Assembly: GCF_020215665.1 (NCBI RefSeq)
Contig: NZ_CP084061.1
Location: 3,766,501-3,830,500, forward strand
Length of the DNA stretch: 64,000 nucleotides
Direction: 5' to 3'
DNA from: Blautia parvula
GTDB taxonomy: Bacteria; Bacillota; Clostridia; Lachnospirales; Lachnospiraceae
Shown here: positions 1 to 64,000 of the stretch, in pieces
Position numbering within the stretch: the stretch's first letter is position 1
Layout: each line of letters starts with the position of its first letter
Made by a program: the position numbers and the translations under genes
The notes under the pieces: generated by a model
Told to the model about the DNA's origin: nothing
The model's database searches: none
Seen by the model: the letters and a program-made list of their open reading frames with translations, nothing else

Positions 1-266
1 GTTTTACCTTCCTTTATTAATAATTTAGGAACCGCTTCCAATTGTCCGAATCCTTTAACTGTAATTCCGTTATAACAATATGAGCTTTCTGTAATATTCC
101 CGTCACTACGTAATATACTCATATTCAACAACAAAATATTATTTGCTTTAAATCGATGCAATACACTATCTGAAATATCCGGTATTACTGCAACCGTTTC
201 TCTGGGCATTGGTACTGTACCTTCCTTTTTCGACTCAAGTTCCTGACTATTCCGAGCATTCATCAT
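1..266 (-). CDS. Unrecognised protein, 5' part only (cut by window edge)
   Basis: An open frame of about 88 codons runs off the left edge. The start is the ATG at 266, chosen because AAAGGGG lies six bases upstream; a second ATG follows at once. The visible N-terminus begins MMNARNSQELESKK and later has the hydrophobic stretch ILLLNMSIL. I do not recognise a family. It lies in the same direction as the CRISPR operon, about 290 bases after its last gene, with an inverted repeat between. It could be an ancillary type III gene or an unrelated neighbour. The frame and ribosome site are seen; any role is a guess. Confidence 0.6.
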   Translation of the reverse strand, partial: MMNARNSQELESKKEGTVPMPRETVAVIPDISDSVLHRFKANNILLLNMSILRSDGNITESSYCYNGITVKGFGQLEAVPKLLIKEGK

Positions 267-411
267 ATTATTCCCCTTTATCATATACACGTACACCTTT
301 ACATTTTAAATAAGATTTTAATATCTGCAGTTAATTTTATGACAGTATTTAACATGCAAATATTTTAAAGCCTCACAGGTTATAGCTGAAAATTTCTGGC
401 CGAATGGATTA

Positions 412-459
412 TTAGAGTGTGTTGAAAATTTATTCCCACAATCTTCAAACACACTCTAA
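412..459 (-). terminator. Long inverted repeat after the CRISPR operon
   Basis: The arms at 412-426 and 444-459 (TTAGAGTGTGTTGAA and its near-complement) pair with one unpaired base around a 17-base loop. No clear T-run follows, so this may be a weak terminator or processing hairpin between the RAMP gene (stop at 555) and the gene starting at 266. The 267-554 gap holds nothing else I recognise and no CRISPR repeats. Confidence 0.45.
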
Positions 460-554
460 ACCTACAATATCGGAAAAAATGCATTTTATATCCCAGCAAA
501 GCAATATACCGCACCTACAATTCACCGGAAATACATTTGCTGAATAATATTTAA

Positions 555-2759
555 TTATTCTAACGGTTTTACCCAATACACATCATACTTATCGCTGTAT
601 CCTGTAATATAGACATCTATCTCTGAACCAGATGAATATGATTTTCCTCTTGTATTGAACTGCCCTTCTGACTCCTTGCCCTGAAGTTTAAGTCTGCAAT
701 TCCCTTTTGCATTAATCCTCAGTACTACAGCTTTTACTTTCCGAGATTCACCCATTTTATTTCCCTGATTCGCTTTATCAGCATACTTTCCCTCGCCATC
801 AGTGCTGTCCGCATTCTTTTTCCCCTGCGCTGAATCAGATGATAAGACCGTCCCTCTCAATGTAAGTTTTTTGTCTGTTGGATTCGGCAGGGTATCCGGT
901 GAAATATGATGTTTATTTACATTTCGGTTTTTAGAAAACCATTCAAAGATTTCCTCCTCTCCCTTTTTTGTAACTTTGACCGGATAACGTATGTTCAGAT
1001 TCTCACTGACATCAGCATCACATATTTTTAAAATGTTATTCATTATTTTTTTCCGTGACTCATCAGCTTTGAGCTCTGCATTCAATGAGATTCCCGATTC
1101 TCCCATAGTGATTCCGCAATTAGTGCCCCCTGCCTTATTCACATCAATATTAAGCGGTACTAATTCTGCTGACAAGCCTGTCTTTGTCTTCTTAACCTTC
1201 CTGATTGCACCATTCGTTATAAGAAGTTTCACACTACCATAACCAAGAGGTTTTGCATGTCCGATCTTGTGTAGTCTTGTACTATCTGCACTGTTTTCAC
1301 CAAAAGTGATGGTCCATATCATATCACTTAACTGCTGCGGCTGGATTCCGTCAAAATACATTCTAAATTTAAAATTTTCTCCCGATACAGCTTCCATCGT
1401 AGCATTTTGATTGGATCTGATAACAGCATCCTCAGCAGCTTCTCTGTGATGCCAATAATATTTTCTCCCACGAGGCATCATAGTCTCCACCGGATAAAAT
1501 TCCGGATGCCCTTTCCCGTCCTCATACACCGTCACACTATAATAATCAAAGTTCCAGTATGCAGCATCTGCTGCCGGCTTATTGAGATAAAATTCAAAGG
1601 CCGAAGGACGCGGAGTGCTTAATATCTGCAGCGTATGTAATTCTGACTTTATCTTTTCAGGATTCATCGGTACTGCATCGGTAAAACGAAGCCTCCCTCT
1701 TACACCACCGTCAGCCTTCGTACCAAAAAGAAGGCAGGCCGGACAAAGAAAATCTATTTTTTCGCAGGGTGCATAACTGCCCATTATCTCTTTCCACTTC
1801 CTATTACGTCCAACACGTCCGATAGAGCTTCCGGACAAATAGACTTCTGTTCCCCTTTTGTTCTCGAAAGTCAGATAATAAACAGGAACATAATTATCCC
1901 CTCCGTTTTTTGCCTCCATAAGTTTATTCTTTAAATCTTTCATGGGCTTAGGCGATTCGGATGAATTATCCACAACACCATCCCGGCTAAGTGCAGATAA
2001 TAATTTTCTATCTGACGAATATTCTTCTCCTTTCCAGGTATGAACGACAGACCCCGGCTGTAATACAGTTACACTGTAGTCCTGCTGAATAGGTATATTA
2101 AACTGCAGCCATCCCACATCGTAAGAAAATGAAATGTCATTTTTTCCTGAAACATCCTGCACTGTCCTGCCGATATTTAACAGTCTGTGCTGGTCATATG
2201 TAAAATACACCTTTTCTCCTGTACAAAATCCTTTATATTTTCCGCATTCAACTTGCCGTTTCCCACATTTTTGCCGGTAAACAACCGCACGGTGAAGGGT
2301 CCATGTATCTGTAGCCAAATCATAGTGAAGGAGACCCCGTTTGTCGAATCCAGCATACAATGGATTTCGCTGACTGATAGGTTTTTCATCCATTAATGAA
2401 GATACACAGCTTCCGGTTAATGTTTCGTATACACTGCGGAGCATTCCCCGCAGACTGCCTCCCGGAATCCCAGGTACACCATCTGTATCCGGCAACCGAA
2501 GAAATGGATATTTATTATGTACTGTGTCGGCGCCTTTCTTATTTTTCACCTTTATTTCTTCACGATGTGCTGTGTCCGGTATGATAATTGGTGTTTTCGG
2601 TATAAGTTCAATATCCAGCCATCCCGTCAGCAGGTCTTCAGGTGAAGAATATTTCTGTTCCCATGCTTCAGGTTTAGGTGGTACTTTCTGGAACGGAACG
2701 AAGGTATAAGGGTTCAGAAAATCAATATTATCTGTCTGGTTATTCTTTAGTTTTGCCAT
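555..2759 (-). CDS. TIGR03986-type CRISPR RAMP protein (type III)
   Basis: A 734-residue RAMP-superfamily (Cas7-like) protein, expected to be a backbone subunit of a type III RNA-guided effector complex. It carries the PYTFVPF opening seen in the TIGR03986 family, the RAMP motif IPGGSLRGMLRSV near residues 98-110, a cysteine-containing CPACLLFGT segment near 339-347, and a glycine-rich loop GHAKPLGYGSV near 500-510. The last ~90 residues look like a small beta/OB-type extension after a low-complexity charged linker, which may bind RNA. It is the last clear gene of the operon, 18 bases after csx19. Family assignment is by recognition of motifs, not by a search. Confidence 0.82.
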   Translation of the reverse strand: MAKLKNNQTDNIDFLNPYTFVPFQKVPPKPEAWEQKYSSPEDLLTGWLDIELIPKTPIIIPDTAHREEIKVKNKKGADTVHNKYPFLRLPDTDGVPGIPGGSLRGMLRSVYETLTGSCVSSLMDEKPISQRNPLYAGFDKRGLLHYDLATDTWTLHRAVVYRQKCGKRQVECGKYKGFCTGEKVYFTYDQHRLLNIGRTVQDVSGKNDISFSYDVGWLQFNIPIQQDYSVTVLQPGSVVHTWKGEEYSSDRKLLSALSRDGVVDNSSESPKPMKDLKNKLMEAKNGGDNYVPVYYLTFENKRGTEVYLSGSSIGRVGRNRKWKEIMGSYAPCEKIDFLCPACLLFGTKADGGVRGRLRFTDAVPMNPEKIKSELHTLQILSTPRPSAFEFYLNKPAADAAYWNFDYYSVTVYEDGKGHPEFYPVETMMPRGRKYYWHHREAAEDAVIRSNQNATMEAVSGENFKFRMYFDGIQPQQLSDMIWTITFGENSADSTRLHKIGHAKPLGYGSVKLLITNGAIRKVKKTKTGLSAELVPLNIDVNKAGGTNCGITMGESGISLNAELKADESRKKIMNNILKICDADVSENLNIRYPVKVTKKGEEEIFEWFSKNRNVNKHHISPDTLPNPTDKKLTLRGTVLSSDSAQGKKNADSTDGEGKYADKANQGNKMGESRKVKAVVLRINAKGNCRLKLQGKESEGQFNTRGKSYSSGSEIDVYITGYSDKYDVYWVKPLE

Positions 2760-2777
2760 TATTTATCCCTCCTTCGC

Positions 2778-3314
2778 TCAACAAAAACCTGCAAGCCGAT
2801 AATCAGCTATATGCGCCAAACCATTCTTATCATACTGCAGATATGCTTTAATACACACCATATTCTGTTTTTCGGCTACAGGCAGGGCGTAGTATCCGCC
2901 ACCGGTAGTCCGAAGTGTGTGGCATCCATAATTATCAATATCCGATTGAAAAGAAGAGTCAATATCCAGATATTGTTTATACTCCACATAATAACTCGCG
3001 GGCTTTTTCAAGAACTGATCTGTTTCCAGCGCAGCAGCTTTTTCCAATGTATTATCATCTGCCAGTCTCCAGACGAATGCTCCGCCAATATGGCTGCGGC
3101 GTATAAGCAACTCACCCATATCATTAAATAAGCGAAGTTCCAACAAGTGCGGAATATCCTCGCACAGGGCTGCCAAATGCTTCTTGTCGGCTGAACGGAA
3201 CCGGTCTGTATAATAAGCAATACCAAGAGAATCTGCAGGCATATACCTATTGATGACACCTTGTATTTCACTTTCCGGAGTATTTCCATATTCTTTTATC
3301 CATATCTTATTCAT
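2778..3314 (-). CDS. csx19: Csx19 (TIGR03984-type CRISPR protein)
   Basis: A 178-residue protein with the TTGGGYYALP and IADYRLAGF segments I associate with the TIGR03984/Csx19 family of type III-D loci. Csx19 has no established enzymatic role and is thought to belong to the effector complex. The frame overlaps the stop of the preceding double-RAMP gene by 4 bases (ATGA), so the two are probably translationally coupled. Length fits the family. Assignment rests on these C-terminal motifs and on the gene order, both consistent with III-D. Confidence 0.78.
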   Translation of the reverse strand: MNKIWIKEYGNTPESEIQGVINRYMPADSLGIAYYTDRFRSADKKHLAALCEDIPHLLELRLFNDMGELLIRRSHIGGAFVWRLADDNTLEKAAALETDQFLKKPASYYVEYKQYLDIDSSFQSDIDNYGCHTLRTTGGGYYALPVAEKQNMVCIKAYLQYDKNGLAHIADYRLAGFC

Positions 3315-4615
3315 TTCGATTCCACCTCCAGAAATGTAGTATCCATTCTGCTCAAAGCCTGTGTTTTGTCCTGATGATTCACTTTCAGTGAAAGAATTTC
3401 AACACAGCCATGTCCAGTACTGCCAGAACCACCCGCTGTAAGGAGTCCAAGGTTCAGGTCTATGATAGAAACCGCTAACAACTGGCCTAACAAAGATGTC
3501 AGCCTTTCCCTACAGCGGATTACCAGTTTTCCTTTTCCTCCCTGCCACCATTCTGAGGTGTACAGAGCCTGAGAAACTGGTGCGCCTGTAAAGCGATCCA
3601 ATGCATTTCTCGTAATAGTATAAGATTGCCCGCCTTCCACCGTAGTTTCACTGAAATACAGATTTGATTTCTGTTTTGCATTATTTTCCCTGACAACACC
3701 GAATAATAAGTTAATATCATCCCGAATATCCTGCGGACAGGAAATATGCCGTGCCAGTTCCAGCATATGATGCCGAAACACACCTGCCCAGCTCGTTCCG
3801 GGAATCACCGGAGCTCCGTACGCTGACTTCATCGGTACAGAGGATGCTAAATTCTCTTTCCCCGACACACATTCTTTATATCTGCGTACTGCAAAACTTC
3901 CGGCCATCTTAAATTCCATCTCAATGATAAGACCAGAAACATCATAATTCTCTGCCGTTTTAGAGATGTGACCACTGTACATATCCCACCGGGCATCCGG
4001 TGCAAAGGGGTCAAAAGTTAGCCATTCATCCAGTACATTTGCTGAATTTATCCCCCCCTTTCCAAAATCAAATTCCCTTTTCTGGACAAATACGTCCATA
4101 GAACCGTAACCACGGCTGGTGCGCGCGCCAAATGAAACTCCGTCAGATTCTAACCTTTCTATAATTTTAGTCAGAATATTTAGCTGCTTTGCACCCTGAT
4201 CACTCTTTGTATCACCAGTCCACTCCAAAATAGAAGTATATTGCATCGCTATTTCTGCAACTTCAAAATCATATTTGGCATTATCCAGCGCTGTACCTCT
4301 GTCATTGATTCCGACACCATCCCTATGCGAAATTCGTATGTCACTTCTTTTACATATATCTGGCAAAACAGCATCACTTATCAATATGCTGCTTTCTCTC
4401 TGCACTTTACCATCTTTCCCAATATATCCAAAGAGTTCTTCTCCCTCGCTTTCCGGTACGAAGGAACGCAAGACTCCGGCAATACTGCTGCCGGGTATAA
4501 ATGGCAGTCCACGGGAATCCAACATCAAATCACTGTCCGTATTTTCAACGTCCCCATTAGATATGCGCAACGGAGCAGTCTGTGAAAAGGTCAGCTTATA
4601 ATACATTTTCTGCAT
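3311..4615 (-). CDS. Double-RAMP Cas7-like backbone protein (type III)
   Basis: 434 residues containing two Cas7/RAMP domains. Domain 1 shows LPFIPGSSIAGVLRSF (37-52) and the glycine-rich GARTSRGYGSMDV loop (163-175). Domain 2 shows APVIPGTSWAGVF (268-280) and GGSGSTGHGCVEI near 400. Domain 1 has an Asp-rich loop (ENTDSDLMLD, 24-33) just before the IPGSS motif, the place where Csm3-type proteins carry the Asp that cuts target RNA. Domain 2 has no matching Asp there, so it may be structural. The gene sits 3 bases after the Csx10 fusion gene and overlaps csx19. Role in a type III complex is inferred from family and context. Confidence 0.83.
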   Translation of the reverse strand: MQKMYYKLTFSQTAPLRISNGDVENTDSDLMLDSRGLPFIPGSSIAGVLRSFVPESEGEELFGYIGKDGKVQRESSILISDAVLPDICKRSDIRISHRDGVGINDRGTALDNAKYDFEVAEIAMQYTSILEWTGDTKSDQGAKQLNILTKIIERLESDGVSFGARTSRGYGSMDVFVQKREFDFGKGGINSANVLDEWLTFDPFAPDARWDMYSGHISKTAENYDVSGLIIEMEFKMAGSFAVRRYKECVSGKENLASSVPMKSAYGAPVIPGTSWAGVFRHHMLELARHISCPQDIRDDINLLFGVVRENNAKQKSNLYFSETTVEGGQSYTITRNALDRFTGAPVSQALYTSEWWQGGKGKLVIRCRERLTSLLGQLLAVSIIDLNLGLLTAGGSGSTGHGCVEILSLKVNHQDKTQALSRMDTTFLEVESK

Positions 4616-4618
4616 AAA

Positions 4619-6811
4619 TTACTGTCCTCCTTTTTCATAATAAACAATATGAAGTGCAAAAAGTAACAGTGATTTCCATTCTCCTAGAATTTTTCTTTGA
4701 ACCACCTTATTATTTCCTATCTCATTGGATATTTCACAATTTCCAATCAGCCTGTCCGCTTCCAGTCTGTATAAACCGCATAGTCCCTGTACGAATTGTT
4801 TCACCCTTAATTTCCTGGATACTTCAGTTTCGCTGCTCTCATCACTGTCTTTGATACTTTCAATATGATTAAGAAGGTCCTCATAATTCTCTGCTTCATC
4901 TGTCATAAGGCGCAGACGGCCAATTAATCCTGTTTCTAGTTCATCTGCATGTGATTTTGCATACTGCAGCGCATGATTTTCAGCAGCATGTCTGGCAGCT
5001 GTCATAAGCAGCGCATTCCTGAGTTCATTTACAAGTATTTTATCTGTTCCTTTGATTTCATTCAGACGATCCACACTGCCTTTACTGATATACTGCAGCT
5101 TATTGATTTCACTTTGCTTGAGAACATGGCATACGCCAAATCCTTCCTGCTTAAATTCCCCAATACGAAATGTTCTCGGAAGAGTCTTCCTTTCTTGGGA
5201 TATAAAACAAAATACGCTTCCACCCTGCAGGGACAATAACTGGGGTTTTTGCAGCTGCCACATGCTATGATAACCACTGACAACATGATACTTTGTGCGG
5301 TCAGTCAAAGATCTTACACTGTCGGCCGGCACTTCGCATACAGGATTCAGTCCAAGCTCCATAGCTATCTTATCACGAACAGAAGCATTGTCCATTGCAA
5401 ACACGCCCGAATCTGACAGTATCAAATCCGACTGCAGCACAACATATATCGGTTCCCCGGTTTCCGCAATTATCTCTTCCATCGCGCAGGACGATATCTT
5501 AGGAACTCCTGCTATACTGCAGGCCGCATACTGTGCCGTCCGGCTCCGTCCAAACCGAAGAGGTGCTTTTACAATAATGTTCCATACATTCTCTGCCAGA
5601 TATTTTGGCAGGGTAACAGTTCCTCCATAAATCATGCCTGCATCAAGAGACTGCTGCATATACAGCATCCCATCCTGTCCCTCAACCCGGACTGTGTGAT
5701 GATATACGGTGTGGCTGTTGGCCTTAGCAATGGTGTAGCCATCTTTAGTCTCAACAGCATACGTTCCCTCCAATGTCTTCTGTTTTTTCCCTCTTACCTC
5801 TTCCCCTGCACAGTTAGCATATCGTTTCTCATTCTTCAGATTTACCAGAAACAGAGGCGTAGGTGCCGAAATTTTTCCTGAGATAACAGGTGTCAGAGAA
5901 CTCCACTGCACTGTTCCATCTAAAAACAGTTTAGAAAATATCTCATCTGCAGAACCATTTCTTAAATATTCCGTACTCATACAGCCAATCACGCTCCTGG
6001 CAGGAATCTCAGATATAAGTTCACTGCACCCCGGCAAAGTTACAGGTGCATCCAGGTGAATGTGATATGTAATACAAATCATCTCGCTCTTATCTTTCAA
6101 CTGACCCTCATCAAACTGATATGCATCTTGTTCATTTTCAGACATTTCACCGACCACTGTCTCTTCGCCGGTTTTTTTTGCATCATACACAACTTTAATG
6201 TTTCCCAGACCCCGGTTACGGCTAAGTCCTATATGCCGCAAAGCCATACAACATTGTTTCAAAAGATTTAATTCATCCGAAAATTCATCTTCACTGCCCT
6301 TTTTTAAAGAAAAATCGGCCCAAAATACAAGTTCCTCTCCTACATGCAGCGGGTCATAATGATTCAATACGCGGGTATAACGCAGAGTACCATCCACAGG
6401 CACCCCCTTTTGCATCTTCGTCTGACCTCGCACATAAGAAAAAAGGCTCGCCACGCTGCCGGGCCTGGCAGTATCCTTAAGAATCGGTTCAGCCGATGGA
6501 TCTGCATTTACGCTTTTCAACCAGCACTCCATAGATTCCGCCCCGTCCAGAACAGCATTCTCAAGTACAAGTATACCTTCAAATCCATTTTTTCCGCCAA
6601 ATAACCTCTGAATATTTTCATCTGTTGCCAGTTTACTGCCATACTTCTTCAGTTGAACGGCTTCTGCCCTCAGGCAGCCTTTTAAACGTCTGGCCGGAAT
6701 ATAAGGAAGTCCAGCATCAGAAATACAGATATCCGTATCTACAGAATTTCCAAAGCTCTCCCCGCTCCCAGCGCACAGATCACTGCGTAATGTTATTCTC
6801 AGTTTTTTCAT
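4619..6811 (-). CDS. csx10: Cas7-Csx10 fusion RAMP protein (type III-D)
   Basis: 730 residues. The N-terminal ~210 residues form a Cas7-like RAMP (LCAGSGESFGNSVDTD, LPYIPARRLKGCLR at 35-48, glycine loop LSRNRGLGNI near 196). From about residue 240 a second region starts with a beta strand and PARSVIGCMSTEYL, then LRFGRSRTAQYA, and ends near residue 540 with GEFKQEGFGVCHV, which resembles Csx10, the Cas5-like subunit of type III-D. The last ~150 residues are helical, as in small-subunit-like tails. The start at 6811 lies inside the cas10 3' end (32-base overlap), implying coupled translation. Csx10 identity is by pattern; the fusion is seen directly in one uninterrupted frame. Confidence 0.75.
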   Translation of the reverse strand: MKKLRITLRSDLCAGSGESFGNSVDTDICISDAGLPYIPARRLKGCLRAEAVQLKKYGSKLATDENIQRLFGGKNGFEGILVLENAVLDGAESMECWLKSVNADPSAEPILKDTARPGSVASLFSYVRGQTKMQKGVPVDGTLRYTRVLNHYDPLHVGEELVFWADFSLKKGSEDEFSDELNLLKQCCMALRHIGLSRNRGLGNIKVVYDAKKTGEETVVGEMSENEQDAYQFDEGQLKDKSEMICITYHIHLDAPVTLPGCSELISEIPARSVIGCMSTEYLRNGSADEIFSKLFLDGTVQWSSLTPVISGKISAPTPLFLVNLKNEKRYANCAGEEVRGKKQKTLEGTYAVETKDGYTIAKANSHTVYHHTVRVEGQDGMLYMQQSLDAGMIYGGTVTLPKYLAENVWNIIVKAPLRFGRSRTAQYAACSIAGVPKISSCAMEEIIAETGEPIYVVLQSDLILSDSGVFAMDNASVRDKIAMELGLNPVCEVPADSVRSLTDRTKYHVVSGYHSMWQLQKPQLLSLQGGSVFCFISQERKTLPRTFRIGEFKQEGFGVCHVLKQSEINKLQYISKGSVDRLNEIKGTDKILVNELRNALLMTAARHAAENHALQYAKSHADELETGLIGRLRLMTDEAENYEDLLNHIESIKDSDESSETEVSRKLRVKQFVQGLCGLYRLEADRLIGNCEISNEIGNNKVVQRKILGEWKSLLLFALHIVYYEKGGQ

Positions 6812-8372
6812 TTTTTACGGGTTCCTTTCCTCCAAACCAGATATCGTACATTTCGCTTGCATCATACAGTGTTTTATATAAACGATTCTCATCTTCAAAA
6901 ATACCTTTTAATTTTTCTTCCATTTCCGCATAACGATAGTATACTCTTGAAAGCTCATATTCACCGTCTGCTGTACTTTGCTCAAAAGAATTTCCTATAT
7001 CTTTAATATTGGCCCTGCTGCCGCCGCAGGACTTCCACAGATTAACTGTCTCATCAAATTTAAGGATATCAAAGTCTCTTCCTCCCGTATGTCTTCCATT
7101 ACCTGTCACACGCCATGGGCGTGCCATACACGACGCAGTATCCTGTCTGTCACGAATATCCTCCAATTCACAAGCCACACCACTGTGAAGAAAATGGAAA
7201 TCCAGCCAACACTCCTCCTCCGGAACCGGATTTCCTCTACTATCGGTCTGCAACAAAGTTTCATGTACCGGCTTCTTTGCCAGATCACAGGCTTGTTCCG
7301 CTAGTTCATAAGCCCTGGAAAAAGGATAATGACTATGGAATACACAGATTCCTGCACAGGAACTATATATCTCTTCATTCCCATCTGTATTATGGGAAAT
7401 ACCATAGGACGCCACAGCCTTCAGGTATGCCTTCGTAAGCGCCAGGGCGAACCTTGCATTGCAGACAAAAGTCACATCGTCGCCATCAGAGACGATTACA
7501 CGATACTGATAACATTTAGGATGTCGTCCCTTGTCTTCTTTTTTTAGAATTTCTAATTCATTTTTTATACCTGCAATACCGGTTTTTACGAAAGCATTAT
7601 TTATATTTTCTGTAAACCGTCTCATAGCTGACACACAAAAATCATAATCGGAATGTCCATCAAGAAGATGCTGTATCTTCACACCCATATTATTTCCATC
7701 CGCATGGACAATTGCCAGAAGACTTTCCTCCCCCTTCTCCGTCACAATATCATCCAGTAGTTTTGCAAAATCATCTTCTTTTTTCTCCTTATTACCAACT
7801 TCATATTTGACCTGAGCTTCTTGAGAACGGCTGATTTTATGTACTCTATCTTTATAAGAAATCGGCTGCTGGGTACTCCGGTCCATCTCGGAAAACGGCA
7901 TCATAGGCATAAGACCACCGGGCAGCATTTTATTTTTTTCAATTTCTACTGCTTCCATAAGAGAAGCATAATCCCCTTTATAACAATTCAGGTCTCCGTC
8001 AACAGGAATACCAACACACAAAGGAATCAATCCCGGATATTCTTTTGTCAGATGATATGTATAGGCACGATTTGCCCGCTGGAAACTTATTTCATCAGAA
8101 TATAGAACTGTCTCATTACCACCTCCAGCAAATAATTCTATCAAGTGAAGCGTCTGATTTTTGAACCGTTCTTTAACATTCTCTAATTTAAAATCGCGCG
8201 AAACTCTCGTATCGTTTAAGGTTTCAACTATCAGACCACACTCTCTGGCCTTACGAAAAAGGATACCGAATACATCGCGAATGATGGCTGACCCTCCTGT
8301 TATTTCCTGTATCTTATTACTTCGGAAAATATAATTTTGTTTTGAACGTATTGTATATTGCGCAAGAATCAT
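6780..8372 (-). CDS. cas10: Cas10-like protein without HD domain, DGDD motif
   Basis: About 530 residues, short for Cas10 (usually 700-1000). The N-terminus reads like a Palm1 domain (YIFRSNKIQEITGGSAIIRD), with no N-terminal HD-nuclease His-Asp pair. The Palm2 domain has HADGNNMG (about 223-230) and, in place of GGDD, the cyclase motif SDGDDVTF (about 295-302). The two Asp are kept but the first Gly is Asp, so cyclic-oligoadenylate synthesis is possible but not assured. I prefer the ATG at 8372; a GTG at 8387 lies almost inside AAGGAAGG. It is the first large gene of the operon, behind a leader of roughly 300 bases. Confidence 0.8.
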   Translation of the reverse strand: MILAQYTIRSKQNYIFRSNKIQEITGGSAIIRDVFGILFRKARECGLIVETLNDTRVSRDFKLENVKERFKNQTLHLIELFAGGGNETVLYSDEISFQRANRAYTYHLTKEYPGLIPLCVGIPVDGDLNCYKGDYASLMEAVEIEKNKMLPGGLMPMMPFSEMDRSTQQPISYKDRVHKISRSQEAQVKYEVGNKEKKEDDFAKLLDDIVTEKGEESLLAIVHADGNNMGVKIQHLLDGHSDYDFCVSAMRRFTENINNAFVKTGIAGIKNELEILKKEDKGRHPKCYQYRVIVSDGDDVTFVCNARFALALTKAYLKAVASYGISHNTDGNEEIYSSCAGICVFHSHYPFSRAYELAEQACDLAKKPVHETLLQTDSRGNPVPEEECWLDFHFLHSGVACELEDIRDRQDTASCMARPWRVTGNGRHTGGRDFDILKFDETVNLWKSCGGSRANIKDIGNSFEQSTADGEYELSRVYYRYAEMEEKLKGIFEDENRLYKTLYDASEMYDIWFGGKEPVKNEKTENNITQ

Positions 8373-8487
8373 AAAAACCTGTACCACCTTCCTTAAGATA
8401 TAGTTTTTTATACCTTCACACGTTAGTATTTCCCCAAACGTATGAATTTAAAGTTTACCCCTTTCTGATATCCTCCTTCCTTTTCTT

Positions 8488-8671
8488 TTACTTTACGTGT
8501 ACTGCATGCACAGCGAGAACATCCTTTTCTTTTAATCTTCTGACCGCTTCAAAAGTCCGTCCAACGTCTCCCTGTTCCATCACAATACAAGAGCTGTGTT
8601 TCATAATTTCAGTTATCCGTATTTTTCCTGTTATACCGAGATGAATCAACTATTACAAAACATATAATCAT
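8488..8671 (-). pseudogene. Possible small frameshifted gene in the cas10 leader
   Basis: Two short minus-strand frames adjoin: MIICFVIVDSSRYN... from the ATG at 8671, stopping after 20 codons, and a frame ending at 8488 that contains MKHSSCIVMEQGDVG and ends HAVHVK. Removing one A from an A5 tract near 8622-8626 would join them into one protein of about 60 residues. No clear ribosome site precedes the ATG, which lies almost at the predicted transcription start. A strong AAGGAGG follows the stop with no gene after it. This could be a decayed gene, a frameshifted leader ORF, or chance. No family recognised. Confidence 0.3.
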
Positions 8672-8678
8672 ATTATAA

Positions 8679-8707
8679 ATTATAACACTTCGTAATGACT
8701 TTTTCAC
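8679..8707 (-). promoter_or_regulatory. Probable promoter of the CRISPR operon
   Basis: On the minus strand a TGT-TATAAT extended -10 lies at 8679-8684, with a weak -35 GTGAAA at 8702-8707 (17-base spacing). A second TATAAT lies 7 bases further on. It faces cas10, which starts about 300 bases downstream. Confidence 0.5.
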
Positions 8708-8818
8708 TATAAAAGCTTAAACAAAACTCTAATGATCAAGTTATTATCTTATTACCACTTACTGATTACTATCTCGAAATCTGACAAATCAAAAATACAG
8801 AAAATGAGGGAAGGTAAT

Positions 8819-8866
8819 AAAAAAATGGACAAGATACACTGACCAAAAAGTCAGTGCATCTTGTCC
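8819..8866 (-). terminator. Intrinsic terminator of the sugar/FAD operon
   Basis: A 16-base-pair hairpin (arms 8827-8842 and 8851-8866, one mismatch) is followed on the minus strand by seven T (8819-8825). It lies 150 bases after the stop of the FAD oxidoreductase gene and separates that operon from the CRISPR promoter. The rest of 8867-9012 holds nothing I recognise. Confidence 0.85.
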
Positions 8867-9012
8867 TCAATAACATTTCTTGTTCTTTCGACCATTCCCA
8901 AAACTTATTTACAGCATATTGTAACTATACTTTCGTAATCGATTATCTGATCAACCGCGGAAATGATCATACTACAGGAATCATTTTTTTCTTCATTCTC
9001 TCTATCGCTGTG

Positions 9013-10272
9013 CTAAAATGCACCCTGCTCTGTTAATATATCTCTGATTATTCTGCCGTCAATTTCTCCCGGTTTTTTCTGTTCCTTTACAGCGATATCG
9101 GCCGCAATCCCGGCTGCTTCTCCTATGCAGTAACAGTTCGGCATGATTCTCAGGGAAGAATGAGCCTCATGTGTAGAAGAAATGCAGCGTCCTGCTATCA
9201 GCAGATTACTTAATTTTAATGGAACAAGACATCTATATGGTATTTCATACCATTCATTAACCGGCAGACGTTTTAAGACGGTCCCCGGCCCCAATGGATT
9301 ATGTATATCAATCGGATACGCTGATCTGCAGATTCCGTCTGCAAATTTCCTGCATCCAAGCACATCATCTTGTGTTAAAACATATTCGCCTACGATTCTT
9401 CTGGATTCTCTGATTCCAATCTGTGTACCTGTCTGTGAAACATATGCATGCTCGAATCCTTTCACATGAGCCACTAAATATCGGGATACCAGCTCCACCT
9501 GCTTATGTGCTTCAATTTCTGCCTGTGTCAGGTTTTCTGCATTTGTTGCATCCAGTTCTGTTACACGCGTCATATTGATAATAACTTCACCGGGATGTGT
9601 TGTCATAAAAAACAGAACTCTTCCGCATGGAATTCCGGTTTCTTCCGGTAGCGGATATTCGACACTGCCGCGCTCTGTATAGAAATCAACATTTGCCATT
9701 TTGAACATAAGACTTGCCGGCTGACAATTTCCACTTTTATCGTCCCCAATTTCAACCATTGCCCCGCTTCTTGCGGCTAAATCCCCGTCTCCTGTTGCAT
9801 CTATAAAGATCTGCGCCTGCAGTTTCATAACTCCGGATTTATTTGCCACTGTAATTTCTTTGATCTTTCCATTCTCAACTACAGAGCCGCATAAAAAAGA
9901 ATGCAGCATTACTTCTGCTCCGCTGTCCAAAACCATTTCAAACAACAGCTCTTTGAGTTTTTCCGTATCAAAAGCCGTATTATCAATAAACTTTAATAAC
10001 GCATTTTTTTCTTCGAGCTTTTGCAGTATTTCTTCATAGACGCCTTTATTTAAAACTTTTAACTCTTCTATGTTCGTATTTACATCAACCGGATATGTTT
10101 TTGCAGCATAATGAGACATAAAAGGGCTTACCAGTGCTGCTGTCCCCATACCGCCTAAAAAACCATATTGTTCAACCAGCAAAACCCTGCTTCCTCTTCG
10201 TGCCGCACTGACCGCCGCAGCGCATCCTGCAGGGCCGCCTCCCACGATAATAACATCATAATTTGTATTCAT
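9013..10272 (-). CDS. FAD-dependent oxidoreductase
   Basis: 419 residues with an N-terminal Rossmann FAD-binding motif (VIIVGGGPAGCAAA, residues 7-20), an acidic end of beta-2 (LLVEQYGFLGG), a GDGDLAARSGA segment, and the C-terminal LLIAGRCISSTHEA that closes the FAD site. This matches the FAD_oxidored family (PF12831), whose substrate is usually unknown. It follows the second permease by 14 bases in a carbohydrate uptake operon, so it may oxidise the imported sugar or a derivative such as an inositol or sugar acid. Start chosen for GGGAGGAGAAGGCA ahead of the ATG. The enzyme class is secure; the substrate is inference. Confidence 0.85.
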   Translation of the reverse strand: MNTNYDVIIVGGGPAGCAAAVSAARRGSRVLLVEQYGFLGGMGTAALVSPFMSHYAAKTYPVDVNTNIEELKVLNKGVYEEILQKLEEKNALLKFIDNTAFDTEKLKELLFEMVLDSGAEVMLHSFLCGSVVENGKIKEITVANKSGVMKLQAQIFIDATGDGDLAARSGAMVEIGDDKSGNCQPASLMFKMANVDFYTERGSVEYPLPEETGIPCGRVLFFMTTHPGEVIINMTRVTELDATNAENLTQAEIEAHKQVELVSRYLVAHVKGFEHAYVSQTGTQIGIRESRRIVGEYVLTQDDVLGCRKFADGICRSAYPIDIHNPLGPGTVLKRLPVNEWYEIPYRCLVPLKLSNLLIAGRCISSTHEAHSSLRIMPNCYCIGEAAGIAADIAVKEQKKPGEIDGRIIRDILTEQGAF

Positions 10273-10286
10273 TGCCTTCTCCTCCC

Positions 10287-11117
10287 TTAACCTTTTAATC
10301 CAGATGTTGCAATTCCTTCAACGATCTGTTTCTGAAAGAAGAGAAATACCAGCACAACAGGAATAATAGATATAAATGTTGCTGCCATGACCAGGTTCCA
10401 TTTCATACCAAATTCAGATTTAAATGTTTTAAGTGCAAGCTGCACAGTCATCATCTCTGAAGATTTTGTTAAGATCAACGGCCATACTAACTGATTCCAA
10501 CTGTCCAAAAAGGCAAGAATTCCAAGTGTACTGATGATCGGTTTACTTAACGGTATTACCAGTGTAAAAAACACTCTGAACTCTGAACATCCCTCTAACC
10601 TTGCTGCTTCAACCAATGCATCCGGTATTGTAACCATAAACTGCCGCATCAAAAAGATACCATATGGATATGCCAGAAGCGGCAGAATTAATCCCAGATG
10701 CGTATCGATCAAACCAAGGTTCGTTGTAATACCAAACACAGGCACCATAGTAACCTGCATGGGAACCATCATGGTGGCTAACACAGCCATAAAAAATACG
10801 TTCTTTCCTTTAAACTGATATTTTGCCAGTGCAAAACCTGCAAACGCACAGATAAACAACATTCCCAAAGTGGAAAATACAGAGACAATGATAGAGTTCC
10901 CCATACTGTGTACAAAATTGCTTGAAGTCCAGGCATTTACATAATTATCGAATCGAAATACTTCCGGTAAAAATTTTATCGGTCTTGAAAACATTTCAAC
11001 ACTTTCTTTAAAAGAACACATGAAGCCCCATACAATGGGTAAAAAAGCAGCGATCACACAACATATCAGCGCTAAATGTATAAATATCTGTTTATTTCTT
11101 TTACCTACACTATGCAT
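10287..11117 (-). CDS. Sugar ABC transporter permease, MalG/UgpE type
   Basis: A polytopic inner-membrane protein of about 276 residues with six predicted membrane segments and the ABC-permease EAA loop (LVEAARLEGCSEFRVFFTLV) that docks to the ATPase. The C-terminus QIVEGIATSGLKG is typical of the MalG side of CUT1 importers. The ATG at 11117 overlaps the stop of the partner permease. No ATP-binding gene is present in the operon, which is usual for CUT1 systems that share an MsmX-like ATPase encoded elsewhere. Confidence 0.92.
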   Translation of the reverse strand: MHSVGKRNKQIFIHLALICCVIAAFLPIVWGFMCSFKESVEMFSRPIKFLPEVFRFDNYVNAWTSSNFVHSMGNSIIVSVFSTLGMLFICAFAGFALAKYQFKGKNVFFMAVLATMMVPMQVTMVPVFGITTNLGLIDTHLGLILPLLAYPYGIFLMRQFMVTIPDALVEAARLEGCSEFRVFFTLVIPLSKPIISTLGILAFLDSWNQLVWPLILTKSSEMMTVQLALKTFKSEFGMKWNLVMAATFISIIPVVLVFLFFQKQIVEGIATSGLKG

Positions 11118-11992
11118 CAATCTTCTTCCCCCATTAAAATTCTCTTCTGCATTACGGTTAAAACAATCAGTATCAAGAAGAAGATGTACGCTGCAGCACT
11201 TGCATATCCCATTTTAAATCTGTCGAAGGCTGTATCATATATGAACTGTACCACTGTTCTCGTACTGTCTCCGGGACCGCCGCCTGTCATAATATAGGAC
11301 AGATCGAAGATCTTAAATGAACCGATAATCAGCATGGTAACAACAAAGATAGTTACCGGTTTCAGGCACGGGATTGTTATATACCGGAATCTCTGCCATG
11401 TATTTGCTCCATCCATCTCTGCTGCCTCATATAATTCTGTCGAAATATTCTTGATTCCTGCTAAGAACAGAATCAGATTGGAACCCAGGCCCTGCCACGT
11501 ACCTACGATCCAGAGTACCCACATTGCATGGTTAGATTCAATCATCCACTTCTGGGATAATCCGAAAAACGACAGAATCATATTAATAAATCCGCTGTCC
11601 ACGGAAAACATCATCTGCCAGATAAGACCTACTACTACACCGGACAAAATGAAAGGGAAAAATAATGTGCTCCTGTAAAATGACTGAAAACGTTCAACAC
11701 TGCTCAACAGCGCTGCAATCCCCAAGGCAAGTACCACTTTTACGGGTACTGCCAAAGTATACACTAAAGTATTGATAAGTGTTGTTTTAAAAAGTTTGTC
11801 ATGTAACAAATCAAGATAATTTTCCAGACCAACAAACTCATGCGTTGCGATATTCCAGTCATAAAAGCTCATGATAAACGCATTTATCAAAGGAATAAAT
11901 AAGTATATCGTAAATACAACAAATGCCGGTAAGATAAAAATATATGGCACAATCTGTTTAAATCGGATGTTATGTTTTTTCTTTTGTTGCAT
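11117..11992 (-). CDS. Sugar ABC transporter permease, MalF/UgpA type
   Basis: 291 residues with six predicted membrane helices and the EAA motif LYEAAEMDGANTWQRFRYITI. The N-terminus is the short cytoplasmic, basic type. FDLSYIMTGGGPGDSTRT near residue 235 is characteristic of MalF-like CUT1 permeases. It lies between the binding-protein gene and the MalG-type permease, which it overlaps. It should form the membrane channel with that partner. Confidence 0.92.
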   Translation of the reverse strand: MQQKKKHNIRFKQIVPYIFILPAFVVFTIYLFIPLINAFIMSFYDWNIATHEFVGLENYLDLLHDKLFKTTLINTLVYTLAVPVKVVLALGIAALLSSVERFQSFYRSTLFFPFILSGVVVGLIWQMMFSVDSGFINMILSFFGLSQKWMIESNHAMWVLWIVGTWQGLGSNLILFLAGIKNISTELYEAAEMDGANTWQRFRYITIPCLKPVTIFVVTMLIIGSFKIFDLSYIMTGGGPGDSTRTVVQFIYDTAFDRFKMGYASAAAYIFFLILIVLTVMQKRILMGEED

Positions 11993-12014
11993 TTTAACTC
12001 TCCTATTTTTCTAC

Positions 12015-13331
12015 TTATTTATCAAATACTTCCTTGTTGATATCTTTTTCCATTTCTGCACATGCCTCTTCCACGGACATATCGCCGATTACTGCTTTCT
12101 GTAAACCTGACTGTAAAATTGCTTTGTAAGATTTGTATTCCGGAAGAGAGAAGTCATCAACACAGAAAACAGGAATGTTGGCGATTTCTTCCATCATAAC
12201 ATGTGAAATTTCATTTAAAGTTCCGAAGTCTGCTGCCTGCTGTGAACTCTGTCTTGTCGGTAATGTTCCCATTTTTTCACAGATTGATGTCATGTTTTCT
12301 TCATTTAATAAGAAAGATGCAAATTCATAAGCAAGATCATTCTTTTCTGCGTTGTCTTTGAACATAACAACCTGCCATCCGCCCAATTTGTTTCCGCGAG
12401 ACTGTTCAACAGGCATATAAGTCGCTGAGAAATCAATAGGGCTGCTGCTCTCTTTATTTGTAGCCTGTAATGTTCCGCCAGCTCCGCCAAAGTAGAACAT
12501 AAATGGTACTTCTCCCTGTAAAAAGAGCATATCCGGTGATCCGTTCAGATAAATATCTAATGGTGCAAGGCCTTCATCAAACCATGATTTGAACCAGCTG
12601 ATTGTTTCAATTGCTTCCGGAGAATTAATTCCTGCTGCGGTCTGGTCTTCATTCAAAACAGTAGCTTTATTGGAATACAGCAGCGGCATGAAAATAGATG
12701 CATCCGGATGGATGGATAATGCATATGCCGTTCCGTTTACTTCCTGAACTTTCTTTGCATTCTCAATTAATGTTTCCCAGTTCCATGCTTCCTCCTGATT
12801 CTGCGGCATAGTGATTCCTGCTTTTTCTACCATACCTTTATTGTAGAACAATGCAATATCATCTGTGTAGAATGGAAGGGAATAGATACTGTCCTCATAT
12901 GTAGCGGTTGCCATCATACCCTCACCGTAGTCCGCTTTGTCCTCTTCACTCATTCTTTCATCTAAAGGCTCTAAGATTCCCATGGATGCCAGTCTCTTTA
13001 CGTCTAACACAGGAACTGCCATTACATCAGGATACTCTTTCTGTGCAAATCTGATTTCTGTTGTCTGCTGATATTCTGTTGTATCTCCCACAATTGCGTT
13101 CAGTTCTACTTTTACACCCGGGTGTGAGTCTTCAAATGCTTTAATCACATCTCCGTAAAAAGATTCTGCTTCTGCATTATTCACTACGAACTCAAGAGTC
13201 TGTTCTTTCCCGGCTCCTTTATCATTTTTTACACTATCTTTTGATGCAGATGCACCTCCGCATGATGTTAGCGCTAACATCGTGGTCACAACAAGACCTG
13301 TACACACTGCTTTCATTACTTTGTTCTTCAT
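12015..13331 (-). CDS. Extracellular sugar-binding lipoprotein (CUT1 family 1)
   Basis: 438 residues. The signal peptide has a basic start, a hydrophobic stretch and the lipobox LTSCGG with the modified Cys near residue 24, so the mature protein is tethered to the outer face of the membrane. FVVNNAEAESFYGDVIKAFE and the downstream DVMAVPVLDV region fit family 1 solute-binding proteins. It delivers the sugar to the two permeases encoded next. RBS is CAGGAGGAAGAAAA. A perfect 18-base palindrome lies inside its signal-peptide codons (13264-13281), probably a repressor operator. The sugar cannot be read from the sequence. Confidence 0.92.
   Translation of the reverse strand: MKNKVMKAVCTGLVVTTMLALTSCGGASASKDSVKNDKGAGKEQTLEFVVNNAEAESFYGDVIKAFEDSHPGVKVELNAIVGDTTEYQQTTEIRFAQKEYPDVMAVPVLDVKRLASMGILEPLDERMSEEDKADYGEGMMATATYEDSIYSLPFYTDDIALFYNKGMVEKAGITMPQNQEEAWNWETLIENAKKVQEVNGTAYALSIHPDASIFMPLLYSNKATVLNEDQTAAGINSPEAIETISWFKSWFDEGLAPLDIYLNGSPDMLFLQGEVPFMFYFGGAGGTLQATNKESSSPIDFSATYMPVEQSRGNKLGGWQVVMFKDNAEKNDLAYEFASFLLNEENMTSICEKMGTLPTRQSSQQAADFGTLNEISHVMMEEIANIPVFCVDDFSLPEYKSYKAILQSGLQKAVIGDMSVEEACAEMEKDINKEVFDK
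13264..13281. promoter_or_regulatory. Perfect 18-bp palindrome, likely LacI-family operator
   Basis: GATGTTAGCGCTAACATC is its own reverse complement and has the central CG typical of LacI-family operators. It lies about 50 bases inside the binding-protein gene. A near-copy sits just before the LacI-family gene at 14444-14459, which supports a shared regulator rather than chance. Confidence 0.6.
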
Positions 13332-13404
13332 TTTTCTTCCTCCTGAAATCTCTTTTTATATTTATTTTATCATCACCTTTCCTGCAGAAAAGGGTGTGAC
13401 GTAC

Positions 13405-14430
13405 CTATAAAACAAAATCTAATGATACATTTACCTTTTTACTTTCACAATTTTCTCCTTTTATAAGTGAAAATAAAAACTTAGCTGCCTCCTGTCCGGC
13501 ATTAAAATTATTTGGCTCTATCTGAGGCACACTGAATTGTCTTTCTTTATCTATCAACGCTGAAAATCTTAAAGTACTGTTGACATCCATTTTCTCATTA
13601 TCAAAAATGCATAAAAACAGATCATCCGGTATTGTAAGATTTCTTTCACACGCAAAATCCAAAACTTCCTGTACCCTTCTTCCGTCAGTCAAAATCATCA
13701 CATGGATTCCACGGTCATACAATTTCTCGATCGCTTCCAGACCATTCTTATGCAGTCCGTCAAAATATACGATATTTTCCGGATTACATAAAAGACCGCT
13801 TTCATAAAAAGCACTCTGGTATCCCAAAAGCTTATCGAGATCCGGATCAAAATCTCTGGCAACTCCGACAAAACCGATTTCCTTATATCCACTGTCAATC
13901 AGATACTGCGTTGCACGCTGAAAAGCTTCTCTGTAGTCCAACACCAATGTATATGGATCCACATCTTCGATATTTCTTTTTCCGATTACCACATAAGGAA
14001 ATCCTATCTTATCCAGATATTTTATATCCTTATAGTTCATGGTCACTCCCATGAAGATAACTCCATCTACCATCCCTGACTCAACAATACGGTTTGCATA
14101 ATCCTCACCTTCAACATAAGAGAACAACATAATATTGTACTGAAACTTCGATGCGACTCTTTCTATACCGTTGATCATTTCGTAGAACATATTATGTCTG
14201 GTTCTGTATGAGTCATAGATAACAATACCAATAATATATTTTTTGTTGCTGGCAAGACCTCTTGCAAACGAATTCGGATAGTAATGACACTCCTCAATTG
14301 CTTTTAACACTTTCTCCCGTGTTTCTTTTGAGACTTTATCCGGAGTATTGATCACTCTGGACACTGTCATTGAGGAAACACCTGCTTTTTTTGCAACTTG
14401 ATTTATATTACTTGGTTCTCTTTTCACCAT
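13405..14430 (-). CDS. LacI-family transcriptional repressor
   Basis: 341 residues. The N-terminal helix-turn-helix and hinge (NQVAKKAGVSSMTVSRVIN, residues 8-26) are typical LacI/GalR, and the rest is a periplasmic-binding-protein-like sensor domain. It lies directly upstream of the sugar importer, in the same direction with a 73-base gap, so it most likely controls that operon and itself. A palindrome between its promoter and start codon (14444-14459) supports autoregulation. The inducer is presumably the transported sugar, which is not identifiable here. Confidence 0.93.
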   Translation of the reverse strand: MVKREPSNINQVAKKAGVSSMTVSRVINTPDKVSKETREKVLKAIEECHYYPNSFARGLASNKKYIIGIVIYDSYRTRHNMFYEMINGIERVASKFQYNIMLFSYVEGEDYANRIVESGMVDGVIFMGVTMNYKDIKYLDKIGFPYVVIGKRNIEDVDPYTLVLDYREAFQRATQYLIDSGYKEIGFVGVARDFDPDLDKLLGYQSAFYESGLLCNPENIVYFDGLHKNGLEAIEKLYDRGIHVMILTDGRRVQEVLDFACERNLTIPDDLFLCIFDNEKMDVNSTLRFSALIDKERQFSVPQIEPNNFNAGQEAAKFLFSLIKGENCESKKVNVSLDFVL

Positions 14431-14443
14431 AATTTCTTCCTCT

Positions 14444-14489
14444 GCGTTAGCGTTAACATTATAATAGATGAATTCTAACTCGCTGTCAA
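14444..14489 (-). promoter_or_regulatory. Promoter plus operator of the LacI-family gene
   Basis: On the minus strand: -35 TTGACA (14484-14489), a 17-base spacer, -10 TATTAT (14461-14466), then an imperfect palindrome TGTTAACGCTAAC (about 14445-14459) at the expected transcription start. It resembles the perfect palindrome in the next gene (TGTTAGCGCTAACA). Position and similarity fit repression by the encoded regulator. Confidence 0.65.
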
Positions 14490-14620
14490 CTTACTTTTCT
14501 TCTTCTTCCGTATTTTCGTGATTATAGTAAATTCAGCTTTGTTTATTTTATGCATTATTCACAACTGGCAAGATTTTTTTTGGAGGCGCAGCACACTGTT
14601 CTGCTGCTTTCTACACACAA

Positions 14621-14662
14621 AAAGGACATCTTTCCAAAATTTCTTCTAGAAAAATGTCCTTT
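14621..14662 (-). terminator. Terminator after metG fragment
   Basis: Arms AAAGGACAT (14621-14629) and ATGTCCTTT (14654-14662) pair and are followed on the minus strand by TTTTTG. It lies 25 bases after the metG stop. The remaining intergenic DNA to 14430 holds the regulator promoter. Confidence 0.75.
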
Positions 14663-14685
14663 ATCTAAAATCTCTAATTCATTTT

Positions 14686-15192
14686 TTAGTACAGCTTCGC
14701 TCCAGCCGGAATTCTGTCATCAACCATCAAAAGATTCAGTCCTTCGTGTCCATCCACTTCATGTACTGCGGAGATCAACATACCGCAGGAATCAATGCCC
14801 ATCATGGGTCTCGGAGGCAGATTTGTGATTGCGATACAGGTCTTTCCCACCAGTTCTTCCGGCTCATAATACTCGTGAATACCGCTTAAAATCACGCGGT
14901 CCACACCTGTTCCGTCATCCAGAACAAATTTCAGAAGTTTCTTACTCTTCTTCACTGCTTCACATTCTTTTACCTTTACTGCACGAAAATCCGACTTGGC
15001 AAAGGTATCAAAATCAACCATCTCTTCAAACAGCGGTTCGATCTTTACATTGGAGAAATCAATCTTTTCTGCCACTTTTTCCTCTGCCGCAACAGCCTTT
15101 TCCACTGCCTTTTCAGCCTTCACTTCGCCCTTCTTAGCGTCTAAAGACTTCATGGTCGGGAAAAGTTTTCCCACCAACTTACATGCCATCAT
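14686..15192 (-). CDS. metG: C-terminal tRNA-binding domain of methionyl-tRNA synthetase (truncated)
   Basis: 168 codons encode a linker rich in Lys/Glu/Ala, then an EMAP/Trbp111-type OB-fold (FAKSDFRAVKVKECE... to DDRIPAGAKLY). This is the usual C-terminal domain of clostridial MetG, which binds tRNA and drives dimerisation. The ~450-residue catalytic part with HIGH and KMSKS motifs is missing. An in-frame stop lies just upstream, and the integrase end of the mobile element begins within about 140 bases. This suggests the element is inserted into metG, or carries a replacement 3' end. A stand-alone tRNA-binding protein is the alternative. Confidence 0.7.
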   Translation of the reverse strand: MMACKLVGKLFPTMKSLDAKKGEVKAEKAVEKAVAAEEKVAEKIDFSNVKIEPLFEEMVDFDTFAKSDFRAVKVKECEAVKKSKKLLKFVLDDGTGVDRVILSGIHEYYEPEELVGKTCIAITNLPPRPMMGIDSCGMLISAVHEVDGHEGLNLLMVDDRIPAGAKLY

Positions 15193-15268
15193 ATCGGTTC
15201 AAATCCCTTCATTTCCTTGCTTCCCCATTCTTCACAGTGCTTCGTATTACATCAGGGAAAAAAGAAAA

Positions 15269-15308
15269 TTGTTGTCAAACTGTTGTCTTCGCAGAAAGTT
15301 TGTTGTCA
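15269..15308. repeat. Three TGTTGTC repeats near the integrase end
   Basis: TTGTTGTCA (15269-15277), CTGTTGTCT (15280-15288) and TTGTTGTCA (15300-15308) lie between the metG fragment and the integrase stop. Short direct repeats in this place are typical of integrase arm-binding sites near an attachment end. The core att site itself cannot be fixed without the other end of the element. Confidence 0.45.
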
Positions 15309-15331
15309 GCTTCTCACGCTGAGAACCCTTC

Positions 15332-16564
15332 CTAAAAGATGTCCAATTTAGATAAGTTTTCAAAAGATTCCTGCTTCTTTTGATCAGTGGCTTCGGCATA
15401 GATATCCATCGTCGTTTCAATATTCCGATGGCCCATAATTGCCTGAATCACTTTTAAATTTGTTTCATGCTCACAGAGTCTTGTACAAAAGGTATGCCTC
15501 AAGTGATGACAGGAGAAATCTGGAAGAATAATCGGCTCTCGCCGCTCACGCTTAGCATTGATAACCTCTTCCGCATTGTACCCACTGATAATTCGCTTAA
15601 TAGTACGATTCACAGCCTGCGGATTTAAAACTGAGCCAAAACGATTGACAAATACAAAACCCGTCATTCCATCAATCTCGGTCTCGTTGAATCCTGTTTC
15701 TTCCTGCTCCTCGTGCTCCATGTGAAAAGCATCACGTACAATATCAAGCATAGGGATCGTTCTGATACCTGCCTCCGTCTTCGGCTTTGATATCCGCAGA
15801 ACAGACTTTCTCGATTCTCCAACCGGGTAATAAACCAGACTGTGATTAATACTCAGAATCCGATTATCAAAATCAAGATCATCCCATCGAAGTCCCAGTG
15901 CTTCTCCGATTCGGCAGCCAGTTCCAAGCAAAACCGTAAATAACGGCCACCAATGATAATACACTGGGTGATTGGAAATATAGTCCATAAATGCTCGTTG
16001 CTGCTCTCTCGTTAAAGCATGTCTCACGCCTCTTGTCTTATCTGTTTTCTTGCTGACTTCCTTCATGACTCCGTCTGACGGATTTTTCCGAATGATTTCA
16101 TCTCGAACCGCCAATTGGAATGTCGGATGAAGCAGGGTATGAACTGAGTCCAGCGTCCCTAACGATAACTTTTCCTTTTTAAGCAAGTAGCAGTAAAACT
16201 GGAGTACGTCTGAATACTTAGTGCCTGCGATTTTCTTCTTACCGAAAGTATGTCTGACAAAGCGATTATACATGTAATCGTAATTGCTGCGTGTAGTCGC
16301 TCGCAAATCATACTTCGTAGATATATATCGATCATAGGTATCATTTATGGTGGCCTTACCTGCAACATACAGATCCAAACCATCCAATTGATCCTTCATC
16401 AGCTGCTTCTCTTTTTCTCGAAGCGTTGCCAAATCCTGTGCGTATATGGACTTACGCCTGCCCAACGGATCAGTATAGGTGTACATATACCGCTTGTCTG
16501 ATGCCCTCTGTACTTCTCCTTTCCTGAGTGCTCTTCCCCGCTCATCTTTCCGTGTCTTTGCCAT
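15332..16564 (-). CDS. Tyrosine recombinase (Tn916-type integrase)
   Basis: About 410 residues. An N-terminal arm-binding domain (YMYTYTDPLGRRKSIYA) precedes a SAM-like core-binding domain and a catalytic domain with R (GTGCRIGEALGLRWDDL), HxxR (CHHLRHTFCTRL) and the nucleophile Tyr (TTMDIYAEA, about 22 residues from the end). It catalyses integration and excision of the element. The ATG at 16564 was chosen for AAGGAGGTAACAGAC. It lies at the element edge beside metG and downstream of a ribbon-helix-helix gene and an Xis-like gene, the usual int-xis layout. Confidence 0.95.
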   Translation of the reverse strand: MAKTRKDERGRALRKGEVQRASDKRYMYTYTDPLGRRKSIYAQDLATLREKEKQLMKDQLDGLDLYVAGKATINDTYDRYISTKYDLRATTRSNYDYMYNRFVRHTFGKKKIAGTKYSDVLQFYCYLLKKEKLSLGTLDSVHTLLHPTFQLAVRDEIIRKNPSDGVMKEVSKKTDKTRGVRHALTREQQRAFMDYISNHPVYYHWWPLFTVLLGTGCRIGEALGLRWDDLDFDNRILSINHSLVYYPVGESRKSVLRISKPKTEAGIRTIPMLDIVRDAFHMEHEEQEETGFNETEIDGMTGFVFVNRFGSVLNPQAVNRTIKRIISGYNAEEVINAKRERREPIILPDFSCHHLRHTFCTRLCEHETNLKVIQAIMGHRNIETTMDIYAEATDQKKQESFENLSKLDIF

Positions 16565-16606
16565 GTCTGTTACCTCCTTCAATAATGAAGAAGGGACTCA
16601 CAGCAC

Positions 16607-16777
16607 TTATTTTTGCTTGGACAAATACTCTTCCAAACCTCGCAGGGCAACCTCTGTCTTTGTCATCTTGTGTTCAGCAGCATACCTGATCAACTCATCA
16701 TAGGTTTTGTCTGATAACCGAACTGTAATGGATTGACGCTTTGCGTTGTCCAGCTTCGGTCTACCCATTTTCGTCAT
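16607..16777 (-). CDS. Ribbon-helix-helix DNA-binding protein
   Basis: A 56-residue protein starting MTKMGRPKLDNAKRQSITVR and ending LEEYLSKQK, with a CopG/Arc-type ribbon (SITVRLSD) and helices. The start at 16777 has GGAGGTAGCGGT upstream. Located between the Xis-like gene and the integrase, it likely binds near the attachment end or controls int. Too short to appear in a long-ORF search, but the ribosome site and composition are convincing. Confidence 0.8.
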   Translation of the reverse strand: MTKMGRPKLDNAKRQSITVRLSDKTYDELIRYAAEHKMTKTEVALRGLEEYLSKQK

Positions 16778-16884
16778 ACCGCTACCTCCACATGTATTTT
16801 ATTATACTTATTGTAAGACAGAAAGTCAAGCCCTAAAGCGCATAAAGCCCCTTTATGTAAAAAAGCCATGAAGCATCACCCACT

Positions 16885-17094
16885 TCAAAATTCTCGGAAT
16901 GACTCCAAAAACTTTTCAAAAATTTCGCAATTAACTAAAGCAATGCCATCAATCTTATAGACAGCTTTTGCTTCTTTTGCGAGTTCCTGAAACTTTGTCA
17001 GCCCAAGGCTGTACTTCTCTGCTCCTTCTTTGTAGCGCACAAACTTTTTTGCATACTGCTTCGTCTGCTCTACATCTTTCCTTTTGTAGCCCAT
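16885..17094 (-). CDS. DUF6462-like small DNA-binding protein (excisionase candidate)
   Basis: 69 residues: MGYKRKDVEQTKQYAKKFVR followed by a helix-turn-helix-like GAEKYSLGLTKFQELAKEAKA and a wing (YKIDGIALVN). This matches the small proteins commonly encoded just before Tn916-type integrases and annotated DUF6462; the fold resembles excisionases. It probably directs the integrase to excision. RBS AAGGAGGCTGCTT. Assignment is by recognition of the family and its place. Confidence 0.75.
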   Translation of the reverse strand: MGYKRKDVEQTKQYAKKFVRYKEGAEKYSLGLTKFQELAKEAKAVYKIDGIALVNCEIFEKFLESFREF

Positions 17095-17122
17095 AAGCAG
17101 CCTCCTTACTATAAAAAATAAT

Positions 17123-17170
17123 TTATTTCAAAATAACCGCCTCCTTCTCCGTCTGTGGCTGCAGATCCAT
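17123..17170 (-). CDS. Possible 15-codon leader ORF before the Xis-like gene
   Basis: ATG at 17170 opens MDLQPQTEKEAVILK and stops at 17123, 30 bases before the Xis-like start; GGGGAG lies upstream. It may be a leader peptide or chance. Nothing beyond the frame supports it. Confidence 0.25.
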   Translation of the reverse strand: MDLQPQTEKEAVILK

Positions 17171-17196
17171 AGATATCTCATCTCCCCGCCTGCATT

Positions 17197-17430
17197 GTGG
17201 CCGGGCCGCGAATTACGGAAGTATCATTATCCCCGGCCGGATCATTGCGTTATACGGGTGCCGCCCGTATATCAGTGCTCATGGTTTTGCTCGCCACACA
17301 AACGGATAGCCGCTTCTCGGTTCGGGAACGTAGAGTTGGAGGCTATGAAGTTGTCAAGGTGCCATGGCATGGGGATGCCTTTACCTACAAAAAGCCTCAT
17401 CATCTCTCAAATCTCGAACAGAATTTATAA
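17197..17430 (+). other. Untypical gap with a weak plus-strand ORF
   Basis: The 17171-17436 stretch has no convincing minus-strand gene. On the plus strand, 77 codons run from 17197; the latter half (GGYEVVKVPWHGDAFTYKK) looks protein-like, but no ribosome site is clear and the direction opposes all neighbours. It could be a real small gene, the edge of an old insertion, or a long leader for the int-xis transcript. Not recognised. Confidence 0.25.
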
Positions 17431-17440
17431 AAATATGAAA

Positions 17441-17466
17441 ACGGCCTCAGAAAAACCTGAGACCGT
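17441..17466 (-). terminator. Terminator after the sigma-like operon
   Basis: ACGGCCTCAG (17441-17450) pairs with CTGAGACCGT (17457-17466) with one wobble; on the minus strand the stem is followed by a T-rich run. It lies just after the HTH gene ending at 17473. Confidence 0.75.
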
Positions 17467-17472
17467 CTTCAC

Positions 17473-17664
17473 CTAAATGACAAATTTTGAAATATTGAGT
17501 GCGATATGTATCAATAGATACTGTCTTAAATCTTCATCTATCCGGCCGTCAATTTTACTATGTTTATCAATTAACGGTGCATACAGCAAAAATAGTTGCT
17601 CCAGAGCCTCATGACTGCCGGAAACTGCCGCCTGAAGCATCTTTTCAAATTCTATGTGATTCAA
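17473..17664 (-). CDS. Helix-turn-helix_16-type small regulator (Tn916 Orf8-like)
   Basis: 63 residues: MNHIEFEKMLQAAVSGSHEA, then a helix with LYAPLI and a D/E-rich DEDLRQYLLIHIALNI. This is the small PF12645-type protein that accompanies the sigma-like gene in Tn916-family elements and resembles sigma region 2. Its ATG overlaps the stop of the sigma-like gene (ATGA at 17661-17664), so the two are coupled and probably act together on transfer-gene transcription. Confidence 0.75.
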   Translation of the reverse strand: MNHIEFEKMLQAAVSGSHEALEQLFLLYAPLIDKHSKIDGRIDEDLRQYLLIHIALNISKFVI

Positions 17665-18071
17665 AATTTATCACCATCCTTTGTCAATGCTATGCGCAGC
17701 TTCTTCAATGCCTGATAACGCTGGTCGTAAACATGCTGGGGAGAACAATTTAATAGCCGGGCAATTTCCTCCGGTTTTCGCTCCTCCACAAACAGCATTG
17801 TCAGTATCTCCTGTCGTTTTATTGGCAGTTTTGCAAACGCCTCTGCCAACCGTTCCTCTTCAAAATCAAAAGCAGATCCTGATATTTCACAATATGAGGT
17901 TTGTTTAAAAACAGATAAAGCGCTCTCTGGTAATTCCTCAATTGAAACTGTATCTACCTTGGGTTTCTCCCGTTCCAAATATTTGAGTCTGGCCCGGTAA
18001 ACTGTAGTTTCCAGCCAAACTGTAAATCTGGCCCGCAGCTCGTCACGTTCAGACTTCTGCTGGTGGTTCAT
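17661..18071 (-). CDS. Sigma-70-like regulator (Tn916 Orf7-like)
   Basis: 136 residues ending in a sigma region 4 helix-turn-helix (KRQEILTMLFVEERKPEEIARLL then CSPQHVYDQRYQALKKLR). Such proteins in Tn916-type elements control transcription of transfer and excision genes. The AAGGAGGTACAAAG ribosome site is clear. Upstream lies a strong palindromic hairpin at 18111-18139. A short open frame ending VPRKEVQR overlaps the start codon (TGATG arrangement) and may couple translation. Confidence 0.8.
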   Translation of the reverse strand: MNHQQKSERDELRARFTVWLETTVYRARLKYLEREKPKVDTVSIEELPESALSVFKQTSYCEISGSAFDFEEERLAEAFAKLPIKRQEILTMLFVEERKPEEIARLLNCSPQHVYDQRYQALKKLRIALTKDGDKF

Positions 18072-18110
18072 CTTTGTACCTCCTTACGGGGCACACCACC
18101 AGGGCAAAAG

Positions 18111-18139
18111 TTAAGGCACGCCGTGATGGCGTGCCTTAA
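18111..18139 (-). promoter_or_regulatory. Perfect 12-bp hairpin in the sigma-like gene leader
   Basis: TTAAGGCACGCC and its exact complement flank a 5-base loop. On the minus strand CTTTTGCC follows, a weak U-run. Place between the upstream terminator and the sigma-like gene suggests attenuation or an antitermination target. The hairpin also lies within a short frame (RHAITACLNFCPGG) that runs into the sigma gene start. Confidence 0.5.
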
Positions 18140-18219
18140 TTTTCTCGACTTGTTACCTTTTTGCAGCTGTCAATGGTTTAATCCAATGGGACCACCTCCT
18201 TGTTTTCAGATAACAAAAA

Positions 18220-18253
18220 ACGACCATACTGCACTTTCGTGTAGCATAGCCGT
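18220..18253 (-). terminator. Terminator after XRE regulator
   Basis: ACGGCTATGCT and AGTATGGTCGT (minus strand, 18253-18220) pair fully allowing G-U, followed by TTTTTTG. It lies 40 bases after the regulator stop. Confidence 0.8.
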
Positions 18254-18294
18254 TCTATAAAGCGTAAACTTTTTTCTGTTTGGTTATATGCGTA

Positions 18295-18639
18295 TCATTC
18301 ATCTGTTTGACTGAATTTTTCAATGGTATTCAAAAATTCAGCCAGACCTTCGCAAGCGTATACACGCTGCTTTACCGGATACTTCTCAATACGTTCCGCA
18401 ATCTCTCGCAAATAGACCTTCTCAGGTTCCGAATAATACTCTCTGAGCAATTGATCTACTGTTACTGAAAGAGCATTTGCAATCCGTACAATCATATCCA
18501 GACTTGGAATCCCTCTCGCATTTTCTATTTGGCCGATATGGCTATTCCCGCAATCACAGATCTCCGCCAAATCTTCCTGGCGCAATCCGCGCATTTGTCG
18601 GTACTTCCGAATATTCTTGCCTAAAATAACATAGTCCAT
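18295..18639 (-). CDS. XRE-family helix-turn-helix regulator
   Basis: 114 residues. The N-terminal half is a Cro/CI-type HTH (IRKYRQMRGLRQEDLAEICD, then IGQIENARGIPSLDMIVRIA); the C-terminal half is helical and may dimerise. It stands alone behind an 11-bp inverted repeat (18698-18735), likely its own operator, and has its own terminator. It probably acts as the repressor or switch of the element. Confidence 0.85.
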   Translation of the reverse strand: MDYVILGKNIRKYRQMRGLRQEDLAEICDCGNSHIGQIENARGIPSLDMIVRIANALSVTVDQLLREYYSEPEKVYLREIAERIEKYPVKQRVYACEGLAEFLNTIEKFSQTDE

Positions 18640-18697
18640 GGTTTTACATTCTCCTTACATTTCTATTTTATATAATCTGACAATGGAATTGAAGAAC

Positions 18698-18735
18698 TTG
18701 ATATTCCAATATACGCACTATAAGTGGAATATCAA
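18698..18735. promoter_or_regulatory. 11-bp inverted repeat, probable operator
   Basis: TTGATATTCCA (18698-18708) and TGGAATATCAA (18725-18735) are exact complements with a 16-base spacer, between parR and the XRE gene. It could be the XRE operator or a ParR-bound site. A further GGAATT follows close by. Confidence 0.5.
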
Positions 18736-18808
18736 CTCATTTACATGGACTTTTTTAATTTTTAAGCGTTAAAAAGCCATCGTTGAACCTATTATATGCA
18801 CTGTCGGT

Positions 18809-19171
18809 CTATGAAAACATATCCAGGTTGTCCAACATCTGTGCAATGTCTGCCTCCAGAGTATCTGTCTTACTCTCCTCTGAAAAAGCCATCTGGGGTT
18901 CGTCACGGCGAACCGCTGCAAGTCTTTCCTCAACAATGCGCCGTATGATTTCCTCAATTCCATCTCGATTATAGCCAGGTGTTAGCTTGACTTCTATTTT
19001 ACAATGTGCATCCTGTAAATTCGGGTTAGAATCAAGATAATCATTCAAGGCTGCAACAACAACCGCACTTTTCCTGTTTCCCAGCCTTTCAAGCAACTCT
19101 CCAGCCCTTACCTGTTCCTCTGAATCTGCGCTAAATTGAAGCGAGAAGCGGTATTTTCCATCCTTTTTCAT
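18809..19171 (-). CDS. parR: ParR-like partition protein
   Basis: 120 residues, start at 19171 for GGAGGGACAATATA. The N-terminus (KYRFSLQFSADSEEQVRAGE, then LLERLGNRKSAVVVAALNDYL) has the ribbon-helix-helix look of ParR/StbB centromere-binding proteins. The acidic C-terminus (DIAQMLDNLDMF) resembles the ParM-binding tail. It follows parM by 19 bases, the standard ParMR order. Together they would segregate an extrachromosomal form of the element. Identity is by partner and pattern. Confidence 0.7.
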   Translation of the reverse strand: MKKDGKYRFSLQFSADSEEQVRAGELLERLGNRKSAVVVAALNDYLDSNPNLQDAHCKIEVKLTPGYNRDGIEEIIRRIVEERLAAVRRDEPQMAFSEESKTDTLEADIAQMLDNLDMFS

Positions 19172-19190
19172 TATATTGTCCCTCCGTCCC

Positions 19191-20111
19191 TTATCCAAGT
19201 GGACGAAGAGAAAGCGTTTTCCTGCCCAACATTTCATATCCCAGAGCATTCGCATTCGGAGATTCCACAAAATCCGCCTTTGCTACCAGAGGCGAATTAA
19301 TCAGGAAAGGCCTTAAAAGAATACTTCCCCCTCCGATAAAAACTGCCGGATTAGAACGCAAATCCACTTGCAATTCTCTAAGCTGGTTCAGAATATCCTG
19401 TGCATGTAACTTCGTCGCTTCACGAATTGTCTCCTTGACATCCTCCGGCAGAATGGTATTCTCGCACTGAAGCACTGCACTAATATGCTCATCTTCGATA
19501 CGCATATCATGAAGCGCACCAACCTTTCGTATGATTTCATTGTTCATAGTAATAATACCAGTTTCCAGGCTCCGGCAAAACTGCAAATCTGGTTTTCCAT
19601 TCTTCAAGAGCAGCACATCGGTGGTATAACCACCAATATCAACGATAAACATACGAACCGTATGAACCACCAGACTGCTCTGGGGAATAACAGCGGCATA
19701 TGCCTGCGGGAACACCATAACACGGTCTATCTTAATGCTGTATGGCCTGTCACCATAAACAAATTTGATAATTCCGTCTCTTTTGAAATAATTGGCGAAT
19801 CTGTCTTTTAAAGCGCCAAAATGCTCAGGTGGTAGTCCAACAGCCAGCTGAATCTGTTCGACCGGCGTATAATTGCCTCTGTTCTCCAGTTCTTTGGCGA
19901 TTGCAAATAATGTCAAGATGAAATATCGGTCATCCTGGGTTTTATCCCTCATATAACTCAGACGGCGTCCGCTCAAGGTCCAATATTTTCCTCCATACTC
20001 CACAATCTCATCTGTCATGGGCGGCTTCACCGTGTGCTCAGAAAGCCCGGAAATAAAGGAATGGTTTGTGGTCTTTACAGCGTAGTTGCCGTGGTCGATT
20101 GCGATTAACAT
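19191..20111 (-). CDS. parM: ParM/StbA-type actin-like ATPase
   Basis: 306 residues from the ATG at 20111 (AGGAGGTATACAT upstream). The actin-fold phosphate loops are visible: IAIDHGNYAVKT (residues 3-14), VDIGGYTTDVLLL (near 170) and FIGGGSILLRP (near 270). This is the plasmid-type DNA segregation filament. With the downstream ParR it forms a type II partition cassette, and an inverted repeat upstream may be the centromere. Partition genes imply that the excised element persists as a circle at least for a time. Confidence 0.85.
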   Translation of the reverse strand: MLIAIDHGNYAVKTTNHSFISGLSEHTVKPPMTDEIVEYGGKYWTLSGRRLSYMRDKTQDDRYFILTLFAIAKELENRGNYTPVEQIQLAVGLPPEHFGALKDRFANYFKRDGIIKFVYGDRPYSIKIDRVMVFPQAYAAVIPQSSLVVHTVRMFIVDIGGYTTDVLLLKNGKPDLQFCRSLETGIITMNNEIIRKVGALHDMRIEDEHISAVLQCENTILPEDVKETIREATKLHAQDILNQLRELQVDLRSNPAVFIGGGSILLRPFLINSPLVAKADFVESPNANALGYEMLGRKTLSLRPLG

Positions 20112-20163
20112 ATGTATACCTCCTGCAAAAATTATTCTTATATTTATCATTACACGATTCGCC

Positions 20164-20190
20164 ATGCGTATTTACAACTTTTATACGCAT
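20164..20190. promoter_or_regulatory. Inverted repeat upstream of parM (possible parC)
   Basis: ATGCGTAT (20164-20171) and ATACGCAT (20183-20190) are exact complements, flanked by CGATTCG and TCGATTG. It sits about 55 bases before parM, where type II systems keep the centromere/operator. Only one pair is present, fewer repeats than classic parC. Confidence 0.4.
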
Positions 20191-20214
20191 TCGATTGAAA
20201 AAACGCACGAAAAA

Positions 20215-20238
20215 GGGTGAAGCATTTTTGCTCCACCC
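20215..20238 (-). terminator. Terminator after primase
   Basis: GGGTGGAGCA and TGCTTCACCC (minus strand) pair with one wobble and are followed by TTTTTCG, six bases after the primase stop. Confidence 0.85.
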
Positions 20239-20243
20239 CAGTT

Positions 20244-21302
20244 TTAATGCTTCTTTTGAAAACAATATTCCCAGATATAATCATCCAGTCCCTTATAGCG
20301 TGGATCCCACAGGTACGTACCGAACTGAAATCCCATATTGCCAAGAAGACTGAGAAGATTGTTGTAACCGTTTTGTACATGGTAATTGGTCGCAAAATCC
20401 ATATCAAAAGCAGTCTTAATCTCTGCAACCCCTTCTGCACGTAAATCGCTAAGGGTTGTTTCAAGCTGTGTCAGAGAATTAACACCAGGAACCGCCAGCA
20501 CTGTCAGACCAGTCAGTGCATGAATCACGTCAGCTTTCATAGGACCTTCTGTCAGCACCAGCATAGGCCTAACCGGGCCTGCAAGATGTGTCCATCCTTC
20601 TGCAGGGCAACCATCCGGCCGCTCTGTACTGGATACCCATCGAAATTTTCTCTTTTTCACCTTATCTCTGCGTATCTGAAGCCCCTGAATTCTTCCTTTC
20701 CGATCTCTCATTGGAATTAAGATACCGCGTTCTTCATGAATGAAAGTCCATGTACCGCTTTCATTCCTGTAAAAACCAGGAACCCCAGCTAAGTACATCC
20801 CTTCGGACTGAAGTTTGCCGGCAATCGCTGTCATACCGACCACAGGTGTTGTCCTGTATCCAAGCCGAATAATGTCATCCTCCATCAACCCTCTGCCAAG
20901 CAGGTTCTCTTTATGGTCTGCCGCCAGCGTCAGCTTATCGAGCAGCGCACTGTATGTGGCATGTCGGGTATCAACATCCGTTATTGGGCATTCAGGCTTT
21001 GCCTGCGGCTGTATCCTCTTTTGGGGTTTAGGCCGGTTATCAGGCATTCCCAGTTTCTCCACCAGAGCTTTTCGCACTTTGTCACGCGGAACCCCGGTAT
21101 ATAATGAGTACAGATCAAATATACCACCAGATATTCCGCACCGCGGGCAGCGATACACTTCTTTTTTCAAATTGATGTTCAAATGCTTTTTCCGTGGGTT
21201 TTCGTCACAGCAGGGACACTGCACATAATAGGAGCTTCTTCCAGACGGCGGCATCGGGATTCCCAGCAGCGAAACAACGTCGCTCATATGAAATATTTCC
21301 AT
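20244..21302 (-). CDS. DNA primase (CHC2 zinc finger + Toprim)
   Basis: 352 residues. An N-terminal CHC2-type zinc finger (VQCPCCDENPRKKH, then YRCPRCGISGG, residues 28-60) is followed by a Toprim-like core with LVLTEGPMKADVIHAL and LAVPGVNS near 240-265, as in DUF3854/TOPRIM plasmid primases. It makes RNA primers for the element's own replication. It is the last gene of a long operon from ~25 kb with RecD2, annealing protein and others. GGAAAGGAGGCAGC gives a strong start. Confidence 0.85.
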   Translation of the reverse strand: MEIFHMSDVVSLLGIPMPPSGRSSYYVQCPCCDENPRKKHLNINLKKEVYRCPRCGISGGIFDLYSLYTGVPRDKVRKALVEKLGMPDNRPKPQKRIQPQAKPECPITDVDTRHATYSALLDKLTLAADHKENLLGRGLMEDDIIRLGYRTTPVVGMTAIAGKLQSEGMYLAGVPGFYRNESGTWTFIHEERGILIPMRDRKGRIQGLQIRRDKVKKRKFRWVSSTERPDGCPAEGWTHLAGPVRPMLVLTEGPMKADVIHALTGLTVLAVPGVNSLTQLETTLSDLRAEGVAEIKTAFDMDFATNYHVQNGYNNLLSLLGNMGFQFGTYLWDPRYKGLDDYIWEYCFQKKH

Positions 21303-21375
21303 GCTGCCTCCTTTCCTTTTTCAAACTTGCGGGGAACAGCACGCTGTCCCCCGCCTCTTCTCATTGCTGTTTTCC

Positions 21376-21753
21376 CTATAACCCACAGTTTTCCTTAAAC
21401 GACGCAACCCCTGAAGGATCGTATTCCGCCAGCTTTTCCAGATCGAAGGCCACCGCCGCATATCTGCCATATCCGGATTTCACGGTGTAAGGCAGCACTT
21501 TTCCCAGTTTGTTCTCCCTGATAAACCTTAACAGATCTTTACTGATATCTCCGTTAATGAATGCTTCGTTATCCTCCAGATCATATGCCGGTAGATTGAT
21601 CGTCATGTCTGCAAAGGGTTCCGGACCATCTTCTCCATAATTAATCATACCGATGTGCAACCGCCCGTCATAAGCATATTGGTTGACATGCAGTGAGACC
21701 ATTTCATCTCCAAGCTCCCATTTGAAACGAAGTTTTTTCGTTCTTTTACACAT
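21376..21753 (-). CDS. DUF4313-like protein
   Basis: 125 residues from the ATG at 21753, chosen for AAAAGGAGGACAAAAAA. It is a mixed alpha/beta protein (LRFKWELGDEMVSLHVNQYA, then PFADMTINLPAYDLEDNEAF and VKSGYGRYAAVAFDLEKLAEYD) matching what I know as DUF4313, a small domain common on Firmicute mobile elements, with no known function. It lies between the annealing protein and primase. Confidence 0.65.
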   Translation of the reverse strand: MCKRTKKLRFKWELGDEMVSLHVNQYAYDGRLHIGMINYGEDGPEPFADMTINLPAYDLEDNEAFINGDISKDLLRFIRENKLGKVLPYTVKSGYGRYAAVAFDLEKLAEYDPSGVASFKENCGL

Positions 21754-21825
21754 TTTTTTGTCCTCCTTTTCGTCTTGTTCACGGCCAGAGGATGACTGCA
21801 TGAATCCCCTGGTCTTTAGCACCTG

Positions 21826-22584
21826 TTATGCAATTGTCTGTTGAATAGAAAATTCACAAATCAGTTTCGCAGCAGCTTTAATTTCCTCGCCGCCAGTGAA
21901 TTTTGTTGCCACCCATTTAATTGCACCGGGATCCAGCGATAATACCTCTCCAAGTGTTTTTCCGCTGAATTTTGAGATTGGGCAAGGCACATTCATTGCC
22001 TGTGCCAGCTTTTCTTCTGGAGTCAGTTCCTTTTGTACCGGTTCAATTACGGTATATTCCTCTTGTGCCGGTTCCGATTTTGGTTCTGTCATCTCTTGTT
22101 TCTCTGCTGATACTGTTTGAGCCTGATCGGCGGAGATTCCCAGTTCATCCACAGCAGAAGACTCAAAATCTTCACCTGCCATGGAAAACTGAAGTCCAAA
22201 GCCTGCATTTCGTAGAGCAATTCCAACAGCAGCCGTCTGTGCCCATTCCCGTGGTGAAACTGAAGGTTTCTCCTCACAATATCCTCTGGATGCCGTCGCT
22301 TCTGCCAGATAACAGTCCGCCGCATCCTTATAGTTTGGATACACGCGGGCTGTTGCCACAAAGCAATCCTTTGCAGGATTCACCTGTACAGCAATGCGTC
22401 CTTCTGGATATTTCAGACGGAACCACGCCATCTGTATCATGACCGGAAGGCGCTTACGCACCTCTCCGGTTCCCAAGTCCGTATAATCCACAGCAAATGG
22501 TGTGGGATCAAATCCATCCACCTGATGAATTGTTTCGATCTTAGCGAGCATTGCCGCCTTCTCATTCGAGTTATTCTGACTCAT
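21826..22584 (-). CDS. Rad52/DdrA-like annealing protein with ExoX-like C-terminal domain (inferred)
   Basis: 252 residues. The first ~115 (FKLKYPEGRI-type strand, VATARVYPNYKDAADCYLAE, then SPREWAQTAAVGIALRNAGFG) resemble Rad52/DdrA-like single-strand annealing proteins of mobile elements. After a Glu/Pro-rich linker, the last ~55 residues (CPISKFSGKTLGEVLSLDPG, then IKWVATKF) look like the small domain found at the end of ExoX-like proteins. With the YqaJ exonuclease and SSB of this element it would form a recombination pair. The function is inferred. Confidence 0.5.
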   Translation of the reverse strand: MSQNNSNEKAAMLAKIETIHQVDGFDPTPFAVDYTDLGTGEVRKRLPVMIQMAWFRLKYPEGRIAVQVNPAKDCFVATARVYPNYKDAADCYLAEATASRGYCEEKPSVSPREWAQTAAVGIALRNAGFGLQFSMAGEDFESSAVDELGISADQAQTVSAEKQEMTEPKSEPAQEEYTVIEPVQKELTPEEKLAQAMNVPCPISKFSGKTLGEVLSLDPGAIKWVATKFTGGEEIKAAAKLICEFSIQQTIA

Positions 22585-22597
22585 AATTGTAGCCTCC

Positions 22598-23041
22598 TTA
22601 TAAATTGATATATGTGTTCCGATACTGCATCCAAACTGGCAGAATTGTATGGATATATTGACTGATACTTATTTTGTACTGCTCCTGCGTCCCTGCCTTA
22701 AAGCTGGAAAACCGCTTTCTGCCGTCCTGTACAACATGCTCAAAAGAGCTCAGTGCTGTTTCACGTCGTTTCTGGCCTTCTGCATCGGCTTTTAATCCAA
22801 ATCGTCTTTCATTTAAGGTGAAGCGCACATACGCATCTACCATCTGAAAGTGATAGCCCATGACCTTTGTATCCAGTGTAATTGGCGCAGACTTGCAAAA
22901 AGATTGAAATGTCTCCAAGACGCAAATGCGATAATTGAGTTCCTGCATAATCAGCAAGTCCTCCGGGGGAAGGCTGTTCTCAGCAATCTGGGATCTGATG
23001 GTATTTTGTTTCTCAAGATATTGATCTAATATTGTAGCCAT
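22598..23041 (-). CDS. Conserved helical protein of unknown function
   Basis: 147 residues from the ATG at 23041 (AAAGGAGCAGCT upstream; a TTG start at 23059 is less likely). Largely helical, beginning MATILDQYLEKQNTIRSQIA, with EDLLIMQELNYRICVLETF in the middle. No motif I can name. It sits between recD2 and the annealing protein in the replication operon, so a role in DNA processing is plausible but unproven. Confidence 0.6.
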   Translation of the reverse strand: MATILDQYLEKQNTIRSQIAENSLPPEDLLIMQELNYRICVLETFQSFCKSAPITLDTKVMGYHFQMVDAYVRFTLNERRFGLKADAEGQKRRETALSSFEHVVQDGRKRFSSFKAGTQEQYKISISQYIHTILPVWMQYRNTYINL

Positions 23042-23055
23042 AGCTGCTCCTTTCT

Positions 23056-25227
23056 TCAAGCAAGCGCCTGCAGCCGCTTAGCAAGGCAGGTGCCGCGTTT
23101 TTCTGTGTCAGTTCTTTTAATGGAAATACAAAGCGCCCTTTTTTCCCCGACAATGGTTACACGCTCTTTTCCTCGTGTAATTGCCGTATAGATAAGAGGC
23201 CTCGTCAGCATGATGGAATGGGCGCATTGCAGATTGATGATGACGGACTGGTACTCCGCTCCCTGTGATTTATGGATAGTAGAGGCATAACCTAAATCCA
23301 ACATATCCAATTCACTGGAATCGTACTCTTTCATGCGCCCGTCACCAAAGTCCACATGAACCGTAGTGTCATCGCCAATGCGAATAATTTTTCTGACATA
23401 CCCGATATCACCGTTATTGACATCATCATGGTTTTTGATCTGCATGACCTTGTCCCCACACCGAAATTTCCGGTTTCCGAAAACAACTTCCGGTTTCTGC
23501 GTATCCGGAGGGTTCACCTTCTCACGCAAACACTCATTCAGTGCATTGACTCCGGTTTCCGTCTTCTGCCGGTATGGCGTAAGCAGCGCCACATTATCGA
23601 CCCCGTATTCTTTCGTTTCCTGCAGATAAAGATCGACAATGAGTTCAGCAGAATCAGAAAGCCTGGGAGAATTGATAAACTGAAAGTCATTCCCATACTC
23701 CAGGCCCACATTCCCATGGCGGATCAGCTTCGCATTTGTCGCAATGCGGCTTCCCGCATTCTGGCGAAATACCTTGTCCAACCGTACAACTGGGATACAT
23801 CCGCTGGCAATCATCTCACTGAGCACTGCGCCAGGTCCCACTGAAGGCAGCTGATCTGCATCGCCAATCAGCACCATCTGGGCGCCATATTTCACTGCAT
23901 CAAACAGATATTCAGCCAGATAAACATCCAGCATGGAAATCTCATCTACCACAATCAGATCTGCAGTAAGCGCTTCGGGTCCATCATAGTCTCCGTCCTC
24001 ATCCGCCATCAGCCCAAGGGCTTTATGAACAGTTGAAGCCGAAACACCAGTTGCCTGCTCCATCCTCCTTGCTGCCCTACCCGTAGGGGCACAACAGCAG
24101 ATTTCACTTTTGGGATTGTTTTTTTGATAAATATCTAAAATGGCACGTTGTATCAAAGTCTTTCCTGTTCCAGGTCCACCAGTGATAATGGAAAGCCCCT
24201 GCGTCAGAGCCATCTTTACCGCTTCGCGCTGCTCCAGTGCAAACTTCATTTTCAGCTTCTGCTCCTCTGCATCTATGGCAGCATCCAAATCCCCATAGCT
24301 GTGCATCTTCCGGTACTTCATTTGCTGATGAATGGCGGAGGCAAGCTGTTCTTCCACATGTGCGGTCTTTGCCCTATACACATTGCCCTGGTACGACACC
24401 AACTGTCCGCCGAAAACCAGCCTGGCGGCACGGTTCGCCACCATTTCTGCTGTTAACGCAGGCGTATCCAGAATTTTTAGGCAGGCTTTCACAAACTCAT
24501 GTTTCTCCATGCAGAGATGACCTTTGGCTTCCGCATCCTCCAGCGTATACAAGAGTCCTTCATCCACACGCTCTGTCGATAGCCGGTCAAACCCCATGCT
24601 CATAGCGATATGGTCTGCCGTCTTGAAACCAATCCCGGCCATGTCGCAGAGCTGATAGGGATGATTTTTTACAATATCCATCGTCTTTTCCCCATACTCC
24701 TTATACAGGCGTACCGCTCGGTTCGGCGTAATGCCATGTGGTGACAGAAACGCCACCACATCCCGGGCGCCACGATTGACCAGATAGGAATCATAGATTT
24801 TTTTCAGTTTTATCTCACTGATACCCGGTATGGCAAGGAGCCTTTCCGGTTCTTTATCCAGTATCTCCAGTGACTGCTGACCAAAAGCTGCGTAAATTTT
24901 CTCCGCTATTTTTGGACCAATCCCTTTAATCTGCCCGGAAGAAAGATAGGCAATAATGCCTTCCTTCGTCGGTATTATCACTTCGTTATAACTCTCCACT
25001 TCAAACTGGATGCCAAATTTGGGATTTTTACTCCAATGCCCAAACATGTCGTAGCGCAGGTTGCTCGATATAGGTAAGCAATATCCCACTGCCTTCACCT
25101 GTGTAACCGTGTTCCCTGTGCTATCTTTGATCTTTTCGCATGGGTTGTAGAGCGCAATCATATAACTGCTGGCATCAACAGCCGTAATACTTTGTGGATA
25201 TATGAGCCTATCAAATTCACATAGCAA
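23056..25227 (-). CDS. RecD2-type SF1B DNA helicase
   Basis: 723 residues: N-terminal OB-like part, helix-hairpin-helix repeats (GIGPKIAEKI near 102; IPGISEIKLKKI near 133), Walker A GGPGTGKT (about 350-357), Walker B VVDEISMLD, motif III GDADQLPSVGPG, and a C-terminal UvrD-like domain with AITRGKERVTIVGEK. This is the RecD2/TraA helicase architecture, a 5'-3' DNA helicase. It heads the operon running down to primase, behind a terminator at 25265-25308, and likely acts in element replication or recombination. Confidence 0.9.
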   Translation of the reverse strand: MLCEFDRLIYPQSITAVDASSYMIALYNPCEKIKDSTGNTVTQVKAVGYCLPISSNLRYDMFGHWSKNPKFGIQFEVESYNEVIIPTKEGIIAYLSSGQIKGIGPKIAEKIYAAFGQQSLEILDKEPERLLAIPGISEIKLKKIYDSYLVNRGARDVVAFLSPHGITPNRAVRLYKEYGEKTMDIVKNHPYQLCDMAGIGFKTADHIAMSMGFDRLSTERVDEGLLYTLEDAEAKGHLCMEKHEFVKACLKILDTPALTAEMVANRAARLVFGGQLVSYQGNVYRAKTAHVEEQLASAIHQQMKYRKMHSYGDLDAAIDAEEQKLKMKFALEQREAVKMALTQGLSIITGGPGTGKTLIQRAILDIYQKNNPKSEICCCAPTGRAARRMEQATGVSASTVHKALGLMADEDGDYDGPEALTADLIVVDEISMLDVYLAEYLFDAVKYGAQMVLIGDADQLPSVGPGAVLSEMIASGCIPVVRLDKVFRQNAGSRIATNAKLIRHGNVGLEYGNDFQFINSPRLSDSAELIVDLYLQETKEYGVDNVALLTPYRQKTETGVNALNECLREKVNPPDTQKPEVVFGNRKFRCGDKVMQIKNHDDVNNGDIGYVRKIIRIGDDTTVHVDFGDGRMKEYDSSELDMLDLGYASTIHKSQGAEYQSVIINLQCAHSIMLTRPLIYTAITRGKERVTIVGEKRALCISIKRTDTEKRGTCLAKRLQALA

Positions 25228-25264
25228 AATTTTTACTCCTTTCTCTGAGTCGTGTTATAGATAC

Positions 25265-25308
25265 AAAAAACTCCCGAATCGTATCCAAAGATACAACGGG
25301 AGTTTTTT
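25265..25308. terminator. Strong bidirectional terminator
   Basis: AAAAAACTCCCG plus GTATC pair with GATAC plus CGGGAGTTTTTT. The stem has T-runs on both strands. It ends the operon of the gene at 25333 and separates it from recD2. Confidence 0.9.
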
Positions 25309-25332
25309 GTGAAGCTGCAGCCAGTTGTCCTT

Positions 25333-25857
25333 TCATCGGAACATCGCCGCATTTTCAAGATATGACAAAGGAGCAGAGATACCCATCAAGAAATTCTCCC
25401 TGTCCAGGCGAACTTTCCGCTTATCGCAGCCACGCTTTGTCAGTTCCTTTTGTACTTGCAGGTATACACCCTCATCAAAAGCAATCATCGGCATCTTCAG
25501 GCAGATTGCATGGGCAATTTCCCCACGCATCCCACTGCTGATCCGGTTACCGCATATCAGCAGGATATCGCTGCCTTTCAGCAGTTCCAGACCGAACTGA
25601 AGGGCAAGCGCTCTATCAGATGGAATATTGTCGCAAAGGATCATCGGGAGGTACGCATGTGGCGCACTTGCGTTCATGCTCATCTTTTTCATGGCATAGA
25701 ACATATACGCCCTTGTCGCCTGCATGTTCTGTGCAATCCCTTCATTCGTGTCTGCACTGAGCGGCGAGCAGATATACGCCCTCTTTTTGCACCTGTCATA
25801 TGGCAGGAACTGATAAACCAACTCCTGCTCCCAACCTTCATGATAAATATTTTCCAT
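25333..25857 (-). CDS. DUF4406/DUF7768-type nucleoside deoxyribosyltransferase-like protein
   Basis: 174 residues. AYICSPLSADTNEGIAQNMQ opens a Rossmann-like domain of the nucleoside 2-deoxyribosyltransferase/TIR-like superfold, followed by HAYLPMILCDNIPSDRALAL and SDILLICGNRISSGMRGEIA. This layout is seen in DUF4406/DUF7768 proteins of phages and plasmids. An enzymatic role on nucleotides is possible but not shown. It lies 14 bases after the YqaJ gene, and AGGAGACCATA gives its start. Confidence 0.65.
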   Translation of the reverse strand: MENIYHEGWEQELVYQFLPYDRCKKRAYICSPLSADTNEGIAQNMQATRAYMFYAMKKMSMNASAPHAYLPMILCDNIPSDRALALQFGLELLKGSDILLICGNRISSGMRGEIAHAICLKMPMIAFDEGVYLQVQKELTKRGCDKRKVRLDRENFLMGISAPLSYLENAAMFR

Positions 25858-25870
25858 TATGGTCTCCTTT

Positions 25871-26908
25871 CTAAATTGGCTGGACCGACACCTTTACCTT
25901 GCGGCTTTCCGATGCTTTTAGAACATCAGTATAAATTGCCGGGTATTTTTCCTTCAAGGCTTTGGAATCGGGCCTGCGGGTTGTTTTTGTCACGAAATCA
26001 ATCAAAAGCTTATCGCTGGTCGTTTCCAAGACGCCATGCTCATGCTCCTTCATGACTTCGGCAATTCGCACACTATGTGCTTCAATCTCCTTTTCATATG
26101 TTTTGATTTCTCTGTTGCATTCAGAGATCTTCCCTTGAAGCATTGCGATTCTGCGCAAGGGCGATTCATACTTGCGGGAAAACTCTATTGTTGGAAGTCC
26201 CGCCTGACTTGCACCATAAATCCTTGCCAGTGACTCCAAAGCAAGCTTTGGTGCAACATCCGCCATTGTCGGGGGTTTATCATTCTCAAGGCTCCAGATC
26301 CATTCGTCCAGGCGTTCAAAAATCATATCCTCCTTCGCCTTATCACGAATAATCTCAGGCATTGCCAGATCATTGTCCGGATTATTTCCCCAAACGGCAG
26401 AAAAAGCGCCAATGTTCACATCCGCTACCGCAAGATAAAACCTCAGCTGCATTTCATAGTAGAGCGGAATCGCTCCATCTGCCCACTCATCCGCTTTGTG
26501 ATAAGTACAGCTTTTACACTCCAAAATTCCCGGTTCGTTATCGGACGCCCGTGTAAAGCGCCGGTCGAAATTGGCAAGAGCATAAGAATGATCTGCGTGC
26601 TGATATAGATTCGTGTCTTCCATAACGGTGTTGCCTGTCTTTGCACCATACCAATAGGCAGCAATCGGCTCCAAAAGATGACCCATCTGCAATTGATTGG
26701 CATTGGCTTTTTTTGCAGGCTTCATTTGCCCTTTTTTGATTTTCCACAGCTCCAGCGGAGTCGTCCATGGTGATACACCAAAAATAGCTGCAACATCGCT
26801 ACCGCCCACTGTATAGGGAATATCCCCTTTGGGGCCGTGCATACGGCATTCCAGCCATCTGTCATTCGTCATACCTGCGGTATCACAAAGAATAATTGGT
26901 TTTGCCAT
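25871..26908 (-). CDS. YqaJ-family recombination exonuclease
   Basis: 345 residues with a PD-(D/E)XK nuclease core: GGSDVAAIFGVSPWTTPLEL (residues 31-50), GHLLEPIAAYWY, ILECKSCTYHKADEW (the E-x-K pair), and YYEMQLRFYLAV. This is the YqaJ/lambda-exonuclease family that resects DNA ends for single-strand annealing. The C-terminal ~110 residues are coiled-coil-like (MLQGKISECNREIKTYEKEI). It pairs logically with the Rad52-like protein at 21826. Its ATG overlaps the stop of the DUF932 gene. Confidence 0.88.
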   Translation of the reverse strand: MAKPIILCDTAGMTNDRWLECRMHGPKGDIPYTVGGSDVAAIFGVSPWTTPLELWKIKKGQMKPAKKANANQLQMGHLLEPIAAYWYGAKTGNTVMEDTNLYQHADHSYALANFDRRFTRASDNEPGILECKSCTYHKADEWADGAIPLYYEMQLRFYLAVADVNIGAFSAVWGNNPDNDLAMPEIIRDKAKEDMIFERLDEWIWSLENDKPPTMADVAPKLALESLARIYGASQAGLPTIEFSRKYESPLRRIAMLQGKISECNREIKTYEKEIEAHSVRIAEVMKEHEHGVLETTSDKLLIDFVTKTTRRPDSKALKEKYPAIYTDVLKASESRKVKVSVQPI

Positions 26909-28050
26909 CAGTAACTCACCGCCTTTGCAAGGTCATAATCACTCCACCTGAATGAAAGCGCACGAGCCATATTTTCTTCTATGACCAACATCTTACTTTC
27001 CGGCGTATTCTCAGTCCTCAAAATAAACGGGATCTCCTGCATGGCAAGAAATACGTCATGGGCTGTCGCCGGACCGCCTCCGTATGCCATCTCGTACATG
27101 GCGATAGCTTCGACTGCAGCCTTTTTGGGCAGACTCAGTTTTTTACATACCCTGGTCATTGCGTTTACCGGATAATCCAAATGGATCTCCAGCAGTTTCT
27201 GCAGTTTGGCAATGCTATCCCCAAATTGGGCAAACAGCTGATCCAACGCCGTATCAAAGTCGGAAACCTTGGACTGATGCCTGTGGTCAACTGCGATGCA
27301 GCCCCCGATATGGATAGAACATTTTCCACTCATCAGGAGAGCCGAAACCTTTGCCGAAGCCACTCCGGTATCCGAACTCATAAAACGGACTCCCGGCATC
27401 AGTTTGGAAGACATCGTCCCCTTCCCCAGTGAGGACAAAAGTTTCGCATATGTTCCAATCAAATCTTCTTTCTGATTCGGCATTGTCCATGACGCGCTTA
27501 CCATCGCATGGTCACAGTATCCAGACTCAAATACATTTCCGTTGAATTGTGCATCCAACTTTCCCTTCAATGTAGCGAGAAGTTCATCTACTGGCAGCAC
27601 CGAATAATCAACTGCATCGCCAGAATGAACTGCTGCTACCTTCTCATCACGAATCAGCAAAAGTGCATCTGCTGAATAAAGGCGCAGGCAGGCATTTAAT
27701 ACCTCCGCCAGCACTTCACGGCTCAGTTTTGGAAGCGCCGTGCCACCAATTTTTGCCCTGTCCAAAAGACTTTTGTAGGCTGTCATGCGCATAGGGAAGA
27801 GTTCTCCGTTAACACGCATTGCCAGACCGAGATTGTCCGCTGTGTCATCCACAGCGTCCTGTGTGGTTCCTGCCGCAAAAGCCGACAGATCAACACTCAG
27901 AGCAGAGCCTTTGCCCAACGGCTGAATCTCAAGGTCGCTGACCTTACTTTTGATCCAACGGCTGTTCATAGACTGTTCCTGGTGATAATCAAGCATTTTA
28001 CGATAGGAACTGAATGTGGTGTAAAAACCATCCTGACATTGTTTTTGCAT
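26908..28050 (-). CDS. DUF932-like phage/plasmid protein
   Basis: 380 residues. An N-terminal region with AGTTQDAVDDTADNLGLAM and GGTALPKLS is followed by an alpha/beta core (LLLIRDEKVAAVHSGDAVDY), a SSDTGVASAKVSALLMSG segment and a long helical C-terminus. This fits DUF932/DUF945 proteins of phages and plasmids, whose role is unknown but which usually lie with recombination genes, as here. It is first in an operon with YqaJ and DUF4406, behind a promoter and two leader hairpins (28102-28280). Family call is moderate. Confidence 0.5.
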   Translation of the reverse strand: MQKQCQDGFYTTFSSYRKMLDYHQEQSMNSRWIKSKVSDLEIQPLGKGSALSVDLSAFAAGTTQDAVDDTADNLGLAMRVNGELFPMRMTAYKSLLDRAKIGGTALPKLSREVLAEVLNACLRLYSADALLLIRDEKVAAVHSGDAVDYSVLPVDELLATLKGKLDAQFNGNVFESGYCDHAMVSASWTMPNQKEDLIGTYAKLLSSLGKGTMSSKLMPGVRFMSSDTGVASAKVSALLMSGKCSIHIGGCIAVDHRHQSKVSDFDTALDQLFAQFGDSIAKLQKLLEIHLDYPVNAMTRVCKKLSLPKKAAVEAIAMYEMAYGGGPATAHDVFLAMQEIPFILRTENTPESKMLVIEENMARALSFRWSDYDLAKAVSY

Positions 28051-28101
28051 ATTTCATGCTCCTTTCTTTTCTGACGGGATTGCCGCCTTGATATATAACA
28101 A

Positions 28102-28196
28102 AAGCCAGCAATCTCGAAAGACTGCTGGCTTATGCCCAAGATAAATTGGCCGGAAAACAAAAAAAGTGCCATCTGCATAATTGCAAATGACACTTT
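28102..28196 (-). terminator. Leader hairpins ahead of the DUF932 operon (attenuator)
   Basis: Two hairpins lie between the promoter (28252-28280) and the gene starting at 28050. The first in transcription order (28196-28163) ends in TTTTTTTG and is a good intrinsic terminator. The second (28131-28102, AAGCCAGCA/TGCTGGCTT) ends TTTTG. Transcripts from the promoter should stop here unless an antitermination event occurs. The first matches the leader at 41782-41819. Confidence 0.75.
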
Positions 28197-28251
28197 GATA
28201 AACTCTGTTAAACTGTGTTCGACCGTAGCCAAACTTGATACTGATATGGAT

Positions 28252-28280
28252 ATTATAACAGATTTGTTCGCCATAGTCAA
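28252..28280 (-). promoter_or_regulatory. Promoter of the DUF932-YqaJ operon
   Basis: Minus strand: -35 TTGACT (28275-28280), 17-base spacer, -10 TATAAT (28252-28257), followed by ATATCAG and TCAAG words also found at the same distance in the ssb promoter at 41873-41901. Confidence 0.8.
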
Positions 28281-28311
28281 TCCACTGGGAAAAGAGCACA
28301 TATGCTGTTTT

Positions 28312-29151
28312 TCAGAATGCCAGCAAGTTCGCTACTTCATCCACTGTGTCAAGGACTTGATGAAATTCAAGCTCCCCAATATACTTATTTTCGACAATAT
28401 ACTTATCCCACAAAAGATACATCTGCGGCTCTTCACGTATATCCTTGATAATCGCTTTCCAATCGCGGATATCCTCCACGGACTCTCTCTTTTGAGCGGT
28501 ATGTATGACTGCCATGCGTAAAATGTCCACATTGATTTCTTCTTTTCGACTCCGGAAAAGAGTATGTAAATCATAAAAGTCTCTTGCCCGGGTTGTTCCG
28601 ATATTTCTACGGATAATCGTTTCATATTTTTCAGCAAGAACCGTTTCCAAAGTATATGCCATTATAGAAACTGTTTTTTCATCGAAAATCAACGGGAAAT
28701 CATATTGTATCGCCGCCGGTGTTATAATGTCTCCGGTTGTGACATCAATTTTCATAGGACTGTCAATTTTTCCGTATTTTGCCCGCAAATGTACACGAAA
28801 ATTATTATAGGCATCCTCCTCTCGAATCGGTTCGATTTTTTCATATTCAAATGAAATGCCGTCGTTGACATCCGTTGAAATAATTTGCTTTACAGCTGCA
28901 ACGATTTCATCTTCTTCCATCTGAATACCACGCACCGTTGTGTCCATATCCATTGTAGTGCGTTCACCAATACCGATCATTGATGATATCAAAAGCCCGC
29001 CCTTCAAAATAAAATTGTTCCGAAAGGATGAGACTGCCAAACGCTCGATGATTCTTTCAAATAAAAACATCTGCAGTACCTCCTGTGCACGAAGATTTTT
29101 CTTCGCTGCCATGCTGCGAATGGCTCCTTTTAGTTGCTCCGGTGTCTTCAT
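28312..29151 (-). CDS. abiEii: AbiEii-type nucleotidyltransferase toxin
   Basis: 279 residues of the AbiEii/AbiGii family (DUF1814). FILKGGLLISSMIGIGERTTMDMD (the GG...S and D-x-D nucleotidyltransferase motif; DMDTTVRG near residue 68) is clear, and PMKIDVTTGDIITP and EKYETIIRRN follow. In type IV toxin-antitoxin systems this enzyme blocks growth by transferring nucleotides to tRNA. It overlaps the AbiEi antitoxin gene by one base. The pair may stabilise the element or block phages. Confidence 0.92.
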   Translation of the reverse strand: MKTPEQLKGAIRSMAAKKNLRAQEVLQMFLFERIIERLAVSSFRNNFILKGGLLISSMIGIGERTTMDMDTTVRGIQMEEDEIVAAVKQIISTDVNDGISFEYEKIEPIREEDAYNNFRVHLRAKYGKIDSPMKIDVTTGDIITPAAIQYDFPLIFDEKTVSIMAYTLETVLAEKYETIIRRNIGTTRARDFYDLHTLFRSRKEEINVDILRMAVIHTAQKRESVEDIRDWKAIIKDIREEPQMYLLWDKYIVENKYIGELEFHQVLDTVDEVANLLAF

Positions 29152-29753
29152 TATAAAACCTCCATATATGTTCTAATCCTATCTTCAATTCCAAATATCT
29201 TGCCATATTTCAGCAGTTTTCTGTTATTCGGATTTGTCTTGAAATAGTCCTTAATTGCCTGCGTAAAAAGCTGCAGCTCAATTTGATCCTTATCCCGAAT
29301 CACATCACAAATACAGCGCTCTCGGTCATAAAGCTTTACCATCCCGCCTTGAGGGGATTTTGTTTCTGTTATTCCAAGATCGTAAACTTCTGTCTGCACA
29401 TAATGACAACGCAAATTCGGATTATCGCGCCTTAATCTACTGATGTTCGTTCCGCGAGGCAGTGTTATATCCAAGATGTTCGGCGTCCTGTCCGACATCC
29501 CCCAAAAGAACAGTGCGGTGCCATATGAATATATTATCTTTGCGCTTTGCGCCTGAAGAAGCGCAAACTCGTCAGTAAATTCATCGGTCAAAGTATATAG
29601 CCCTTTCCGCACTGGATCTAATTTTCCCATATCAACATACTTCTTCAGCATCGGTCTGCTGATTCCAGCCGCTTCAATATCCGAAGTCTTAACAAACCCA
29701 TTGCTATTTTCGGCAATCGTTTGAATTTTAGCCCAAATCGTATCCGTGTCAAT
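29151..29753 (-). CDS. abiEi: AbiEi-type antitoxin; start codon unclear
   Basis: The first ATG (29651) gives 166 residues, but the same frame stays open upstream and encodes IQTIAENSNGFVKTSDIEAA, the winged-helix start expected for AbiEi. No ATG, GTG or TTG lies in that extension before an in-frame TAG. An ATT at 29753 sits three bases after AAGGAGG. So the full-length protein (~200 residues) needs an unusual start, or the start has been lost. The body (RKGLYTLTDEFTDEFALLQA, then YGTALFFWGMSDR) is typical AbiEi, which represses the operon and neutralises AbiEii. Confidence 0.75.
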   Translation of the reverse strand: MDTDTIWAKIQTIAENSNGFVKTSDIEAAGISRPMLKKYVDMGKLDPVRKGLYTLTDEFTDEFALLQAQSAKIIYSYGTALFFWGMSDRTPNILDITLPRGTNISRLRRDNPNLRCHYVQTEVYDLGITETKSPQGGMVKLYDRERCICDVIRDKDQIELQLFTQAIKDYFKTNPNNRKLLKYGKIFGIEDRIRTYMEVL

Positions 29754-29763
29754 ACACCTCCTT

Positions 29764-29826
29764 GACTTCTATTTACATTCGTGCTTCATATTATACACAG
29801 TTGAAGTGCAAATGTAAATAGAAGTC
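29764..29826 (-). promoter_or_regulatory. abiE promoter inside a ~25-bp inverted repeat
   Basis: Arms 29764-29788 and 29802-29826 are complementary over 25 bases with three mismatches. Between and within them, on the minus strand, lie -35 TTTACA, a 17-base spacer and -10 TATAAT (29790-29795). AbiEi antitoxins are known to bind paired inverted repeats in this position, so autorepression is likely. Confidence 0.75.
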
Positions 29827-29868
29827 TTGGAAATTAGTATGTCCTAAATGAAAACAATTATACAAAAA

Positions 29869-29892
29869 GGGATGCCGCCGAAACGACATCCC
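29869..29892 (-). terminator. Terminator after the 108-residue gene
   Basis: GGGATG...CATCCC stem with TTTTTG following on the minus strand, just after the stop at 29910. Confidence 0.7.
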
Positions 29893-29909
29893 TAAGAAAA
29901 AATCAGAAC

Positions 29910-30236
29910 CTACTCGTACTTCACTGTCTTAAACCTACCGATTGAGGTAAACAGTTCAATAAAAGTTTCGTTAATTTCCGCCATATAAAGATGCTCATAC
30001 AAGAACCTTATTACTTCAGGATTTAATATTTCCATGACAGTACGCTCTTGTTTATCAATAAGAAAATATTGTCTGGTCTCGCCATTGATAAAAAATTTTT
30101 GCTGGGTGCCACCCCATCGGTCTATCATATAATTGAATGAATTTATATCGGCATTCTTGCCCCAATCATATACCCAACATTCTTCACCATTTCTGATAAT
30201 TTTTCTGTACGTTTCCGGATTATAATAAGCAGACAT
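29910..30236 (-). CDS. Hypothetical protein, 108 aa
   Basis: A single-gene unit with AGGAGGAGAAAT before the ATG. The protein (MSAYYNPETYRKIIRNGEEC, then WVYDWGKNADINSFNYMIDR and GETRQYFLIDKQERTVMEIL) is soluble, rich in aromatic residues, and not one I recognise. It lies between the abiE promoter region and the methylase gene, with its own terminator. Confidence 0.55.
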   Translation of the reverse strand: MSAYYNPETYRKIIRNGEECWVYDWGKNADINSFNYMIDRWGGTQQKFFINGETRQYFLIDKQERTVMEILNPEVIRFLYEHLYMAEINETFIELFTSIGRFKTVKYE

Positions 30237-30315
30237 ATTTCTCCTCCTATCTACAAATATATTTGTATTATAGCAAAAAAACCATCCTTCTTCTACATAT
30301 AGTTAAAGCAACTGA

Positions 30316-30338
30316 GGGATGCCTACAAAAGACATCCC
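30316..30338 (-). terminator. Weak terminator after the methylase gene
   Basis: GGGATG (30316-30321) pairs with CATCCC (30333-30338), resembling the hairpin at 29869. No strong T-run follows. Confidence 0.4.
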
Positions 30339-30351
30339 CCAGACGCAGATA

Positions 30352-31284
30352 CTATGCTGCGCTTCTGTTCAAAGACCACATTCCCCTGCCATCATGAAAG
30401 AAGTATGTAGGATTGATCTGAAGCGTTTGGCGGATTTTTTCTTTCCACCACTTATTTGCCTGTGCTTTTCTGTGCGGCTCTATTTTCTCATAGAGAAACG
30501 TGAGCGTCACCGGCTCGCTGCACTGTTCTAAAACGGCAGCAACCACATCACGCCATGTCGCTCCCGGCATATCCCGGATATCGACCTCCGCTTTCTTTGC
30601 CATAATAATCGGAACCAGAAGCGGTGAATCCTTTCGGACAATCATCACATATTCATGCAGAATCGGAATGAATTTTCCGCTATACTGGATCTTGTCTGAA
30701 AAGCAGTTATGCTGGGCCTTGATAATGATATTCTCCAAGGAACCCGGCTTGATGATTTCAGAAAGCATACTGTAAAGCACACCTTTTTTCTTAATGTCTC
30801 CCATCAAAACCGCCATCCTGCCTCCTTTTTCAAGGGCGGAAAACTGCTTCATCATGGCATAATTCATTTTATCAACAAAGCTTTCCCAGTCCGGTATGCG
30901 CGACAGATCATACTGTCTCGGGTCATAACCGTAGTTCTTTTGGACATCAGAAGCTTTATACATGACATCCGAAAACGTGACGATATCCCAATATGGAGGA
31001 TGCCAGAAGATGAACTCCGGACGCTCCGGGATTTCACAGTTCATGATATCAAATCCGCTGTGCAGATCATACAGATGACTGCCAATGCCCAATTTGTCCG
31101 CCGCTGCTTTGGTCGTCCCGCTGCCACACATGTAGTCACAGATTTCTCCCGGGCGAAAGAACCCTAAAAGATCCTCAATCAGTCTGGGAGAGCAGTTCCC
31201 CCGATAACGGTTATTGCCGCCTTCGCCACGCTCCGGATAGGAGACAATGCTGGTCAACGGCCTTGATTCGCTTTTATAAGGCAT
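30352..31284 (-). CDS. DNA methyltransferase-like protein with HPPY motif
   Basis: 310 residues. The order is a motif X-like RYRGNCSPRLIEDLL, the AdoMet motif I DYMCGSGTT (near 50-58), and the catalytic motif IV IFWHPPYWD (near 92-100), as in N6-adenine or N4-cytosine methylases. The first motif IV residue is His instead of Asp, Asn or Ser, which is unusual. The last 80 residues look like a winged helix (LTFLYEKIEPHRKAQANKWW). No restriction partner is nearby, so it may protect or mark the element. Confidence 0.75.
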   Translation of the reverse strand: MPYKSESRPLTSIVSYPERGEGGNNRYRGNCSPRLIEDLLGFFRPGEICDYMCGSGTTKAAADKLGIGSHLYDLHSGFDIMNCEIPERPEFIFWHPPYWDIVTFSDVMYKASDVQKNYGYDPRQYDLSRIPDWESFVDKMNYAMMKQFSALEKGGRMAVLMGDIKKKGVLYSMLSEIIKPGSLENIIIKAQHNCFSDKIQYSGKFIPILHEYVMIVRKDSPLLVPIIMAKKAEVDIRDMPGATWRDVVAAVLEQCSEPVTLTFLYEKIEPHRKAQANKWWKEKIRQTLQINPTYFFHDGRGMWSLNRSAA

Positions 31285-31299
31285 AATGCCACCTCCTCT

Positions 31300-31686
31300 C
31301 TAACACTGAAGCATTTCTGCTTCCGCTCGTGCAATTTCTAACTCTACCACAGTTCGATCCGCAGACCAGACTTTCATGTGCTGTCTAATAAAAGATTCTA
31401 CATCTTCCATCAAGACCCTGTTATAGGCTTTGGTCAACTTTTGATCCAGTTCAGAAGCAGTACATGGATGTCTGTTAAGAGTCTTAATAGCCTTTTGGAA
31501 TCGTTCCATTTCATTTGTGGCAAACGTATGCTCTGCATGACGGTAATTCCAGTCATAGAGCATATAGCAAGCCAGCCATCTCCGCTTTAAAACTGCAGAT
31601 ATTTTATCTTTCGTGATACTGAGATTTTCCAGGACAATACTCATTTGCCCTGCTTTCGCATTTGTTTGGTTATGCAACACTTTCAT
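31300..31686 (-). CDS. Hypothetical helical protein
   Basis: About 128 residues, all-helical, with LKRRWLACYMLYDWNYRHAE in the middle and a Glu-rich end. Start is uncertain: ATG at 31710 overlaps the upstream gene, ATG at 31686 follows GAGGAGG by two bases, and a GTG at 31680 is well spaced. It lies 15 bases before the methylase gene in the same operon. Family unknown. Confidence 0.5.
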   Translation of the reverse strand: MKVLHNQTNAKAGQMSIVLENLSITKDKISAVLKRRWLACYMLYDWNYRHAEHTFATNEMERFQKAIKTLNRHPCTASELDQKLTKAYNRVLMEDVESFIRQHMKVWSADRTVVELEIARAEAEMLQC

Positions 31687-31693
31687 CGCCTCC

Positions 31694-32029
31694 TCACAGC
31701 ACCTCATCATGCCAGCTATTTTTTGCCTTATGAAACAACTCCAGGAGCTGGCTCACAGTCATGTCAATATTGGAAACATTTTCTGTAACCTCAAACCCAT
31801 CCGCACTTAATTCAAACCAGCAATGGTCCGCTTCCTCGTCAAACCTGTCAAAACGTTTTTCAGGAAGCCCCACCTGCCGGGGAATAAAATATTCCCCACA
31901 GTCCAGACAGGAGATGATTTCTGCAATCTGCGCTTCGGTTATCACGCCCATTATCACGCAGGAATTTTGCATTTTATAGTTGTCAGCATCCCTGTAAAGA
32001 TAGCTGATTCTTGTATTTATGGTTCCCAT
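31694..32029 (-). CDS. Hypothetical protein (mobile-element type)
   Basis: 111 residues from ATG at 32029 (GGAGGCAAAGCC). INTRISYLYRDADNYKMQNS then CLDCGEYFIPRQVGLPEKRF and CWFELSADGF suggest a small alpha/beta protein of a kind common on Firmicute elements, with no known role. It overlaps the 3' end of the upstream gene by 13 bases. Confidence 0.6.
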   Translation of the reverse strand: MGTINTRISYLYRDADNYKMQNSCVIMGVITEAQIAEIISCLDCGEYFIPRQVGLPEKRFDRFDEEADHCWFELSADGFEVTENVSNIDMTVSQLLELFHKAKNSWHDEVL

Positions 32030-33000
32030 GGCTTTGCCTCCATTTCTGCATACAGACAGCATTCTTTACATGCCGCACTTCCATTTCCGACACACAGCGG
32101 GTATGGATTGTCCTGTTCCGGCGTATAACAGTCCGGATGCGCATTTTCTTTCAGATACTCATCCACAAACGCATGAGCCACCTCGGAAACCGTTTCCCAG
32201 TAAGCCTCCCAATAAGAATCATTTTTCCCCAATGCACTGTGAAGCCTTTCCGGAAAACGTGGATCCTGAACCATGCGGTTGTATTGCTCATCGGTCAGCT
32301 GATCCAGTTCATCCCAGTCTGACACCTGTGATACAAAATCCTCAAGCTGGCAGGATGCCTTGTAAATCCATCCCATTTCTCTGACAAACCGGTTGGAGAC
32401 ACAAAGCTGCTGGGATATGATTGCGATATGATAATGGTTTTCGCAGTATTCACCGTCAATGTAACATTCATAGAGGGAGTCTGCGGAATGTTCCACAAAC
32501 TTCTCCTTATCCGTCCATTGGGGAATACAACCGCTTTCCTGTTCTTCCTTCAGCTTCTGTACCAATAAGCGCTTTGCATCATTAAAATCTGTATAGACTT
32601 CTGAAGAGTTCCCCTGTTCGCCATCTACCGCCCAATCTTCCAAAAGAATATAAATTCTTGGATGCTGGCGGCACTCTTCCAGATCGTCAAGCGGCTCCAC
32701 CATAGATGGAGCCATGATGACAAAATCCAGAATGATGTCGTCAATGGTCTTTTTCTGGCTATACAGTTCAGAAAAAACCTCTTCCAGCTTTTTTACTTCA
32801 CAGGGCAATACAGGAACCTCAAAGGAGCAGTACAGATCCGGCGTTTCATTTTCCGTTTCCTTATCCTCCCCGACACGGATTTCCGTAATTGTCCCATACA
32901 GACCCTCATACTCGCTTTCCGGCGTTCCCACAATGGGAGCGCCGATTACATAGGTTGTGCCTTCGTATTCAAACTCAGCACCGATTCGATTGATAATCAT
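32017..33000 (-). CDS. Hypothetical protein with C-terminal cysteine cluster
   Basis: 327 residues from ATG at 33000 (AAGGAGGTATCAAG). The N-terminal ~110 residues form a beta-rich part (IGAEFEYEGTTYVIGAPIVG, ...YGTITEIRVG), the middle is acidic and helical, and the tail has CYTPEQDNPYPLC...CKECC...C, a probable metal-binding cluster. I do not recognise the family. It is part of a run of element genes reading toward the methylase. Confidence 0.6.
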   Translation of the reverse strand: MIINRIGAEFEYEGTTYVIGAPIVGTPESEYEGLYGTITEIRVGEDKETENETPDLYCSFEVPVLPCEVKKLEEVFSELYSQKKTIDDIILDFVIMAPSMVEPLDDLEECRQHPRIYILLEDWAVDGEQGNSSEVYTDFNDAKRLLVQKLKEEQESGCIPQWTDKEKFVEHSADSLYECYIDGEYCENHYHIAIISQQLCVSNRFVREMGWIYKASCQLEDFVSQVSDWDELDQLTDEQYNRMVQDPRFPERLHSALGKNDSYWEAYWETVSEVAHAFVDEYLKENAHPDCYTPEQDNPYPLCVGNGSAACKECCLYAEMEAKPWEP

Positions 33001-33014
33001 TCTTGATACCTCCT

Positions 33015-33272
33015 TCATTCTGATACTTTTATGGCAAACAGACAGCGTGGATCATAGCGCATTTCGATGGCTGCCTTTCTACAGGCTTCCTCCTCGTTTT
33101 CCGCTTTTATGACTGCGATAAATGGAGTCGGCTCCATATCGTGCCACCTTCTTTCGTTTTCTGTGCCGCACATGTCAACTTCTGCCAGTTCATCATCTGT
33201 CAAACCGACAATATCAAACATTTGTGAATCACGGACCCATGATGAATCCATGCAAACGACATACGTGTTCAT
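33015..33272 (-). CDS. Hypothetical protein, 85 aa
   Basis: A small acidic protein (MNTYVVCMDSSWVRDSQMFD, ending RYDPRCLFAIKVSE). AAGGAGGATTCAG precedes the start. The C-terminal EENEEEACRKAAIEM-type helix suggests a small alpha/beta fold. No function known to me; it lies within the run of element genes. Confidence 0.5.
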   Translation of the reverse strand: MNTYVVCMDSSWVRDSQMFDIVGLTDDELAEVDMCGTENERRWHDMEPTPFIAVIKAENEEEACRKAAIEMRYDPRCLFAIKVSE

Positions 33273-33283
33273 CTGAATCCTCC

Positions 33284-34408
33284 TTAAATGTGATAGTCTA
33301 CGGCAACCAATACTGTATCCTCACCCGTGCCATCAATGTAACCGTCAATGTAGCTGCGCCATTCTACCGGGACATAGCTGCCTGATTCTGAATCAAGCAC
33401 ACTGTCCTCTTTGCTAAACCACTGGTCTGCATCCACAATATCATGCGTGCCTATCGGGTACTTCCAGTTGCTTGGAATCCCATACTCCTCAAGGTATTCT
33501 TCCAATGTAGAGCCTTTTCGGTAGACGTATCTGCCCCAGCGTATAACTCCGTCCGGAACGATTTCTCCATAAAAGTCGGAATCGGTCTTTCCTGCCAGAA
33601 ACATTTGCTCAAGCTTATAAAAGCGCTCTTTTGCTTTCTGATTTCTCCAGCCCCGCATCTCTTCCCATGCGATATCTTTTTTTCTGGCGGCACAAACCCA
33701 CACATATCCATCCGGTGTTTCTTCTTTTCTATCTGAATTGCACCAGCTTCTTTCACCAATGGAATACTCCGTGCAGGTATCTTTTACCAGAAACATCTCC
33801 GGCCAGCGCCCGCCAATGGAATACCAGTCCCACATGGCGTTTGGATTATAGTAATATCCATAGCCCTGATGCTTTTCATCAAAAGAATAACCGCATCTTT
33901 CTTCTGCATATTCCTCAAAACTCCTATAGAGCTTTTTGCGGGGATACTTAGGCAGAGCCATCATTCGTTTTGCTTTCTTAGTACGCTTTTCATGATGAAG
34001 CGGTCCTGCATCCCTTTGAAACACCTTTCCGTCACGGACAACAAATCTGCCCCAGATCGGATAGCCGTACTGCTCCACAATTGTGCCTTGGGGAAGCTTT
34101 ATGCAGTCAACCACGCTCTCGTATTCTTCACGCAGTCTTTCTGTCCGGTTATCAAATTCCAGATATTCCGGATCCTCCAGCCACGCACAATAAGGATACA
34201 TCAGCTCAGAAACGCCGTCATTCACTGTACGGGAGAATGATGACTGAAGATTTTGGCATCTCACAATCGCAAGGTCCAGCATAAAATTCTTTGTTTCAAT
34301 TTGCTTCTGAATCTCTAATTCCTTCAGAGCCTCTGCTATTTGGTTGTCCAATTCCTTGTCTTCCTGTATCTGAGAGATTTCTAAAGCTGCTAATGTTAAA
34401 AAGTGCAT
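33284..34408 (-). CDS. Hypothetical protein with WDWYSIGGRWPEMF motif
   Basis: 374 residues. An N-terminal coiled-coil-like stretch (IQEDKELDNQIAEALKELEI) precedes a region with NPNAMWDWYSIGGRWPEMF (about 205-223), a motif seen in uncharacterised phage and plasmid proteins; the aromatic-rich core follows. I cannot assign a role. It is the first gene after the 34.4-34.6 kb gap, which separates it from the CbbX-like gene. Confidence 0.55.
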   Translation of the reverse strand: MHFLTLAALEISQIQEDKELDNQIAEALKELEIQKQIETKNFMLDLAIVRCQNLQSSFSRTVNDGVSELMYPYCAWLEDPEYLEFDNRTERLREEYESVVDCIKLPQGTIVEQYGYPIWGRFVVRDGKVFQRDAGPLHHEKRTKKAKRMMALPKYPRKKLYRSFEEYAEERCGYSFDEKHQGYGYYYNPNAMWDWYSIGGRWPEMFLVKDTCTEYSIGERSWCNSDRKEETPDGYVWVCAARKKDIAWEEMRGWRNQKAKERFYKLEQMFLAGKTDSDFYGEIVPDGVIRWGRYVYRKGSTLEEYLEEYGIPSNWKYPIGTHDIVDADQWFSKEDSVLDSESGSYVPVEWRSYIDGYIDGTGEDTVLVAVDYHI

Positions 34409-34484
34409 AATTCCCTTCCTTTCTGAATAACAGGCGGGCAGCTGTAGAAATCCAGCTGCCCGTCGTATTTTTATAATTTGATGT

Positions 34485-34540
34485 TGTTATACCCTCACAT
34501 GCTGCTTAATAGCAGCGGTCAGTTTTGTGGGCAGTTGGTT
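34485..34540. repeat. Duplicated 3' end of the VWA gene (56 bp)
   Basis: 34485-34540 matches 35772-35827, the last 17 codons plus stop of the VWA gene, at roughly 50 of 56 positions. Read on the minus strand it still encodes QLPTKLTAAIKQHVRV and a stop. It lies 31 bases after the CbbX-like gene, so that gene is flanked by direct copies. It reads as a remnant of a tandem duplication or of insertion of the CbbX gene. Confidence 0.75.
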
Positions 34541-34570
34541 CGGGCCTTGCATCCTCATGATGAGGGTATA

Positions 34571-35680
34571 TCAGGCCGTCAAATAATGAATATTGCATTC
34601 CGTTGCTCGGACAATGGAGAGATATTCCGGCACCAGTCTTTTCGTTTCTTCCCGTGTCGATGTCCCATAATAATCCGTGTAATTCAGCGTGATACAGTCT
34701 GCCGGAAGAATCGTCGCATGACGCTCAGTGTCATAGACACATTCAGAGGGCATAAACTCAGCCATGACCAGGTTTCTACCTTTATCGTCGAACAGACTGA
34801 CACTCTCATGGCAGTCCCTGTTGAACAGATCTAACTGGCACCTTTTGGCGCTCATGGTGACTCCACCGCTGAAATGCAGAGTGATGTTGTACAACTCCTC
34901 ATGCATGTTGATGATATTGATGTCCAGTATTGCCGCTTCAAACGGAATCCCAAGGCTAAGTTCAAACGCTATCGCACGGAGGCAGTCATAATTCAAAGCC
35001 ACTTTCTTCGAGAACAGGATTACCTTCTCAATCTCGCCGTGGCACCGAGCCTCTAACTTATCGGTCAGATATTCCCTGATATCTTCCGAAGACGGGTAAT
35101 CAAAGCGGAAATGATAGTGGAAACGACCTGGGCGATTCACCAGATAATCGCTTAGATTGTACAGGCTGTTGCATGTGATAATGAACAGCTTTTTTCCGTC
35201 AGATGTTCCGTCAAACAGGCTCAAAAGCCCAGACTGCGGATCTGCTTCATTTTCTCCTGGCCGGATACTGCCAAAGGTCTTGTCGAACTCGTCAAACAAG
35301 ATGACAGCCTCCTGGTCGATGGACTCAATATAGGAAGCGATACCCGGGATGAACTGGTCAACAATAATGACAGGATACCCGGTCTTAACCGCCTTTGAGG
35401 AAAGGACTCTGGCAAAAAGCGACTTGCCAATACCTTTGTCTCCACTTAGGATGACACCAAGATTCCGTTCAAACATTGCAAATGCCGCAATGACTTTGTC
35501 TGCCTTTTCCGGATGGACTCCGTAGACCTTCTCCTTCACCACCAAGTCCGTCCGTGCTTCCAGAAAAAAGCCGGACATCTTTGAGAAACGGACCGTGTAA
35601 GTCTTTGCAGGGAGCCTGTCGTAGGCCTTGAGTGAATCATCATAAATCTCATATTTCGCACCAATACTTATAGCTTTCAT
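34571..35680 (-). CDS. CbbX/Rubisco-activase-like AAA+ ATPase
   Basis: 369 residues: Walker A LSGDKGIGKSLFA (78-90), Walker B VILFDEFDKTFG (near 127), sensor and arginine-finger region NRPGRFHYHFRFDYPS. This is an AAA+ chaperone-type ATPase with extra C-terminal beta structure (LHFSGGVTMSAKR). It is transcribed from the same direction as the HExxH/VWA gene, 93 bases after it, and likely acts with it. No Rubisco genes are present, so the client is unknown. Confidence 0.8.
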   Translation of the reverse strand: MKAISIGAKYEIYDDSLKAYDRLPAKTYTVRFSKMSGFFLEARTDLVVKEKVYGVHPEKADKVIAAFAMFERNLGVILSGDKGIGKSLFARVLSSKAVKTGYPVIIVDQFIPGIASYIESIDQEAVILFDEFDKTFGSIRPGENEADPQSGLLSLFDGTSDGKKLFIITCNSLYNLSDYLVNRPGRFHYHFRFDYPSSEDIREYLTDKLEARCHGEIEKVILFSKKVALNYDCLRAIAFELSLGIPFEAAILDINIINMHEELYNITLHFSGGVTMSAKRCQLDLFNRDCHESVSLFDDKGRNLVMAEFMPSECVYDTERHATILPADCITLNYTDYYGTSTREETKRLVPEYLSIVRATECNIHYLTA

Positions 35681-35773
35681 ATTATTGTTAACGCTCCTTC
35701 TTTATTTTTATTTCTTTCTATTGTTATGAATTACGCAGGGCAAAGCGGATTTCATCCTTTGTCCTGCCTTTTG

Positions 35774-38044
35774 TTATACCCTCACGTACCGCTTAACAAC
35801 AGCGGTCAGTTTTGTGGGCAGTTGGTTTAAGTCTGAGATATCCAGGAATGAGTCCCCATAGATTCTCTCAATATTCTGCTTATCATCACCAATAGCGGCT
35901 GCAACAAACAAGATACCTTTGCGTTGATACTCCTGCTTGATGCCGCGAAGATCCTCCTCAGCTGCAGAACCACCATAACCGCTGTCAGCAGGCTGTCCGT
36001 CTGAAACCAGTATGAGGATTTTTACTGCTTCCGGCCGCTTAGACAGCTGCTCCGCTACAAAACGGAGTGCGGCTCCGTCACGGTTGCTTCCTCTGGCCGC
36101 AATATCCATCATGCGGTATTTATCATCATGATCAAAGCCATCAAATTCCGCATAGGAATATAGTGCTACTGTATTTCCGACATCGGTATAATCGGTGGAA
36201 TGACCATAGACCATTACCGGGATGTCCAGGCTCTGGCAGAAATCATACAGAATAATAGCTGAGGCTCTGGCATAAGTACAGCGATCACAGGAACACATAG
36301 ACCCTGACTCATCCAGAAGCAGGCCGACTGCCAGCTCCGGAATCTCATTGGGCAGGTTGTTCTTATAAAACACCTTACCGTCATTCCTGCACAGTGCGTG
36401 CACATCCAAACGGCGGCCCATGATAAGACCGGTCAGCTTGCCGCCTCTTCGATTTTCCTTGAGCTGCTTCTGCAAACTCTTCTGCAGCTGGCGGGAAATA
36501 TTGATCAAAGGTCCCGCAATAGCATTATACTGTTCTATAAGCTCCTCATCCACAGAGGCAATCCGATTGATTCGGATAGGTACCCCTTCATGGATATTCC
36601 CATAAGAAATATTCTGAGCCACATCATTCAACTCCTGAATCCTTTCATTCTCCAATTGCTCGCAGACCGCTTTTTCCGCCATCTTGTCCAGAAGACGTTC
36701 GATATCGGATGCAGCACGATCATACTGCTCCCGCTCATAATCGTCGTTTCTTTCTATTGACCCACCAACAGGTTCTGAAAGTGATTCTGACTGGTGGTAG
36801 GGGATGCGTCCCTGCTCAGTATCCGCAGTTTCCTGTTTCTCAGCACCGGAACTGCCACCATCTATAGGGGCAGTTTCTTTATCTGAAGAATTATTGCTTC
36901 CCCCAGACCCAGATGGCTTTTCTTCCGTTTCAGAGTCAGTCTGGAAGCCCTCTGTTTCTCTTGAGTCATCCTCGCTCTCGGCGTCTGCATGAGTCTGTGC
37001 CCGTTTGCCGGCCGTCGCAGATTCTTCTGACCCGTCGGATGCTTCCGGCACCGGCGTGCTGCTTCCTTCACCAATTTCGGAACCGCCGGCAATTGCGCCC
37101 AACACTTCCGACAAGGTTTCTGCAAGGCTGGCGGAACCTCCGGAGGTTATAGCCTCTTCCTGACGTTTTTTGCATTCTTCACAAAATGATTCGATATAGT
37201 CCCAGCACCTTACCAGTACCATATTGACGACATTCAGCCGGTCTTTTCCGGACCTGCTCATTAAGGCGCTGTCAATATCGGTAATTAAACCGAACACCGC
37301 CTGAATTCTTTCATCGCTGAGCGGTTCGTCCCCATACTTGATTTCGCCAAATTTTGCATAAGACAGCATGATCTGAAGAATGCTTTCAAAAATATGACTT
37401 TCTTCATCCTCCTGCTCGATCAGCTGCGTCACGGTCAGTATTTGCTCGAAATGCCGCTCCCGCAGCTTTTCAAGCCCGTATCCCAGTGTACCTGGGAAAT
37501 TGTTCAGCACCCGGTTTTCAATATACCCATCCTCAATTACATTGGAGATATAATGGGCAATCATCTGCACCATCTCCAGATTTCTTGGATCGGTTCTCAC
37601 ATAATTCCAGAATGCTTTCTCGTTCCGTGCATCCGCCGTTGTCTTCAGGTCTGGCGGATAGGGATACCAGCGACCGCTTCCTAAATAATTGGCATGTGTC
37701 TGTGCTGCAAGAAAATCTGTATAAAGGACATGTCCCAGCTCATGAGCGAACATACCGCATACGATCTGGTAGCGGTTTTCCCTCCCCTTTACCTTCGTGA
37801 CCATAGGATACCCGGCATTGATACGCACAAACATATTGTCCGTTGATGCCACATGCTTTTCTCTCGGTTTCCAGTAAAGATTCACACGGACCCGTCGGTT
37901 ATAGTGATACCGCCTTGTCTGTGCTGCCGCCAGATCTTCAAAATGTCCCGCCAAAAGACGGGACGAGAAGAATTGTCGGTCTGAAATTTTACTGCGCTGC
38001 TCATTGAGCCGCTGTTTTACTAACTTGTGATTCACCCTCGCCAT
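35774..38044 (-). CDS. HExxH metallopeptidase-like plus VWA domain protein (CobT/DUF2201-like)
   Basis: 756 residues. The N-terminal part carries FAHELGHVLYTDF (HExxH at 101-105), then a helical region, an acidic Ser/Gly-rich linker (about 300-440), and a C-terminal von Willebrand A domain whose MIDAS motif is DESGSMCS (near 578) with D at VSDGQP. The VWA part resembles CobT; the HExxH+VWA combination recalls DUF2201 proteins, which pair with MoxR ATPases. The MoxR/CobS-like partner is encoded 28 bases upstream. No cobalt chelatase genes are nearby, so the target is unknown. Confidence 0.82.
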   Translation of the reverse strand: MARVNHKLVKQRLNEQRSKISDRQFFSSRLLAGHFEDLAAAQTRRYHYNRRVRVNLYWKPREKHVASTDNMFVRINAGYPMVTKVKGRENRYQIVCGMFAHELGHVLYTDFLAAQTHANYLGSGRWYPYPPDLKTTADARNEKAFWNYVRTDPRNLEMVQMIAHYISNVIEDGYIENRVLNNFPGTLGYGLEKLRERHFEQILTVTQLIEQEDEESHIFESILQIMLSYAKFGEIKYGDEPLSDERIQAVFGLITDIDSALMSRSGKDRLNVVNMVLVRCWDYIESFCEECKKRQEEAITSGGSASLAETLSEVLGAIAGGSEIGEGSSTPVPEASDGSEESATAGKRAQTHADAESEDDSRETEGFQTDSETEEKPSGSGGSNNSSDKETAPIDGGSSGAEKQETADTEQGRIPYHQSESLSEPVGGSIERNDDYEREQYDRAASDIERLLDKMAEKAVCEQLENERIQELNDVAQNISYGNIHEGVPIRINRIASVDEELIEQYNAIAGPLINISRQLQKSLQKQLKENRRGGKLTGLIMGRRLDVHALCRNDGKVFYKNNLPNEIPELAVGLLLDESGSMCSCDRCTYARASAIILYDFCQSLDIPVMVYGHSTDYTDVGNTVALYSYAEFDGFDHDDKYRMMDIAARGSNRDGAALRFVAEQLSKRPEAVKILILVSDGQPADSGYGGSAAEEDLRGIKQEYQRKGILFVAAAIGDDKQNIERIYGDSFLDISDLNQLPTKLTAVVKRYVRV

Positions 38045-38072
38045 ACAGGGTTGACCTCCTTTCTAAATACAT

Positions 38073-39947
38073 TTATGCGGTTGCTCTCTTTCGCTTCTTT
38101 GTAAAAATCGGTTCCAAAACTGCACTGATCAGCGCCTCACGGTCTACTTCATCTGTGGTCGCCTTGCTGATGATCGTATACAGCGCCGACTCATATACAT
38201 CGCCGGTAATCTCACTGCTCACAATCCAGTCAATCAGGCTGCGCATACCATAGGAGCCGTCCGTAATACTGTTCTTTCGGCAATACTCCGACAGGTCGTT
38301 GACCACCTGCACCATCTGGGAGATCTGGTACTCATCGGTTGCGCCCGTGACGGCCATGGCGCGCTGCACCATAACTTCAGGCGTCGGAAGTTCCACATCT
38401 CGTACCAGACTCATTCTGTCGATAACAGACTGGTTCATACTGCGGCATCCCTCATATCCGATATTAGTCGTCACTACGACCACCGCATCCGGATGACGCT
38501 CTATCACCTCTCCGGTAGGAAGAGTGATTGTCCCGGTCTGCTCCAGCAGAGAATTCAGTCCTGGCAAAACGCCGGGCTGGACAATTGTCGTAGGCTCCTG
38601 GATCTCAATGACATACCCATACTTCAGAGCCTTGATAAAATCAGTCTCAATATAAGTATAGGTTTGACCACTGCTCTTGGAATTTTCATCTCGTCTGGAC
38701 AGGGCACACACCTTCTCCGTTACACGATCCAGCACAATGCTCATACAGTCCTGGGATGTTGCGGCTGCATTTTCTACACCAGTCAGAGCCTGATATACCC
38801 CCGCCGGATCATAATCCATATCATCCAAATCGGGCAGATTCATCATTTTGGATACGTTGGCATAGTTGATTCCACCCATACTCGCCAAAATCGCTTTTTC
38901 ATGATCAAGCTGTGCATCCCCGGTAGAACCCGAATCGGTATCCGGAAAAATCTGACCGATGAAGTCAAATATTTCTGTGCCTGCCGAGCAGGTGTATGCC
39001 ATATACGGAAGCCCCAGCCCTGCTGCAATCGCTTTTGCGCTTCTGGTCTTTCCGGTTCCCGACGGGCCACGGAGGAGGAAATTCCTCATCTGCGTCGGTT
39101 TCCCGGTGGTTGCCTGAGCATGTTTGCAGATATCAACGACCTCCTGTGGAATGATGTACCATTCCGGAAGCACCGGTATCAGCTGTTTTTCCTGACTGCT
39201 CATCGTCCTTGGATGCAGTTCATACTTGCCGACAAAATCCGTGTGTTCCACAATGACATCTGCGCTCTTCACAATAACCCTCGCTGTTTTTGCAAAGATC
39301 GTAAATTCCCCAGCAATCACATGGGTAGGCTCAAAAGCGCCGGAATCCAGCTGCACCTGAGATACACGCATCAGATTTCCGGCCTTGTCCACACTCACCT
39401 TGACGGCTGCTGAACAGGAGGCATCTTTGATGCGTCTGTAGGCGTTATCACATAGCATTGCCATGTACTCCGTAGCCGAGGATAAATCCGAAAATCCATG
39501 ACTAAACTGATCGCGGTATAATTCAAAATTATCACTGAATTCCTCATCATTCATAAGTACCGGAAACAGTGCCATCATAACGGCAGCTCCGTCACGCCCT
39601 GATGCGTTTAGCACATAGTTTTCAAAAACTTCCGTGTTCTTGTCATACACACTTGCCATTAGCGAACCAGAGTTGCTGTCATATACTACCAGATGATACT
39701 CATCAGGTCCCATGGACGATTTGTATTCAGCAACTGTCCTGTGGTCGATGACTCCGACAGCTCCTTCGGCGCTGCCATCCATGCAGCGGCAAACTGCATG
39801 TACCGCCTTTATGACTGTTGAACACAAAGTTGCATTTGTCCCATCTCCATATTTCGATGATACTGACACCTTTTTGTTCGTCAACGTATCAAACGGTTCC
39901 GGTAAGGGACGGCTGTAATTAAAGATGTTGTTCATGTATGCACTCAT
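38073..39947 (-). CDS. MoxR/CobS-like AAA+ ATPase
   Basis: 624 residues. A ~260-residue N-terminal beta-rich domain of unknown type precedes the AAA+ core: Walker A RGPSGTGKTRSAKA (292-305), Walker B-like IEIQEP near 440, sensor TTNIGYEGCR near 502 and arginine-finger DRMSLVRDVELP. Such ATPases remodel targets together with VWA proteins, like MoxR or CobS with CobT. The VWA gene follows by 28 bases. AGAAAGGAAATAACGT gives the start. Confidence 0.85.
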   Translation of the reverse strand: MSAYMNNIFNYSRPLPEPFDTLTNKKVSVSSKYGDGTNATLCSTVIKAVHAVCRCMDGSAEGAVGVIDHRTVAEYKSSMGPDEYHLVVYDSNSGSLMASVYDKNTEVFENYVLNASGRDGAAVMMALFPVLMNDEEFSDNFELYRDQFSHGFSDLSSATEYMAMLCDNAYRRIKDASCSAAVKVSVDKAGNLMRVSQVQLDSGAFEPTHVIAGEFTIFAKTARVIVKSADVIVEHTDFVGKYELHPRTMSSQEKQLIPVLPEWYIIPQEVVDICKHAQATTGKPTQMRNFLLRGPSGTGKTRSAKAIAAGLGLPYMAYTCSAGTEIFDFIGQIFPDTDSGSTGDAQLDHEKAILASMGGINYANVSKMMNLPDLDDMDYDPAGVYQALTGVENAAATSQDCMSIVLDRVTEKVCALSRRDENSKSSGQTYTYIETDFIKALKYGYVIEIQEPTTIVQPGVLPGLNSLLEQTGTITLPTGEVIERHPDAVVVVTTNIGYEGCRSMNQSVIDRMSLVRDVELPTPEVMVQRAMAVTGATDEYQISQMVQVVNDLSEYCRKNSITDGSYGMRSLIDWIVSSEITGDVYESALYTIISKATTDEVDREALISAVLEPIFTKKRKRATA

Positions 39948-39950
39948 ACG

Positions 39951-40706
39951 TTATTTCCTTTCTGCATTTGACTGCGTAAGATTGATTTTGATTCCCTCAG
40001 ATACACACTGGACATCCGTAAGCCCGGCTCTTATCAGTTCCTGGCAGATATCTGCCCAACTCTCCCGGACCGGAAGTTCTTCCGCGAGCAAAATCAATTC
40101 TGAGAGATTTTCCCCAATTGCTTCATTACATCTGGCATTCAGCTCGAAAATATGAGCATCTGCCCACTCAAAGGCCAGCAACTCGTAATTTTGTACCTCT
40201 GGTTCTTCTTCAGGTTCCGGGGCATTATCCTCCGGCTCCAAAACCGCATCCTCCTCAGCCGGCGGATTGTACTCAATTCCAACCACCTGCAGGTTTTGGA
40301 TCACGACTCTGGCACGGCGGTATCCGCCGGCACGGTTCAGCAGGATGAATACCTCCTGGTTTTCCCGGATGAGCCTTTCGGCATTCGGCGCCTCCCAGAT
40401 CCATCTTGCTTCCGGATACTCAGATAGCACAAGTTCTGTAACCCGTCTGAGTATGACGGAATATGCAAGCACCTGTACATCTTTCTCGGTCGCTTCTTTT
40501 ACCGGCTCCGGCAAAAGAGGAAGTGGTACAATTACTTCAATCTTTCTGGAGGAAAGAAAAAGCAGTCTTATCACCGCTGCAAAAATACCGAGAATAATCA
40601 ATAACAGGATGGGCCATAGCCGGCATATAAAAGTGAGCAAAGCCAGCATACCTAACAGCACCAGCGCTTCATAAGCCATGTGCCTTTTTTGATCTTTCTT
40701 ATTCAT
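39951..40706 (-). CDS. Membrane-anchored protein of the AAA/VWA module
   Basis: About 251 residues. Two hydrophobic segments near the N-terminus (residues ~15-50) form a hairpin or double anchor; the rest is soluble, with an Asp/Glu/Pro-rich linker near 150-170. The stop lies 3 bases before the MoxR-like gene, so the two are surely cotranscribed. It could tether the ATPase-VWA complex to the membrane. Start at the ATG 40706 or the GTG at 40709. Family not recognised. Confidence 0.6.
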   Translation of the reverse strand: MNKKDQKRHMAYEALVLLGMLALLTFICRLWPILLLIILGIFAAVIRLLFLSSRKIEVIVPLPLLPEPVKEATEKDVQVLAYSVILRRVTELVLSEYPEARWIWEAPNAERLIRENQEVFILLNRAGGYRRARVVIQNLQVVGIEYNPPAEEDAVLEPEDNAPEPEEEPEVQNYELLAFEWADAHIFELNARCNEAIGENLSELILLAEELPVRESWADICQELIRAGLTDVQCVSEGIKINLTQSNAERK

Positions 40707-41086
40707 CACTCTGTTCCTTTCTGACTTCGTTCCTTTGGAATAAAGATATAGAGGCAGTTTGCATTACTGCAATCAACAGTATTATGCAAAATTACTGCCG
40801 CCGCCTGCGATGAGTCAAATTGTTTTCCCGGTATTTCTCCAATACCTGCGGCTACATGACCAAGAATGGTTCTTCTTTGGAACCCGTCCGCCGCTGACAA
40901 AACACGGCAAAACTCCTCCCCATCTCGATAGACTGAAATAGCATACTGTCTGTTCAGGGAAATGCTCATCAAGATACTATGAAGTTCTTCTTCATTCAGA
41001 CATCCTTTTGTCTTGCCCTTCATTGTAGCCTTGAATTTTGTGTGTTTCTCCTCCTCAGAGAGAAGGCAAAAGGTTTCATTTGTCAT
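40706..41086 (-). CDS. Hypothetical protein, 126 aa
   Basis: Start at 41086 (AAAGGAGGTGTCTT). An alpha/beta protein with LNEEELHSILMSISLNRQYA, FCRVLSAADGF and CSNANCLYIFIP. It overlaps the membrane-protein start and opens the AAA/VWA operon. Not recognised. Confidence 0.55.
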   Translation of the reverse strand: MTNETFCLLSEEEKHTKFKATMKGKTKGCLNEEELHSILMSISLNRQYAISVYRDGEEFCRVLSAADGFQRRTILGHVAAGIGEIPGKQFDSSQAAAVILHNTVDCSNANCLYIFIPKERSQKGTE

Positions 41087-41105
41087 AAGACACCTCCTTT
41101 GAAAC

Positions 41106-41154
41106 GCAAAAAGGCGCACATGAGCATACAGTGTCTGTAACTCATGTGCGCCTT
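41106..41154 (-). terminator. Terminator between ssb and the AAA/VWA operon
   Basis: AAGGCGCACATGAG (41111-41124) pairs exactly with CTCATGTGCGCCTT (41141-41154); the minus-strand transcript continues TTTTTG. It ends the ssb transcript and lies just before the next gene's ribosome site, so read-through could also be regulated. Confidence 0.88.
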
Positions 41155-41182
41155 AATACGCCGGATTCAATTGTTGCTCCAA

Positions 41183-41695
41183 TCAATTCTCATCAAAGAA
41201 TGATCCGCCGCCAAATGCCTCATACCCGGTAAAATTTCCGGATGCTTCAGCGCCTGTCGCAGGAGTTGAAGCAGCATTTTGCGGAGCAGTATTCTGAGGA
41301 GCAGTATTCTGGGGAGCCGCATTCTGCTGTCCTGCAGCTGCCTGGTTTTCCTTGGACTTGCCTCCACCGGAAGCATACTCAATGTCATCCAGAATAATAA
41401 CCATCATTTTTCTGGTTTCTTTGGTATCCTTATCTTCCCAGGAATCTTCGTCCAGCCTGCCAATCAGATTCACAAAGGAACCCTCTTTCAGCTGCATCTT
41501 CTTGATGCGCTCGCATACGCCGTTAAACGCTTTGACCGGAAGGTTAATCCAGCGGCTGTCGTTTTCAGCATGAGGGTCATAGACCTTCTTGCCGATTCGG
41601 AACCTCACAGAATCACCATTCTCAGAAAAGCGAAGAGCTGGCGTGTTGTCATAACCTTTGGATACGACGACTTGTGTTGCAAAAACTTTTAACAT
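41183..41695 (-). CDS. ssb: Single-stranded DNA-binding protein
   Basis: 170 residues: an OB-fold (FATQVVVSKGYDNTPALRF, then RWINLPVKAFNGVCERIKKM and GSFVNLIGRLDE) followed by a Gln/Asn/Ala/Pro linker with repeats (QNTAP) and an acidic tip GSFFDEN that takes the place of the usual DDDIPF. It protects element single strands in replication and conjugation. Its leader has the conserved promoter and terminator pair described at 41782-41901. Confidence 0.9.
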   Translation of the reverse strand: MLKVFATQVVVSKGYDNTPALRFSENGDSVRFRIGKKVYDPHAENDSRWINLPVKAFNGVCERIKKMQLKEGSFVNLIGRLDEDSWEDKDTKETRKMMVIILDDIEYASGGGKSKENQAAAGQQNAAPQNTAPQNTAPQNAASTPATGAEASGNFTGYEAFGGGSFFDEN

Positions 41696-41781
41696 GGAAA
41701 TCTCCTTTCTCGCAGGGGTTACCTGCTATAAAATTATTTATTTCAAACCTGCTTTGCAGGTAGAAACCAAAAGAAACAAAA

Positions 41782-41819
41782 AAAGTGCCAACCAGCACAA
41801 TTGTGCTAATTGACACTTT
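41782..41819 (-). terminator. Leader terminator ahead of ssb (attenuator)
   Basis: AAAGTGTCAATTAGCACAAT begins a hairpin that closes with GGCACTTTTTTTG on the minus strand, about 55 bases after the promoter and 85 bases before ssb. Its outer stem and T-run match the leader at 28163-28196. Confidence 0.8.
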
Positions 41820-41872
41820 GAAAACTCGGATACTCGTGATTTCTCTTTGGAAATCTTGAAACTGATATAAAT

Positions 41873-41901
41873 ATTATAGCATATGCAGCTTCAATAGTCA
41901 A
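41873..41901 (-). promoter_or_regulatory. Promoter of ssb
   Basis: Minus strand: GGATTGACTAT with -35 TTGACT (41896-41901), 17-base spacer, -10 TATAAT (41873-41878). The flanking words are shared with the promoter at 28252-28280. Confidence 0.82.
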
Positions 41902-41913
41902 TCCATCCGAAAA

Positions 41914-42075
41914 TCACTTGGAAATCGCTTTTTCGATCTCCGTTTTTGCGAAATCCAAAGCAATAACTGCCTTCAGCAAGTCAAATCGGTAGGTGCCGTC
42001 TTCATTTTCATTTTCCTTGATCAACTCCTGTATTTCGTTCAAGAGCCGATTCAACATCTCCTTATCTGCTTCCAT
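41914..42075 (-). CDS. Small acidic helical protein
   Basis: 53 residues (MEADKEMLNRLLNEIQELIK, ending AKTEIEKAISK) from ATG at 42075 with GAGGTAATTAAA upstream. Highly charged, probably coiled coil. It lies between the ssb promoter and a membrane-protein gene. No family known. Confidence 0.5.
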   Translation of the reverse strand: MEADKEMLNRLLNEIQELIKENENEDGTYRFDLLKAVIALDFAKTEIEKAISK

Positions 42076-42076
42076 T

Positions 42077-42526
42077 TTAATTACCTCTCTTTTTTGTTCC
42101 CAGTGCATAGTAGCTGCATATCATATAACTGCCCTCATGCTCATATACTGGGGTTTTGTCTGATAAGTATATAATAACAGTATCGCCAATAGAGAGCACC
42201 TTCATTCTTTGCCGAATAGGAATTTTCACTGCGTTTCCCTCCAGTTGAACCCAGATTCCTCTGATTCTTTTTCGGATCCCGACCGTCTCAATTTTTTCGC
42301 AGATTCCCTGGATACACATATAGTTGCCAGCAAAGCTATTATAGCATAGTCGAATCCCGTTTATAAGCAGAAACCCGGATAATAATAGACAGGGAAGGCT
42401 GAAATAGAAATCCCGGAACCCAAGCAAGATGCTAACAAACAACAGCAGGAAAACAGCACCCCCTGCAATCCTTATGGCAATCTGCTTTTGTAAAGGTGCT
42501 GGCAACCCATAAAATTTCTCCTTCAT
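42077..42526 (-). CDS. Small membrane protein
   Basis: About 149 residues. Two adjoining hydrophobic segments (IAGGAVFLLLFVSILLGF and LPCLLLSGFLLINGIRLCY, residues ~20-65) are followed by a beta-rich soluble domain (GIWVQLEGNAVKIPIRQRMK). It may be an anchor with a small cytoplasmic OB-like domain. Start at ATG 42526 (GAGG nine bases upstream) or GTG 42535. Not recognised. Confidence 0.55.
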   Translation of the reverse strand: MKEKFYGLPAPLQKQIAIRIAGGAVFLLLFVSILLGFRDFYFSLPCLLLSGFLLINGIRLCYNSFAGNYMCIQGICEKIETVGIRKRIRGIWVQLEGNAVKIPIRQRMKVLSIGDTVIIYLSDKTPVYEHEGSYMICSYYALGTKKRGN

Positions 42527-42536
42527 CTGCTTCACC

Positions 42537-43100
42537 TCACAATACGATTAGTTTCTTTTTCTTCAGCAGCCCGAGCAGTATCTTTACGGTGTCATCCCTG
42601 CAATCCGCACATTCCATGATCTGCTCCAGGCAATTATCTGCGATGGTATTCTTTGTGTAGATTGCCTCCACCAACGCCTGCCGGTTTTCAGAATGGAGAT
42701 ATCGTGGTTCAGGTTTGATCTTATGCTCTCTAAGAAAAATAAGTTCTGCTACCGTCAATCGAAGTCCGGCATTCCGAAGCCAGGTTAATGCTTCCTTTTC
42801 TGCGTGGCTCAAAAAAATTTCCGGTTTTGCATTGACCGCCGGGCAGCAAACGCACTGTGTGAGGATTCTGTATCTTGCCACATCAGTATTTTCTGCTCCC
42901 GTTTCTGCCAGACCCATTCTTGCCAAATGCTTCAGCGTCCGCTTCTCCGATTCTGTTTTAGCCTCTGAAAATCCAAACCTTCCGTTCAGCCACAACGCCG
43001 CCTGTTCTCCGGATAAGCTATATTCCTGACCACATCTCGCCACCTGGAGAAGATGTTCCGTGGAGTTTTCTTTTACAATCCCTTTGGACAAATAAATCAT
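42537..43100 (-). CDS. Hypothetical winged-helix-like protein
   Basis: About 187 residues from ATG at 43100 (AGAGGTGATGAAC). Contains a helix-turn-helix-like stretch (EKRTLKHLARMGLAETGAEN), CVCC, and a helical C-terminus ending LLGLLKKKKLIVL. It may be a DNA-binding protein. It precedes the membrane protein by 10 bases. Confidence 0.5.
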   Translation of the reverse strand: MIYLSKGIVKENSTEHLLQVARCGQEYSLSGEQAALWLNGRFGFSEAKTESEKRTLKHLARMGLAETGAENTDVARYRILTQCVCCPAVNAKPEIFLSHAEKEALTWLRNAGLRLTVAELIFLREHKIKPEPRYLHSENRQALVEAIYTKNTIADNCLEQIMECADCRDDTVKILLGLLKKKKLIVL

Positions 43101-43174
43101 GTTCATCACCTCTTTGACCTTTCAATTACATTACACGATTGGATAAGGTGATTTACAACATTTTATTTTGCTGT

Positions 43175-43564
43175 TTATATCAAGTACATAAGTGCAACAC
43201 AAGCTCCGGCAATTAAGAGAACGCATGCCACGACCAATATAATCTTTTTAACCAGCGCCTTGTCAATCTCCTCACGCCCTCCCCCTTCATCAAAGGGACG
43301 GACATCATCATAATAGCCATCATAATCATCTTCTCTTACCGGCTCAGATGCCTCACCAGCTTTCACAGGAACAGCTGGTCTTTTTGTTTTACCTGAATAT
43401 CTTCCTTTCTTTACATGTTTCTTGCTGCTCTTTTTCTTCTCTCGGTGCGCTTCGGTAACCGACGCTTCCTCCGGGACCGCAGAGGATAACGATTTTCCGC
43501 ACTCCGTACAAAAGGATGCTGCCGGGTTTGCAAGTTCTCCGCCGCAATAAGGACAGTATTTCAT
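43175..43564 (-). CDS. Zinc-ribbon protein with C-terminal membrane anchor
   Basis: 129 residues from ATG at 43564 (AAAGGAGTTCAATACT). The N-terminus is a zinc ribbon (MKYCPYCGGELANPAASFCT, then ECGKSL). A basic Lys-rich middle follows, then a single membrane helix at the end (IILVVACVLLIAGACVALMY). It is first in its operon, behind a promoter and leader terminator. The tail-anchored layout suggests a membrane-linked scaffold; function unknown. Confidence 0.7.
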   Translation of the reverse strand: MKYCPYCGGELANPAASFCTECGKSLSSAVPEEASVTEAHREKKKSSKKHVKKGRYSGKTKRPAVPVKAGEASEPVREDDYDGYYDDVRPFDEGGGREEIDKALVKKIILVVACVLLIAGACVALMYLI

Positions 43565-43597
43565 AGTATTGAACTCCTTTCCTGAAAATAAAAAAAA

Positions 43598-43663
43598 CAA
43601 GCAGATTCCTGAGAACCCACTTGTAGACGATATAAGTATAACAGATTTTCTTTTCCATGTCAT
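43598..43663 (-). promoter_or_regulatory. Promoter and leader terminator before the zinc-ribbon gene
   Basis: Minus strand: -35 ATGACA (43658-43663), 17-base spacer, -10 TATACT (43635-43640), then a fully paired hairpin (43623-43598, with G-U pairs) and TTTTTTTT just before the ribosome site. This third promoter-terminator-gene order again implies regulated read-through. Confidence 0.7.
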
Positions 43664-43804
43664 CGGCATTTCCTATGCCACTTTTGTGCCATTTTATCTG
43701 CCATACCACGCCAATGAAGTTCTTCACTACGCAATCTCACTACATGGCCATTATCAAAGCATAAACCGCATTGGTCGCGGACAATCATAAAAAAAGCATA
43801 TTTC

Positions 43805-43895
43805 TATCTAAACAAGATAATAAATATCTACCCTATCCAACATTATATCTTGTTTCAGTATAAAATCAATAGACGCGATAAAAAATATCTAAATA
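43805..43895. promoter_or_regulatory. Repeated TATCT boxes before the XRE gene
   Basis: TATCTAAACAAGATA (43805-43819) is an inverted repeat; related words TATCTTG (near 43846) and ATATCTAAATAAGA (near 43888) follow before the regulator at 43921. They look like multiple operator sites for that regulator. The 43565-43920 gap holds these boxes and the divergent leader, and no further gene. Confidence 0.5.
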
Positions 43896-43920
43896 AGACA
43901 GAGAAAATGGAGATTTATGA

Positions 43921-44190
43921 ATGGGTAGAAGCATGTTTACAATAAAAGGAAATATCTGCTCTGATAAAGTAAGATTGGGCCGCGCACTGCAAAAGCCCCC
44001 GATCACACAAGAAGAGCTTGCCCAAAGGATTCAGTTTATGGGTATGGAGGACATGACGCCTCTGATCATCTCACGTATAGAGAAGAACCAACGACATGTC
44101 TGTGATGCAGAATTGCTTATGCTGGCAAAAGCCTTGCATGTATCAATGGAATGGCTGGTTAGTGATACAGACGAGATAAAGATAAAATAA
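43921..44190 (+). CDS. XRE-family regulator (phage-repressor type)
   Basis: 89 residues on the plus strand, one of few in the backbone. HTH signature KVRLGRALQKPPITQEELAQ, ...IISRIEKNQRHVCDAELLML, ...ALHVSMEWLVSDTDE. It sits divergent from the zinc-ribbon operon and shares its control region with repeated TATCT boxes, so it probably regulates that operon and itself. Confidence 0.82.
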   Translation: MGRSMFTIKGNICSDKVRLGRALQKPPITQEELAQRIQFMGMEDMTPLIISRIEKNQRHVCDAELLMLAKALHVSMEWLVSDTDEIKIK

Positions 44191-44351
44191 AATCTATTTG
44201 TGGCAAAAAAACGATGCAGAACAGGCTTTTTTAATAAGATGGCCTTTGTTGTTTTATGTCGAAAAACTTTTCCGTGCATGGCGGCGTCCTCCTGATTGCC
44301 GCCATGTCAAATTGCAAGGTGTAGGGTCGTCGTTGGGTTTTCTGCAAAAGG

Positions 44352-44382
44352 AAACGGCGGCTCAAATTTAGAGCTGCCGTTT
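44352..44382. terminator. Hairpin between XRE gene and permease gene
   Basis: AAACGGCGGCTC (44352-44363) pairs with GAGCTGCCGTTT (44371-44382) with one mismatch. The short 44191-44460 gap marks the start of the cargo region and holds no gene I can support. Confidence 0.55.
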
Positions 44383-44460
44383 CATGGGCGCGTGAATAGG
44401 GCTGCTGTACGACGGCTTTTTTCTTTTGCCGTCGTCCGGCAGATGAAATTTCTATTCTAC

Positions 44461-46515
44461 TTATTTTTCTAATGTTAGAGGGATTATTTCCTTCCTCATA
44501 GACTGAGAGGCAATAAACGCATACAGGAGATAAATAAGGGTAAAAATCAGTAAAGCACTCAAAACCACAAGTGCTATCAATGCGGTTAGATTATCAAATA
44601 CAGGCACATCATAAGAAGCTATAAAAAGCGTATGGCTCATTGACTTTAGTAAGCAACTACCAATGACTATTGCAGGAATAAATGGCAATGCGAAGTAAAG
44701 AAATATATGATCTCTCAACATTTTTTCAAGAACAATCACCTCGTTTCCAAGTGTTCTCATTACATTGTATTGACGCTTTATTGTTTTCACTTCCGTCAAA
44801 AGTTGAACAGCGAGTATTACAATACTAATTATGCCGATAACCAGCGACAAGTAGCACAATGGCAGAATAATTAAGATAGCTTGGCTGGTAGGTGTACTTG
44901 CTAATTTGCCCATGTAGTAATAGTTTCCTTTGTCGAGGATTTTTGTTGTGTATCCGTTTTCCCCGGAAGCAACCACATTGGAGTTCAATGGCCTAACTTG
45001 CGGAAATTCGTTTTCCAATTCAGACATATCAATCACTGTTTCGGATTGAGCAACATAGAGGCTGTACATCGCTTCCATATTTTCAATATAGTGATCCGGG
45101 ACAACGATTACAAAATCTTGGCCGTTACCATATCCACCATACTGTGAGAACGCCTCGGTAAAAATATCCTTGCAAACCAGAGTGCCTTTTTCAATCTGAA
45201 AATTTGTAAATGTATCTTTCAGATATGGCAGACAATGAATGATGTATTGTTCTTCTGACAATGGTATTTGAGGCAGGCCCAACATTGCTCGCAAATTACA
45301 ATAATCACTATATTTCATAAAGGCATCGTACTGGTTTTCTGCAATAACATAGTCGTTGATTGATACGGTTTTGCTTGCCCTGTTCCAGTATTTTGTTAAG
45401 ACACGATTTCTAATGTCAGTAAATTGTGTGCTTTTATCTGTATATAAGCAATAGGAATATTGGTTGTCTACATCAATGCGTTCATTCAAGAATGAGGAAT
45501 ATTGGCTATAATCACCGTTCTCACCTACATGAACAATCGCAAGGTCGAATGGCTGCATAACAACTGCTTTCTCCATGACCTGATAAAAAGCATTTGTCAT
45601 ACCAATACAAACGATGGTGCAGGTGAATAAAATTGAGATAACACCTAATGAGAAACTCATTTTGTTGGATTTTGAAAGGAACATTCGTAAGGTAACTAAA
45701 CGACTTCCTTTGTATTTCCAGTTCTGAGATTTATTAAGCATTTCGTGTATGATATAAATAAATCCTCGAAAGAAGAACAACAGCCCCAACATTGCCGAAA
45801 CTGCACCTGCGGTAATGCTTGCCACTGTCTGTTTTGTTCCCGCAAACAAATAGAAACTTACAATGAGCATTACCACGGAAATCAGCAAAAACATGAAGCC
45901 AGTTTTAGATTGGTGTTCACGAACACTACTGTTGTTCCGACTGTAATTCAACAGATCTATCAATTTAACCGTTTGTACTTTTCTATTCGTCTTAATCAGT
46001 GCGATTATATAGACAATGCAAAATTCGATGCAAGTCAAGCCGACTGCTGATACAGAAAGAAAAGCTAATAATGCTTCTTGAAAGTGGAATAGATTTGAAA
46101 CAAAACTTTCTAATATTTTAGAAACTAAAATCCCAAAGCCAAAGCCCACAATAACAGCCATAAGGCCCAAAAAAGCATTTTCCTTAAATATCATTTTGCA
46201 AATGTCGCCTTTTTCTACACCCAATATCATATAGGTGCTAATTTCCTTGCTGCGACGCTGTAAGATGAAGTCCATCATGTAGCTGATAAACCACCCAAGT
46301 GCAAATACAACGACGGCAGAAAAAAGGGCGGCAATCACGCCAATATCACCGTTTCCGCTCTCGGCAAATAAACGAAAAAGCTGTTGCATAGTATGAGAAA
46401 CAATAAGAGAATTGAACGCATACATAAGGGCAACAACGCCGATAAGGGAAAACCAAAAAATCTTATATTCACTTAACTGCCGTTTCATATTACGTTGTGA
46501 AAGACTTGCAAGCAT
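44461..46515 (-). CDS. BceB-type ABC transporter permease
   Basis: 684 residues: about ten predicted membrane segments and a large extracellular domain (about 315-535) between the seventh and eighth, the layout of BceB/FtsX-like permeases that sense and relieve peptide antibiotics such as bacitracin. N-terminal MKRQLSEYKIFWFSLIGVVA and the FtsX-like LIILPLCYLSLVIGIISIVI region are visible. The ATPase gene lies 4 bases upstream and the two-component system is just beyond. Substrate cannot be told from the sequence. Confidence 0.9.
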   Translation of the reverse strand: MLASLSQRNMKRQLSEYKIFWFSLIGVVALMYAFNSLIVSHTMQQLFRLFAESGNGDIGVIAALFSAVVVFALGWFISYMMDFILQRRSKEISTYMILGVEKGDICKMIFKENAFLGLMAVIVGFGFGILVSKILESFVSNLFHFQEALLAFLSVSAVGLTCIEFCIVYIIALIKTNRKVQTVKLIDLLNYSRNNSSVREHQSKTGFMFLLISVVMLIVSFYLFAGTKQTVASITAGAVSAMLGLLFFFRGFIYIIHEMLNKSQNWKYKGSRLVTLRMFLSKSNKMSFSLGVISILFTCTIVCIGMTNAFYQVMEKAVVMQPFDLAIVHVGENGDYSQYSSFLNERIDVDNQYSYCLYTDKSTQFTDIRNRVLTKYWNRASKTVSINDYVIAENQYDAFMKYSDYCNLRAMLGLPQIPLSEEQYIIHCLPYLKDTFTNFQIEKGTLVCKDIFTEAFSQYGGYGNGQDFVIVVPDHYIENMEAMYSLYVAQSETVIDMSELENEFPQVRPLNSNVVASGENGYTTKILDKGNYYYMGKLASTPTSQAILIILPLCYLSLVIGIISIVILAVQLLTEVKTIKRQYNVMRTLGNEVIVLEKMLRDHIFLYFALPFIPAIVIGSCLLKSMSHTLFIASYDVPVFDNLTALIALVVLSALLIFTLIYLLYAFIASQSMRKEIIPLTLEK

Positions 46516-46519
46516 AATT

Positions 46520-47272
46520 TCAATTCCCTCCCATCATGGTGAGGACATCTAAAATCTTGTTAAAGAAAGTTCTGCGAGAATCGTTGCCTTTGCGGATTTC
46601 CGTAAAAATCGTGCCGTCGCGCAAAAAGAGAATACGATTTGCATAACTCGCAGAAAAGGCGTCATGCGTTACCATTAGTATGGTTGCACCCAGCGTTTCG
46701 TTGATGCTCTGGATAGTGGATAGCAGCATCTGGGACGAATGGCTGTCCAGTGCGCCGGTGGGTTCGTCCGCCAGAATCAGCTTAGGATTGTTGATGATGG
46801 CTCTGGCGCAGGCGCACCGTTGCTTTTGGCCGCCGGATACCTGATAGGGGTATTTTTTCAGAATATCCGTGATGTTTAGTTTACTGGACATTTCTTGTAC
46901 CCGCCCGTCGATCTCACCTGCGGGAACCTTGTTGATTGTCAATGCTAGAGCAATGTTCTCGGAAATGGTCAGGGTGTCCAGCAGGTTAAAGTCCTGAAAT
47001 ACAAAGCCCAGATTTTCCCGGCGAAACCGGGCAATCTGCTTTTCGTTTATCTCTGTCACATCAGTCCCGTCCAGATGGATATGTCCTGCGCTGACCGTAT
47101 CAATAGTGGAAATGCAGTTAAGCAGGGTGGTCTTGCCGGAGCCAGACGCGCCCATAATCCCTACAAATTCCCCCTCCTGAACGGAAAAGCTGATGTCTTG
47201 AATCGCTTTTGTGATGTTACCGCCATTTCCGTAATACTTCTGGATATGTTCCAGCTTCAAAACTTCTTTCAT
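46520..47272 (-). CDS. BceA-type ABC transporter ATPase
   Basis: 250 residues from the ATG at 47272 (GAGGTGATAATACT). Walker A MGASGSGKTTLLNC, signature SGGQKQRCACARA, Walker B LILADEPTGALD and H-loop MVTHDAFSA are all intact, in the MacB/BceA subgroup. It powers the adjoining permease. A TTACA/TGTAA inverted repeat at 47332-47358, just before it, is likely the response-regulator site. Confidence 0.93.
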   Translation of the reverse strand: MKEVLKLEHIQKYYGNGGNITKAIQDISFSVQEGEFVGIMGASGSGKTTLLNCISTIDTVSAGHIHLDGTDVTEINEKQIARFRRENLGFVFQDFNLLDTLTISENIALALTINKVPAGEIDGRVQEMSSKLNITDILKKYPYQVSGGQKQRCACARAIINNPKLILADEPTGALDSHSSQMLLSTIQSINETLGATILMVTHDAFSASYANRILFLRDGTIFTEIRKGNDSRRTFFNKILDVLTMMGGN

Positions 47273-47331
47273 AGTATTATCACCTCTAATCCTATTGTAA
47301 AATAATATGAACGCCATTTGTATCAAGTTTT

Positions 47332-47358
47332 CTTACAAAGTTCTAACAGAAATGTAAG
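47332..47358. promoter_or_regulatory. Inverted repeat upstream of bceA-like gene
   Basis: CTTACA (47332-47337) and TGTAAG (47353-47358) are exact complements with a 15-base spacer, the kind of TTACA/TGTAA site bound by BceR-type regulators, about 60 bases before the ATPase start. Confidence 0.6.
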
Positions 47359-47373
47359 AAGTGCAGAACCATT

Positions 47374-48387
47374 TTAGCTCTGCACCTCATGGATCAGACA
47401 GTTAATGTGAAAAGCCAGAGAAATAGATGCGCCATGTTCAGATGATGCCGCTGTAATGCTGATACCCAGCTTGTCACAGAGGCGTTTACACAGGTATAGG
47501 CCGATCCCTGTGGACTGCTGGATCATGCGCCCGTTCTGCCCAGTAAATCCTTTTTCAAAGACGCGAGGCAGGTCAGCGAGTGAAATTCCGATTCCGTTAT
47601 CCTCCACCACAAGAACCACTTGATCTCGTTGCCTACGGGCGGAAAAGCGAATAATCGGCTGCTCGGCCCGATATTTGACCGCATTGGCAATTAGTTGGTT
47701 TAGAATGAACCGCACCCATTTTTCATCAGAATAAACTGTATCCTGCATTTCCTCCACTTTCAGCCGCACCCCGCTCTGGAGCAGCAGGTATTTGTTGTCC
47801 GCAATCGCCTGATGCACCACTTGGGCCAGAGCCATTTCACGAACAGAATAATCTTTCTCAGTATGTTCGCTGCGGGCATAATAAAGCGCCTGTTCAGTAA
47901 AGCGGTTGGTCTTTTCGAGTTCCAACAGCAGTTCCTTTGTCCAGTCTGTCCGATGGTTTTCGCACAGTAGTTTCATAGCGGTAATAGGCGTTTTGATCTC
48001 GTGAATCCACTGTTCAATATATTCCTTGTATTCCTGACGTTCCTGACAAACCGTTCCAATCTGTTCCAACATAGATTTTCCGGCCATTTTCAAAAGCCGA
48101 TAGTAAACCTGATCCTCTGCCTGTTCCGGCAACTCCATCACTTCGGAAACGAGATAGCGTTCCGAAAGCTGACCGGTCATGTCTAAAAGCTGTCGCATTT
48201 GTCGCTGTCGCTTCCAGTAAGTAAGGAACAGACCTGCCAACAAGATCAGCGCCCATACCGCAGAAATCAGTAGTACCACAGAAATAGGATTGCCACATAC
48301 CAGCAGGAATACAGTAAGCGCAACCATGCAGATCAGGTTGGTCAGCAGGAATGGGATTCTATTTTTCCAATACTGTCTGCGGTTCAT
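47374..48387 (-). CDS. BceS-type sensor histidine kinase
   Basis: 337 residues. Two close membrane helices with almost no outside loop (residues ~12-55), the intramembrane-sensing type; H-box EQWIHEIKTPITAMKL (His near 137), N-box NQLIANAVKYRAE, G-boxes VEDNGIGISLADL and GIGLYLCKRLC. It senses through the partner ABC transporter and phosphorylates the regulator. The start overlaps the regulator stop (ATGA). Confidence 0.92.
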   Translation of the reverse strand: MNRRQYWKNRIPFLLTNLICMVALTVFLLVCGNPISVVLLISAVWALILLAGLFLTYWKRQRQMRQLLDMTGQLSERYLVSEVMELPEQAEDQVYYRLLKMAGKSMLEQIGTVCQERQEYKEYIEQWIHEIKTPITAMKLLCENHRTDWTKELLLELEKTNRFTEQALYYARSEHTEKDYSVREMALAQVVHQAIADNKYLLLQSGVRLKVEEMQDTVYSDEKWVRFILNQLIANAVKYRAEQPIIRFSARRQRDQVVLVVEDNGIGISLADLPRVFEKGFTGQNGRMIQQSTGIGLYLCKRLCDKLGISITAASSEHGASISLAFHINCLIHEVQS

Positions 48388-49055
48388 ACTGTGTACCCCT
48401 GTCGATGCTTTGTTTTGATAAAATCTGTCAGACCGATACCTGTCAATTTTTCACGGATACGGTTGATGTTGACGCTTAGAGCGTTGTCATCCACATAGAG
48501 TTGATTATCCCATAAAAACTCTACTATATCTCTACGGGCACAGATTTTTCCTGCATTTTTGAATAGGTAATAAAGAATTTTCAGTTCGTTTTTGGTTAGT
48601 TCCACACTCTGTCCATCATAATCCAAGCTACTGGATTCCAAGTGTAGCACCGTAGCACCATAGACCATTTGCTCATTCTGCTGTACCGGGTATGACCGTT
48701 TGAGTAGGGATGCGATTTTTGCCAGAAGAATCGCCGTGTGATAGGGTTTTGTAATAAAGGCGTCACCGCCCAGCATGATGCTGTTGAGTTCATCCATATC
48801 TGTATTGCAGCTTGTTACAAAAATAATTGGAACATTTGAATTGCTGCGAATTTGAGAACAGATAGAAAAGCCGCTTTCATTGGGCAATTTAATATCTAAT
48901 AAGACAAGGTGTGGATCTTCTGCTCTAAAAGTATCGTTCACCTTTGAAAAATCCTTTACTGAAACAGCAGTATATCCATTGCCGCGCAAAAGGATTTCCA
49001 ATTCGCTTTGTATAACAGGATCATCTTCAATAATCAGTATCTTATATGGTTTCAT
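48384..49055 (-). CDS. OmpR-family response regulator (BceR-type)
   Basis: 223 residues. Receiver domain with acidic pair IIEDD, phospho-Asp in LVLLDIKLPNESG (near 53) and Lys in FITKPY; C-terminal winged helix (LTKNELKILYYLFKNAGKIC, ...VDDNALSVNINRIREKL). It should activate the ABC transporter operon through the repeat at 47332. It overlaps the small HTH gene upstream by 14 bases. Confidence 0.94.
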   Translation of the reverse strand: MKPYKILIIEDDPVIQSELEILLRGNGYTAVSVKDFSKVNDTFRAEDPHLVLLDIKLPNESGFSICSQIRSNSNVPIIFVTSCNTDMDELNSIMLGGDAFITKPYHTAILLAKIASLLKRSYPVQQNEQMVYGATVLHLESSSLDYDGQSVELTKNELKILYYLFKNAGKICARRDIVEFLWDNQLYVDDNALSVNINRIREKLTGIGLTDFIKTKHRQGYTV

Positions 49056-49236
49056 GTTTTAATTCCTTTCCTTGTTTCGTTCGCATATCTAAGGGCTTTT
49101 CGGTGTCCTTCGGGATTAACCATACTGTCCCCATTTTTATGGCTCCGGGGATACGGGATGCAGCACAGTAATAATTTATCCATCGGGGAGTCACGCCCCA
49201 TTTTTCACCTGCTTCTTTCAAAGTCATATAGTCCAT
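49042..49236 (-). CDS. Small excisionase/MerR-like HTH protein
   Basis: 64 residues (MDYMTLKEAGEKWGVTPRWI, then RIPGAIKMGTVWLIPKD), the pattern of helix-turn-helix_17/excisionase-like proteins. GGAGGTGTATT precedes the start, and a TATAAT lies before it near 49257. It leads the two-component operon. It may be a leftover Xis-like regulator recruited to the cargo. Confidence 0.75.
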   Translation of the reverse strand: MDYMTLKEAGEKWGVTPRWINYYCAASRIPGAIKMGTVWLIPKDTEKPLDMRTKQGKELKHETI

Positions 49237-49250
49237 AATACACCTCCAAT

Positions 49251-49695
49251 TTATTCATTATAATTCGTTTTCTCGAAGAATACAAGGAACAGAATATGAA
49301 TTATAGAATGTAGCATCACTGTAAACAGTACGCAGAACACGAGAGCTGAAATGCTCATCCTATCTACGCATTTAGAGGACAAAAAGCTCGCAGAAATCAA
49401 GGCTTTTCGGCGGTGGTCGGTGGGGTGGCAGAATGATATATCAAATACCTGCCGGAACGAGCTTTGAAATGCGTAGAATAAACCCATAGGAAAACGATGG
49501 GTATAGGGCCAACAGGCTGACATGTCCGGCGCTTTCTTAGGAGCTGTTCAGGAGGGCCCGGATTAGTTTGCTTTGTTTTCATGGTTTTGCGTTCTTATAA
49601 TCAAAGAAATATGAATTATAAAGTTTAATTAACCCGCATATAACAACATTCCACGGACAAAGTATGAATTATACAATGTAAATGGGTGATGCTAT
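49251..49695. other. Gap with three TATGAATTATA repeats, no clear gene
   Basis: TATGAATTATA occurs at 49295-49305, 49610-49620 and 49663-49673, the last just before the HTH gene at 49696. They look like operator or -10-like words for divergent promoters. A 90-codon minus-strand frame across the gap lacks convincing support. Conserved-looking GC-richer DNA at 49340-49570 may be remains of a mobile-element region. Confidence 0.5.
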
Positions 49696-50139
49696 ATGGC
49701 GAAAGTTGAAGATTGTCCCGGTTTTGAAACTTTCGGCGCGGATGTAAAAGCCGCACGGAAAGCAAAACATCTGGCGCGTAAAACGCTGGCTGAAATGGTG
49801 GGTATTGAATGGCGCTATCTTGCCAATATTGAGAATAAAGGCACGATCCCCAGCCTCCCGGTTGTGATCCAGCTTATTAAAATCTGCGGGCTTCCCGTAG
49901 AACGGTATTTCAACCCGGAAATCATGCGAGGGGACAGCGAACAGCGGCAACGGGTCAGCCACAAGCTGAAACTTTGCCCGGAACACTATTTGCCGGTCAT
50001 AGCAAATCACCCTGCCGACTTACGGTTTTTTTTATTCGGCAGAGTGCCACTGCAATATAAAATTTTCTTTTTTACTTCTCTAACAAGACAGCTATCGTTA
50101 GACTATCTTCACAATACGGTTTTCCTGCTACATCGCTAA
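49696..50139 (+). CDS. HTH regulator with altered C-terminus (truncated)
   Basis: 147 codons. The first ~105 form an XRE-type regulator (FGADVKAARKAKHLARKTLA, ...GIEWRYLANIENKGTIPSLP, ...RQRVSHKLKLCPEHYLPVI). From about 50003 the sequence changes to an aromatic-rich tail that is the antisense of the methyltransferase 3' end. I infer a junction near 50000 where cargo replaced the native end. GGTGATGCT precedes the ATG. The DNA-binding part is probably intact. Confidence 0.65.
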   Translation: MAKVEDCPGFETFGADVKAARKAKHLARKTLAEMVGIEWRYLANIENKGTIPSLPVVIQLIKICGLPVERYFNPEIMRGDSEQRQRVSHKLKLCPEHYLPVIANHPADLRFFLFGRVPLQYKIFFFTSLTRQLSLDYLHNTVFLLHR

Positions 50140-50905
50140 ATACTTCACATATTTTAAAACCTTCTGATTTCATTTCATTGATTAGAGTTTCCTTTGTAAA
50201 ATAGGTATTCCAGATATAGTAAATAGCAGCAGAATCATTTGGAGAAATGATGGATGTTTGCTCCAATGTGACACAATCTGAGTACCGAAAAGACGAGTTA
50301 AACTCAAGGTACTTTTCTTTCTTCCAAAAGCCGCCTGTCGGATATATATTCCATGTGTTCTTTTCTTCAAAACAGTTGTACTTACTCATTGAAAATACAT
50401 CCAGCAAAAATTTCCCTCCGGGCCTTAGATGTGTATATACCACTTTCAATAAGGTTTTCCTATCTTCTGATGATAAAGCACCATAGTCACAGTAAATTAA
50501 AGTTGAAAAATCAAAAGTTTTGTTCAAGTTCATGTTCAAGTAGTCCTGATACAGATACTGTATATTAAGGTTTTGTTTAGCGGCAGAACTTGTCGCATAA
50601 TTTATAGAGCGCTTTGAAAAATCAATCCCTGTAACCGAGTAACCAAATTGAGCAAACCTTTCAGCATATATACCAGGACCACAACCTATATCAAGGAGTT
50701 CATTAAATTCTGATGGCCGAACAATTCTTGTTATCCAGTCGGCAGATTTATTTATAAAATCTAATTTTCTACTTGCTCCATTAAACTCTGGATTTAAATG
50801 CGCTTTTAACATTTGCAACGATATATGTTCGTCATCCCAAAAGGGGATCTCCATTTTTTTGTAAAGAGATGGCTTTTCAAAAATAGTGAGTAAATTGTCA
50901 TACAT
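50072..50905 (-). CDS. Class I SAM-dependent methyltransferase (attenuator-controlled)
   Basis: 277 residues. Motif I LLDIGCGPGIYAERFA (near 70-85), GIDFSKRSI at beta-2 and YCDYGALSSEDR at motif IV identify a class I methyltransferase. Substrate unknown: it could be a small molecule, an antibiotic or RNA. The upstream leader has a good promoter, a 20-residue leader peptide and competing hairpins ending in a terminator (50942-51190), the arrangement of drug-inducible resistance genes. AGGAGAACTTAGTT gives the start. Neighbouring AT-rich DNA differs from the GC-richer mobilisation remnants. Confidence 0.85.
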   Translation of the reverse strand: MYDNLLTIFEKPSLYKKMEIPFWDDEHISLQMLKAHLNPEFNGASRKLDFINKSADWITRIVRPSEFNELLDIGCGPGIYAERFAQFGYSVTGIDFSKRSINYATSSAAKQNLNIQYLYQDYLNMNLNKTFDFSTLIYCDYGALSSEDRKTLLKVVYTHLRPGGKFLLDVFSMSKYNCFEEKNTWNIYPTGGFWKKEKYLEFNSSFRYSDCVTLEQTSIISPNDSAAIYYIWNTYFTKETLINEMKSEGFKICEVFSDVAGKPYCEDSLTIAVLLEK

Positions 50906-50941
50906 AACTAAGTTCTCCTTTCATGTTTGGTCAAAAGAAAA

Positions 50942-50965
50942 AGCCGTAGATTTTACTCTACGGCT
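50942..50965 (-). terminator. Leader terminator before the methyltransferase gene
   Basis: AGCCGTAGA and TCTACGGCT pair exactly and are followed by TTTTTC on the minus strand, 37 bases before the start codon. Upstream leader words (CCTAAGG at 50973-50979 with CCTTAGG at 51012-51018; AGAGTAAAAT and its partners) can form alternative pairings, so this looks like an attenuator. Confidence 0.75.
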
Positions 50966-51073
50966 AATCTTTCCTAAGGATAAGAAAAGTTAAGAGTAAA
51001 ATAAAATCAAACCTTAGGCATGAAAAATAAACTGTTCAATCAGTTATCTTTTTACCTATTGAATTGATTTTAT

Positions 51074-51136
51074 CTACTCTTTTCCAGTCATATCAACACC
51101 ACCGATTATGTGGCATCTGATACGCCGGACTTTCAT
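51074..51136 (-). CDS. Leader peptide of the methyltransferase gene
   Basis: A 20-codon frame from the ATG at 51136, with AAAAAGGTG upstream: MKVRRIRCHIIGGVDMTGKE. It starts 26 bases after the -10 and precedes the attenuator stems. Ribosome stalling in such peptides controls many antibiotic-resistance genes; that role is inferred. Confidence 0.6.
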   Translation of the reverse strand: MKVRRIRCHIIGGVDMTGKE

Positions 51137-51161
51137 CACCTTTTTCTATTTGTTTTTATTT

Positions 51162-51190
51162 ATTTTATCCTATCCCAAAGCCATTGTCAA
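51162..51190 (-). promoter_or_regulatory. Promoter of the methyltransferase unit
   Basis: Minus strand: -35 TTGACA (51185-51190), 17-base spacer, -10 TAAAAT (51162-51167). It drives a leader of about 250 bases. Confidence 0.78.
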
Positions 51191-51288
51191 TAGTATCTAC
51201 ATAAAATTACGAAATAAAATACTCATAAAACTGAAATTCAGTTTCATTCACATAATTAAACCAGAAATGTAGAATGATATAGGGTGAA

Positions 51289-51384
51289 ATGAAAATGAAT
51301 GAACGCAAAGAAATAACACGGTTTGACTCTCACGCCCTGGGGCTTGCCTTCAAGGACGCCGCTTTTCCGCCATCAGCTCATTGA
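51289..51384 (+). pseudogene. Truncated mobilisation-region ORF (5' end)
   Basis: ATG at 51289 opens MKMNERKEITRFDSHALGLA, then stops at once after running into antisense of the next gene. I infer a deletion junction near 51358. AGGGTGAA precedes the start. Family not identified. Confidence 0.4.
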
Positions 51385-51562
51385 TTTTGTCAAAAGACAC
51401 CACCACATCCCCCGCCTCGGGCTGGGCAGGCCCGGACTGCTCCGGCTGGGGAGCGGCGGCCTGTTCGGGAGCAGGAGCCTGGGGCTGTTCCTCTGTTACC
51501 GGGCCGGGAGCCGGGGGTGTGTTCTGCTCGCCGGGGCCGGTGTTCAATTTTTCATCTGCCAT
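51350..51562 (-). pseudogene. 3'-truncated Pro/Glu/Ala-rich mobile-element protein
   Basis: 70 codons (MADEKLNTGPGEQNTPPAPG through VVVSFDKINELMAEKRR) with an AGGAGGATAGTGA-type ribosome site. This low-complexity start is typical of a longer protein encoded beside the relaxase in Tn1549-like elements. It stops at the same junction as the plus-strand fragment, so the 3' part is missing. Confidence 0.5.
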
Positions 51563-51651
51563 TCACTATCCTCCTTTTCGTGAAAGTTGCACAATTTTGA
51601 GGGCTAAATTTCTGTAATTATTTTTTACCTCCTTTCCTCTATCCACGCAAA

Positions 51652-51684
51652 AAAGCCGCCCGATTTTTCATGCCGGACGGCTTT
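51652..51684 (-). terminator. Hairpin in the mobilisation region
   Basis: AAAGCCGCCCG pairs with CGGACGGCTTT apart from one position; T-runs flank on both strands. It lies upstream of the truncated gene at 51350-51562, possibly ending an older transcript. Confidence 0.5.
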
Positions 51685-51777
51685 CTGCGTAATGTGATAG
51701 ATCAAATATTATTTTTTTCGGTTTGTAGGCTTTGAAAAGCCTTGTATTTACAGTGTTCCTAATAAGATGCAATCATA

Positions 51778-51797
51778 GGAAGTGTAGCCACACTTCC
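51778..51797 (+). other. oriT-like inverted repeat upstream of mobC
   Basis: GGAAGTGTAGCCACACTTCC is an exact 8-bp inverted repeat with a 4-base loop, followed by further dyads (ACCGGCC...GGCCGGT; TGGGGAAAGCCCCA) before mobC at 51888. Hairpins in this place are typical of an origin of transfer. The nick site cannot be named from sequence alone. Confidence 0.5.
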
Positions 51798-51887
51798 GAA
51801 AACCGGCCTGACCCTGTCCCTGCGGGCCGTGGCCGGTTGCTTGTTGGGGAAAGCCCCAAACCCCTGTTCAGAAAGGATGGTGAAAAC

Positions 51888-52217
51888 ATGGCAAACCGAA
51901 CACGAAACTTTGTGCTGCGTGTCCCTGTGACGCCGGAAGAACGGGCCTTGATCCAGCAGAAAATGGCCCAGCTCCACACAAAGAACTTTTCCGCCTATGC
52001 CCGGAAAATGCTTATTGACGGGTATATCGTCCACATGGACACCAGCGACATCCGGGCGCAGACCGCCGAGCTGCAAAAGATCGGCGCCAATGTCAATCAG
52101 ATTGCCCGGCGTATCAACAGTACCGGGATTGTGTACGCGCAGGACATTGAGGACATCAAAGGAGCGCTGGCGAAGATATGGCAGTTACAAAGATACATCC
52201 TATCAAGTCAACGCTGA
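51888..52217 (+). CDS. mobC: MobC-type relaxosome accessory protein
   Basis: 109 residues, start at 51888 for GAAAGGATGGTGAAAAC. RNFVLRVPVTPEERALIQQK then a MobC signature (QTAELQKIGANVNQIARRIN, ...DIEDIKGALAKIW). It binds oriT with the relaxase. The relaxase gene should overlap its 3' end, and its first codons do (52178), but the rest of that gene is gone, so this MobC is probably an orphan. Confidence 0.85.
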   Translation: MANRTRNFVLRVPVTPEERALIQQKMAQLHTKNFSAYARKMLIDGYIVHMDTSDIRAQTAELQKIGANVNQIARRINSTGIVYAQDIEDIKGALAKIWQLQRYILSSQR

Positions 52218-52303
52218 AAAAGGCGCGGCTTTTGGGGCTATGCCGTTTCTCCGTTATGGATATGTGCCAAATCTGCTTGAAGTGTACAAAACTTCAAGTA
52301 TAA
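52178..52303 (+). pseudogene. Relaxase gene remnant, cut after ~16 codons
   Basis: ATG at 52178 encodes MAVTKIHPIKSTLKKA, the standard opening of Tn1549-type MobA/TraI relaxases, in the usual overlap with mobC. At about 52226 the frame changes to unrelated sequence (RLLGLCRFSVMDMCQI) and stops at 52301. The catalytic Tyr and HUH motif are absent. The junction marks the entry of the MerR-TrmO-GNAT cargo. Confidence 0.75.
52276..52298 (+). promoter_or_regulatory. MerR-type operator/promoter
   Basis: CTTGAAGT (52276-52283) and ACTTCAAG (52291-52298) are exact complements, followed directly by TATAAT. It lies 27 bases before the MerR gene and fits autoregulation. Confidence 0.7.
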
Positions 52304-52324
52304 TGATATACAAGAGGTGATAAG

Positions 52325-53137
52325 ATGTTTAGAATAGGTGAATTTTCAAAGCTGACACAAGTATCTATTCGTATGCTTCGATATTATGATGAAGTGGGGC
52401 TGTTGAAACCAGCAGAAGTCGATAAATGGACGGGACACCGAATGTACTCTGTAACTCAAATCCCCCGTCTGAACAGAATATTGTATTTGCGTGACAGTGG
52501 CTTTCTTGTTTCTGAAATTGCACTTGCGCTTGAAATGAATGATCGTTTACTTCTTGAAACCCTTGAAAAAAAACGATTAGAAATCGAGCAGACTATACAA
52601 AACGAGCAGGAGAAAATACGGAAAATTGCGATAGCAAAAAACGAGATACAAGAAAACAAAGGGGAACTTCATTACAATATTTCCATTAAGGCGATACCAG
52701 AGTATCAAGTGTTATCTTTGCGTAGAGTTGTTCCGACATATTACTCCGAGGGTGATTTATGGAATGAACTTTCTGCTTTTGCCAAAGAGCAGAAAATAGA
52801 AATGTCCAATCATACATTTTCCGTTTATCACGACACAGAGTATAAAGAACAAAATGTAGATATTGAGTTATGCGTTCCTGTAAATAAACCGTGTAAAAAT
52901 ATTGCTCCATTCTGTTTCCGCACGATTGAGCCTGTACCTGTTATGGCCTGCACGATGGTGTATGGTGATTTTTCAAATATCAAAGGAGCATATATTGCTT
53001 TTGCTGAATGGCTGCAAAAAAACAGTGAATATCAAATGTCCAATCCTATGCGCCAAATTGTGCATAGAGGGTCGTGGAATGAATGTAATCCGGCGAAGTA
53101 CCTGACTGAAATACAAATACCTTTGGAATTAAGGTAG
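52325..53137 (+). CDS. MerR-family regulator with GyrI-like effector domain
   Basis: 270 residues. N-terminal winged helix (FRIGEFSKLTQVSIRMLRYY, residues 2-21), a linking coiled coil (about 75-115), and a C-terminal ~150-residue GyrI/Bacterial-regulator effector-binding domain (SIKAIPEYQVLSLRRVV). This is the BmrR/TipA-like class that binds hydrophobic drugs. It lies upstream of trmO and a GNAT gene, and its own operator precedes it. AAGAGGTGATAAG gives the start. Confidence 0.9.
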   Translation: MFRIGEFSKLTQVSIRMLRYYDEVGLLKPAEVDKWTGHRMYSVTQIPRLNRILYLRDSGFLVSEIALALEMNDRLLLETLEKKRLEIEQTIQNEQEKIRKIAIAKNEIQENKGELHYNISIKAIPEYQVLSLRRVVPTYYSEGDLWNELSAFAKEQKIEMSNHTFSVYHDTEYKEQNVDIELCVPVNKPCKNIAPFCFRTIEPVPVMACTMVYGDFSNIKGAYIAFAEWLQKNSEYQMSNPMRQIVHRGSWNECNPAKYLTEIQIPLELR

Positions 53138-53238
53138 TAATGTCCTGCAAAAATGCAGGGCATTTTTATTTTCCCTCTTGTATCTCACATGATGTGAGGT
53201 ATTATACTGAACTCACAACGAAAAACAGGAGGTACGAT

Positions 53239-53715
53239 ATGAACGATTATCAATTAAAACCTATTGGAAAGGTAAAGAATGATCACAACGGAGCATTTAT
53301 AGAATTAGAGCCGGAATATATTCCCGGACTGCAAGCATTGGAAGGATTTAGTCATATCAATGTAGTGTGGTGGTTCAGTGATTGTGATAATCAATCAGAC
53401 AGAAAGATACTACAAACCGAACAGCCCTATAAAAATGCACCATCAGTAATGGGCGTTTTCGCCACAAGGTCGCCCGCCCGTCCTAACCCTATTGCTTTAA
53501 CAACATCAGAAATTATCAGTATTGATCTTAACAGGGGAATTATTCGGCTTACTTTTATTGACGCGAACGACAGCACTCCCGTATTGGATATAAAGCCATA
53601 TACGCCGAGTTTTGACAGAGTGGAGACCCCCGGCGTTCCCGTATGGTGCAGTGAATGGCCGAGAAGCACAGAAGCGTCCGGCTACTTTAATTGGGAACAA
53701 GTATTCAATTTCTAA
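53239..53715 (+). CDS. trmO: TrmO-type tRNA methyltransferase (TsaA)
   Basis: 158 residues from the ATG at 53239 (AGGAGGTACGAT). YQLKPIGKVKN at the start, LEGFSHINVVWWF, and GVFATRSPARPNPIALTTSE are the UPF0066/TsaA hallmarks. TrmO methylates the t6A37 base of tRNA-Thr using SAM. The protein is near the shorter end of the family. It sits between the MerR and GNAT genes; short TsaA proteins are often carried with such cassettes. Confidence 0.9.
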   Translation: MNDYQLKPIGKVKNDHNGAFIELEPEYIPGLQALEGFSHINVVWWFSDCDNQSDRKILQTEQPYKNAPSVMGVFATRSPARPNPIALTTSEIISIDLNRGIIRLTFIDANDSTPVLDIKPYTPSFDRVETPGVPVWCSEWPRSTEASGYFNWEQVFNF

Positions 53716-53724
53716 GAGGGCTTT

Positions 53725-54303
53725 ATGAAACTACAAGATTATATTCAGAACAAACCGATACTTGATACAGAAAGGCTCCTATTACGTCCTTTGCAGTATG
53801 ATGATATTGATGATTTGAAAGAATGGTTGGGTGACAAATCGTTGTATCAATATTGGGGGAAACGTCCCGGAAAAAGTGACTTAAACCCGGAATTGTTATT
53901 TCAAAAAAAGGAACGACCTACAAAGAGCTTTCATTGGGGAATTGTTTATAAAAAGGACAATAAAGTAATTGGTGAGATGTGGGTATATCTCATTGAAAAT
54001 GATCGTATGGCAAAGGTGGCGTTCCGGCTTTCCCCGATTTATCAAGGAAACGGTTTTATGGCAGAAGCATTAACTGAAGTAGTGATTTTCTGTTTTGAAA
54101 AAACAGAATTGCGACGATTATGGACTGATGTCCATGTTCTAAATATCGCGTCATATAAAACACTGGAAAAAGCAGGGTTTAAGCGTGAGGGACATATCCG
54201 CGACGGTAAAATGGTGAATACCTATTGCGATTACTATTTATATGGTATGACGAGAACCGATTATTATGAAACAAAGGGTATGGCACAGCTGCAAAACGGG
54301 TAA
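53725..54303 (+). CDS. GNAT N-acetyltransferase (RimJ-like)
   Basis: 192 residues. LDTERLLLRPLQYDDIDDLK opens the GNAT domain, RLSPIYQGNGFMAEALTEVV carries the acetyl-CoA loop, and ASYKTLEKAGFKREGHIRD is the conserved C-terminal motif. It acetylates an amine, probably of a ribosomal protein or a small molecule. It starts 9 bases after trmO and ends the plus-strand cassette. Confidence 0.92.
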   Translation: MKLQDYIQNKPILDTERLLLRPLQYDDIDDLKEWLGDKSLYQYWGKRPGKSDLNPELLFQKKERPTKSFHWGIVYKKDNKVIGEMWVYLIENDRMAKVAFRLSPIYQGNGFMAEALTEVVIFCFEKTELRRLWTDVHVLNIASYKTLEKAGFKREGHIRDGKMVNTYCDYYLYGMTRTDYYETKGMAQLQNG

Positions 54304-54440
54304 TAGAAAAACCGTTGTTGTGGTGACGGGATTTTCATGCGCCCAAACAAAATAAAGGTAGCCTACAGCAGCCCTCTTTTCATGCCACATTTACCGAGTA
54401 TGTACTATACCATGTAAATCAACTTCATAATACTTCTATA

Positions 54441-54473
54441 TTCGCCCGATTGGCCTACGACCTGCCGGGCGAA
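54441..54473 (+). terminator. Terminator in the gap after the GNAT gene
   Basis: TTCGCCCG (54441-54448) pairs with CGGGCGAA (54466-54473), followed by ATTTGTTGTTTT. The 54304-54632 gap also has a TACAGCAGCCCT word found inverted near 44405; no gene is supported. Confidence 0.6.
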
Positions 54474-54632
54474 ATTTGTTGTTTTCTGCGGTCTGCTCTA
54501 TACCCTGAAAATCATTTCAAAAAATTTCCCCAGAGGAGGCGTTTAGCGGGCAGGCAGACATCGTGTCCTCTCTAATCCTATTACGGATTTTTCTCCCACA
54601 AAGAAAGAATATGAGCCATTCCATATTACTTG

Positions 54633-55376
54633 TTACTCCCATCTGAAAAAGCGAAAAGACACACCGATACAAATGACAGCAAGTACCGCCATGACAATAA
54701 GCGGAACAAAAATATTTTCGATTGGAAGTCCTAACGAAGCAGCTTTCAAAATCTTTATCCCCTGTGTCAAAGGCAGAATATCCGCTATCTTTTGCAATGC
54801 ACTCGGCATTTCCTCATACGGCAGGGTTGCTCCAGAAAAAATAAGCATTGGGAAATAGAGCAGGCTTGCAATTACGCTCGCTGTCTGAGAGTTGGGAGAT
54901 ATTCCCCCAACCATCATTCCGATGCTGAATATGGAGAGCATTACCAATATATATCCGCCAAGGAAAGCAGGCAGAGAACCAAGCAGGTGGAAGCCAAAAA
55001 AGAGCGTTGATACTATATAGAGCAATGCAAGCGATGCAACGGAATAAATTATGTAAATCGCCACCTGCACCGTTAAAATCATTACGGGGCTGACAGGAGT
55101 GACCTTAAAGCGTTTCAATATCTTTCTGCTTCGGTAATCGGATACCACAAGAGGCAACCCCATAACGCCGCCTGAACAAATCGCAATCGTTGACAACGCT
55201 CCAAAGGACTGATCGAGAAATGTGTACTCTGCACCTTCAAAAGCTGGTTTGTCGCCGTAAATAACGCCAAGTATAATCAAAACCACGAGTGGAATACAGA
55301 TTGCAAATATGACCATGTTCATATCCCTCAGGGACAGTTTCATTTCGTTTTTCAGTATTGTTTTAAATGTTCTCAT
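54633..55376 (-). CDS. ABC-2 type transporter permease
   Basis: 247 residues with six predicted membrane segments. NEMKLSLRDMNMVIFAICIP at the start, SDYRSRKILKRFKVTPVSP in the cytoplasmic loop, and a C-terminal TLPYEEMPSALQKIADILPL stretch are typical ABC-2 exporters. Its start overlaps the ATPase gene by 14 bases. It likely exports a drug or lipid. Confidence 0.9.
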   Translation of the reverse strand: MRTFKTILKNEMKLSLRDMNMVIFAICIPLVVLIILGVIYGDKPAFEGAEYTFLDQSFGALSTIAICSGGVMGLPLVVSDYRSRKILKRFKVTPVSPVMILTVQVAIYIIYSVASLALLYIVSTLFFGFHLLGSLPAFLGGYILVMLSIFSIGMMVGGISPNSQTASVIASLLYFPMLIFSGATLPYEEMPSALQKIADILPLTQGIKILKAASLGLPIENIFVPLIVMAVLAVICIGVSFRFFRWE

Positions 55377-56097
55377 TTTCGCTTACCCCCTCGTCAGAAT
55401 ACCATAAGTACGCATCTTCAAATTTGTCATAAGGACTGCCTGCAATGGCTTCTTCTACTGTTCCATAAAAGACGGCTTTCCCCCTTTTTAGTATGCAGAT
55501 TGTGTCGCATAATGCTTCTACCTCATCCATAAAATGCGAGGTCAGAAAAATGGTCAGTCCTTTTTCTTTGAGGTCAGATAAGATTTTCCATACCTCTCGT
55601 CTGGCTTTTGCGTCAAGCCCCGTGGTCAGCTCGTCCAGAAAAACAACTTTAGGCTGCGGTATCAAAGCCAAAACAATAAACAGCTTTTGCCGCTGTCCTC
55701 CTGAAAGCTCCTTTACCATACTTTTTGCTTTATCAAAGATGCCAAACTGTTTCAGAAGTTCCCCATAATCTGCAGCATTCTTATAGAGTGACTGTGTTAC
55801 TTCGCACAATTCGGAAACCGTCACTTTATCTTGATAATTCGCTTCCTGGAATTGAACACCGACATTTTCAAAAAGCTGTTTTCTTTGCAGGAGTGGGTCC
55901 ATCCCTAAAATGGAAACCGTACCTGCATCGGGTTTTCTTGTGCCTAACATACATTCGATTGTGGTGCTTTTTCCTGCACCGTTTGCCCCAAGCAACCCGA
56001 AGACCGAACCTTGTGTTACTGACAAATCCAGGCCCTGCACGGCATTCAATCTGCCATAAGATTTTGAAAGTTGTTTTACGCTGATGATTTCTTCCAT
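55363..56097 (-). CDS. ABC-2 transporter ATPase (drug-export type)
   Basis: 244 residues from ATG at 56097 (AGGAGGACAGGTTG). Walker A LLGANGAGKSTTIECM, signature LSGGQRQKLFIVLAL, Walker B VVFLDELTTGLD (the usual Glu is followed by Leu rather than Pro), H-loop LTSHFMDE. DrrA/CcmA-like. It is controlled, I infer, by the double-MerR protein whose site lies at 56153-56172. Confidence 0.92.
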   Translation of the reverse strand: MEEIISVKQLSKSYGRLNAVQGLDLSVTQGSVFGLLGANGAGKSTTIECMLGTRKPDAGTVSILGMDPLLQRKQLFENVGVQFQEANYQDKVTVSELCEVTQSLYKNAADYGELLKQFGIFDKAKSMVKELSGGQRQKLFIVLALIPQPKVVFLDELTTGLDAKARREVWKILSDLKEKGLTIFLTSHFMDEVEALCDTICILKRGKAVFYGTVEEAIAGSPYDKFEDAYLWYSDEGVSENENI

Positions 56098-56152
56098 CAA
56101 CCTGTCCTCCTTTTTCGTTTTTACTACATTATTTTAGCAGTTCAAAAAAGGT

Positions 56153-56172
56153 TGGTGTAAAGGTGGAGGGTT
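56153..56172 (-). promoter_or_regulatory. Operator 1 of the double-MerR regulator
   Basis: TGGTGTAAAGGTGGAGGGTT (plus-strand reading) matches 18 of 20 bases of 56966-56985. It lies just upstream of the ABC-2 ATPase gene with a TAAAAT -10 further on, and overlaps the MerR stop. Confidence 0.7.
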
Positions 56173-56920
56173 AGGAAAATATACTTTTCATATCATTAAG
56201 AATGCCTATCATTTTCTTGGCATTTTCCGCTGCCTTTTGCAATGAGATAATCAGTCTGTCGCATACGGATATAATATCCGTATCGTCTTTTGGAGTATTA
56301 AGTACCCGTTTTATATTGGTATGAGGGTCGTCTGAGAGCGCATGGAGCATACGCAGGATTGCTTCCAATGAATAATTGGCACACCGAAGTGATCTTATTA
56401 TTTTTAATCGCTTTATGTCTTCGTCTGTGTAATAGCGATAGCCATTTTGTTTACGTTTTATTCGCATCAGCCCGTTTAGTTCCCAATTTCGGAGTGTATC
56501 CATGGAAATATTCAGATATTCCGAAACTTCTTTACGTTTCAAGCAAAGCGGCGGTGTTTCGGATATTGCTCTTCCCTCTAAAATCTGCCGTGTTATAGCA
56601 ATGGCTTCTTCCGCATTTCTTACTTCCTTTTGTATCTGACTCAGATATTCATTTGCCAAAACAAGTGCTTGATCAAAGTCTTTCTTTGCTGAAACCTTAA
56701 CCGTTTCCACAATCTTTTTTCTCAGTCCGTTCTGAAGGACCTCTATTTGAAATGCGGTACGGGCAAGCCGAAACTGTTCGATATGAAAATCGGTAAATAC
56801 ACGATAACCGTTTGCTTTACGTTCTGCCTTTGGTATCAATTCCCATTCTTCATAAAGCCGTACAGTATTCGGATGTATGCCTATAATCTTTGCTACTTCC
56901 GAAGTAGTATATGTATTCAT
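56171..56920 (-). CDS. Regulator with two MerR DNA-binding domains
   Basis: 249 residues from ATG at 56920 (GGAGGTGGTTACAA). MerR-type winged helix 1 (TTSEVAKIIGIHPNTVRLYE, residues 4-23) and a second full one in the middle (LKRKEVSEYLNISMDTLRNW, about 124-143; NGYRYYTDEDIKRLKIIRSL). A coiled coil joins them and another closes the protein. Two complete HTH units in one chain are unusual. It precedes an ABC-2 exporter, and a shared 20-base site lies before both units. Confidence 0.88.
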   Translation of the reverse strand: MNTYTTSEVAKIIGIHPNTVRLYEEWELIPKAERKANGYRVFTDFHIEQFRLARTAFQIEVLQNGLRKKIVETVKVSAKKDFDQALVLANEYLSQIQKEVRNAEEAIAITRQILEGRAISETPPLCLKRKEVSEYLNISMDTLRNWELNGLMRIKRKQNGYRYYTDEDIKRLKIIRSLRCANYSLEAILRMLHALSDDPHTNIKRVLNTPKDDTDIISVCDRLIISLQKAAENAKKMIGILNDMKSIFS

Positions 56921-56965
56921 TTGTAACCACCTCCGTTCTGTTAAGCATACCATATATAAAAAGTA

Positions 56966-56985
56966 TGGTGTTAAAGTGGAGGGTT
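56966..56985 (-). promoter_or_regulatory. Operator 2 of the double-MerR regulator
   Basis: TGGTGTTAAAGTGGAGGGTT lies 46 bases before the regulator start and matches 18 of 20 bases of 56153-56172, implying self-control. Confidence 0.7.
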
Positions 56986-57123
56986 TATTATAGCAAAATT
57001 TCTTTGTATTCGCAAATATGCCAACGCCGACAAATGGTTCAACTCACAAGTCCACTGATTCTGTATCTTTGCATCTGGCTCGGATTCAGCCCATGGAAAC
57101 AGGCCCCTCAAGGCGCAAAAAAA

Positions 57124-57147
57124 CGGTGCAATCATCAGACTGCACCG
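57124..57147 (-). terminator. Terminator after the 221-residue backbone gene
   Basis: CGGTGCA (57124-57130) and TGCACCG (57141-57147) pair; on the minus strand TTTTTTTG follows. It ends the backbone operon that runs down from beyond 59 kb, just before the cargo. Confidence 0.85.
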
Positions 57148-57162
57148 CTTTTTCATTCTACT

Positions 57163-57828
57163 TTAGAACATTGGATCAGAAGCGTATTCTGCTTCTCCCT
57201 GATTCTCCTGATACTGCGGGTTTTCCTGTGCCTGTGCTGTTCGCTGGCTGCCCGGATGATATTGGTTTGCATACCATGCACCCAGCCATGCTGAATAGTG
57301 CAGTCTTGTCGTAAGCAGCAGTTCACTGAATGTTTCAAATGTCATACTGACTGCCACATGATTTTCCGGCTTGCTTCCGAACTTGGGAACGATTAAACCT
57401 TTCTGATCTGTTTCACCAGGCCCGCTGTCCGCTACAAACAAGAAATCCGATTTGCTTCCTGCCAATAGCTGTGCTGTTCTGGACAGGCTTTTTCCATCTG
57501 CCCGAGAACGCCCGTATTTTGCAAGCTTTTCGGCAGAAGTGCCACCTAGGCACTGATAAAGCGGTGTTTTTTCCCCACTTGTCTTCTTATTCTTCAGCAG
57601 ATAACGAAGTTCCCCGCCTTCCAGCTTGCGGCATAATTCCAGAAACTCGTCCACCGCAATGTAAATATGGATGTTGTTTGTCTGCCGTTGTCCAATCGGA
57701 CGGCTCAGATCGTAGGTCGCAAAAGCAAGATGGATTCTCCCAATCTCAAAAGCGTCATTCAGGCTCTCCACAAAGCAGTTGCGAGCATCCTTTCGGATAA
57801 TCTGATGCTGGTTACGATCCTCATTCAT
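57163..57828 (-). CDS. Hypothetical element protein, 221 aa
   Basis: An alpha/beta protein (RKDARNCFVESLNDAFEIGR, ...HIYIAVDEFLELCRKLEGGE) with a GPGETDQKGLIVP loop and a Gln/Asn-rich tail (QENPQYQENQGEAEY). I do not recognise it. The ATG overlaps the YkgJ gene stop by 8 bases. Confidence 0.6.
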   Translation of the reverse strand: MNEDRNQHQIIRKDARNCFVESLNDAFEIGRIHLAFATYDLSRPIGQRQTNNIHIYIAVDEFLELCRKLEGGELRYLLKNKKTSGEKTPLYQCLGGTSAEKLAKYGRSRADGKSLSRTAQLLAGSKSDFLFVADSGPGETDQKGLIVPKFGSKPENHVAVSMTFETFSELLLTTRLHYSAWLGAWYANQYHPGSQRTAQAQENPQYQENQGEAEYASDPMF

Positions 57829-58552
57829 TTGCTCTACCGCCTTCCTTTATGGGCGCCATCTGCAGCAGTGCAGTGATTTCCCGGACATTCTTTTCAAACT
57901 GCGGCAGAAATTCCTGATCAGTTTCATAATGCAGATATAAGCCGACAAAAGCCGCTGTCCATGACAGCTCCATGATACGCCCACTGGCCGTCTTTTCCGC
58001 TTCACGGAAAAACTGCCCGAATTCCATGATTGCCTGCTGCCACTTGACAAAAAACTCATCCTCCAGTGACATTCCAAACTCTCCAAGCCATTCCCGCACC
58101 GTATGGGTTTCAGCATTATCACCGCACCCAGGATTGGTAAAAATATACTGTATCTGGCTTGCTGAAATTTTCTCTGAAGGATTTGAATCCTTTTCAAACA
58201 TCAGGCATCTTCCTATCGGGAACAGAGCACATACCGCCGGTTTTGCCTTATGGACAGAGCATTTTCTGTCTTTCAGCAGCGGGCATCTTTTTATGGATCC
58301 ACGGGGCTTCAATCTAACTATGGGCATACGGGAATCGCAGCCGACATAAGTTTCGCAGTAGGTTTTAAACAGTTTTGCGGTCGTTATCCCAAGCTCCTTT
58401 GCCATGTTATAGATATCTCGCGGCGTCAAAAGGATATCCTCCCGATTGATGCAGCATTTGCCGCACATGGTGCAATGAAACGGAAACGGCTCATCCACAC
58501 CGATTTTCATTGCCTCAAAATTGTCTACGATATTTTTTAATCTTTCATCCAT
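57821..58552 (-). CDS. YkgJ-family cysteine-cluster protein 1
   Basis: 243 residues. FHCTMCGKCCINREDILLTP (residues 24-43) and CPLLKDRKCSVHKAKPAVCA with CALFPIGRC form the CxxCxxCC...C cluster of YkgJ/UPF0153 proteins, which bind zinc or an Fe-S cluster. The remainder is helical. The function of this family is unknown. A related gene lies next to it (58626). AGGAGGAAATACC gives the start. Confidence 0.82.
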   Translation of the reverse strand: MDERLKNIVDNFEAMKIGVDEPFPFHCTMCGKCCINREDILLTPRDIYNMAKELGITTAKLFKTYCETYVGCDSRMPIVRLKPRGSIKRCPLLKDRKCSVHKAKPAVCALFPIGRCLMFEKDSNPSEKISASQIQYIFTNPGCGDNAETHTVREWLGEFGMSLEDEFFVKWQQAIMEFGQFFREAEKTASGRIMELSWTAAFVGLYLHYETDQEFLPQFEKNVREITALLQMAPIKEGGRANE

Positions 58553-58575
58553 GGTATTTCCTCCTAAAAATAATT

Positions 58576-58598
58576 AAGGCGCCGGATTCCGACGCCTT
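58576..58598 (-). terminator. Hairpin between the two YkgJ genes
   Basis: AAGGCGcCGG and its complement pair with one mismatch around a 3-base loop; a short T-rich run follows on the minus strand. Partial termination is likely. Confidence 0.55.
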
Positions 58599-58625
58599 GT
58601 TGTTGTGTCATACTGACTTGAAAAT

Positions 58626-59306
58626 TTAGTTGTCTTTGTCATCCGCCATTTTGCGCAGAACCTCCAGCAGCTTATCGTTATTGTTTTTAAACTGTGGAAG
58701 GAAAGACTTATCCAGATCGTAATCCGAATACTTGTAGAAAAGGAACATCATCACGGCCCTTGTCCGGTTATGCTCAGGAATCTTCTTCAGTAATTTTTCT
58801 ATCTCCTGTGCTGAACCGATATCCGTGTTCAAAAATTCAAAATCCTGTTTACTACAGCGCTTTTGAATCCATTTTTTCACGGACATCTGCGGACCCGAAT
58901 AGTGATGTGGCTGCTCCATACTGAGATACTGTTCATACCCGCCAAGTTCATATGGTCCGACAGCAATGGGATATGTACGGCACGCCCGCGGATGAACAGA
59001 ATGAATCGTACACCGATTATCCTTCAGAAAAATGCACGCATCATCCGCTCCAACCGTTTTCAGCATAAATACCGTATATCCGTTTTCACTAAGTAAGACA
59101 GGCTCTGCGTAGGCAGCAAGCACATCTTCCACACAGCTCACGTTTTCACCTTTGTCCCTCAGATGTTTGGCAAGCCGAAAAGCATCCAGACTCTCCAGCG
59201 GCACGCTTTCCCTGACATGCCGGCAGCAAGCGCCGCACATCCTGCACTTGAATGGAAATCGGTCTGACAGATTGACAGGAACCATTTTTGTCATGAATTC
59301 TTTCAT
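58626..59306 (-). CDS. YkgJ-family cysteine-cluster protein 2
   Basis: 226 residues from ATG at 59306 (GAGGAGGACGT). PFKCRMCGACCRHVRESVPL and CIFLKDNRCTIHSVHPRACR with RACRTYPIAVG are the same cluster as in the neighbour, and both end in a similar helical part (KSFLPQFKNNNDKLLEVLRK; the other has FLPQFEKNVREI). The two may have arisen by duplication. Function unknown. Confidence 0.82.
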   Translation of the reverse strand: MKEFMTKMVPVNLSDRFPFKCRMCGACCRHVRESVPLESLDAFRLAKHLRDKGENVSCVEDVLAAYAEPVLLSENGYTVFMLKTVGADDACIFLKDNRCTIHSVHPRACRTYPIAVGPYELGGYEQYLSMEQPHHYSGPQMSVKKWIQKRCSKQDFEFLNTDIGSAQEIEKLLKKIPEHNRTRAVMMFLFYKYSDYDLDKSFLPQFKNNNDKLLEVLRKMADDKDN

Positions 59307-59319
59307 ACGTCCTCCTCGC

Positions 59320-59532
59320 TTACCAGATATCCCGGCACGGAACAAACTCCACAACGGTATCTTCGGCAATCGGCGTATCCGGCTCTCCATCAAACTCATT
59401 GTTGTATTTCGTACAAATATTCGGTTTCCAGCCTTTGCGTGGATCCACATCCACATACAGCCGGCCTTCCGATTCATAAACCGGTCTGTCCCAGCTGTCG
59501 CGCCCTTTATAGTTCAATATCAGTTTCTTCAT
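59320..59532 (-). CDS. Small element protein, 70 aa
   Basis: MKKLILNYKGRDSWDRPVYE, ...VDVDPRKGWKPNICTKYNNE. This compact beta-rich protein resembles small domains of mobile-element polyvalent proteins. No role known. AGAAAGGATACAATC is the ribosome site; the gene lies 13 bases before YkgJ 2. Confidence 0.6.
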   Translation of the reverse strand: MKKLILNYKGRDSWDRPVYESEGRLYVDVDPRKGWKPNICTKYNNEFDGEPDTPIAEDTVVEFVPCRDIW

Positions 59533-59552
59533 GATTGTATCCTTTCTGCGCC

Positions 59553-59930
59553 CTACAGGCGCCCCAAATCAGCTTTTTCCTTTTCAAACGCAATCTCCTC
59601 AAACCCGAACCGGTCGCAGAAGTAAAACCTGCTTTCCTTTTCAGAACGGATGACCTCGACTACATCCGACATGGTCATAGACCGTCCACGGAAGCCTTCC
59701 GGATGCGATACGTTAAAACGTACATATACCGCTTCCAGTTCGGCAAGTTCTTGATCCATTTTGTTTTTGGCATTCCGAGACACAGCGATGTCCAGATCCC
59801 CGCTGAATACTGCTTCGTAAATCTCAGCCGGAACATGTCCGCCGCTTGCCGCCCGGATGCTTCTCAAATCGCTGAATATCAAGTATCTGTTTTCCGGTTC
59901 CGGGATGATTTGATACAACGTGATTTTCAT
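59553..59930 (-). CDS. YodL-like protein
   Basis: 125 residues. Opening YQIIPEPENRYLIFSDLRSI, ...LEAVYVRFNVSHPEGFRGRS, MTMSDVVEVIRSEKESRFYF and CDRFGFEEI match the YodL domain (PF14191) common in Firmicute ICEs, usually as part of long multidomain proteins. Here it stands alone. Function unknown. Confidence 0.78.
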   Translation of the reverse strand: MKITLYQIIPEPENRYLIFSDLRSIRAASGGHVPAEIYEAVFSGDLDIAVSRNAKNKMDQELAELEAVYVRFNVSHPEGFRGRSMTMSDVVEVIRSEKESRFYFCDRFGFEEIAFEKEKADLGRL

Positions 59931-60355
59931 GATGGTATCCCCCTTTCTACGCAGAGCTCATCTGTCTTCAAGAGCTGCAGACAGTATGGGAGTATACAAT
60001 CTCCTTCCCCTGGGAAGATATTGTTCGCATCCGGTAAGATGACCCGCAAAACCTTGCGCCCGGTTTCCTCATACTCATCCAAGCGCACATCGCAGTCTTC
60101 ATAAATTCCGGAAACCATATCTCCAGACTGGAAGCGTTCTCCAGACTGAACTCTTAGCCCCAAAGTATTGAGGATTCGTCCAATCTCTTCCGTCGGCAAA
60201 AAAAGTACCATTTGGAAATCCAAGTGCCCATAGCGTTCCAGCCCGTGGGTGTGGGCATTGCACATATAGGGCAAAAAGTCTGTTTCTACCTCACCACATT
60301 CATCACAGGCGCCATTGGCCACCAGATGGATGAGCCAGTCAATTTTCTGATCCAT
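59927..60355 (-). CDS. DUF4262-like protein
   Basis: 142 residues. CNAHTHGLERYGHLDFQMVL (residues 32-51) is the DUF4262 signature. The N-terminal CDEC suggests metal binding. Its stop and the YodL start overlap by 4 bases. Frequent in Firmicute elements; function unknown. Confidence 0.72.
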   Translation of the reverse strand: MDQKIDWLIHLVANGACDECGEVETDFLPYMCNAHTHGLERYGHLDFQMVLFLPTEEIGRILNTLGLRVQSGERFQSGDMVSGIYEDCDVRLDEYEETGRKVLRVILPDANNIFPGEGDCILPYCLQLLKTDELCVERGIPS

Positions 60356-61139
60356 GATGCTCCTCCTCTCTGCGGTAAAATGCCATCATCCCCCGCATGG
60401 CGGAGCGTAAATCCTGGTCGAAGCTATCCCACTCCGTTATGAGATTCTCCATAGATTCTCTGTCACACATTTTGGCATCGTCCAGACAAAGCAGCTCATA
60501 GTCCACCTTATCTGCATCGTCATAAGGAAGAGCCAGAACGCCTTCCTTTACGAGAACGAAAAACGTGCCAAGATGCAGCCCATCAGAGATTGGATAGTTC
60601 CAGCAGAGTTCGTTGTGATACCGCTCCCTGTAATCCGCGCAGAAATCCATCAGCGTGGAATGCGTTGGACCGTTTTCGTGGAGATAAGCAATCAATTCAC
60701 TTTTGCTCCTAAGATTATCCAAGCAAATATCATGCGGGCTGATCTCAACAATCCGTTTATAGACTGCCGGCCGTTTTTCCCGGACGTTGACCAGCCAAAG
60801 AGCCAATTCCGTGGTACTCTCATGGCACCATGACAGTCTTAAAGCTTTTTCCAACAGAGCACGGGACAAACGCTCTCCGATTGCGGCTGATTTGTCTGAA
60901 TCCTGAGGAATTGCTTCTTGCTGCATCTCCTCATCCCCATTAACAAACCGGATAAGCTTGTCTATTTCGGCAATGGTAAAACGACCAGTGGTCGCCTGAA
61001 AGCCCCAGTAATGATCATCCTCATAACCCGCTGTGCCATGAATGGTTCTGTCTAAAATTTTGCCTGCACATTCTGCGATCAGTCTGGACACTTCTTTCCA
61101 GTCCAATTTGAGTGTGCGGCAGTATATGTAATTACTCAT
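60339..61139 (-). CDS. Hypothetical element protein, 266 aa
   Basis: From ATG at 61139 (AAAGGGAATCAA), overlapping the previous gene by 8 bases. An earlier in-frame start would run 400 residues through that gene in another frame and is not favoured. Helical, with YRERYHNELCWNYPISDGLH in the middle. It overlaps the DUF4262 start by 17 bases. Not recognised. Confidence 0.6.
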   Translation of the reverse strand: MSNYIYCRTLKLDWKEVSRLIAECAGKILDRTIHGTAGYEDDHYWGFQATTGRFTIAEIDKLIRFVNGDEEMQQEAIPQDSDKSAAIGERLSRALLEKALRLSWCHESTTELALWLVNVREKRPAVYKRIVEISPHDICLDNLRSKSELIAYLHENGPTHSTLMDFCADYRERYHNELCWNYPISDGLHLGTFFVLVKEGVLALPYDDADKVDYELLCLDDAKMCDRESMENLITEWDSFDQDLRSAMRGMMAFYRREEEHHGSEN

Positions 61140-61626
61140 TTGATTCCCTTTCTGCCATATATGGCTTGTAATAAACTGTGTCTTCCTTGTCAGACTGGTA
61201 AGCTCCAATGCAGACCTCGTGGCAGGGGCCGCGCTCAGGGTTGTATTCTGCAAAACAGATTGGCCCATCAATCTCCGGCTTTTCTGTATCCCAGTAAACA
61301 TTGATTGCAGGAAAATTCTCATCGTCGATTGCAACTGCCCTAAGACTGCTTCCATCCGGCAGAGGCAGTACGATGGTCGGATATTTCGGCAGGGAAGCAT
61401 ACTGTTCGTCCGACAGCGAAAACCTTTTCTTGTAAGACCGGGTATATCGCTTCTGTGCTCTGTCCAGTTCATCCCGCAATGTAGCAAAAATCTGCTGTAC
61501 CTGCTCTTGCGTAAAAGCATATACGGCAGGATTGGAACAATTTCCAAGCAGTCTTACCATTTTGATAATCTTGTTGACCCGGGCTTCTGCCACACGGCGG
61601 AAGCGGTCTGGCCTTGACTCTCTCAT
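61132..61626 (-). CDS. Hypothetical element protein, 164 aa
   Basis: Start ATG 61626 (GGAGGTGTCACAGC). RVNKIIKMVRLLGNCSNPAV followed by YAFTQEQVQQIFATLRDELD is a small domain I associate with Firmicute ICE proteins; the rest is beta-rich (ICFAEYNPERGPCHEVCIGA). Overlaps its upstream gene by 4 bases (ATGA). Function unknown. Confidence 0.62.
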   Translation of the reverse strand: MRESRPDRFRRVAEARVNKIIKMVRLLGNCSNPAVYAFTQEQVQQIFATLRDELDRAQKRYTRSYKKRFSLSDEQYASLPKYPTIVLPLPDGSSLRAVAIDDENFPAINVYWDTEKPEIDGPICFAEYNPERGPCHEVCIGAYQSDKEDTVYYKPYMAERESNE

Positions 61627-62369
61627 GCTGTGACACCTCCGTTCTGTACGCATTCGATTTCAAATGCGTATCCTGAAAAGAAATTTTGATTGCTGTCCAA
61701 ATAGTCCTGTGCCGCCTTTTCGGTCTTGAACTTCCGAATCATCTGTGATTTCGGCTTTTGAAACCTTGCAAACCAGATCTTTCGGCTGCTCCGCTTCACA
61801 AAATACCCCTGCGCTGCCCGCAGCACATAAAACTCCGGCAGTGTGCCGAAATCAAAGGGCGTTCCCTTGCGCCGCATGGGCGGGTGGGTAACATGGCGGT
61901 CGTCCCAGAAAGATACTGTAATGCTGTGGCCTGAAAGCTCCTTGATCTTATCCAGCAATTCCTCTGTCGTAGACACACAGTGCCTTTGCCAATAGTCACG
62001 CTCATAATCAACTACTGTCACGGTATTCCCGTGTTTTCTGTAGTCCTCCACGGTATGTGCCGATTTCATCCCTGCCAGGATCCAGCGCCCAAACTCGCCT
62101 TCTTCAAAAGACCGATTTCGGCTTTTGCGTGTCCCGCCCCGGTTATTCCTATTGGCTTCCTCATGGACGGCTGCTATCTCCTGCATTTCTTCTGCAGTAA
62201 ACAGCATCCTCCCTGTATGAGGGTAGTTCAGAACCGACCAATGCTTTTCTGGGATCTCACGGCCCCGACTATCAAAGTCAAAGCAGTTTGACGAGCCATG
62301 ATTTACAACGGGGATATATTTCTCCCCGACAAGGATGAATGCCTTGTCATAAAAAATTTCACTGCTCAT
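61623..62369 (-). CDS. Hypothetical element protein, 248 aa
   Basis: An N-terminal beta part (MSSEIFYDKAFILVGEKYIP), a basic middle (RNNRGGTRKSRNRSF) and a C-terminal small domain (IRKFKTEKAAQDYLDSNQNF) resembling polyvalent-protein modules. AGGAGGTGACGGC precedes the start. No known function. Confidence 0.58.
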   Translation of the reverse strand: MSSEIFYDKAFILVGEKYIPVVNHGSSNCFDFDSRGREIPEKHWSVLNYPHTGRMLFTAEEMQEIAAVHEEANRNNRGGTRKSRNRSFEEGEFGRWILAGMKSAHTVEDYRKHGNTVTVVDYERDYWQRHCVSTTEELLDKIKELSGHSITVSFWDDRHVTHPPMRRKGTPFDFGTLPEFYVLRAAQGYFVKRSSRKIWFARFQKPKSQMIRKFKTEKAAQDYLDSNQNFFSGYAFEIECVQNGGVTA

Positions 62370-62575
62370 GCCGTCACCTCCTGCCGGATAAGATGCAGGC
62401 GGTAGTTGGTATTACAGGTCTCAAAACGGATCTCATCAGGAGAAATCCTCACCATCCGAAGAACATTACTTGTCCTGCGTATCCCACCATTTTCTGCGAT
62501 AAAAGCTGCAGTTCCAACAGACAGTGGACAGATAAGCCTGCCAGTGATTTCAAGATTCTTTTTTTGTGGGTTCAT
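62366..62575 (-). CDS. Small hypothetical protein
   Basis: 69 residues from ATG at 62575 (AAAGGAGG eight bases upstream; an ATG at 62581 is closer to the site). Compact beta-rich sequence (IFRLICPLSVGTAAF-type strands, then RRTSNVLRMVRISPDEIRFE). Not recognised; overlaps the next start by 4 bases. Confidence 0.5.
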   Translation of the reverse strand: MNPQKKNLEITGRLICPLSVGTAAFIAENGGIRRTSNVLRMVRISPDEIRFETCNTNYRLHLIRQEVTA

Positions 62576-62589
62576 ATCCATTGCCTCCT

Positions 62590-63060
62590 TTATATAAATC
62601 TAATTTCCAGTGCAGCGATTTCATCGTCCTGCTGATATGCGAACATCCCATAGCCGCCATCACCATACCCAGACGAGCTGTAAAAGCCATCTTCTGTAAG
62701 CCAGGCGTCTCCACGGGAGATTCTGTCGCAAAAAGCACTCCACTCTTCATCGCTGTAATCCGGTTTGTTATGGAAGAATCCGGCAAGTCCCGCGTCAACG
62801 CCAATACTGCCGATTTCCTTCATTGATTTTTGCGTAGGGATTACGCCGTTAAGATAGATACCGATGATTCCAACCAGTCTATATGAATATGGCTTTCCGT
62901 CACACTCACCTTTGTCAGCTTGATACCAGACCATGCAGGTATACTGCCCCTCTTTGATCTTCACATCGTTCATCCGGCACCAGGTATCCCTGTCGTAACA
63001 AGAATCCGTGATATCCACGCTGCCATGAAAATCCATAATGCCAATTTTCTTGCGTCTCAT
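62590..63060 (-). CDS. DUF4241-like protein
   Basis: 156 residues. GSVDITDSCYDRDTWCRMND near the start, IGVDAGLAGFFHNKPDYSDE and SSGYGDGGYGMFAYQ near the end match the DUF4241 pattern. Function unknown; frequent on Firmicute elements. Overlaps the zinc-ribbon gene by 4 bases. Confidence 0.62.
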   Translation of the reverse strand: MRRKKIGIMDFHGSVDITDSCYDRDTWCRMNDVKIKEGQYTCMVWYQADKGECDGKPYSYRLVGIIGIYLNGVIPTQKSMKEIGSIGVDAGLAGFFHNKPDYSDEEWSAFCDRISRGDAWLTEDGFYSSSGYGDGGYGMFAYQQDDEIAALEIRFI

Positions 63061-63296
63061 GTTGTCGCCCCTTTCTGTCCCTCAGGCTGATTTCTAAACT
63101 CACGTCCCACTGCGCTGAAACCACAATCGGCACAATCCCAGATGTCATTCTCATCAGGATAATGCGTAACCTCCACGCACTCATTTAGAGATTCCAGAAA
63201 GGTTCCGTTACAGTCAATCTTCCAGTCCTGCGTGACATGAGCTGTCACCTCAAAGCTTTCTGCTCCGCAAGCAGGACAGCGATATTTTGAATTCAT
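63057..63296 (-). CDS. Zinc-ribbon protein, 79 aa
   Basis: Two CxxC pairs (YRCPACGAES and WDCADCGFSA) about 45 residues apart form a zinc ribbon. Start MNSKYRCP with GGAAAAGAAG upstream. Probably structural or nucleic-acid-binding. Confidence 0.68.
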   Translation of the reverse strand: MNSKYRCPACGAESFEVTAHVTQDWKIDCNGTFLESLNECVEVTHYPDENDIWDCADCGFSAVGREFRNQPEGQKGATT

Positions 63297-63367
63297 CTTC
63301 TTTTCCTTTCTATAAAAAGCGAAAAGCGGAGCAGAAAATCTGCCCCGCCACTGTTATTCCGGCGAAT

Positions 63368-64000
<633 letters not shown>

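Follow-up and report, generated by a model that had tools for sequence, protein, structure and literature searches.

MoxR-VWA systems and the gene block of the window

Pairs of a MoxR ATPase and a VWA protein are described as remodellers (PMC13036017, PMC9976466), and MoxR plus vWA is reported as the core of ternary conflict systems (PMC7159879). In group 2.2 jumbo phages a MoxR ATPase is accompanied by a vWA protein with an N-terminal metallopeptidase domain, and a role in virion assembly was proposed for this pair (PMC7824862). For the cobS/cobT pairs of tailed viruses, a supporting part in making vitamin B12 has been suggested (PMC8651126). An earlier note on the DNA analysed here knew of no described function for such an arrangement; the jumbo-phage report supersedes that statement.

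The window, a stretch of 64,000 nucleotides from Blautia parvula, carries four adjoining ORFs on the minus strand. They encode a membrane protein (MP252, here MP; 39951-40709), a CobS-like ATPase of 624 aa matching AAA_5 (38073-39947), a CobT-like protein of 756 aa matching CobT_C/VWA (35774-38044) and the phage-type AAA ATPase AAA369 (34571-35680), with intergenic gaps of 3 bp, 28 bp and 93 bp, respectively. The block had been drawn to end at 40706, while MP starts at 40709. MP shows a single hydrophobic stretch at its N-terminus (residues 10-57, Kyte-Doolittle window), followed by a soluble domain. Upstream neighbour of the block is the SSB gene of the element (41183-41695, minus strand, PF00436); a 137-aa ORF in the interval between SSB and MP (40706-41119, minus strand) occurs in only part of the family.

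In all 60 loci in which the genes for SSB, MP, CobS-like and CobT-like protein were found together, they have the same order and strand. Of the 57 loci whose upstream sequence extends over 4.5 kb or more, 54 have MP and 53 have SSB. The genes for MP, the CobS-like and the CobT-like protein (the trio) thus form a conserved, operon-like block, which belongs to the backbone of a large family of integrative and conjugative elements (ICEs) in gut Clostridia. A non-conserved gene order, which would have spoken against a machine, was not observed.

AAA369 occurs in only 7 of 58 loci. Its gene is bracketed by a 57-nt direct repeat, one copy of which reaches into the CobT-like gene at its 3' end (35771-35827), while the other, 91% identical, lies past AAA369 (34484-34540). 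The protein matches PF00004, phrog_2376 (348 bits) and chains of the Afg2/p97 type. No CbbX match was found among the NCBIfam rows, nor among the PDB matches listed (best 60 of 74), which are of Afg2/p97/proteasome types; the CbbX-like assignment made earlier finds no support in these matches. The listed Enterococcus phage proteins of phrog_2376 (Enterococcus Herelleviridae) are 51-54% identical to AAA369 over approximately residues 1-300, and one gut-phage record reaches 59%. In phage EFDG1 the phrog_2376 gene lies within a tRNA cluster and, unlike at the AAA369 locus, no VWA or MoxR annotation is present in 11 kb around it. AAA369 is variable cargo in a cargo site, probably unrelated to the machine, and no fixed member of the operon. 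The earlier note had proposed a machine of four genes with two motors: all four genes exist, but the evidence supports well a machine of only three, and the second motor is lost with AAA369. A MoxR-VWA pair with an additional protease-like site and a membrane partner, carried by a mobile element, was correctly recognised.

Domains of the ATPase and of the HExxH-VWA protein

The CobS-like protein is a MoxR/NorQ-class AAA+ ATPase with an extra N-terminal domain. The N-terminal part (residues ~1-235) received no assignment, while residues ~250-616 form an AAA+ module of the MoxR/NorQ-CbbQ class with CbbQ2 as best structural match (6l1q_A; Z 24.3, 263 residues, rmsd 2.6; VIA-align). Ten NorQ/CbbQ rows reach Z values of 21.0-24.3 and the first row outside this group has Z 15.8 (VIA-align). 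The Walker A motif GPSGTGKT (residues 294-301; 39045-39068, minus strand) is found in all 63 near-full CobS-like proteins. Walker B is non-canonical (EIQEP, residues 448-452; 38592-38606, minus strand): Gln occupies the Asp position and the catalytic Glu is kept, with E448, Q450, E451 and P452 invariant in 29 sequences. Because Gln replaces Asp in 29/29, the ATPase behaviour may be unusual.

In the CobT-like protein an N-terminal HExxH domain (residues ~6-316) is joined through a variable linker to a C-terminal, NorD-type VWA with a MIDAS. Residues 428-755 match the NorD VWA with Z 22.9 (247 residues, rmsd 3.7; VIA-align), and the PDB structural rows of the protein are taken up by the VWA domain. 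The MIDAS (DESGS, residues 578-582; 36299-36313, minus strand) and the metallopeptidase signature (HELGH, residues 101-105; 37730-37744, minus strand) had both been noticed before and were found here. D578, S580 and S582 are invariant in 40 aligned CobT-like sequences. NorQ-NorD and CbbQ thus provide the best structural matches for both the AAA+ module and the VWA, but the HExxH domain and the MP partner belong to the trio, and no Nor or Rubisco gene was found among the family-assigned genes of the window.

For residues 1-295, which contain the HExxH, a Pfam search up to E 10 gave no match. Nevertheless, the motif occurs in 76 of 77 near-full-length CobT-like proteins, the exception (L117) being truncated and beginning at residue 109, and G97, H101, E102, H105, D172 and E176 are invariant in the 40 aligned sequences at a mean column identity of only 54%. 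Such conservation goes beyond chance. In the predicted model the signature is located in a helix (residues 88-108), a second helix spans residues 153-182, and the HExxH sits within a confidently predicted domain, so the possible objection of a non-zinc fold, considered earlier, was not borne out. E171, conserved in at least 90% of the 40 sequences, D172 and E176 are downstream acidic residues and candidate zinc ligands. The combination of HExxH with a conserved downstream acid resembles that of gluzincins, from which zinc binding and proteolysis are predicted.

Genes for an HExxH-VWA protein adjoin a MoxR/CobS-like gene also in the phages ICP2, TIN4 and CRP-810 and in pB6464 and pRUMAL01. In an E. 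faecium plasmid the CobS-like and VWA parts are fused into one ORF. The HExxH is absent from an Acinetobacter plasmid pair and from two fused forms, and among VWA proteins of related genomes L013 and L015 carry it while L016, L017 and L020 do not. Since these three, the Acinetobacter CobT-like protein, the fused forms and a genuine CobT have no HExxH, the VWA arm can work without it. This would suit a catalytically idle HExxH domain in a pure remodelling chaperone like NorQD, as would the description of MoxR-VWA pairs as remodellers (PMC13036017, PMC9976466). However, idle sites are seldom kept as strictly as H101, E102 and H105, and we regard this explanation as quite unlikely.

The VWA of the trio matches Pfam CobT_C, as in cobaltochelatase CobS-CobT, and PF06213, the family of the CobT N-terminus, is hit by the HExxH-carrying CobT-like protein of phage CRP-810 (57.5 bits, cut-off 26.1), which makes the N-domain of CobT a homologue of an HExxH domain. 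A cobaltochelatase boosting vitamin B12 synthesis, as proposed for cobST of tailed viruses (PMC8651126), is nevertheless hardly credible for the trio. A genuine CobT, encoded by a Sphingomonas plasmid, has no HExxH, and the CobT equivalog model yields 17.4 bits against a cut-off of 759.05. CobN/Mg-chelatase H (PF02514) was found in none of the 13 carrier genomes searched, whereas the same search was positive in 5 of 14 controls; with CobN absent the trio is no cobaltochelatase, in line with the earlier observation that no chelatase partner is near. For the hosts searched this reading has already failed. Phage 'cobST' (ICP2 gp41/42, TIN4, CRP-810) shares the adjoining HExxH-VWA and MoxR/CobS-like genes with the trio, but is distant in sequence (27-28% over the VWA), and no SSB-MP neighbours are named in the phage stretches read. 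The jumbo-phage pair, as described (PMC7824862), has the same two partners; the trio is set apart from that description by its place in an ICE backbone with MP and SSB in conserved order and by the large extra N-terminal domain of its ATPase.

The integrative and conjugative element

In the genome of the window a 292-kb unit splits lysS, with the trio close to the integrase end and the coupling protein close to the other. In genome G007 a single uninterrupted gene aligns with the two lysS flanks. The C-terminal piece of lysS (14686-15192) overlaps a putative attL (15148-15162), a 15-nt repeat sharing 14/15 positions with the far junction (L164:8554-8568), and is followed by a gene for a Tn916-type tyrosine integrase (15332-16582, minus strand, PF00589/PF02920). 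The ICE encodes its own type IV secretion system (T4SS) with a PF02534 coupling protein, a VirB4-like ATPase (PF19044/PF12846) and an NlpC/P60 gene, the homologues being in order; in G106, G104, G007 and G008 a single contig carries both T4SS and trio, on the same strand. With integrase, att sites and T4SS, the element is an integrative and conjugative element.

The coupling protein is present in all 10 genomes with a trio-type CobT, including that of the window, and in 5 of the 88 that lack one. Sequence identity of CobS varies together with that of the coupling protein (Pearson 0.93, 14 hand-picked pairs); G105 departs from this pattern (71% vs 46%). The transfer-related role suggested earlier has gained ground, because the trio is ICE backbone travelling with the coupling protein. 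This link, the membership of MP in the block and the virion assembly proposed for the jumbo-phage pair (PMC7824862) would fit a membrane-linked chaperone-protease of the donor, which processes T4SS or surface-adhesin subunits and thereby assembles or activates the transfer machine. The position of the trio argues against it: it lies beside SSB and replication genes, 24-197 kb away from the coupling protein (13 same-contig pairs listed), and in the four elements read it is not part of the run of T4SS genes. Furthermore, phages carry the pair too, and they are not known to possess a T4SS. A function in donor assembly is improbable.

Downstream of the trio are genes on the minus strand for a YqaJ recombinase/exonuclease domain protein (25871-26908), a RecD2 helicase (23056-25227), a DnaG-like primase (20244-21302; TIGR01391, E=1.5e-8, with 34 bits below the curated cut-off of 283.6) and a ParM/Alp-like actin (19191-20165, PF17989). 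Together with SSB upstream, these neighbours are consistent with a trio whose targets are the replication or partition complexes of the element itself, which it would remodel, for example by unloading initiator, helicase or SSB, without attacking host proteins. Likewise, the ICP2 pair lies a few genes ahead of primase, helicase and DNA polymerase, and a topoisomerase gene adjoins the pair in pB6464. Nevertheless, no replication partner common to all carriers was seen in the neighbourhoods read, and we consider this explanation unlikely.

A DNA methylase gene (N6_N4_Mtase; 30352-31284, minus strand) is frequent cargo, with a relative in 27 of 51 CobT-to-h380 intervals. Plasmid leading regions are described as enriched in SSBs, methylases and toxin-antitoxin genes (PMC11541004). 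For the ICE, 'leading region' is an analogy only, as no oriT was found for the element and relaxase PF03432 gave no match inside the 292-kb unit.

AbiEii, a defence-like cargo, is encoded close to the trio. An ICE-borne anti-phage system akin to the MoxR-vWA ternary conflict systems (PMC7159879) could be suspected from this neighbour and from the shared MoxR-vWA core, but is very unlikely: in PADLOC neither MP nor the CobT-like protein had a match and the ATPases had just weak hits to AAA motifs, the trio is an almost constant part of the backbone and no variable island, and phages themselves carry the pair. The third component of such ternary systems is a VMAP, iSTAND, FtsH or beta-propeller protein.

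A phage-type portal (PF04860) or HK97-type capsid (PF05065) was not found within 100 kb of a CobS-like gene on the same contig in 12 carrier genomes, nor inside the G000 and G009 units; by these two families the element does not look like a tailed phage or prophage. PF04860 does occur in 8 and PF05065 in 6 of the 12 genomes, always away from the trio.

Proposed function and meaning for phages, plasmids and ICEs

With slightly less than even confidence we propose that the trio is an ATP-driven remodelling protease, composed of the HExxH-VWA protein and its MoxR motor and active while foreign DNA establishes or replicates; proteolysis and target are inferred. The CobS-like hexamer would drive the VWA of a CobT-like monomer, as in NorQD, and so shift the position of the HExxH domain with respect to the motor; in this way a bound target would be opened by pulling and then cleaved, or no more than remodelled. 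MP would keep the complex at the membrane. The machine might act when element DNA enters or replicates in the cell, clearing or remodelling host blockers of establishment such as restriction, nuclease, SOS or replisome factors. Such a need in establishment could be common to the phages, plasmids and ICEs with the pair. In favour of the proposal are the NorQ/CbbQ and NorD matches, the fused ORF of the E. faecium plasmid, the conservation of gene order and HExxH, the link to the coupling protein, the surroundings of SSB, RecD2, YqaJ, primase, ParM and methylase genes, and the occurrence of the pair in phages and plasmids. Against it stand the Gln in Walker B, the HExxH domain's failure to match Pfam, the mobile relatives with no HExxH, the five genomes that have the coupling protein but not the trio, and the departure of G105. 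A wider claim is more doubtful, namely that an as yet unnamed AAA+ protease class with a MoxR ring and a VWA-MIDAS arm degrades or dismantles host proteins for all three on arrival of their DNA, with CobT and perhaps NorD as protease-less descendants and phage 'cobST' misnamed.

Phage proteins of this architecture often carry the name of a vitamin B12 enzyme. In an ICE family whose hosts lack CobN (13/13), the architecture belongs almost constantly to the backbone, and no portal or HK97-type capsid is near (12/12); for these reasons, neither help in B12 synthesis nor virion assembly is favoured as the general role. One function shared by phages, plasmids and ICEs becomes testable, i.e. whether an ATP-driven HExxH-VWA complex aids the survival of incoming DNA. 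The origin of the chelatase and NorD helpers as possible protease-dead relatives can be tested as well. If the reading as an AAA+ protease is true, phage 'cobST', counted among the B12 auxiliary metabolic genes, would be misnamed.

Gene order of the block and its variable neighbourhood

The block is encoded on the minus strand and comprises an ORF for a membrane protein (MP; 39951-40709), a CobS-like ATPase assigned to Pfam AAA_5 (38073-39947) and a CobT-like protein assigned to Pfam CobT_C/VWA (35774-38044), which carries HELGH at residues 101-105 and DESGS at residues 578-582. No Pfam family was found for MP. The genes are separated by 3 bp (MP/CobS-like) and 28 bp (CobS-like/CobT-like), and their starts are preceded by purine-rich runs.

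A pattern-seeded scan of the genomes of 84,980 bacterial and archaeal species revealed 194 relatives of the CobT-like protein. Together with three loci from IMG/VR, 80 loci among the matches listed gave a set of 83, which includes near-identical ones (e.g. L001/L079, L002/L119, L094-L096), so that all counts refer to loci and not to independent events. For 57 loci, 4.5 kb or more of sequence upstream of the CobT-like gene was available; all of these have the CobS-like gene, 54 have MP and 53 the gene for a single-stranded DNA-binding protein (SSB). All 60 loci having the four genes showed the order SSB-MP-CobS-CobT on a single strand; the check on co-occurrence in other elements proposed in the earlier note thus revealed a conserved arrangement. 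The MIDAS motif was found in 77/77 near-full-length CobT-like proteins and HExxH in 76, the sole exception being truncated. An EDxxxE-type motif downstream of HExxH, defined by our own pattern, was detected in 73 of these 77 proteins. Residues H101, E102, H105, D172 and E176 are invariant across 40 aligned sequences.

The earlier note had united these genes with that of a further AAA ATPase, AAA369 (34571-35680, minus strand; Pfam AAA), in a four-gene machine. This proposal was abandoned, because among the 58 loci that extend 4 kb or more downstream only 7 have AAA369 (8/83 over all loci), and in the window the copies of a 57-nt direct repeat bracket it. The stretch from CobT to the h380 gene, where AAA369 is located, varies from 0.3 to 9.8 kb in 51 loci, and AAA369 starts 1.9-3.4 kb from CobT in three of the eight loci carrying it. 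AAA369 is missing from the element of genome G009, and a relative in phage EFDG1 lies within a tRNA cluster with no neighbour annotated as VWA or MoxR. The h380 gene (26908-28050) encodes 380 aa, usually adjoins YqaJ and is about 57-79% conserved in most loci; its product, possibly an annealing protein, matched no Pfam or NCBIfam family.

Seven loci in which the CobS-like gene appears in two pieces were examined. Both ends of a group II intron were identified with Rfam in six of them (G009 at L034:2559-5253, L071, L072, L083, L109 and L110), the seventh being L144. The introns occupy three sites, after approximately residue 328, near residue 455 adjoining Walker B, and near residue 508 within an invariant NQS...R stretch. 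Homing introns prefer conserved positions within genes whose expression is indispensable. Their position at conserved places of the CobS-like gene would be a sign of selection.

Structural models and protein identity

Modelled with AlphaFold (mean pLDDT 80.7), the CobS-like protein best matched CbbQ and NorQ structures (Z 24.3 to 21.0 over 229-263 residues), far above the remaining AAA+ structures, which scored Z 15.8 and below. The model of the CobT-like protein has a mean pLDDT of 73.2, with 83-94 for ten-residue blocks between residues 51 and 300; it matched the VWA domain of NorD with Z 22.9 over 247 residues (rmsd 3.7). The structural matches cover residues 236-620 of the CobS-like and 508-756 of the CobT-like protein, leaving the HExxH domain and the N-terminal domain of the CobS-like protein without a fold assignment, and within these regions they bear out the MoxR-VWA pair recognised before. 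Walker B of the CobS-like protein reads E-x-Q-E-P in 29/29 sequences; at the apparent Walker B position of the compared relatives, two plasmids have E-E, and phages, one further plasmid and a genuine CobS have D-E. The CobT-like model places HExxH and the acidic motif in two separate predicted helices, at 88-108 and 153-182, respectively; the N-terminal domain had no match in Pfam. A viral Foldseek search retrieved near-full-length matches to phage 'CobT' models with rmsd above 20, for which reason we claim a shared architecture and nothing beyond it.

A function as cobaltochelatase was ruled out for the hosts searched. The CobT equivalog scored 17.4 bits on the CobT-like protein against a cut-off of 759, and CobN/BchH (PF02514), positive in 5 of 14 control genomes, was absent from all 13 carrier genomes. 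The partner for such an enzyme is therefore missing, as had been noticed before for the neighbouring genes.

An integrative and conjugative element in lysS

The trio of MP, CobS-like and CobT-like genes is part of a large family of integrative and conjugative elements (ICEs), mostly in Clostridia according to record titles. Type IV secretion system (T4SS) genes are located upstream of the trio on the same strand in Acutalibacter sp. 1XD8-36 (G106), Lachnospiraceae CE91-St56 (G104), G007 and G008; VirB4-like and coupling proteins were named by Pfam and VirB6-like proteins by eye. In G106 the trio is followed by homologues of h380, YqaJ, RecD2, primase and ParM. T4SS-free homology to G009 around the trio had led to a first reading as an element without T4SS, which was overturned by a search for the coupling protein. 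Indeed, the genome of the window encodes a matching coupling protein about 252 kb from the trio, yet inside the same lysS-inserted unit.

Among 98 related genomes, 10, including that of the window, encode a trio-type CobT (E ≤1e-40). The coupling protein (E ≤1e-60) was found in all 10 of these versus 5 of the 88 others (G006, G016, G018, G075, G097; Fisher p 2e-10, kinship ignored), with genomes of weaker VWA matches scored as trio-negative, as was G095, whose CobS-VWA is fused (E 8e-58). Identity of CobS to the window was correlated with that of the coupling protein in 14 pairs picked by hand (Pearson 0.93, Spearman 0.83), with one discordant pair (G105:C1). These pairs leave out the window itself and the partial CobS of G106:C21, use the mean where CobS is in two pieces (G009, G101b, G103b, G101c) and, for G107, join proteins across contigs with C130 (57%) chosen over C77 (44%).

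A single reading frame of 656-676 codons makes up lysS in G001, G004 and G005, and one of 647 codons in G007, where the match is listed with one TAA. In the genome of the window the gene is split into a 500-codon part at 4,073,542 (L164:8539-10041, at the far junction) and a C-terminal part at 3,781,189 (window 14686-15192). The two flanks can be aligned to the G007 gene, which is contiguous, with about 72 bp left over, and a 15-nt repeat (14/15) is present at the two junctions. According to this, the insert is approximately 292 kb long; that of G009 measures about 156 kb. Furthermore, lysS appears to be interrupted in G008, and in G010 its C-terminal portion seems to be duplicated, so that this gene may be an integration hotspot.

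The ICE in the window's genome is swollen by nested elements. Nested in it is a Tn916-like element that carries a gene for an Erm-type methylase (L052-L054, about 72-96 kb in window coordinates; both by eye), and about 13 kb of cargo (43757-57125) absent from G009 contains genes for a histidine kinase, ABC transporters, MerR regulators, an acetyltransferase and a TrmO-like protein. A NAD-ligase-like gene, named by eye, seems to consist of two ORFs in G009 (L034:15515-17505) and of one in G099; the window's copy has a C-terminal BRCT domain by Pfam. No relaxase of PF03432 was found inside the window's unit, and in G009 one partial match is about 13 kb away from the element. NCBIfam gave names to two of ten unnamed element proteins, an S1-domain protein and a primase, with scores under the curated cut-offs.

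A virus was rejected as the nature of this element on the evidence of IMG/VR and of two phage structural families. Among 2.9 million IMG/VR contigs, pattern-seeded scans found three loci. Portal PF04860 occurs in 8 and HK97-type capsid PF05065 in 6 of 12 carrier genomes, but neither within 100 kb of the CobS-like gene on the same contig, nor inside the units of the window's genome or G009; phage structural genes were judged by these two families, and several backbone proteins have no family. L025, deposited as phage, and the IMG/VR virus contigs L001-L003 resemble pieces of this ICE family, so that part of the 'viral cobT' entries may be non-viral.

Other carriers and a possible role

An HExxH-VWA protein adjoins a CobS/MoxR-like gene in phages ICP2 (Vibrio), TIN4 (Tsukamurella) and CRP-810 (Roseobacter) and in plasmids pB6464 and pRUMAL01. 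Bacteroides phage BS162P1 has the same HExxHVLYTDF as the window, next to a 400-aa P-loop ORF. HExxH is lacking in an Acinetobacter plasmid pair, a genuine Sphingomonas CobT and two single-ORF fusions of CobS-like AAA and VWA parts (L024:13831-16059 and L012:364-2412). One fusion is carried by an E. faecium plasmid, where it adjoins a DUF6530 gene; in G095 the fusion lies beside a similar gene. Other VWA proteins of related genomes are without (L016, L017, L020) or with HExxH (L013, L015). A tblastn search with ICP2 gp41 matched 757 plasmid records, 682 of them from Klebsiella, Escherichia or Acinetobacter; HExxH was absent from the two examined. PF06213, the N-terminal family of CobT, recognises the HExxH protein of CRP-810 at 57.5 bits, so that the N-domain of the chelatase is homologous to an HExxH domain.

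For group 2.2 jumbo phages, a MoxR with a metallopeptidase-vWA partner has been proposed to act in virion assembly (PMC7824862), and MoxR-vWA conflict systems are described in PMC7159879. In open-licence PMC literature, nothing was found joining MoxR, VWA and metalloprotease with mobile genetic elements or MoxR-VWA with ICEs, and nothing to the point on CobT/CobS with conjugation or phage-plasmids among the matches listed; for ICEs and lysS, one Streptococcus paper was listed.

In NorQD, a VWA finger sits in the ring and rotation stretches a linker (PMC9976466, PMC13036017). By homology, the CobS-like ring would turn the VWA arm of the CobT-like protein, the linker transmitting the pull to its HExxH domain, and MP would serve as the membrane tether of the complex. 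The HExxH domain would cleave the target; the conservation of its motif makes cleavage likely.

The main rival roles, each of low probability, are T4SS assembly and the element's own replication. Against the former, phages also carry the pair, and a T4SS is not known as a phage feature. The leading regions of plasmids contain genes for SSBs, methylases and anti-defence functions, and the islands frequently have umuCD homologues at their borders (PMC11541004); in G008, a DinB/UmuC-like gene separates the T4SS side from an SSB-like gene (both genes by eye). The need common to phages, plasmids and ICEs would be survival and replication of incoming DNA. Since the carriers share this need but neither capsids, as searched, nor T4SS, and CobN is missing, we tentatively propose that the trio serves establishment or replication, with host proteins as its likeliest targets.
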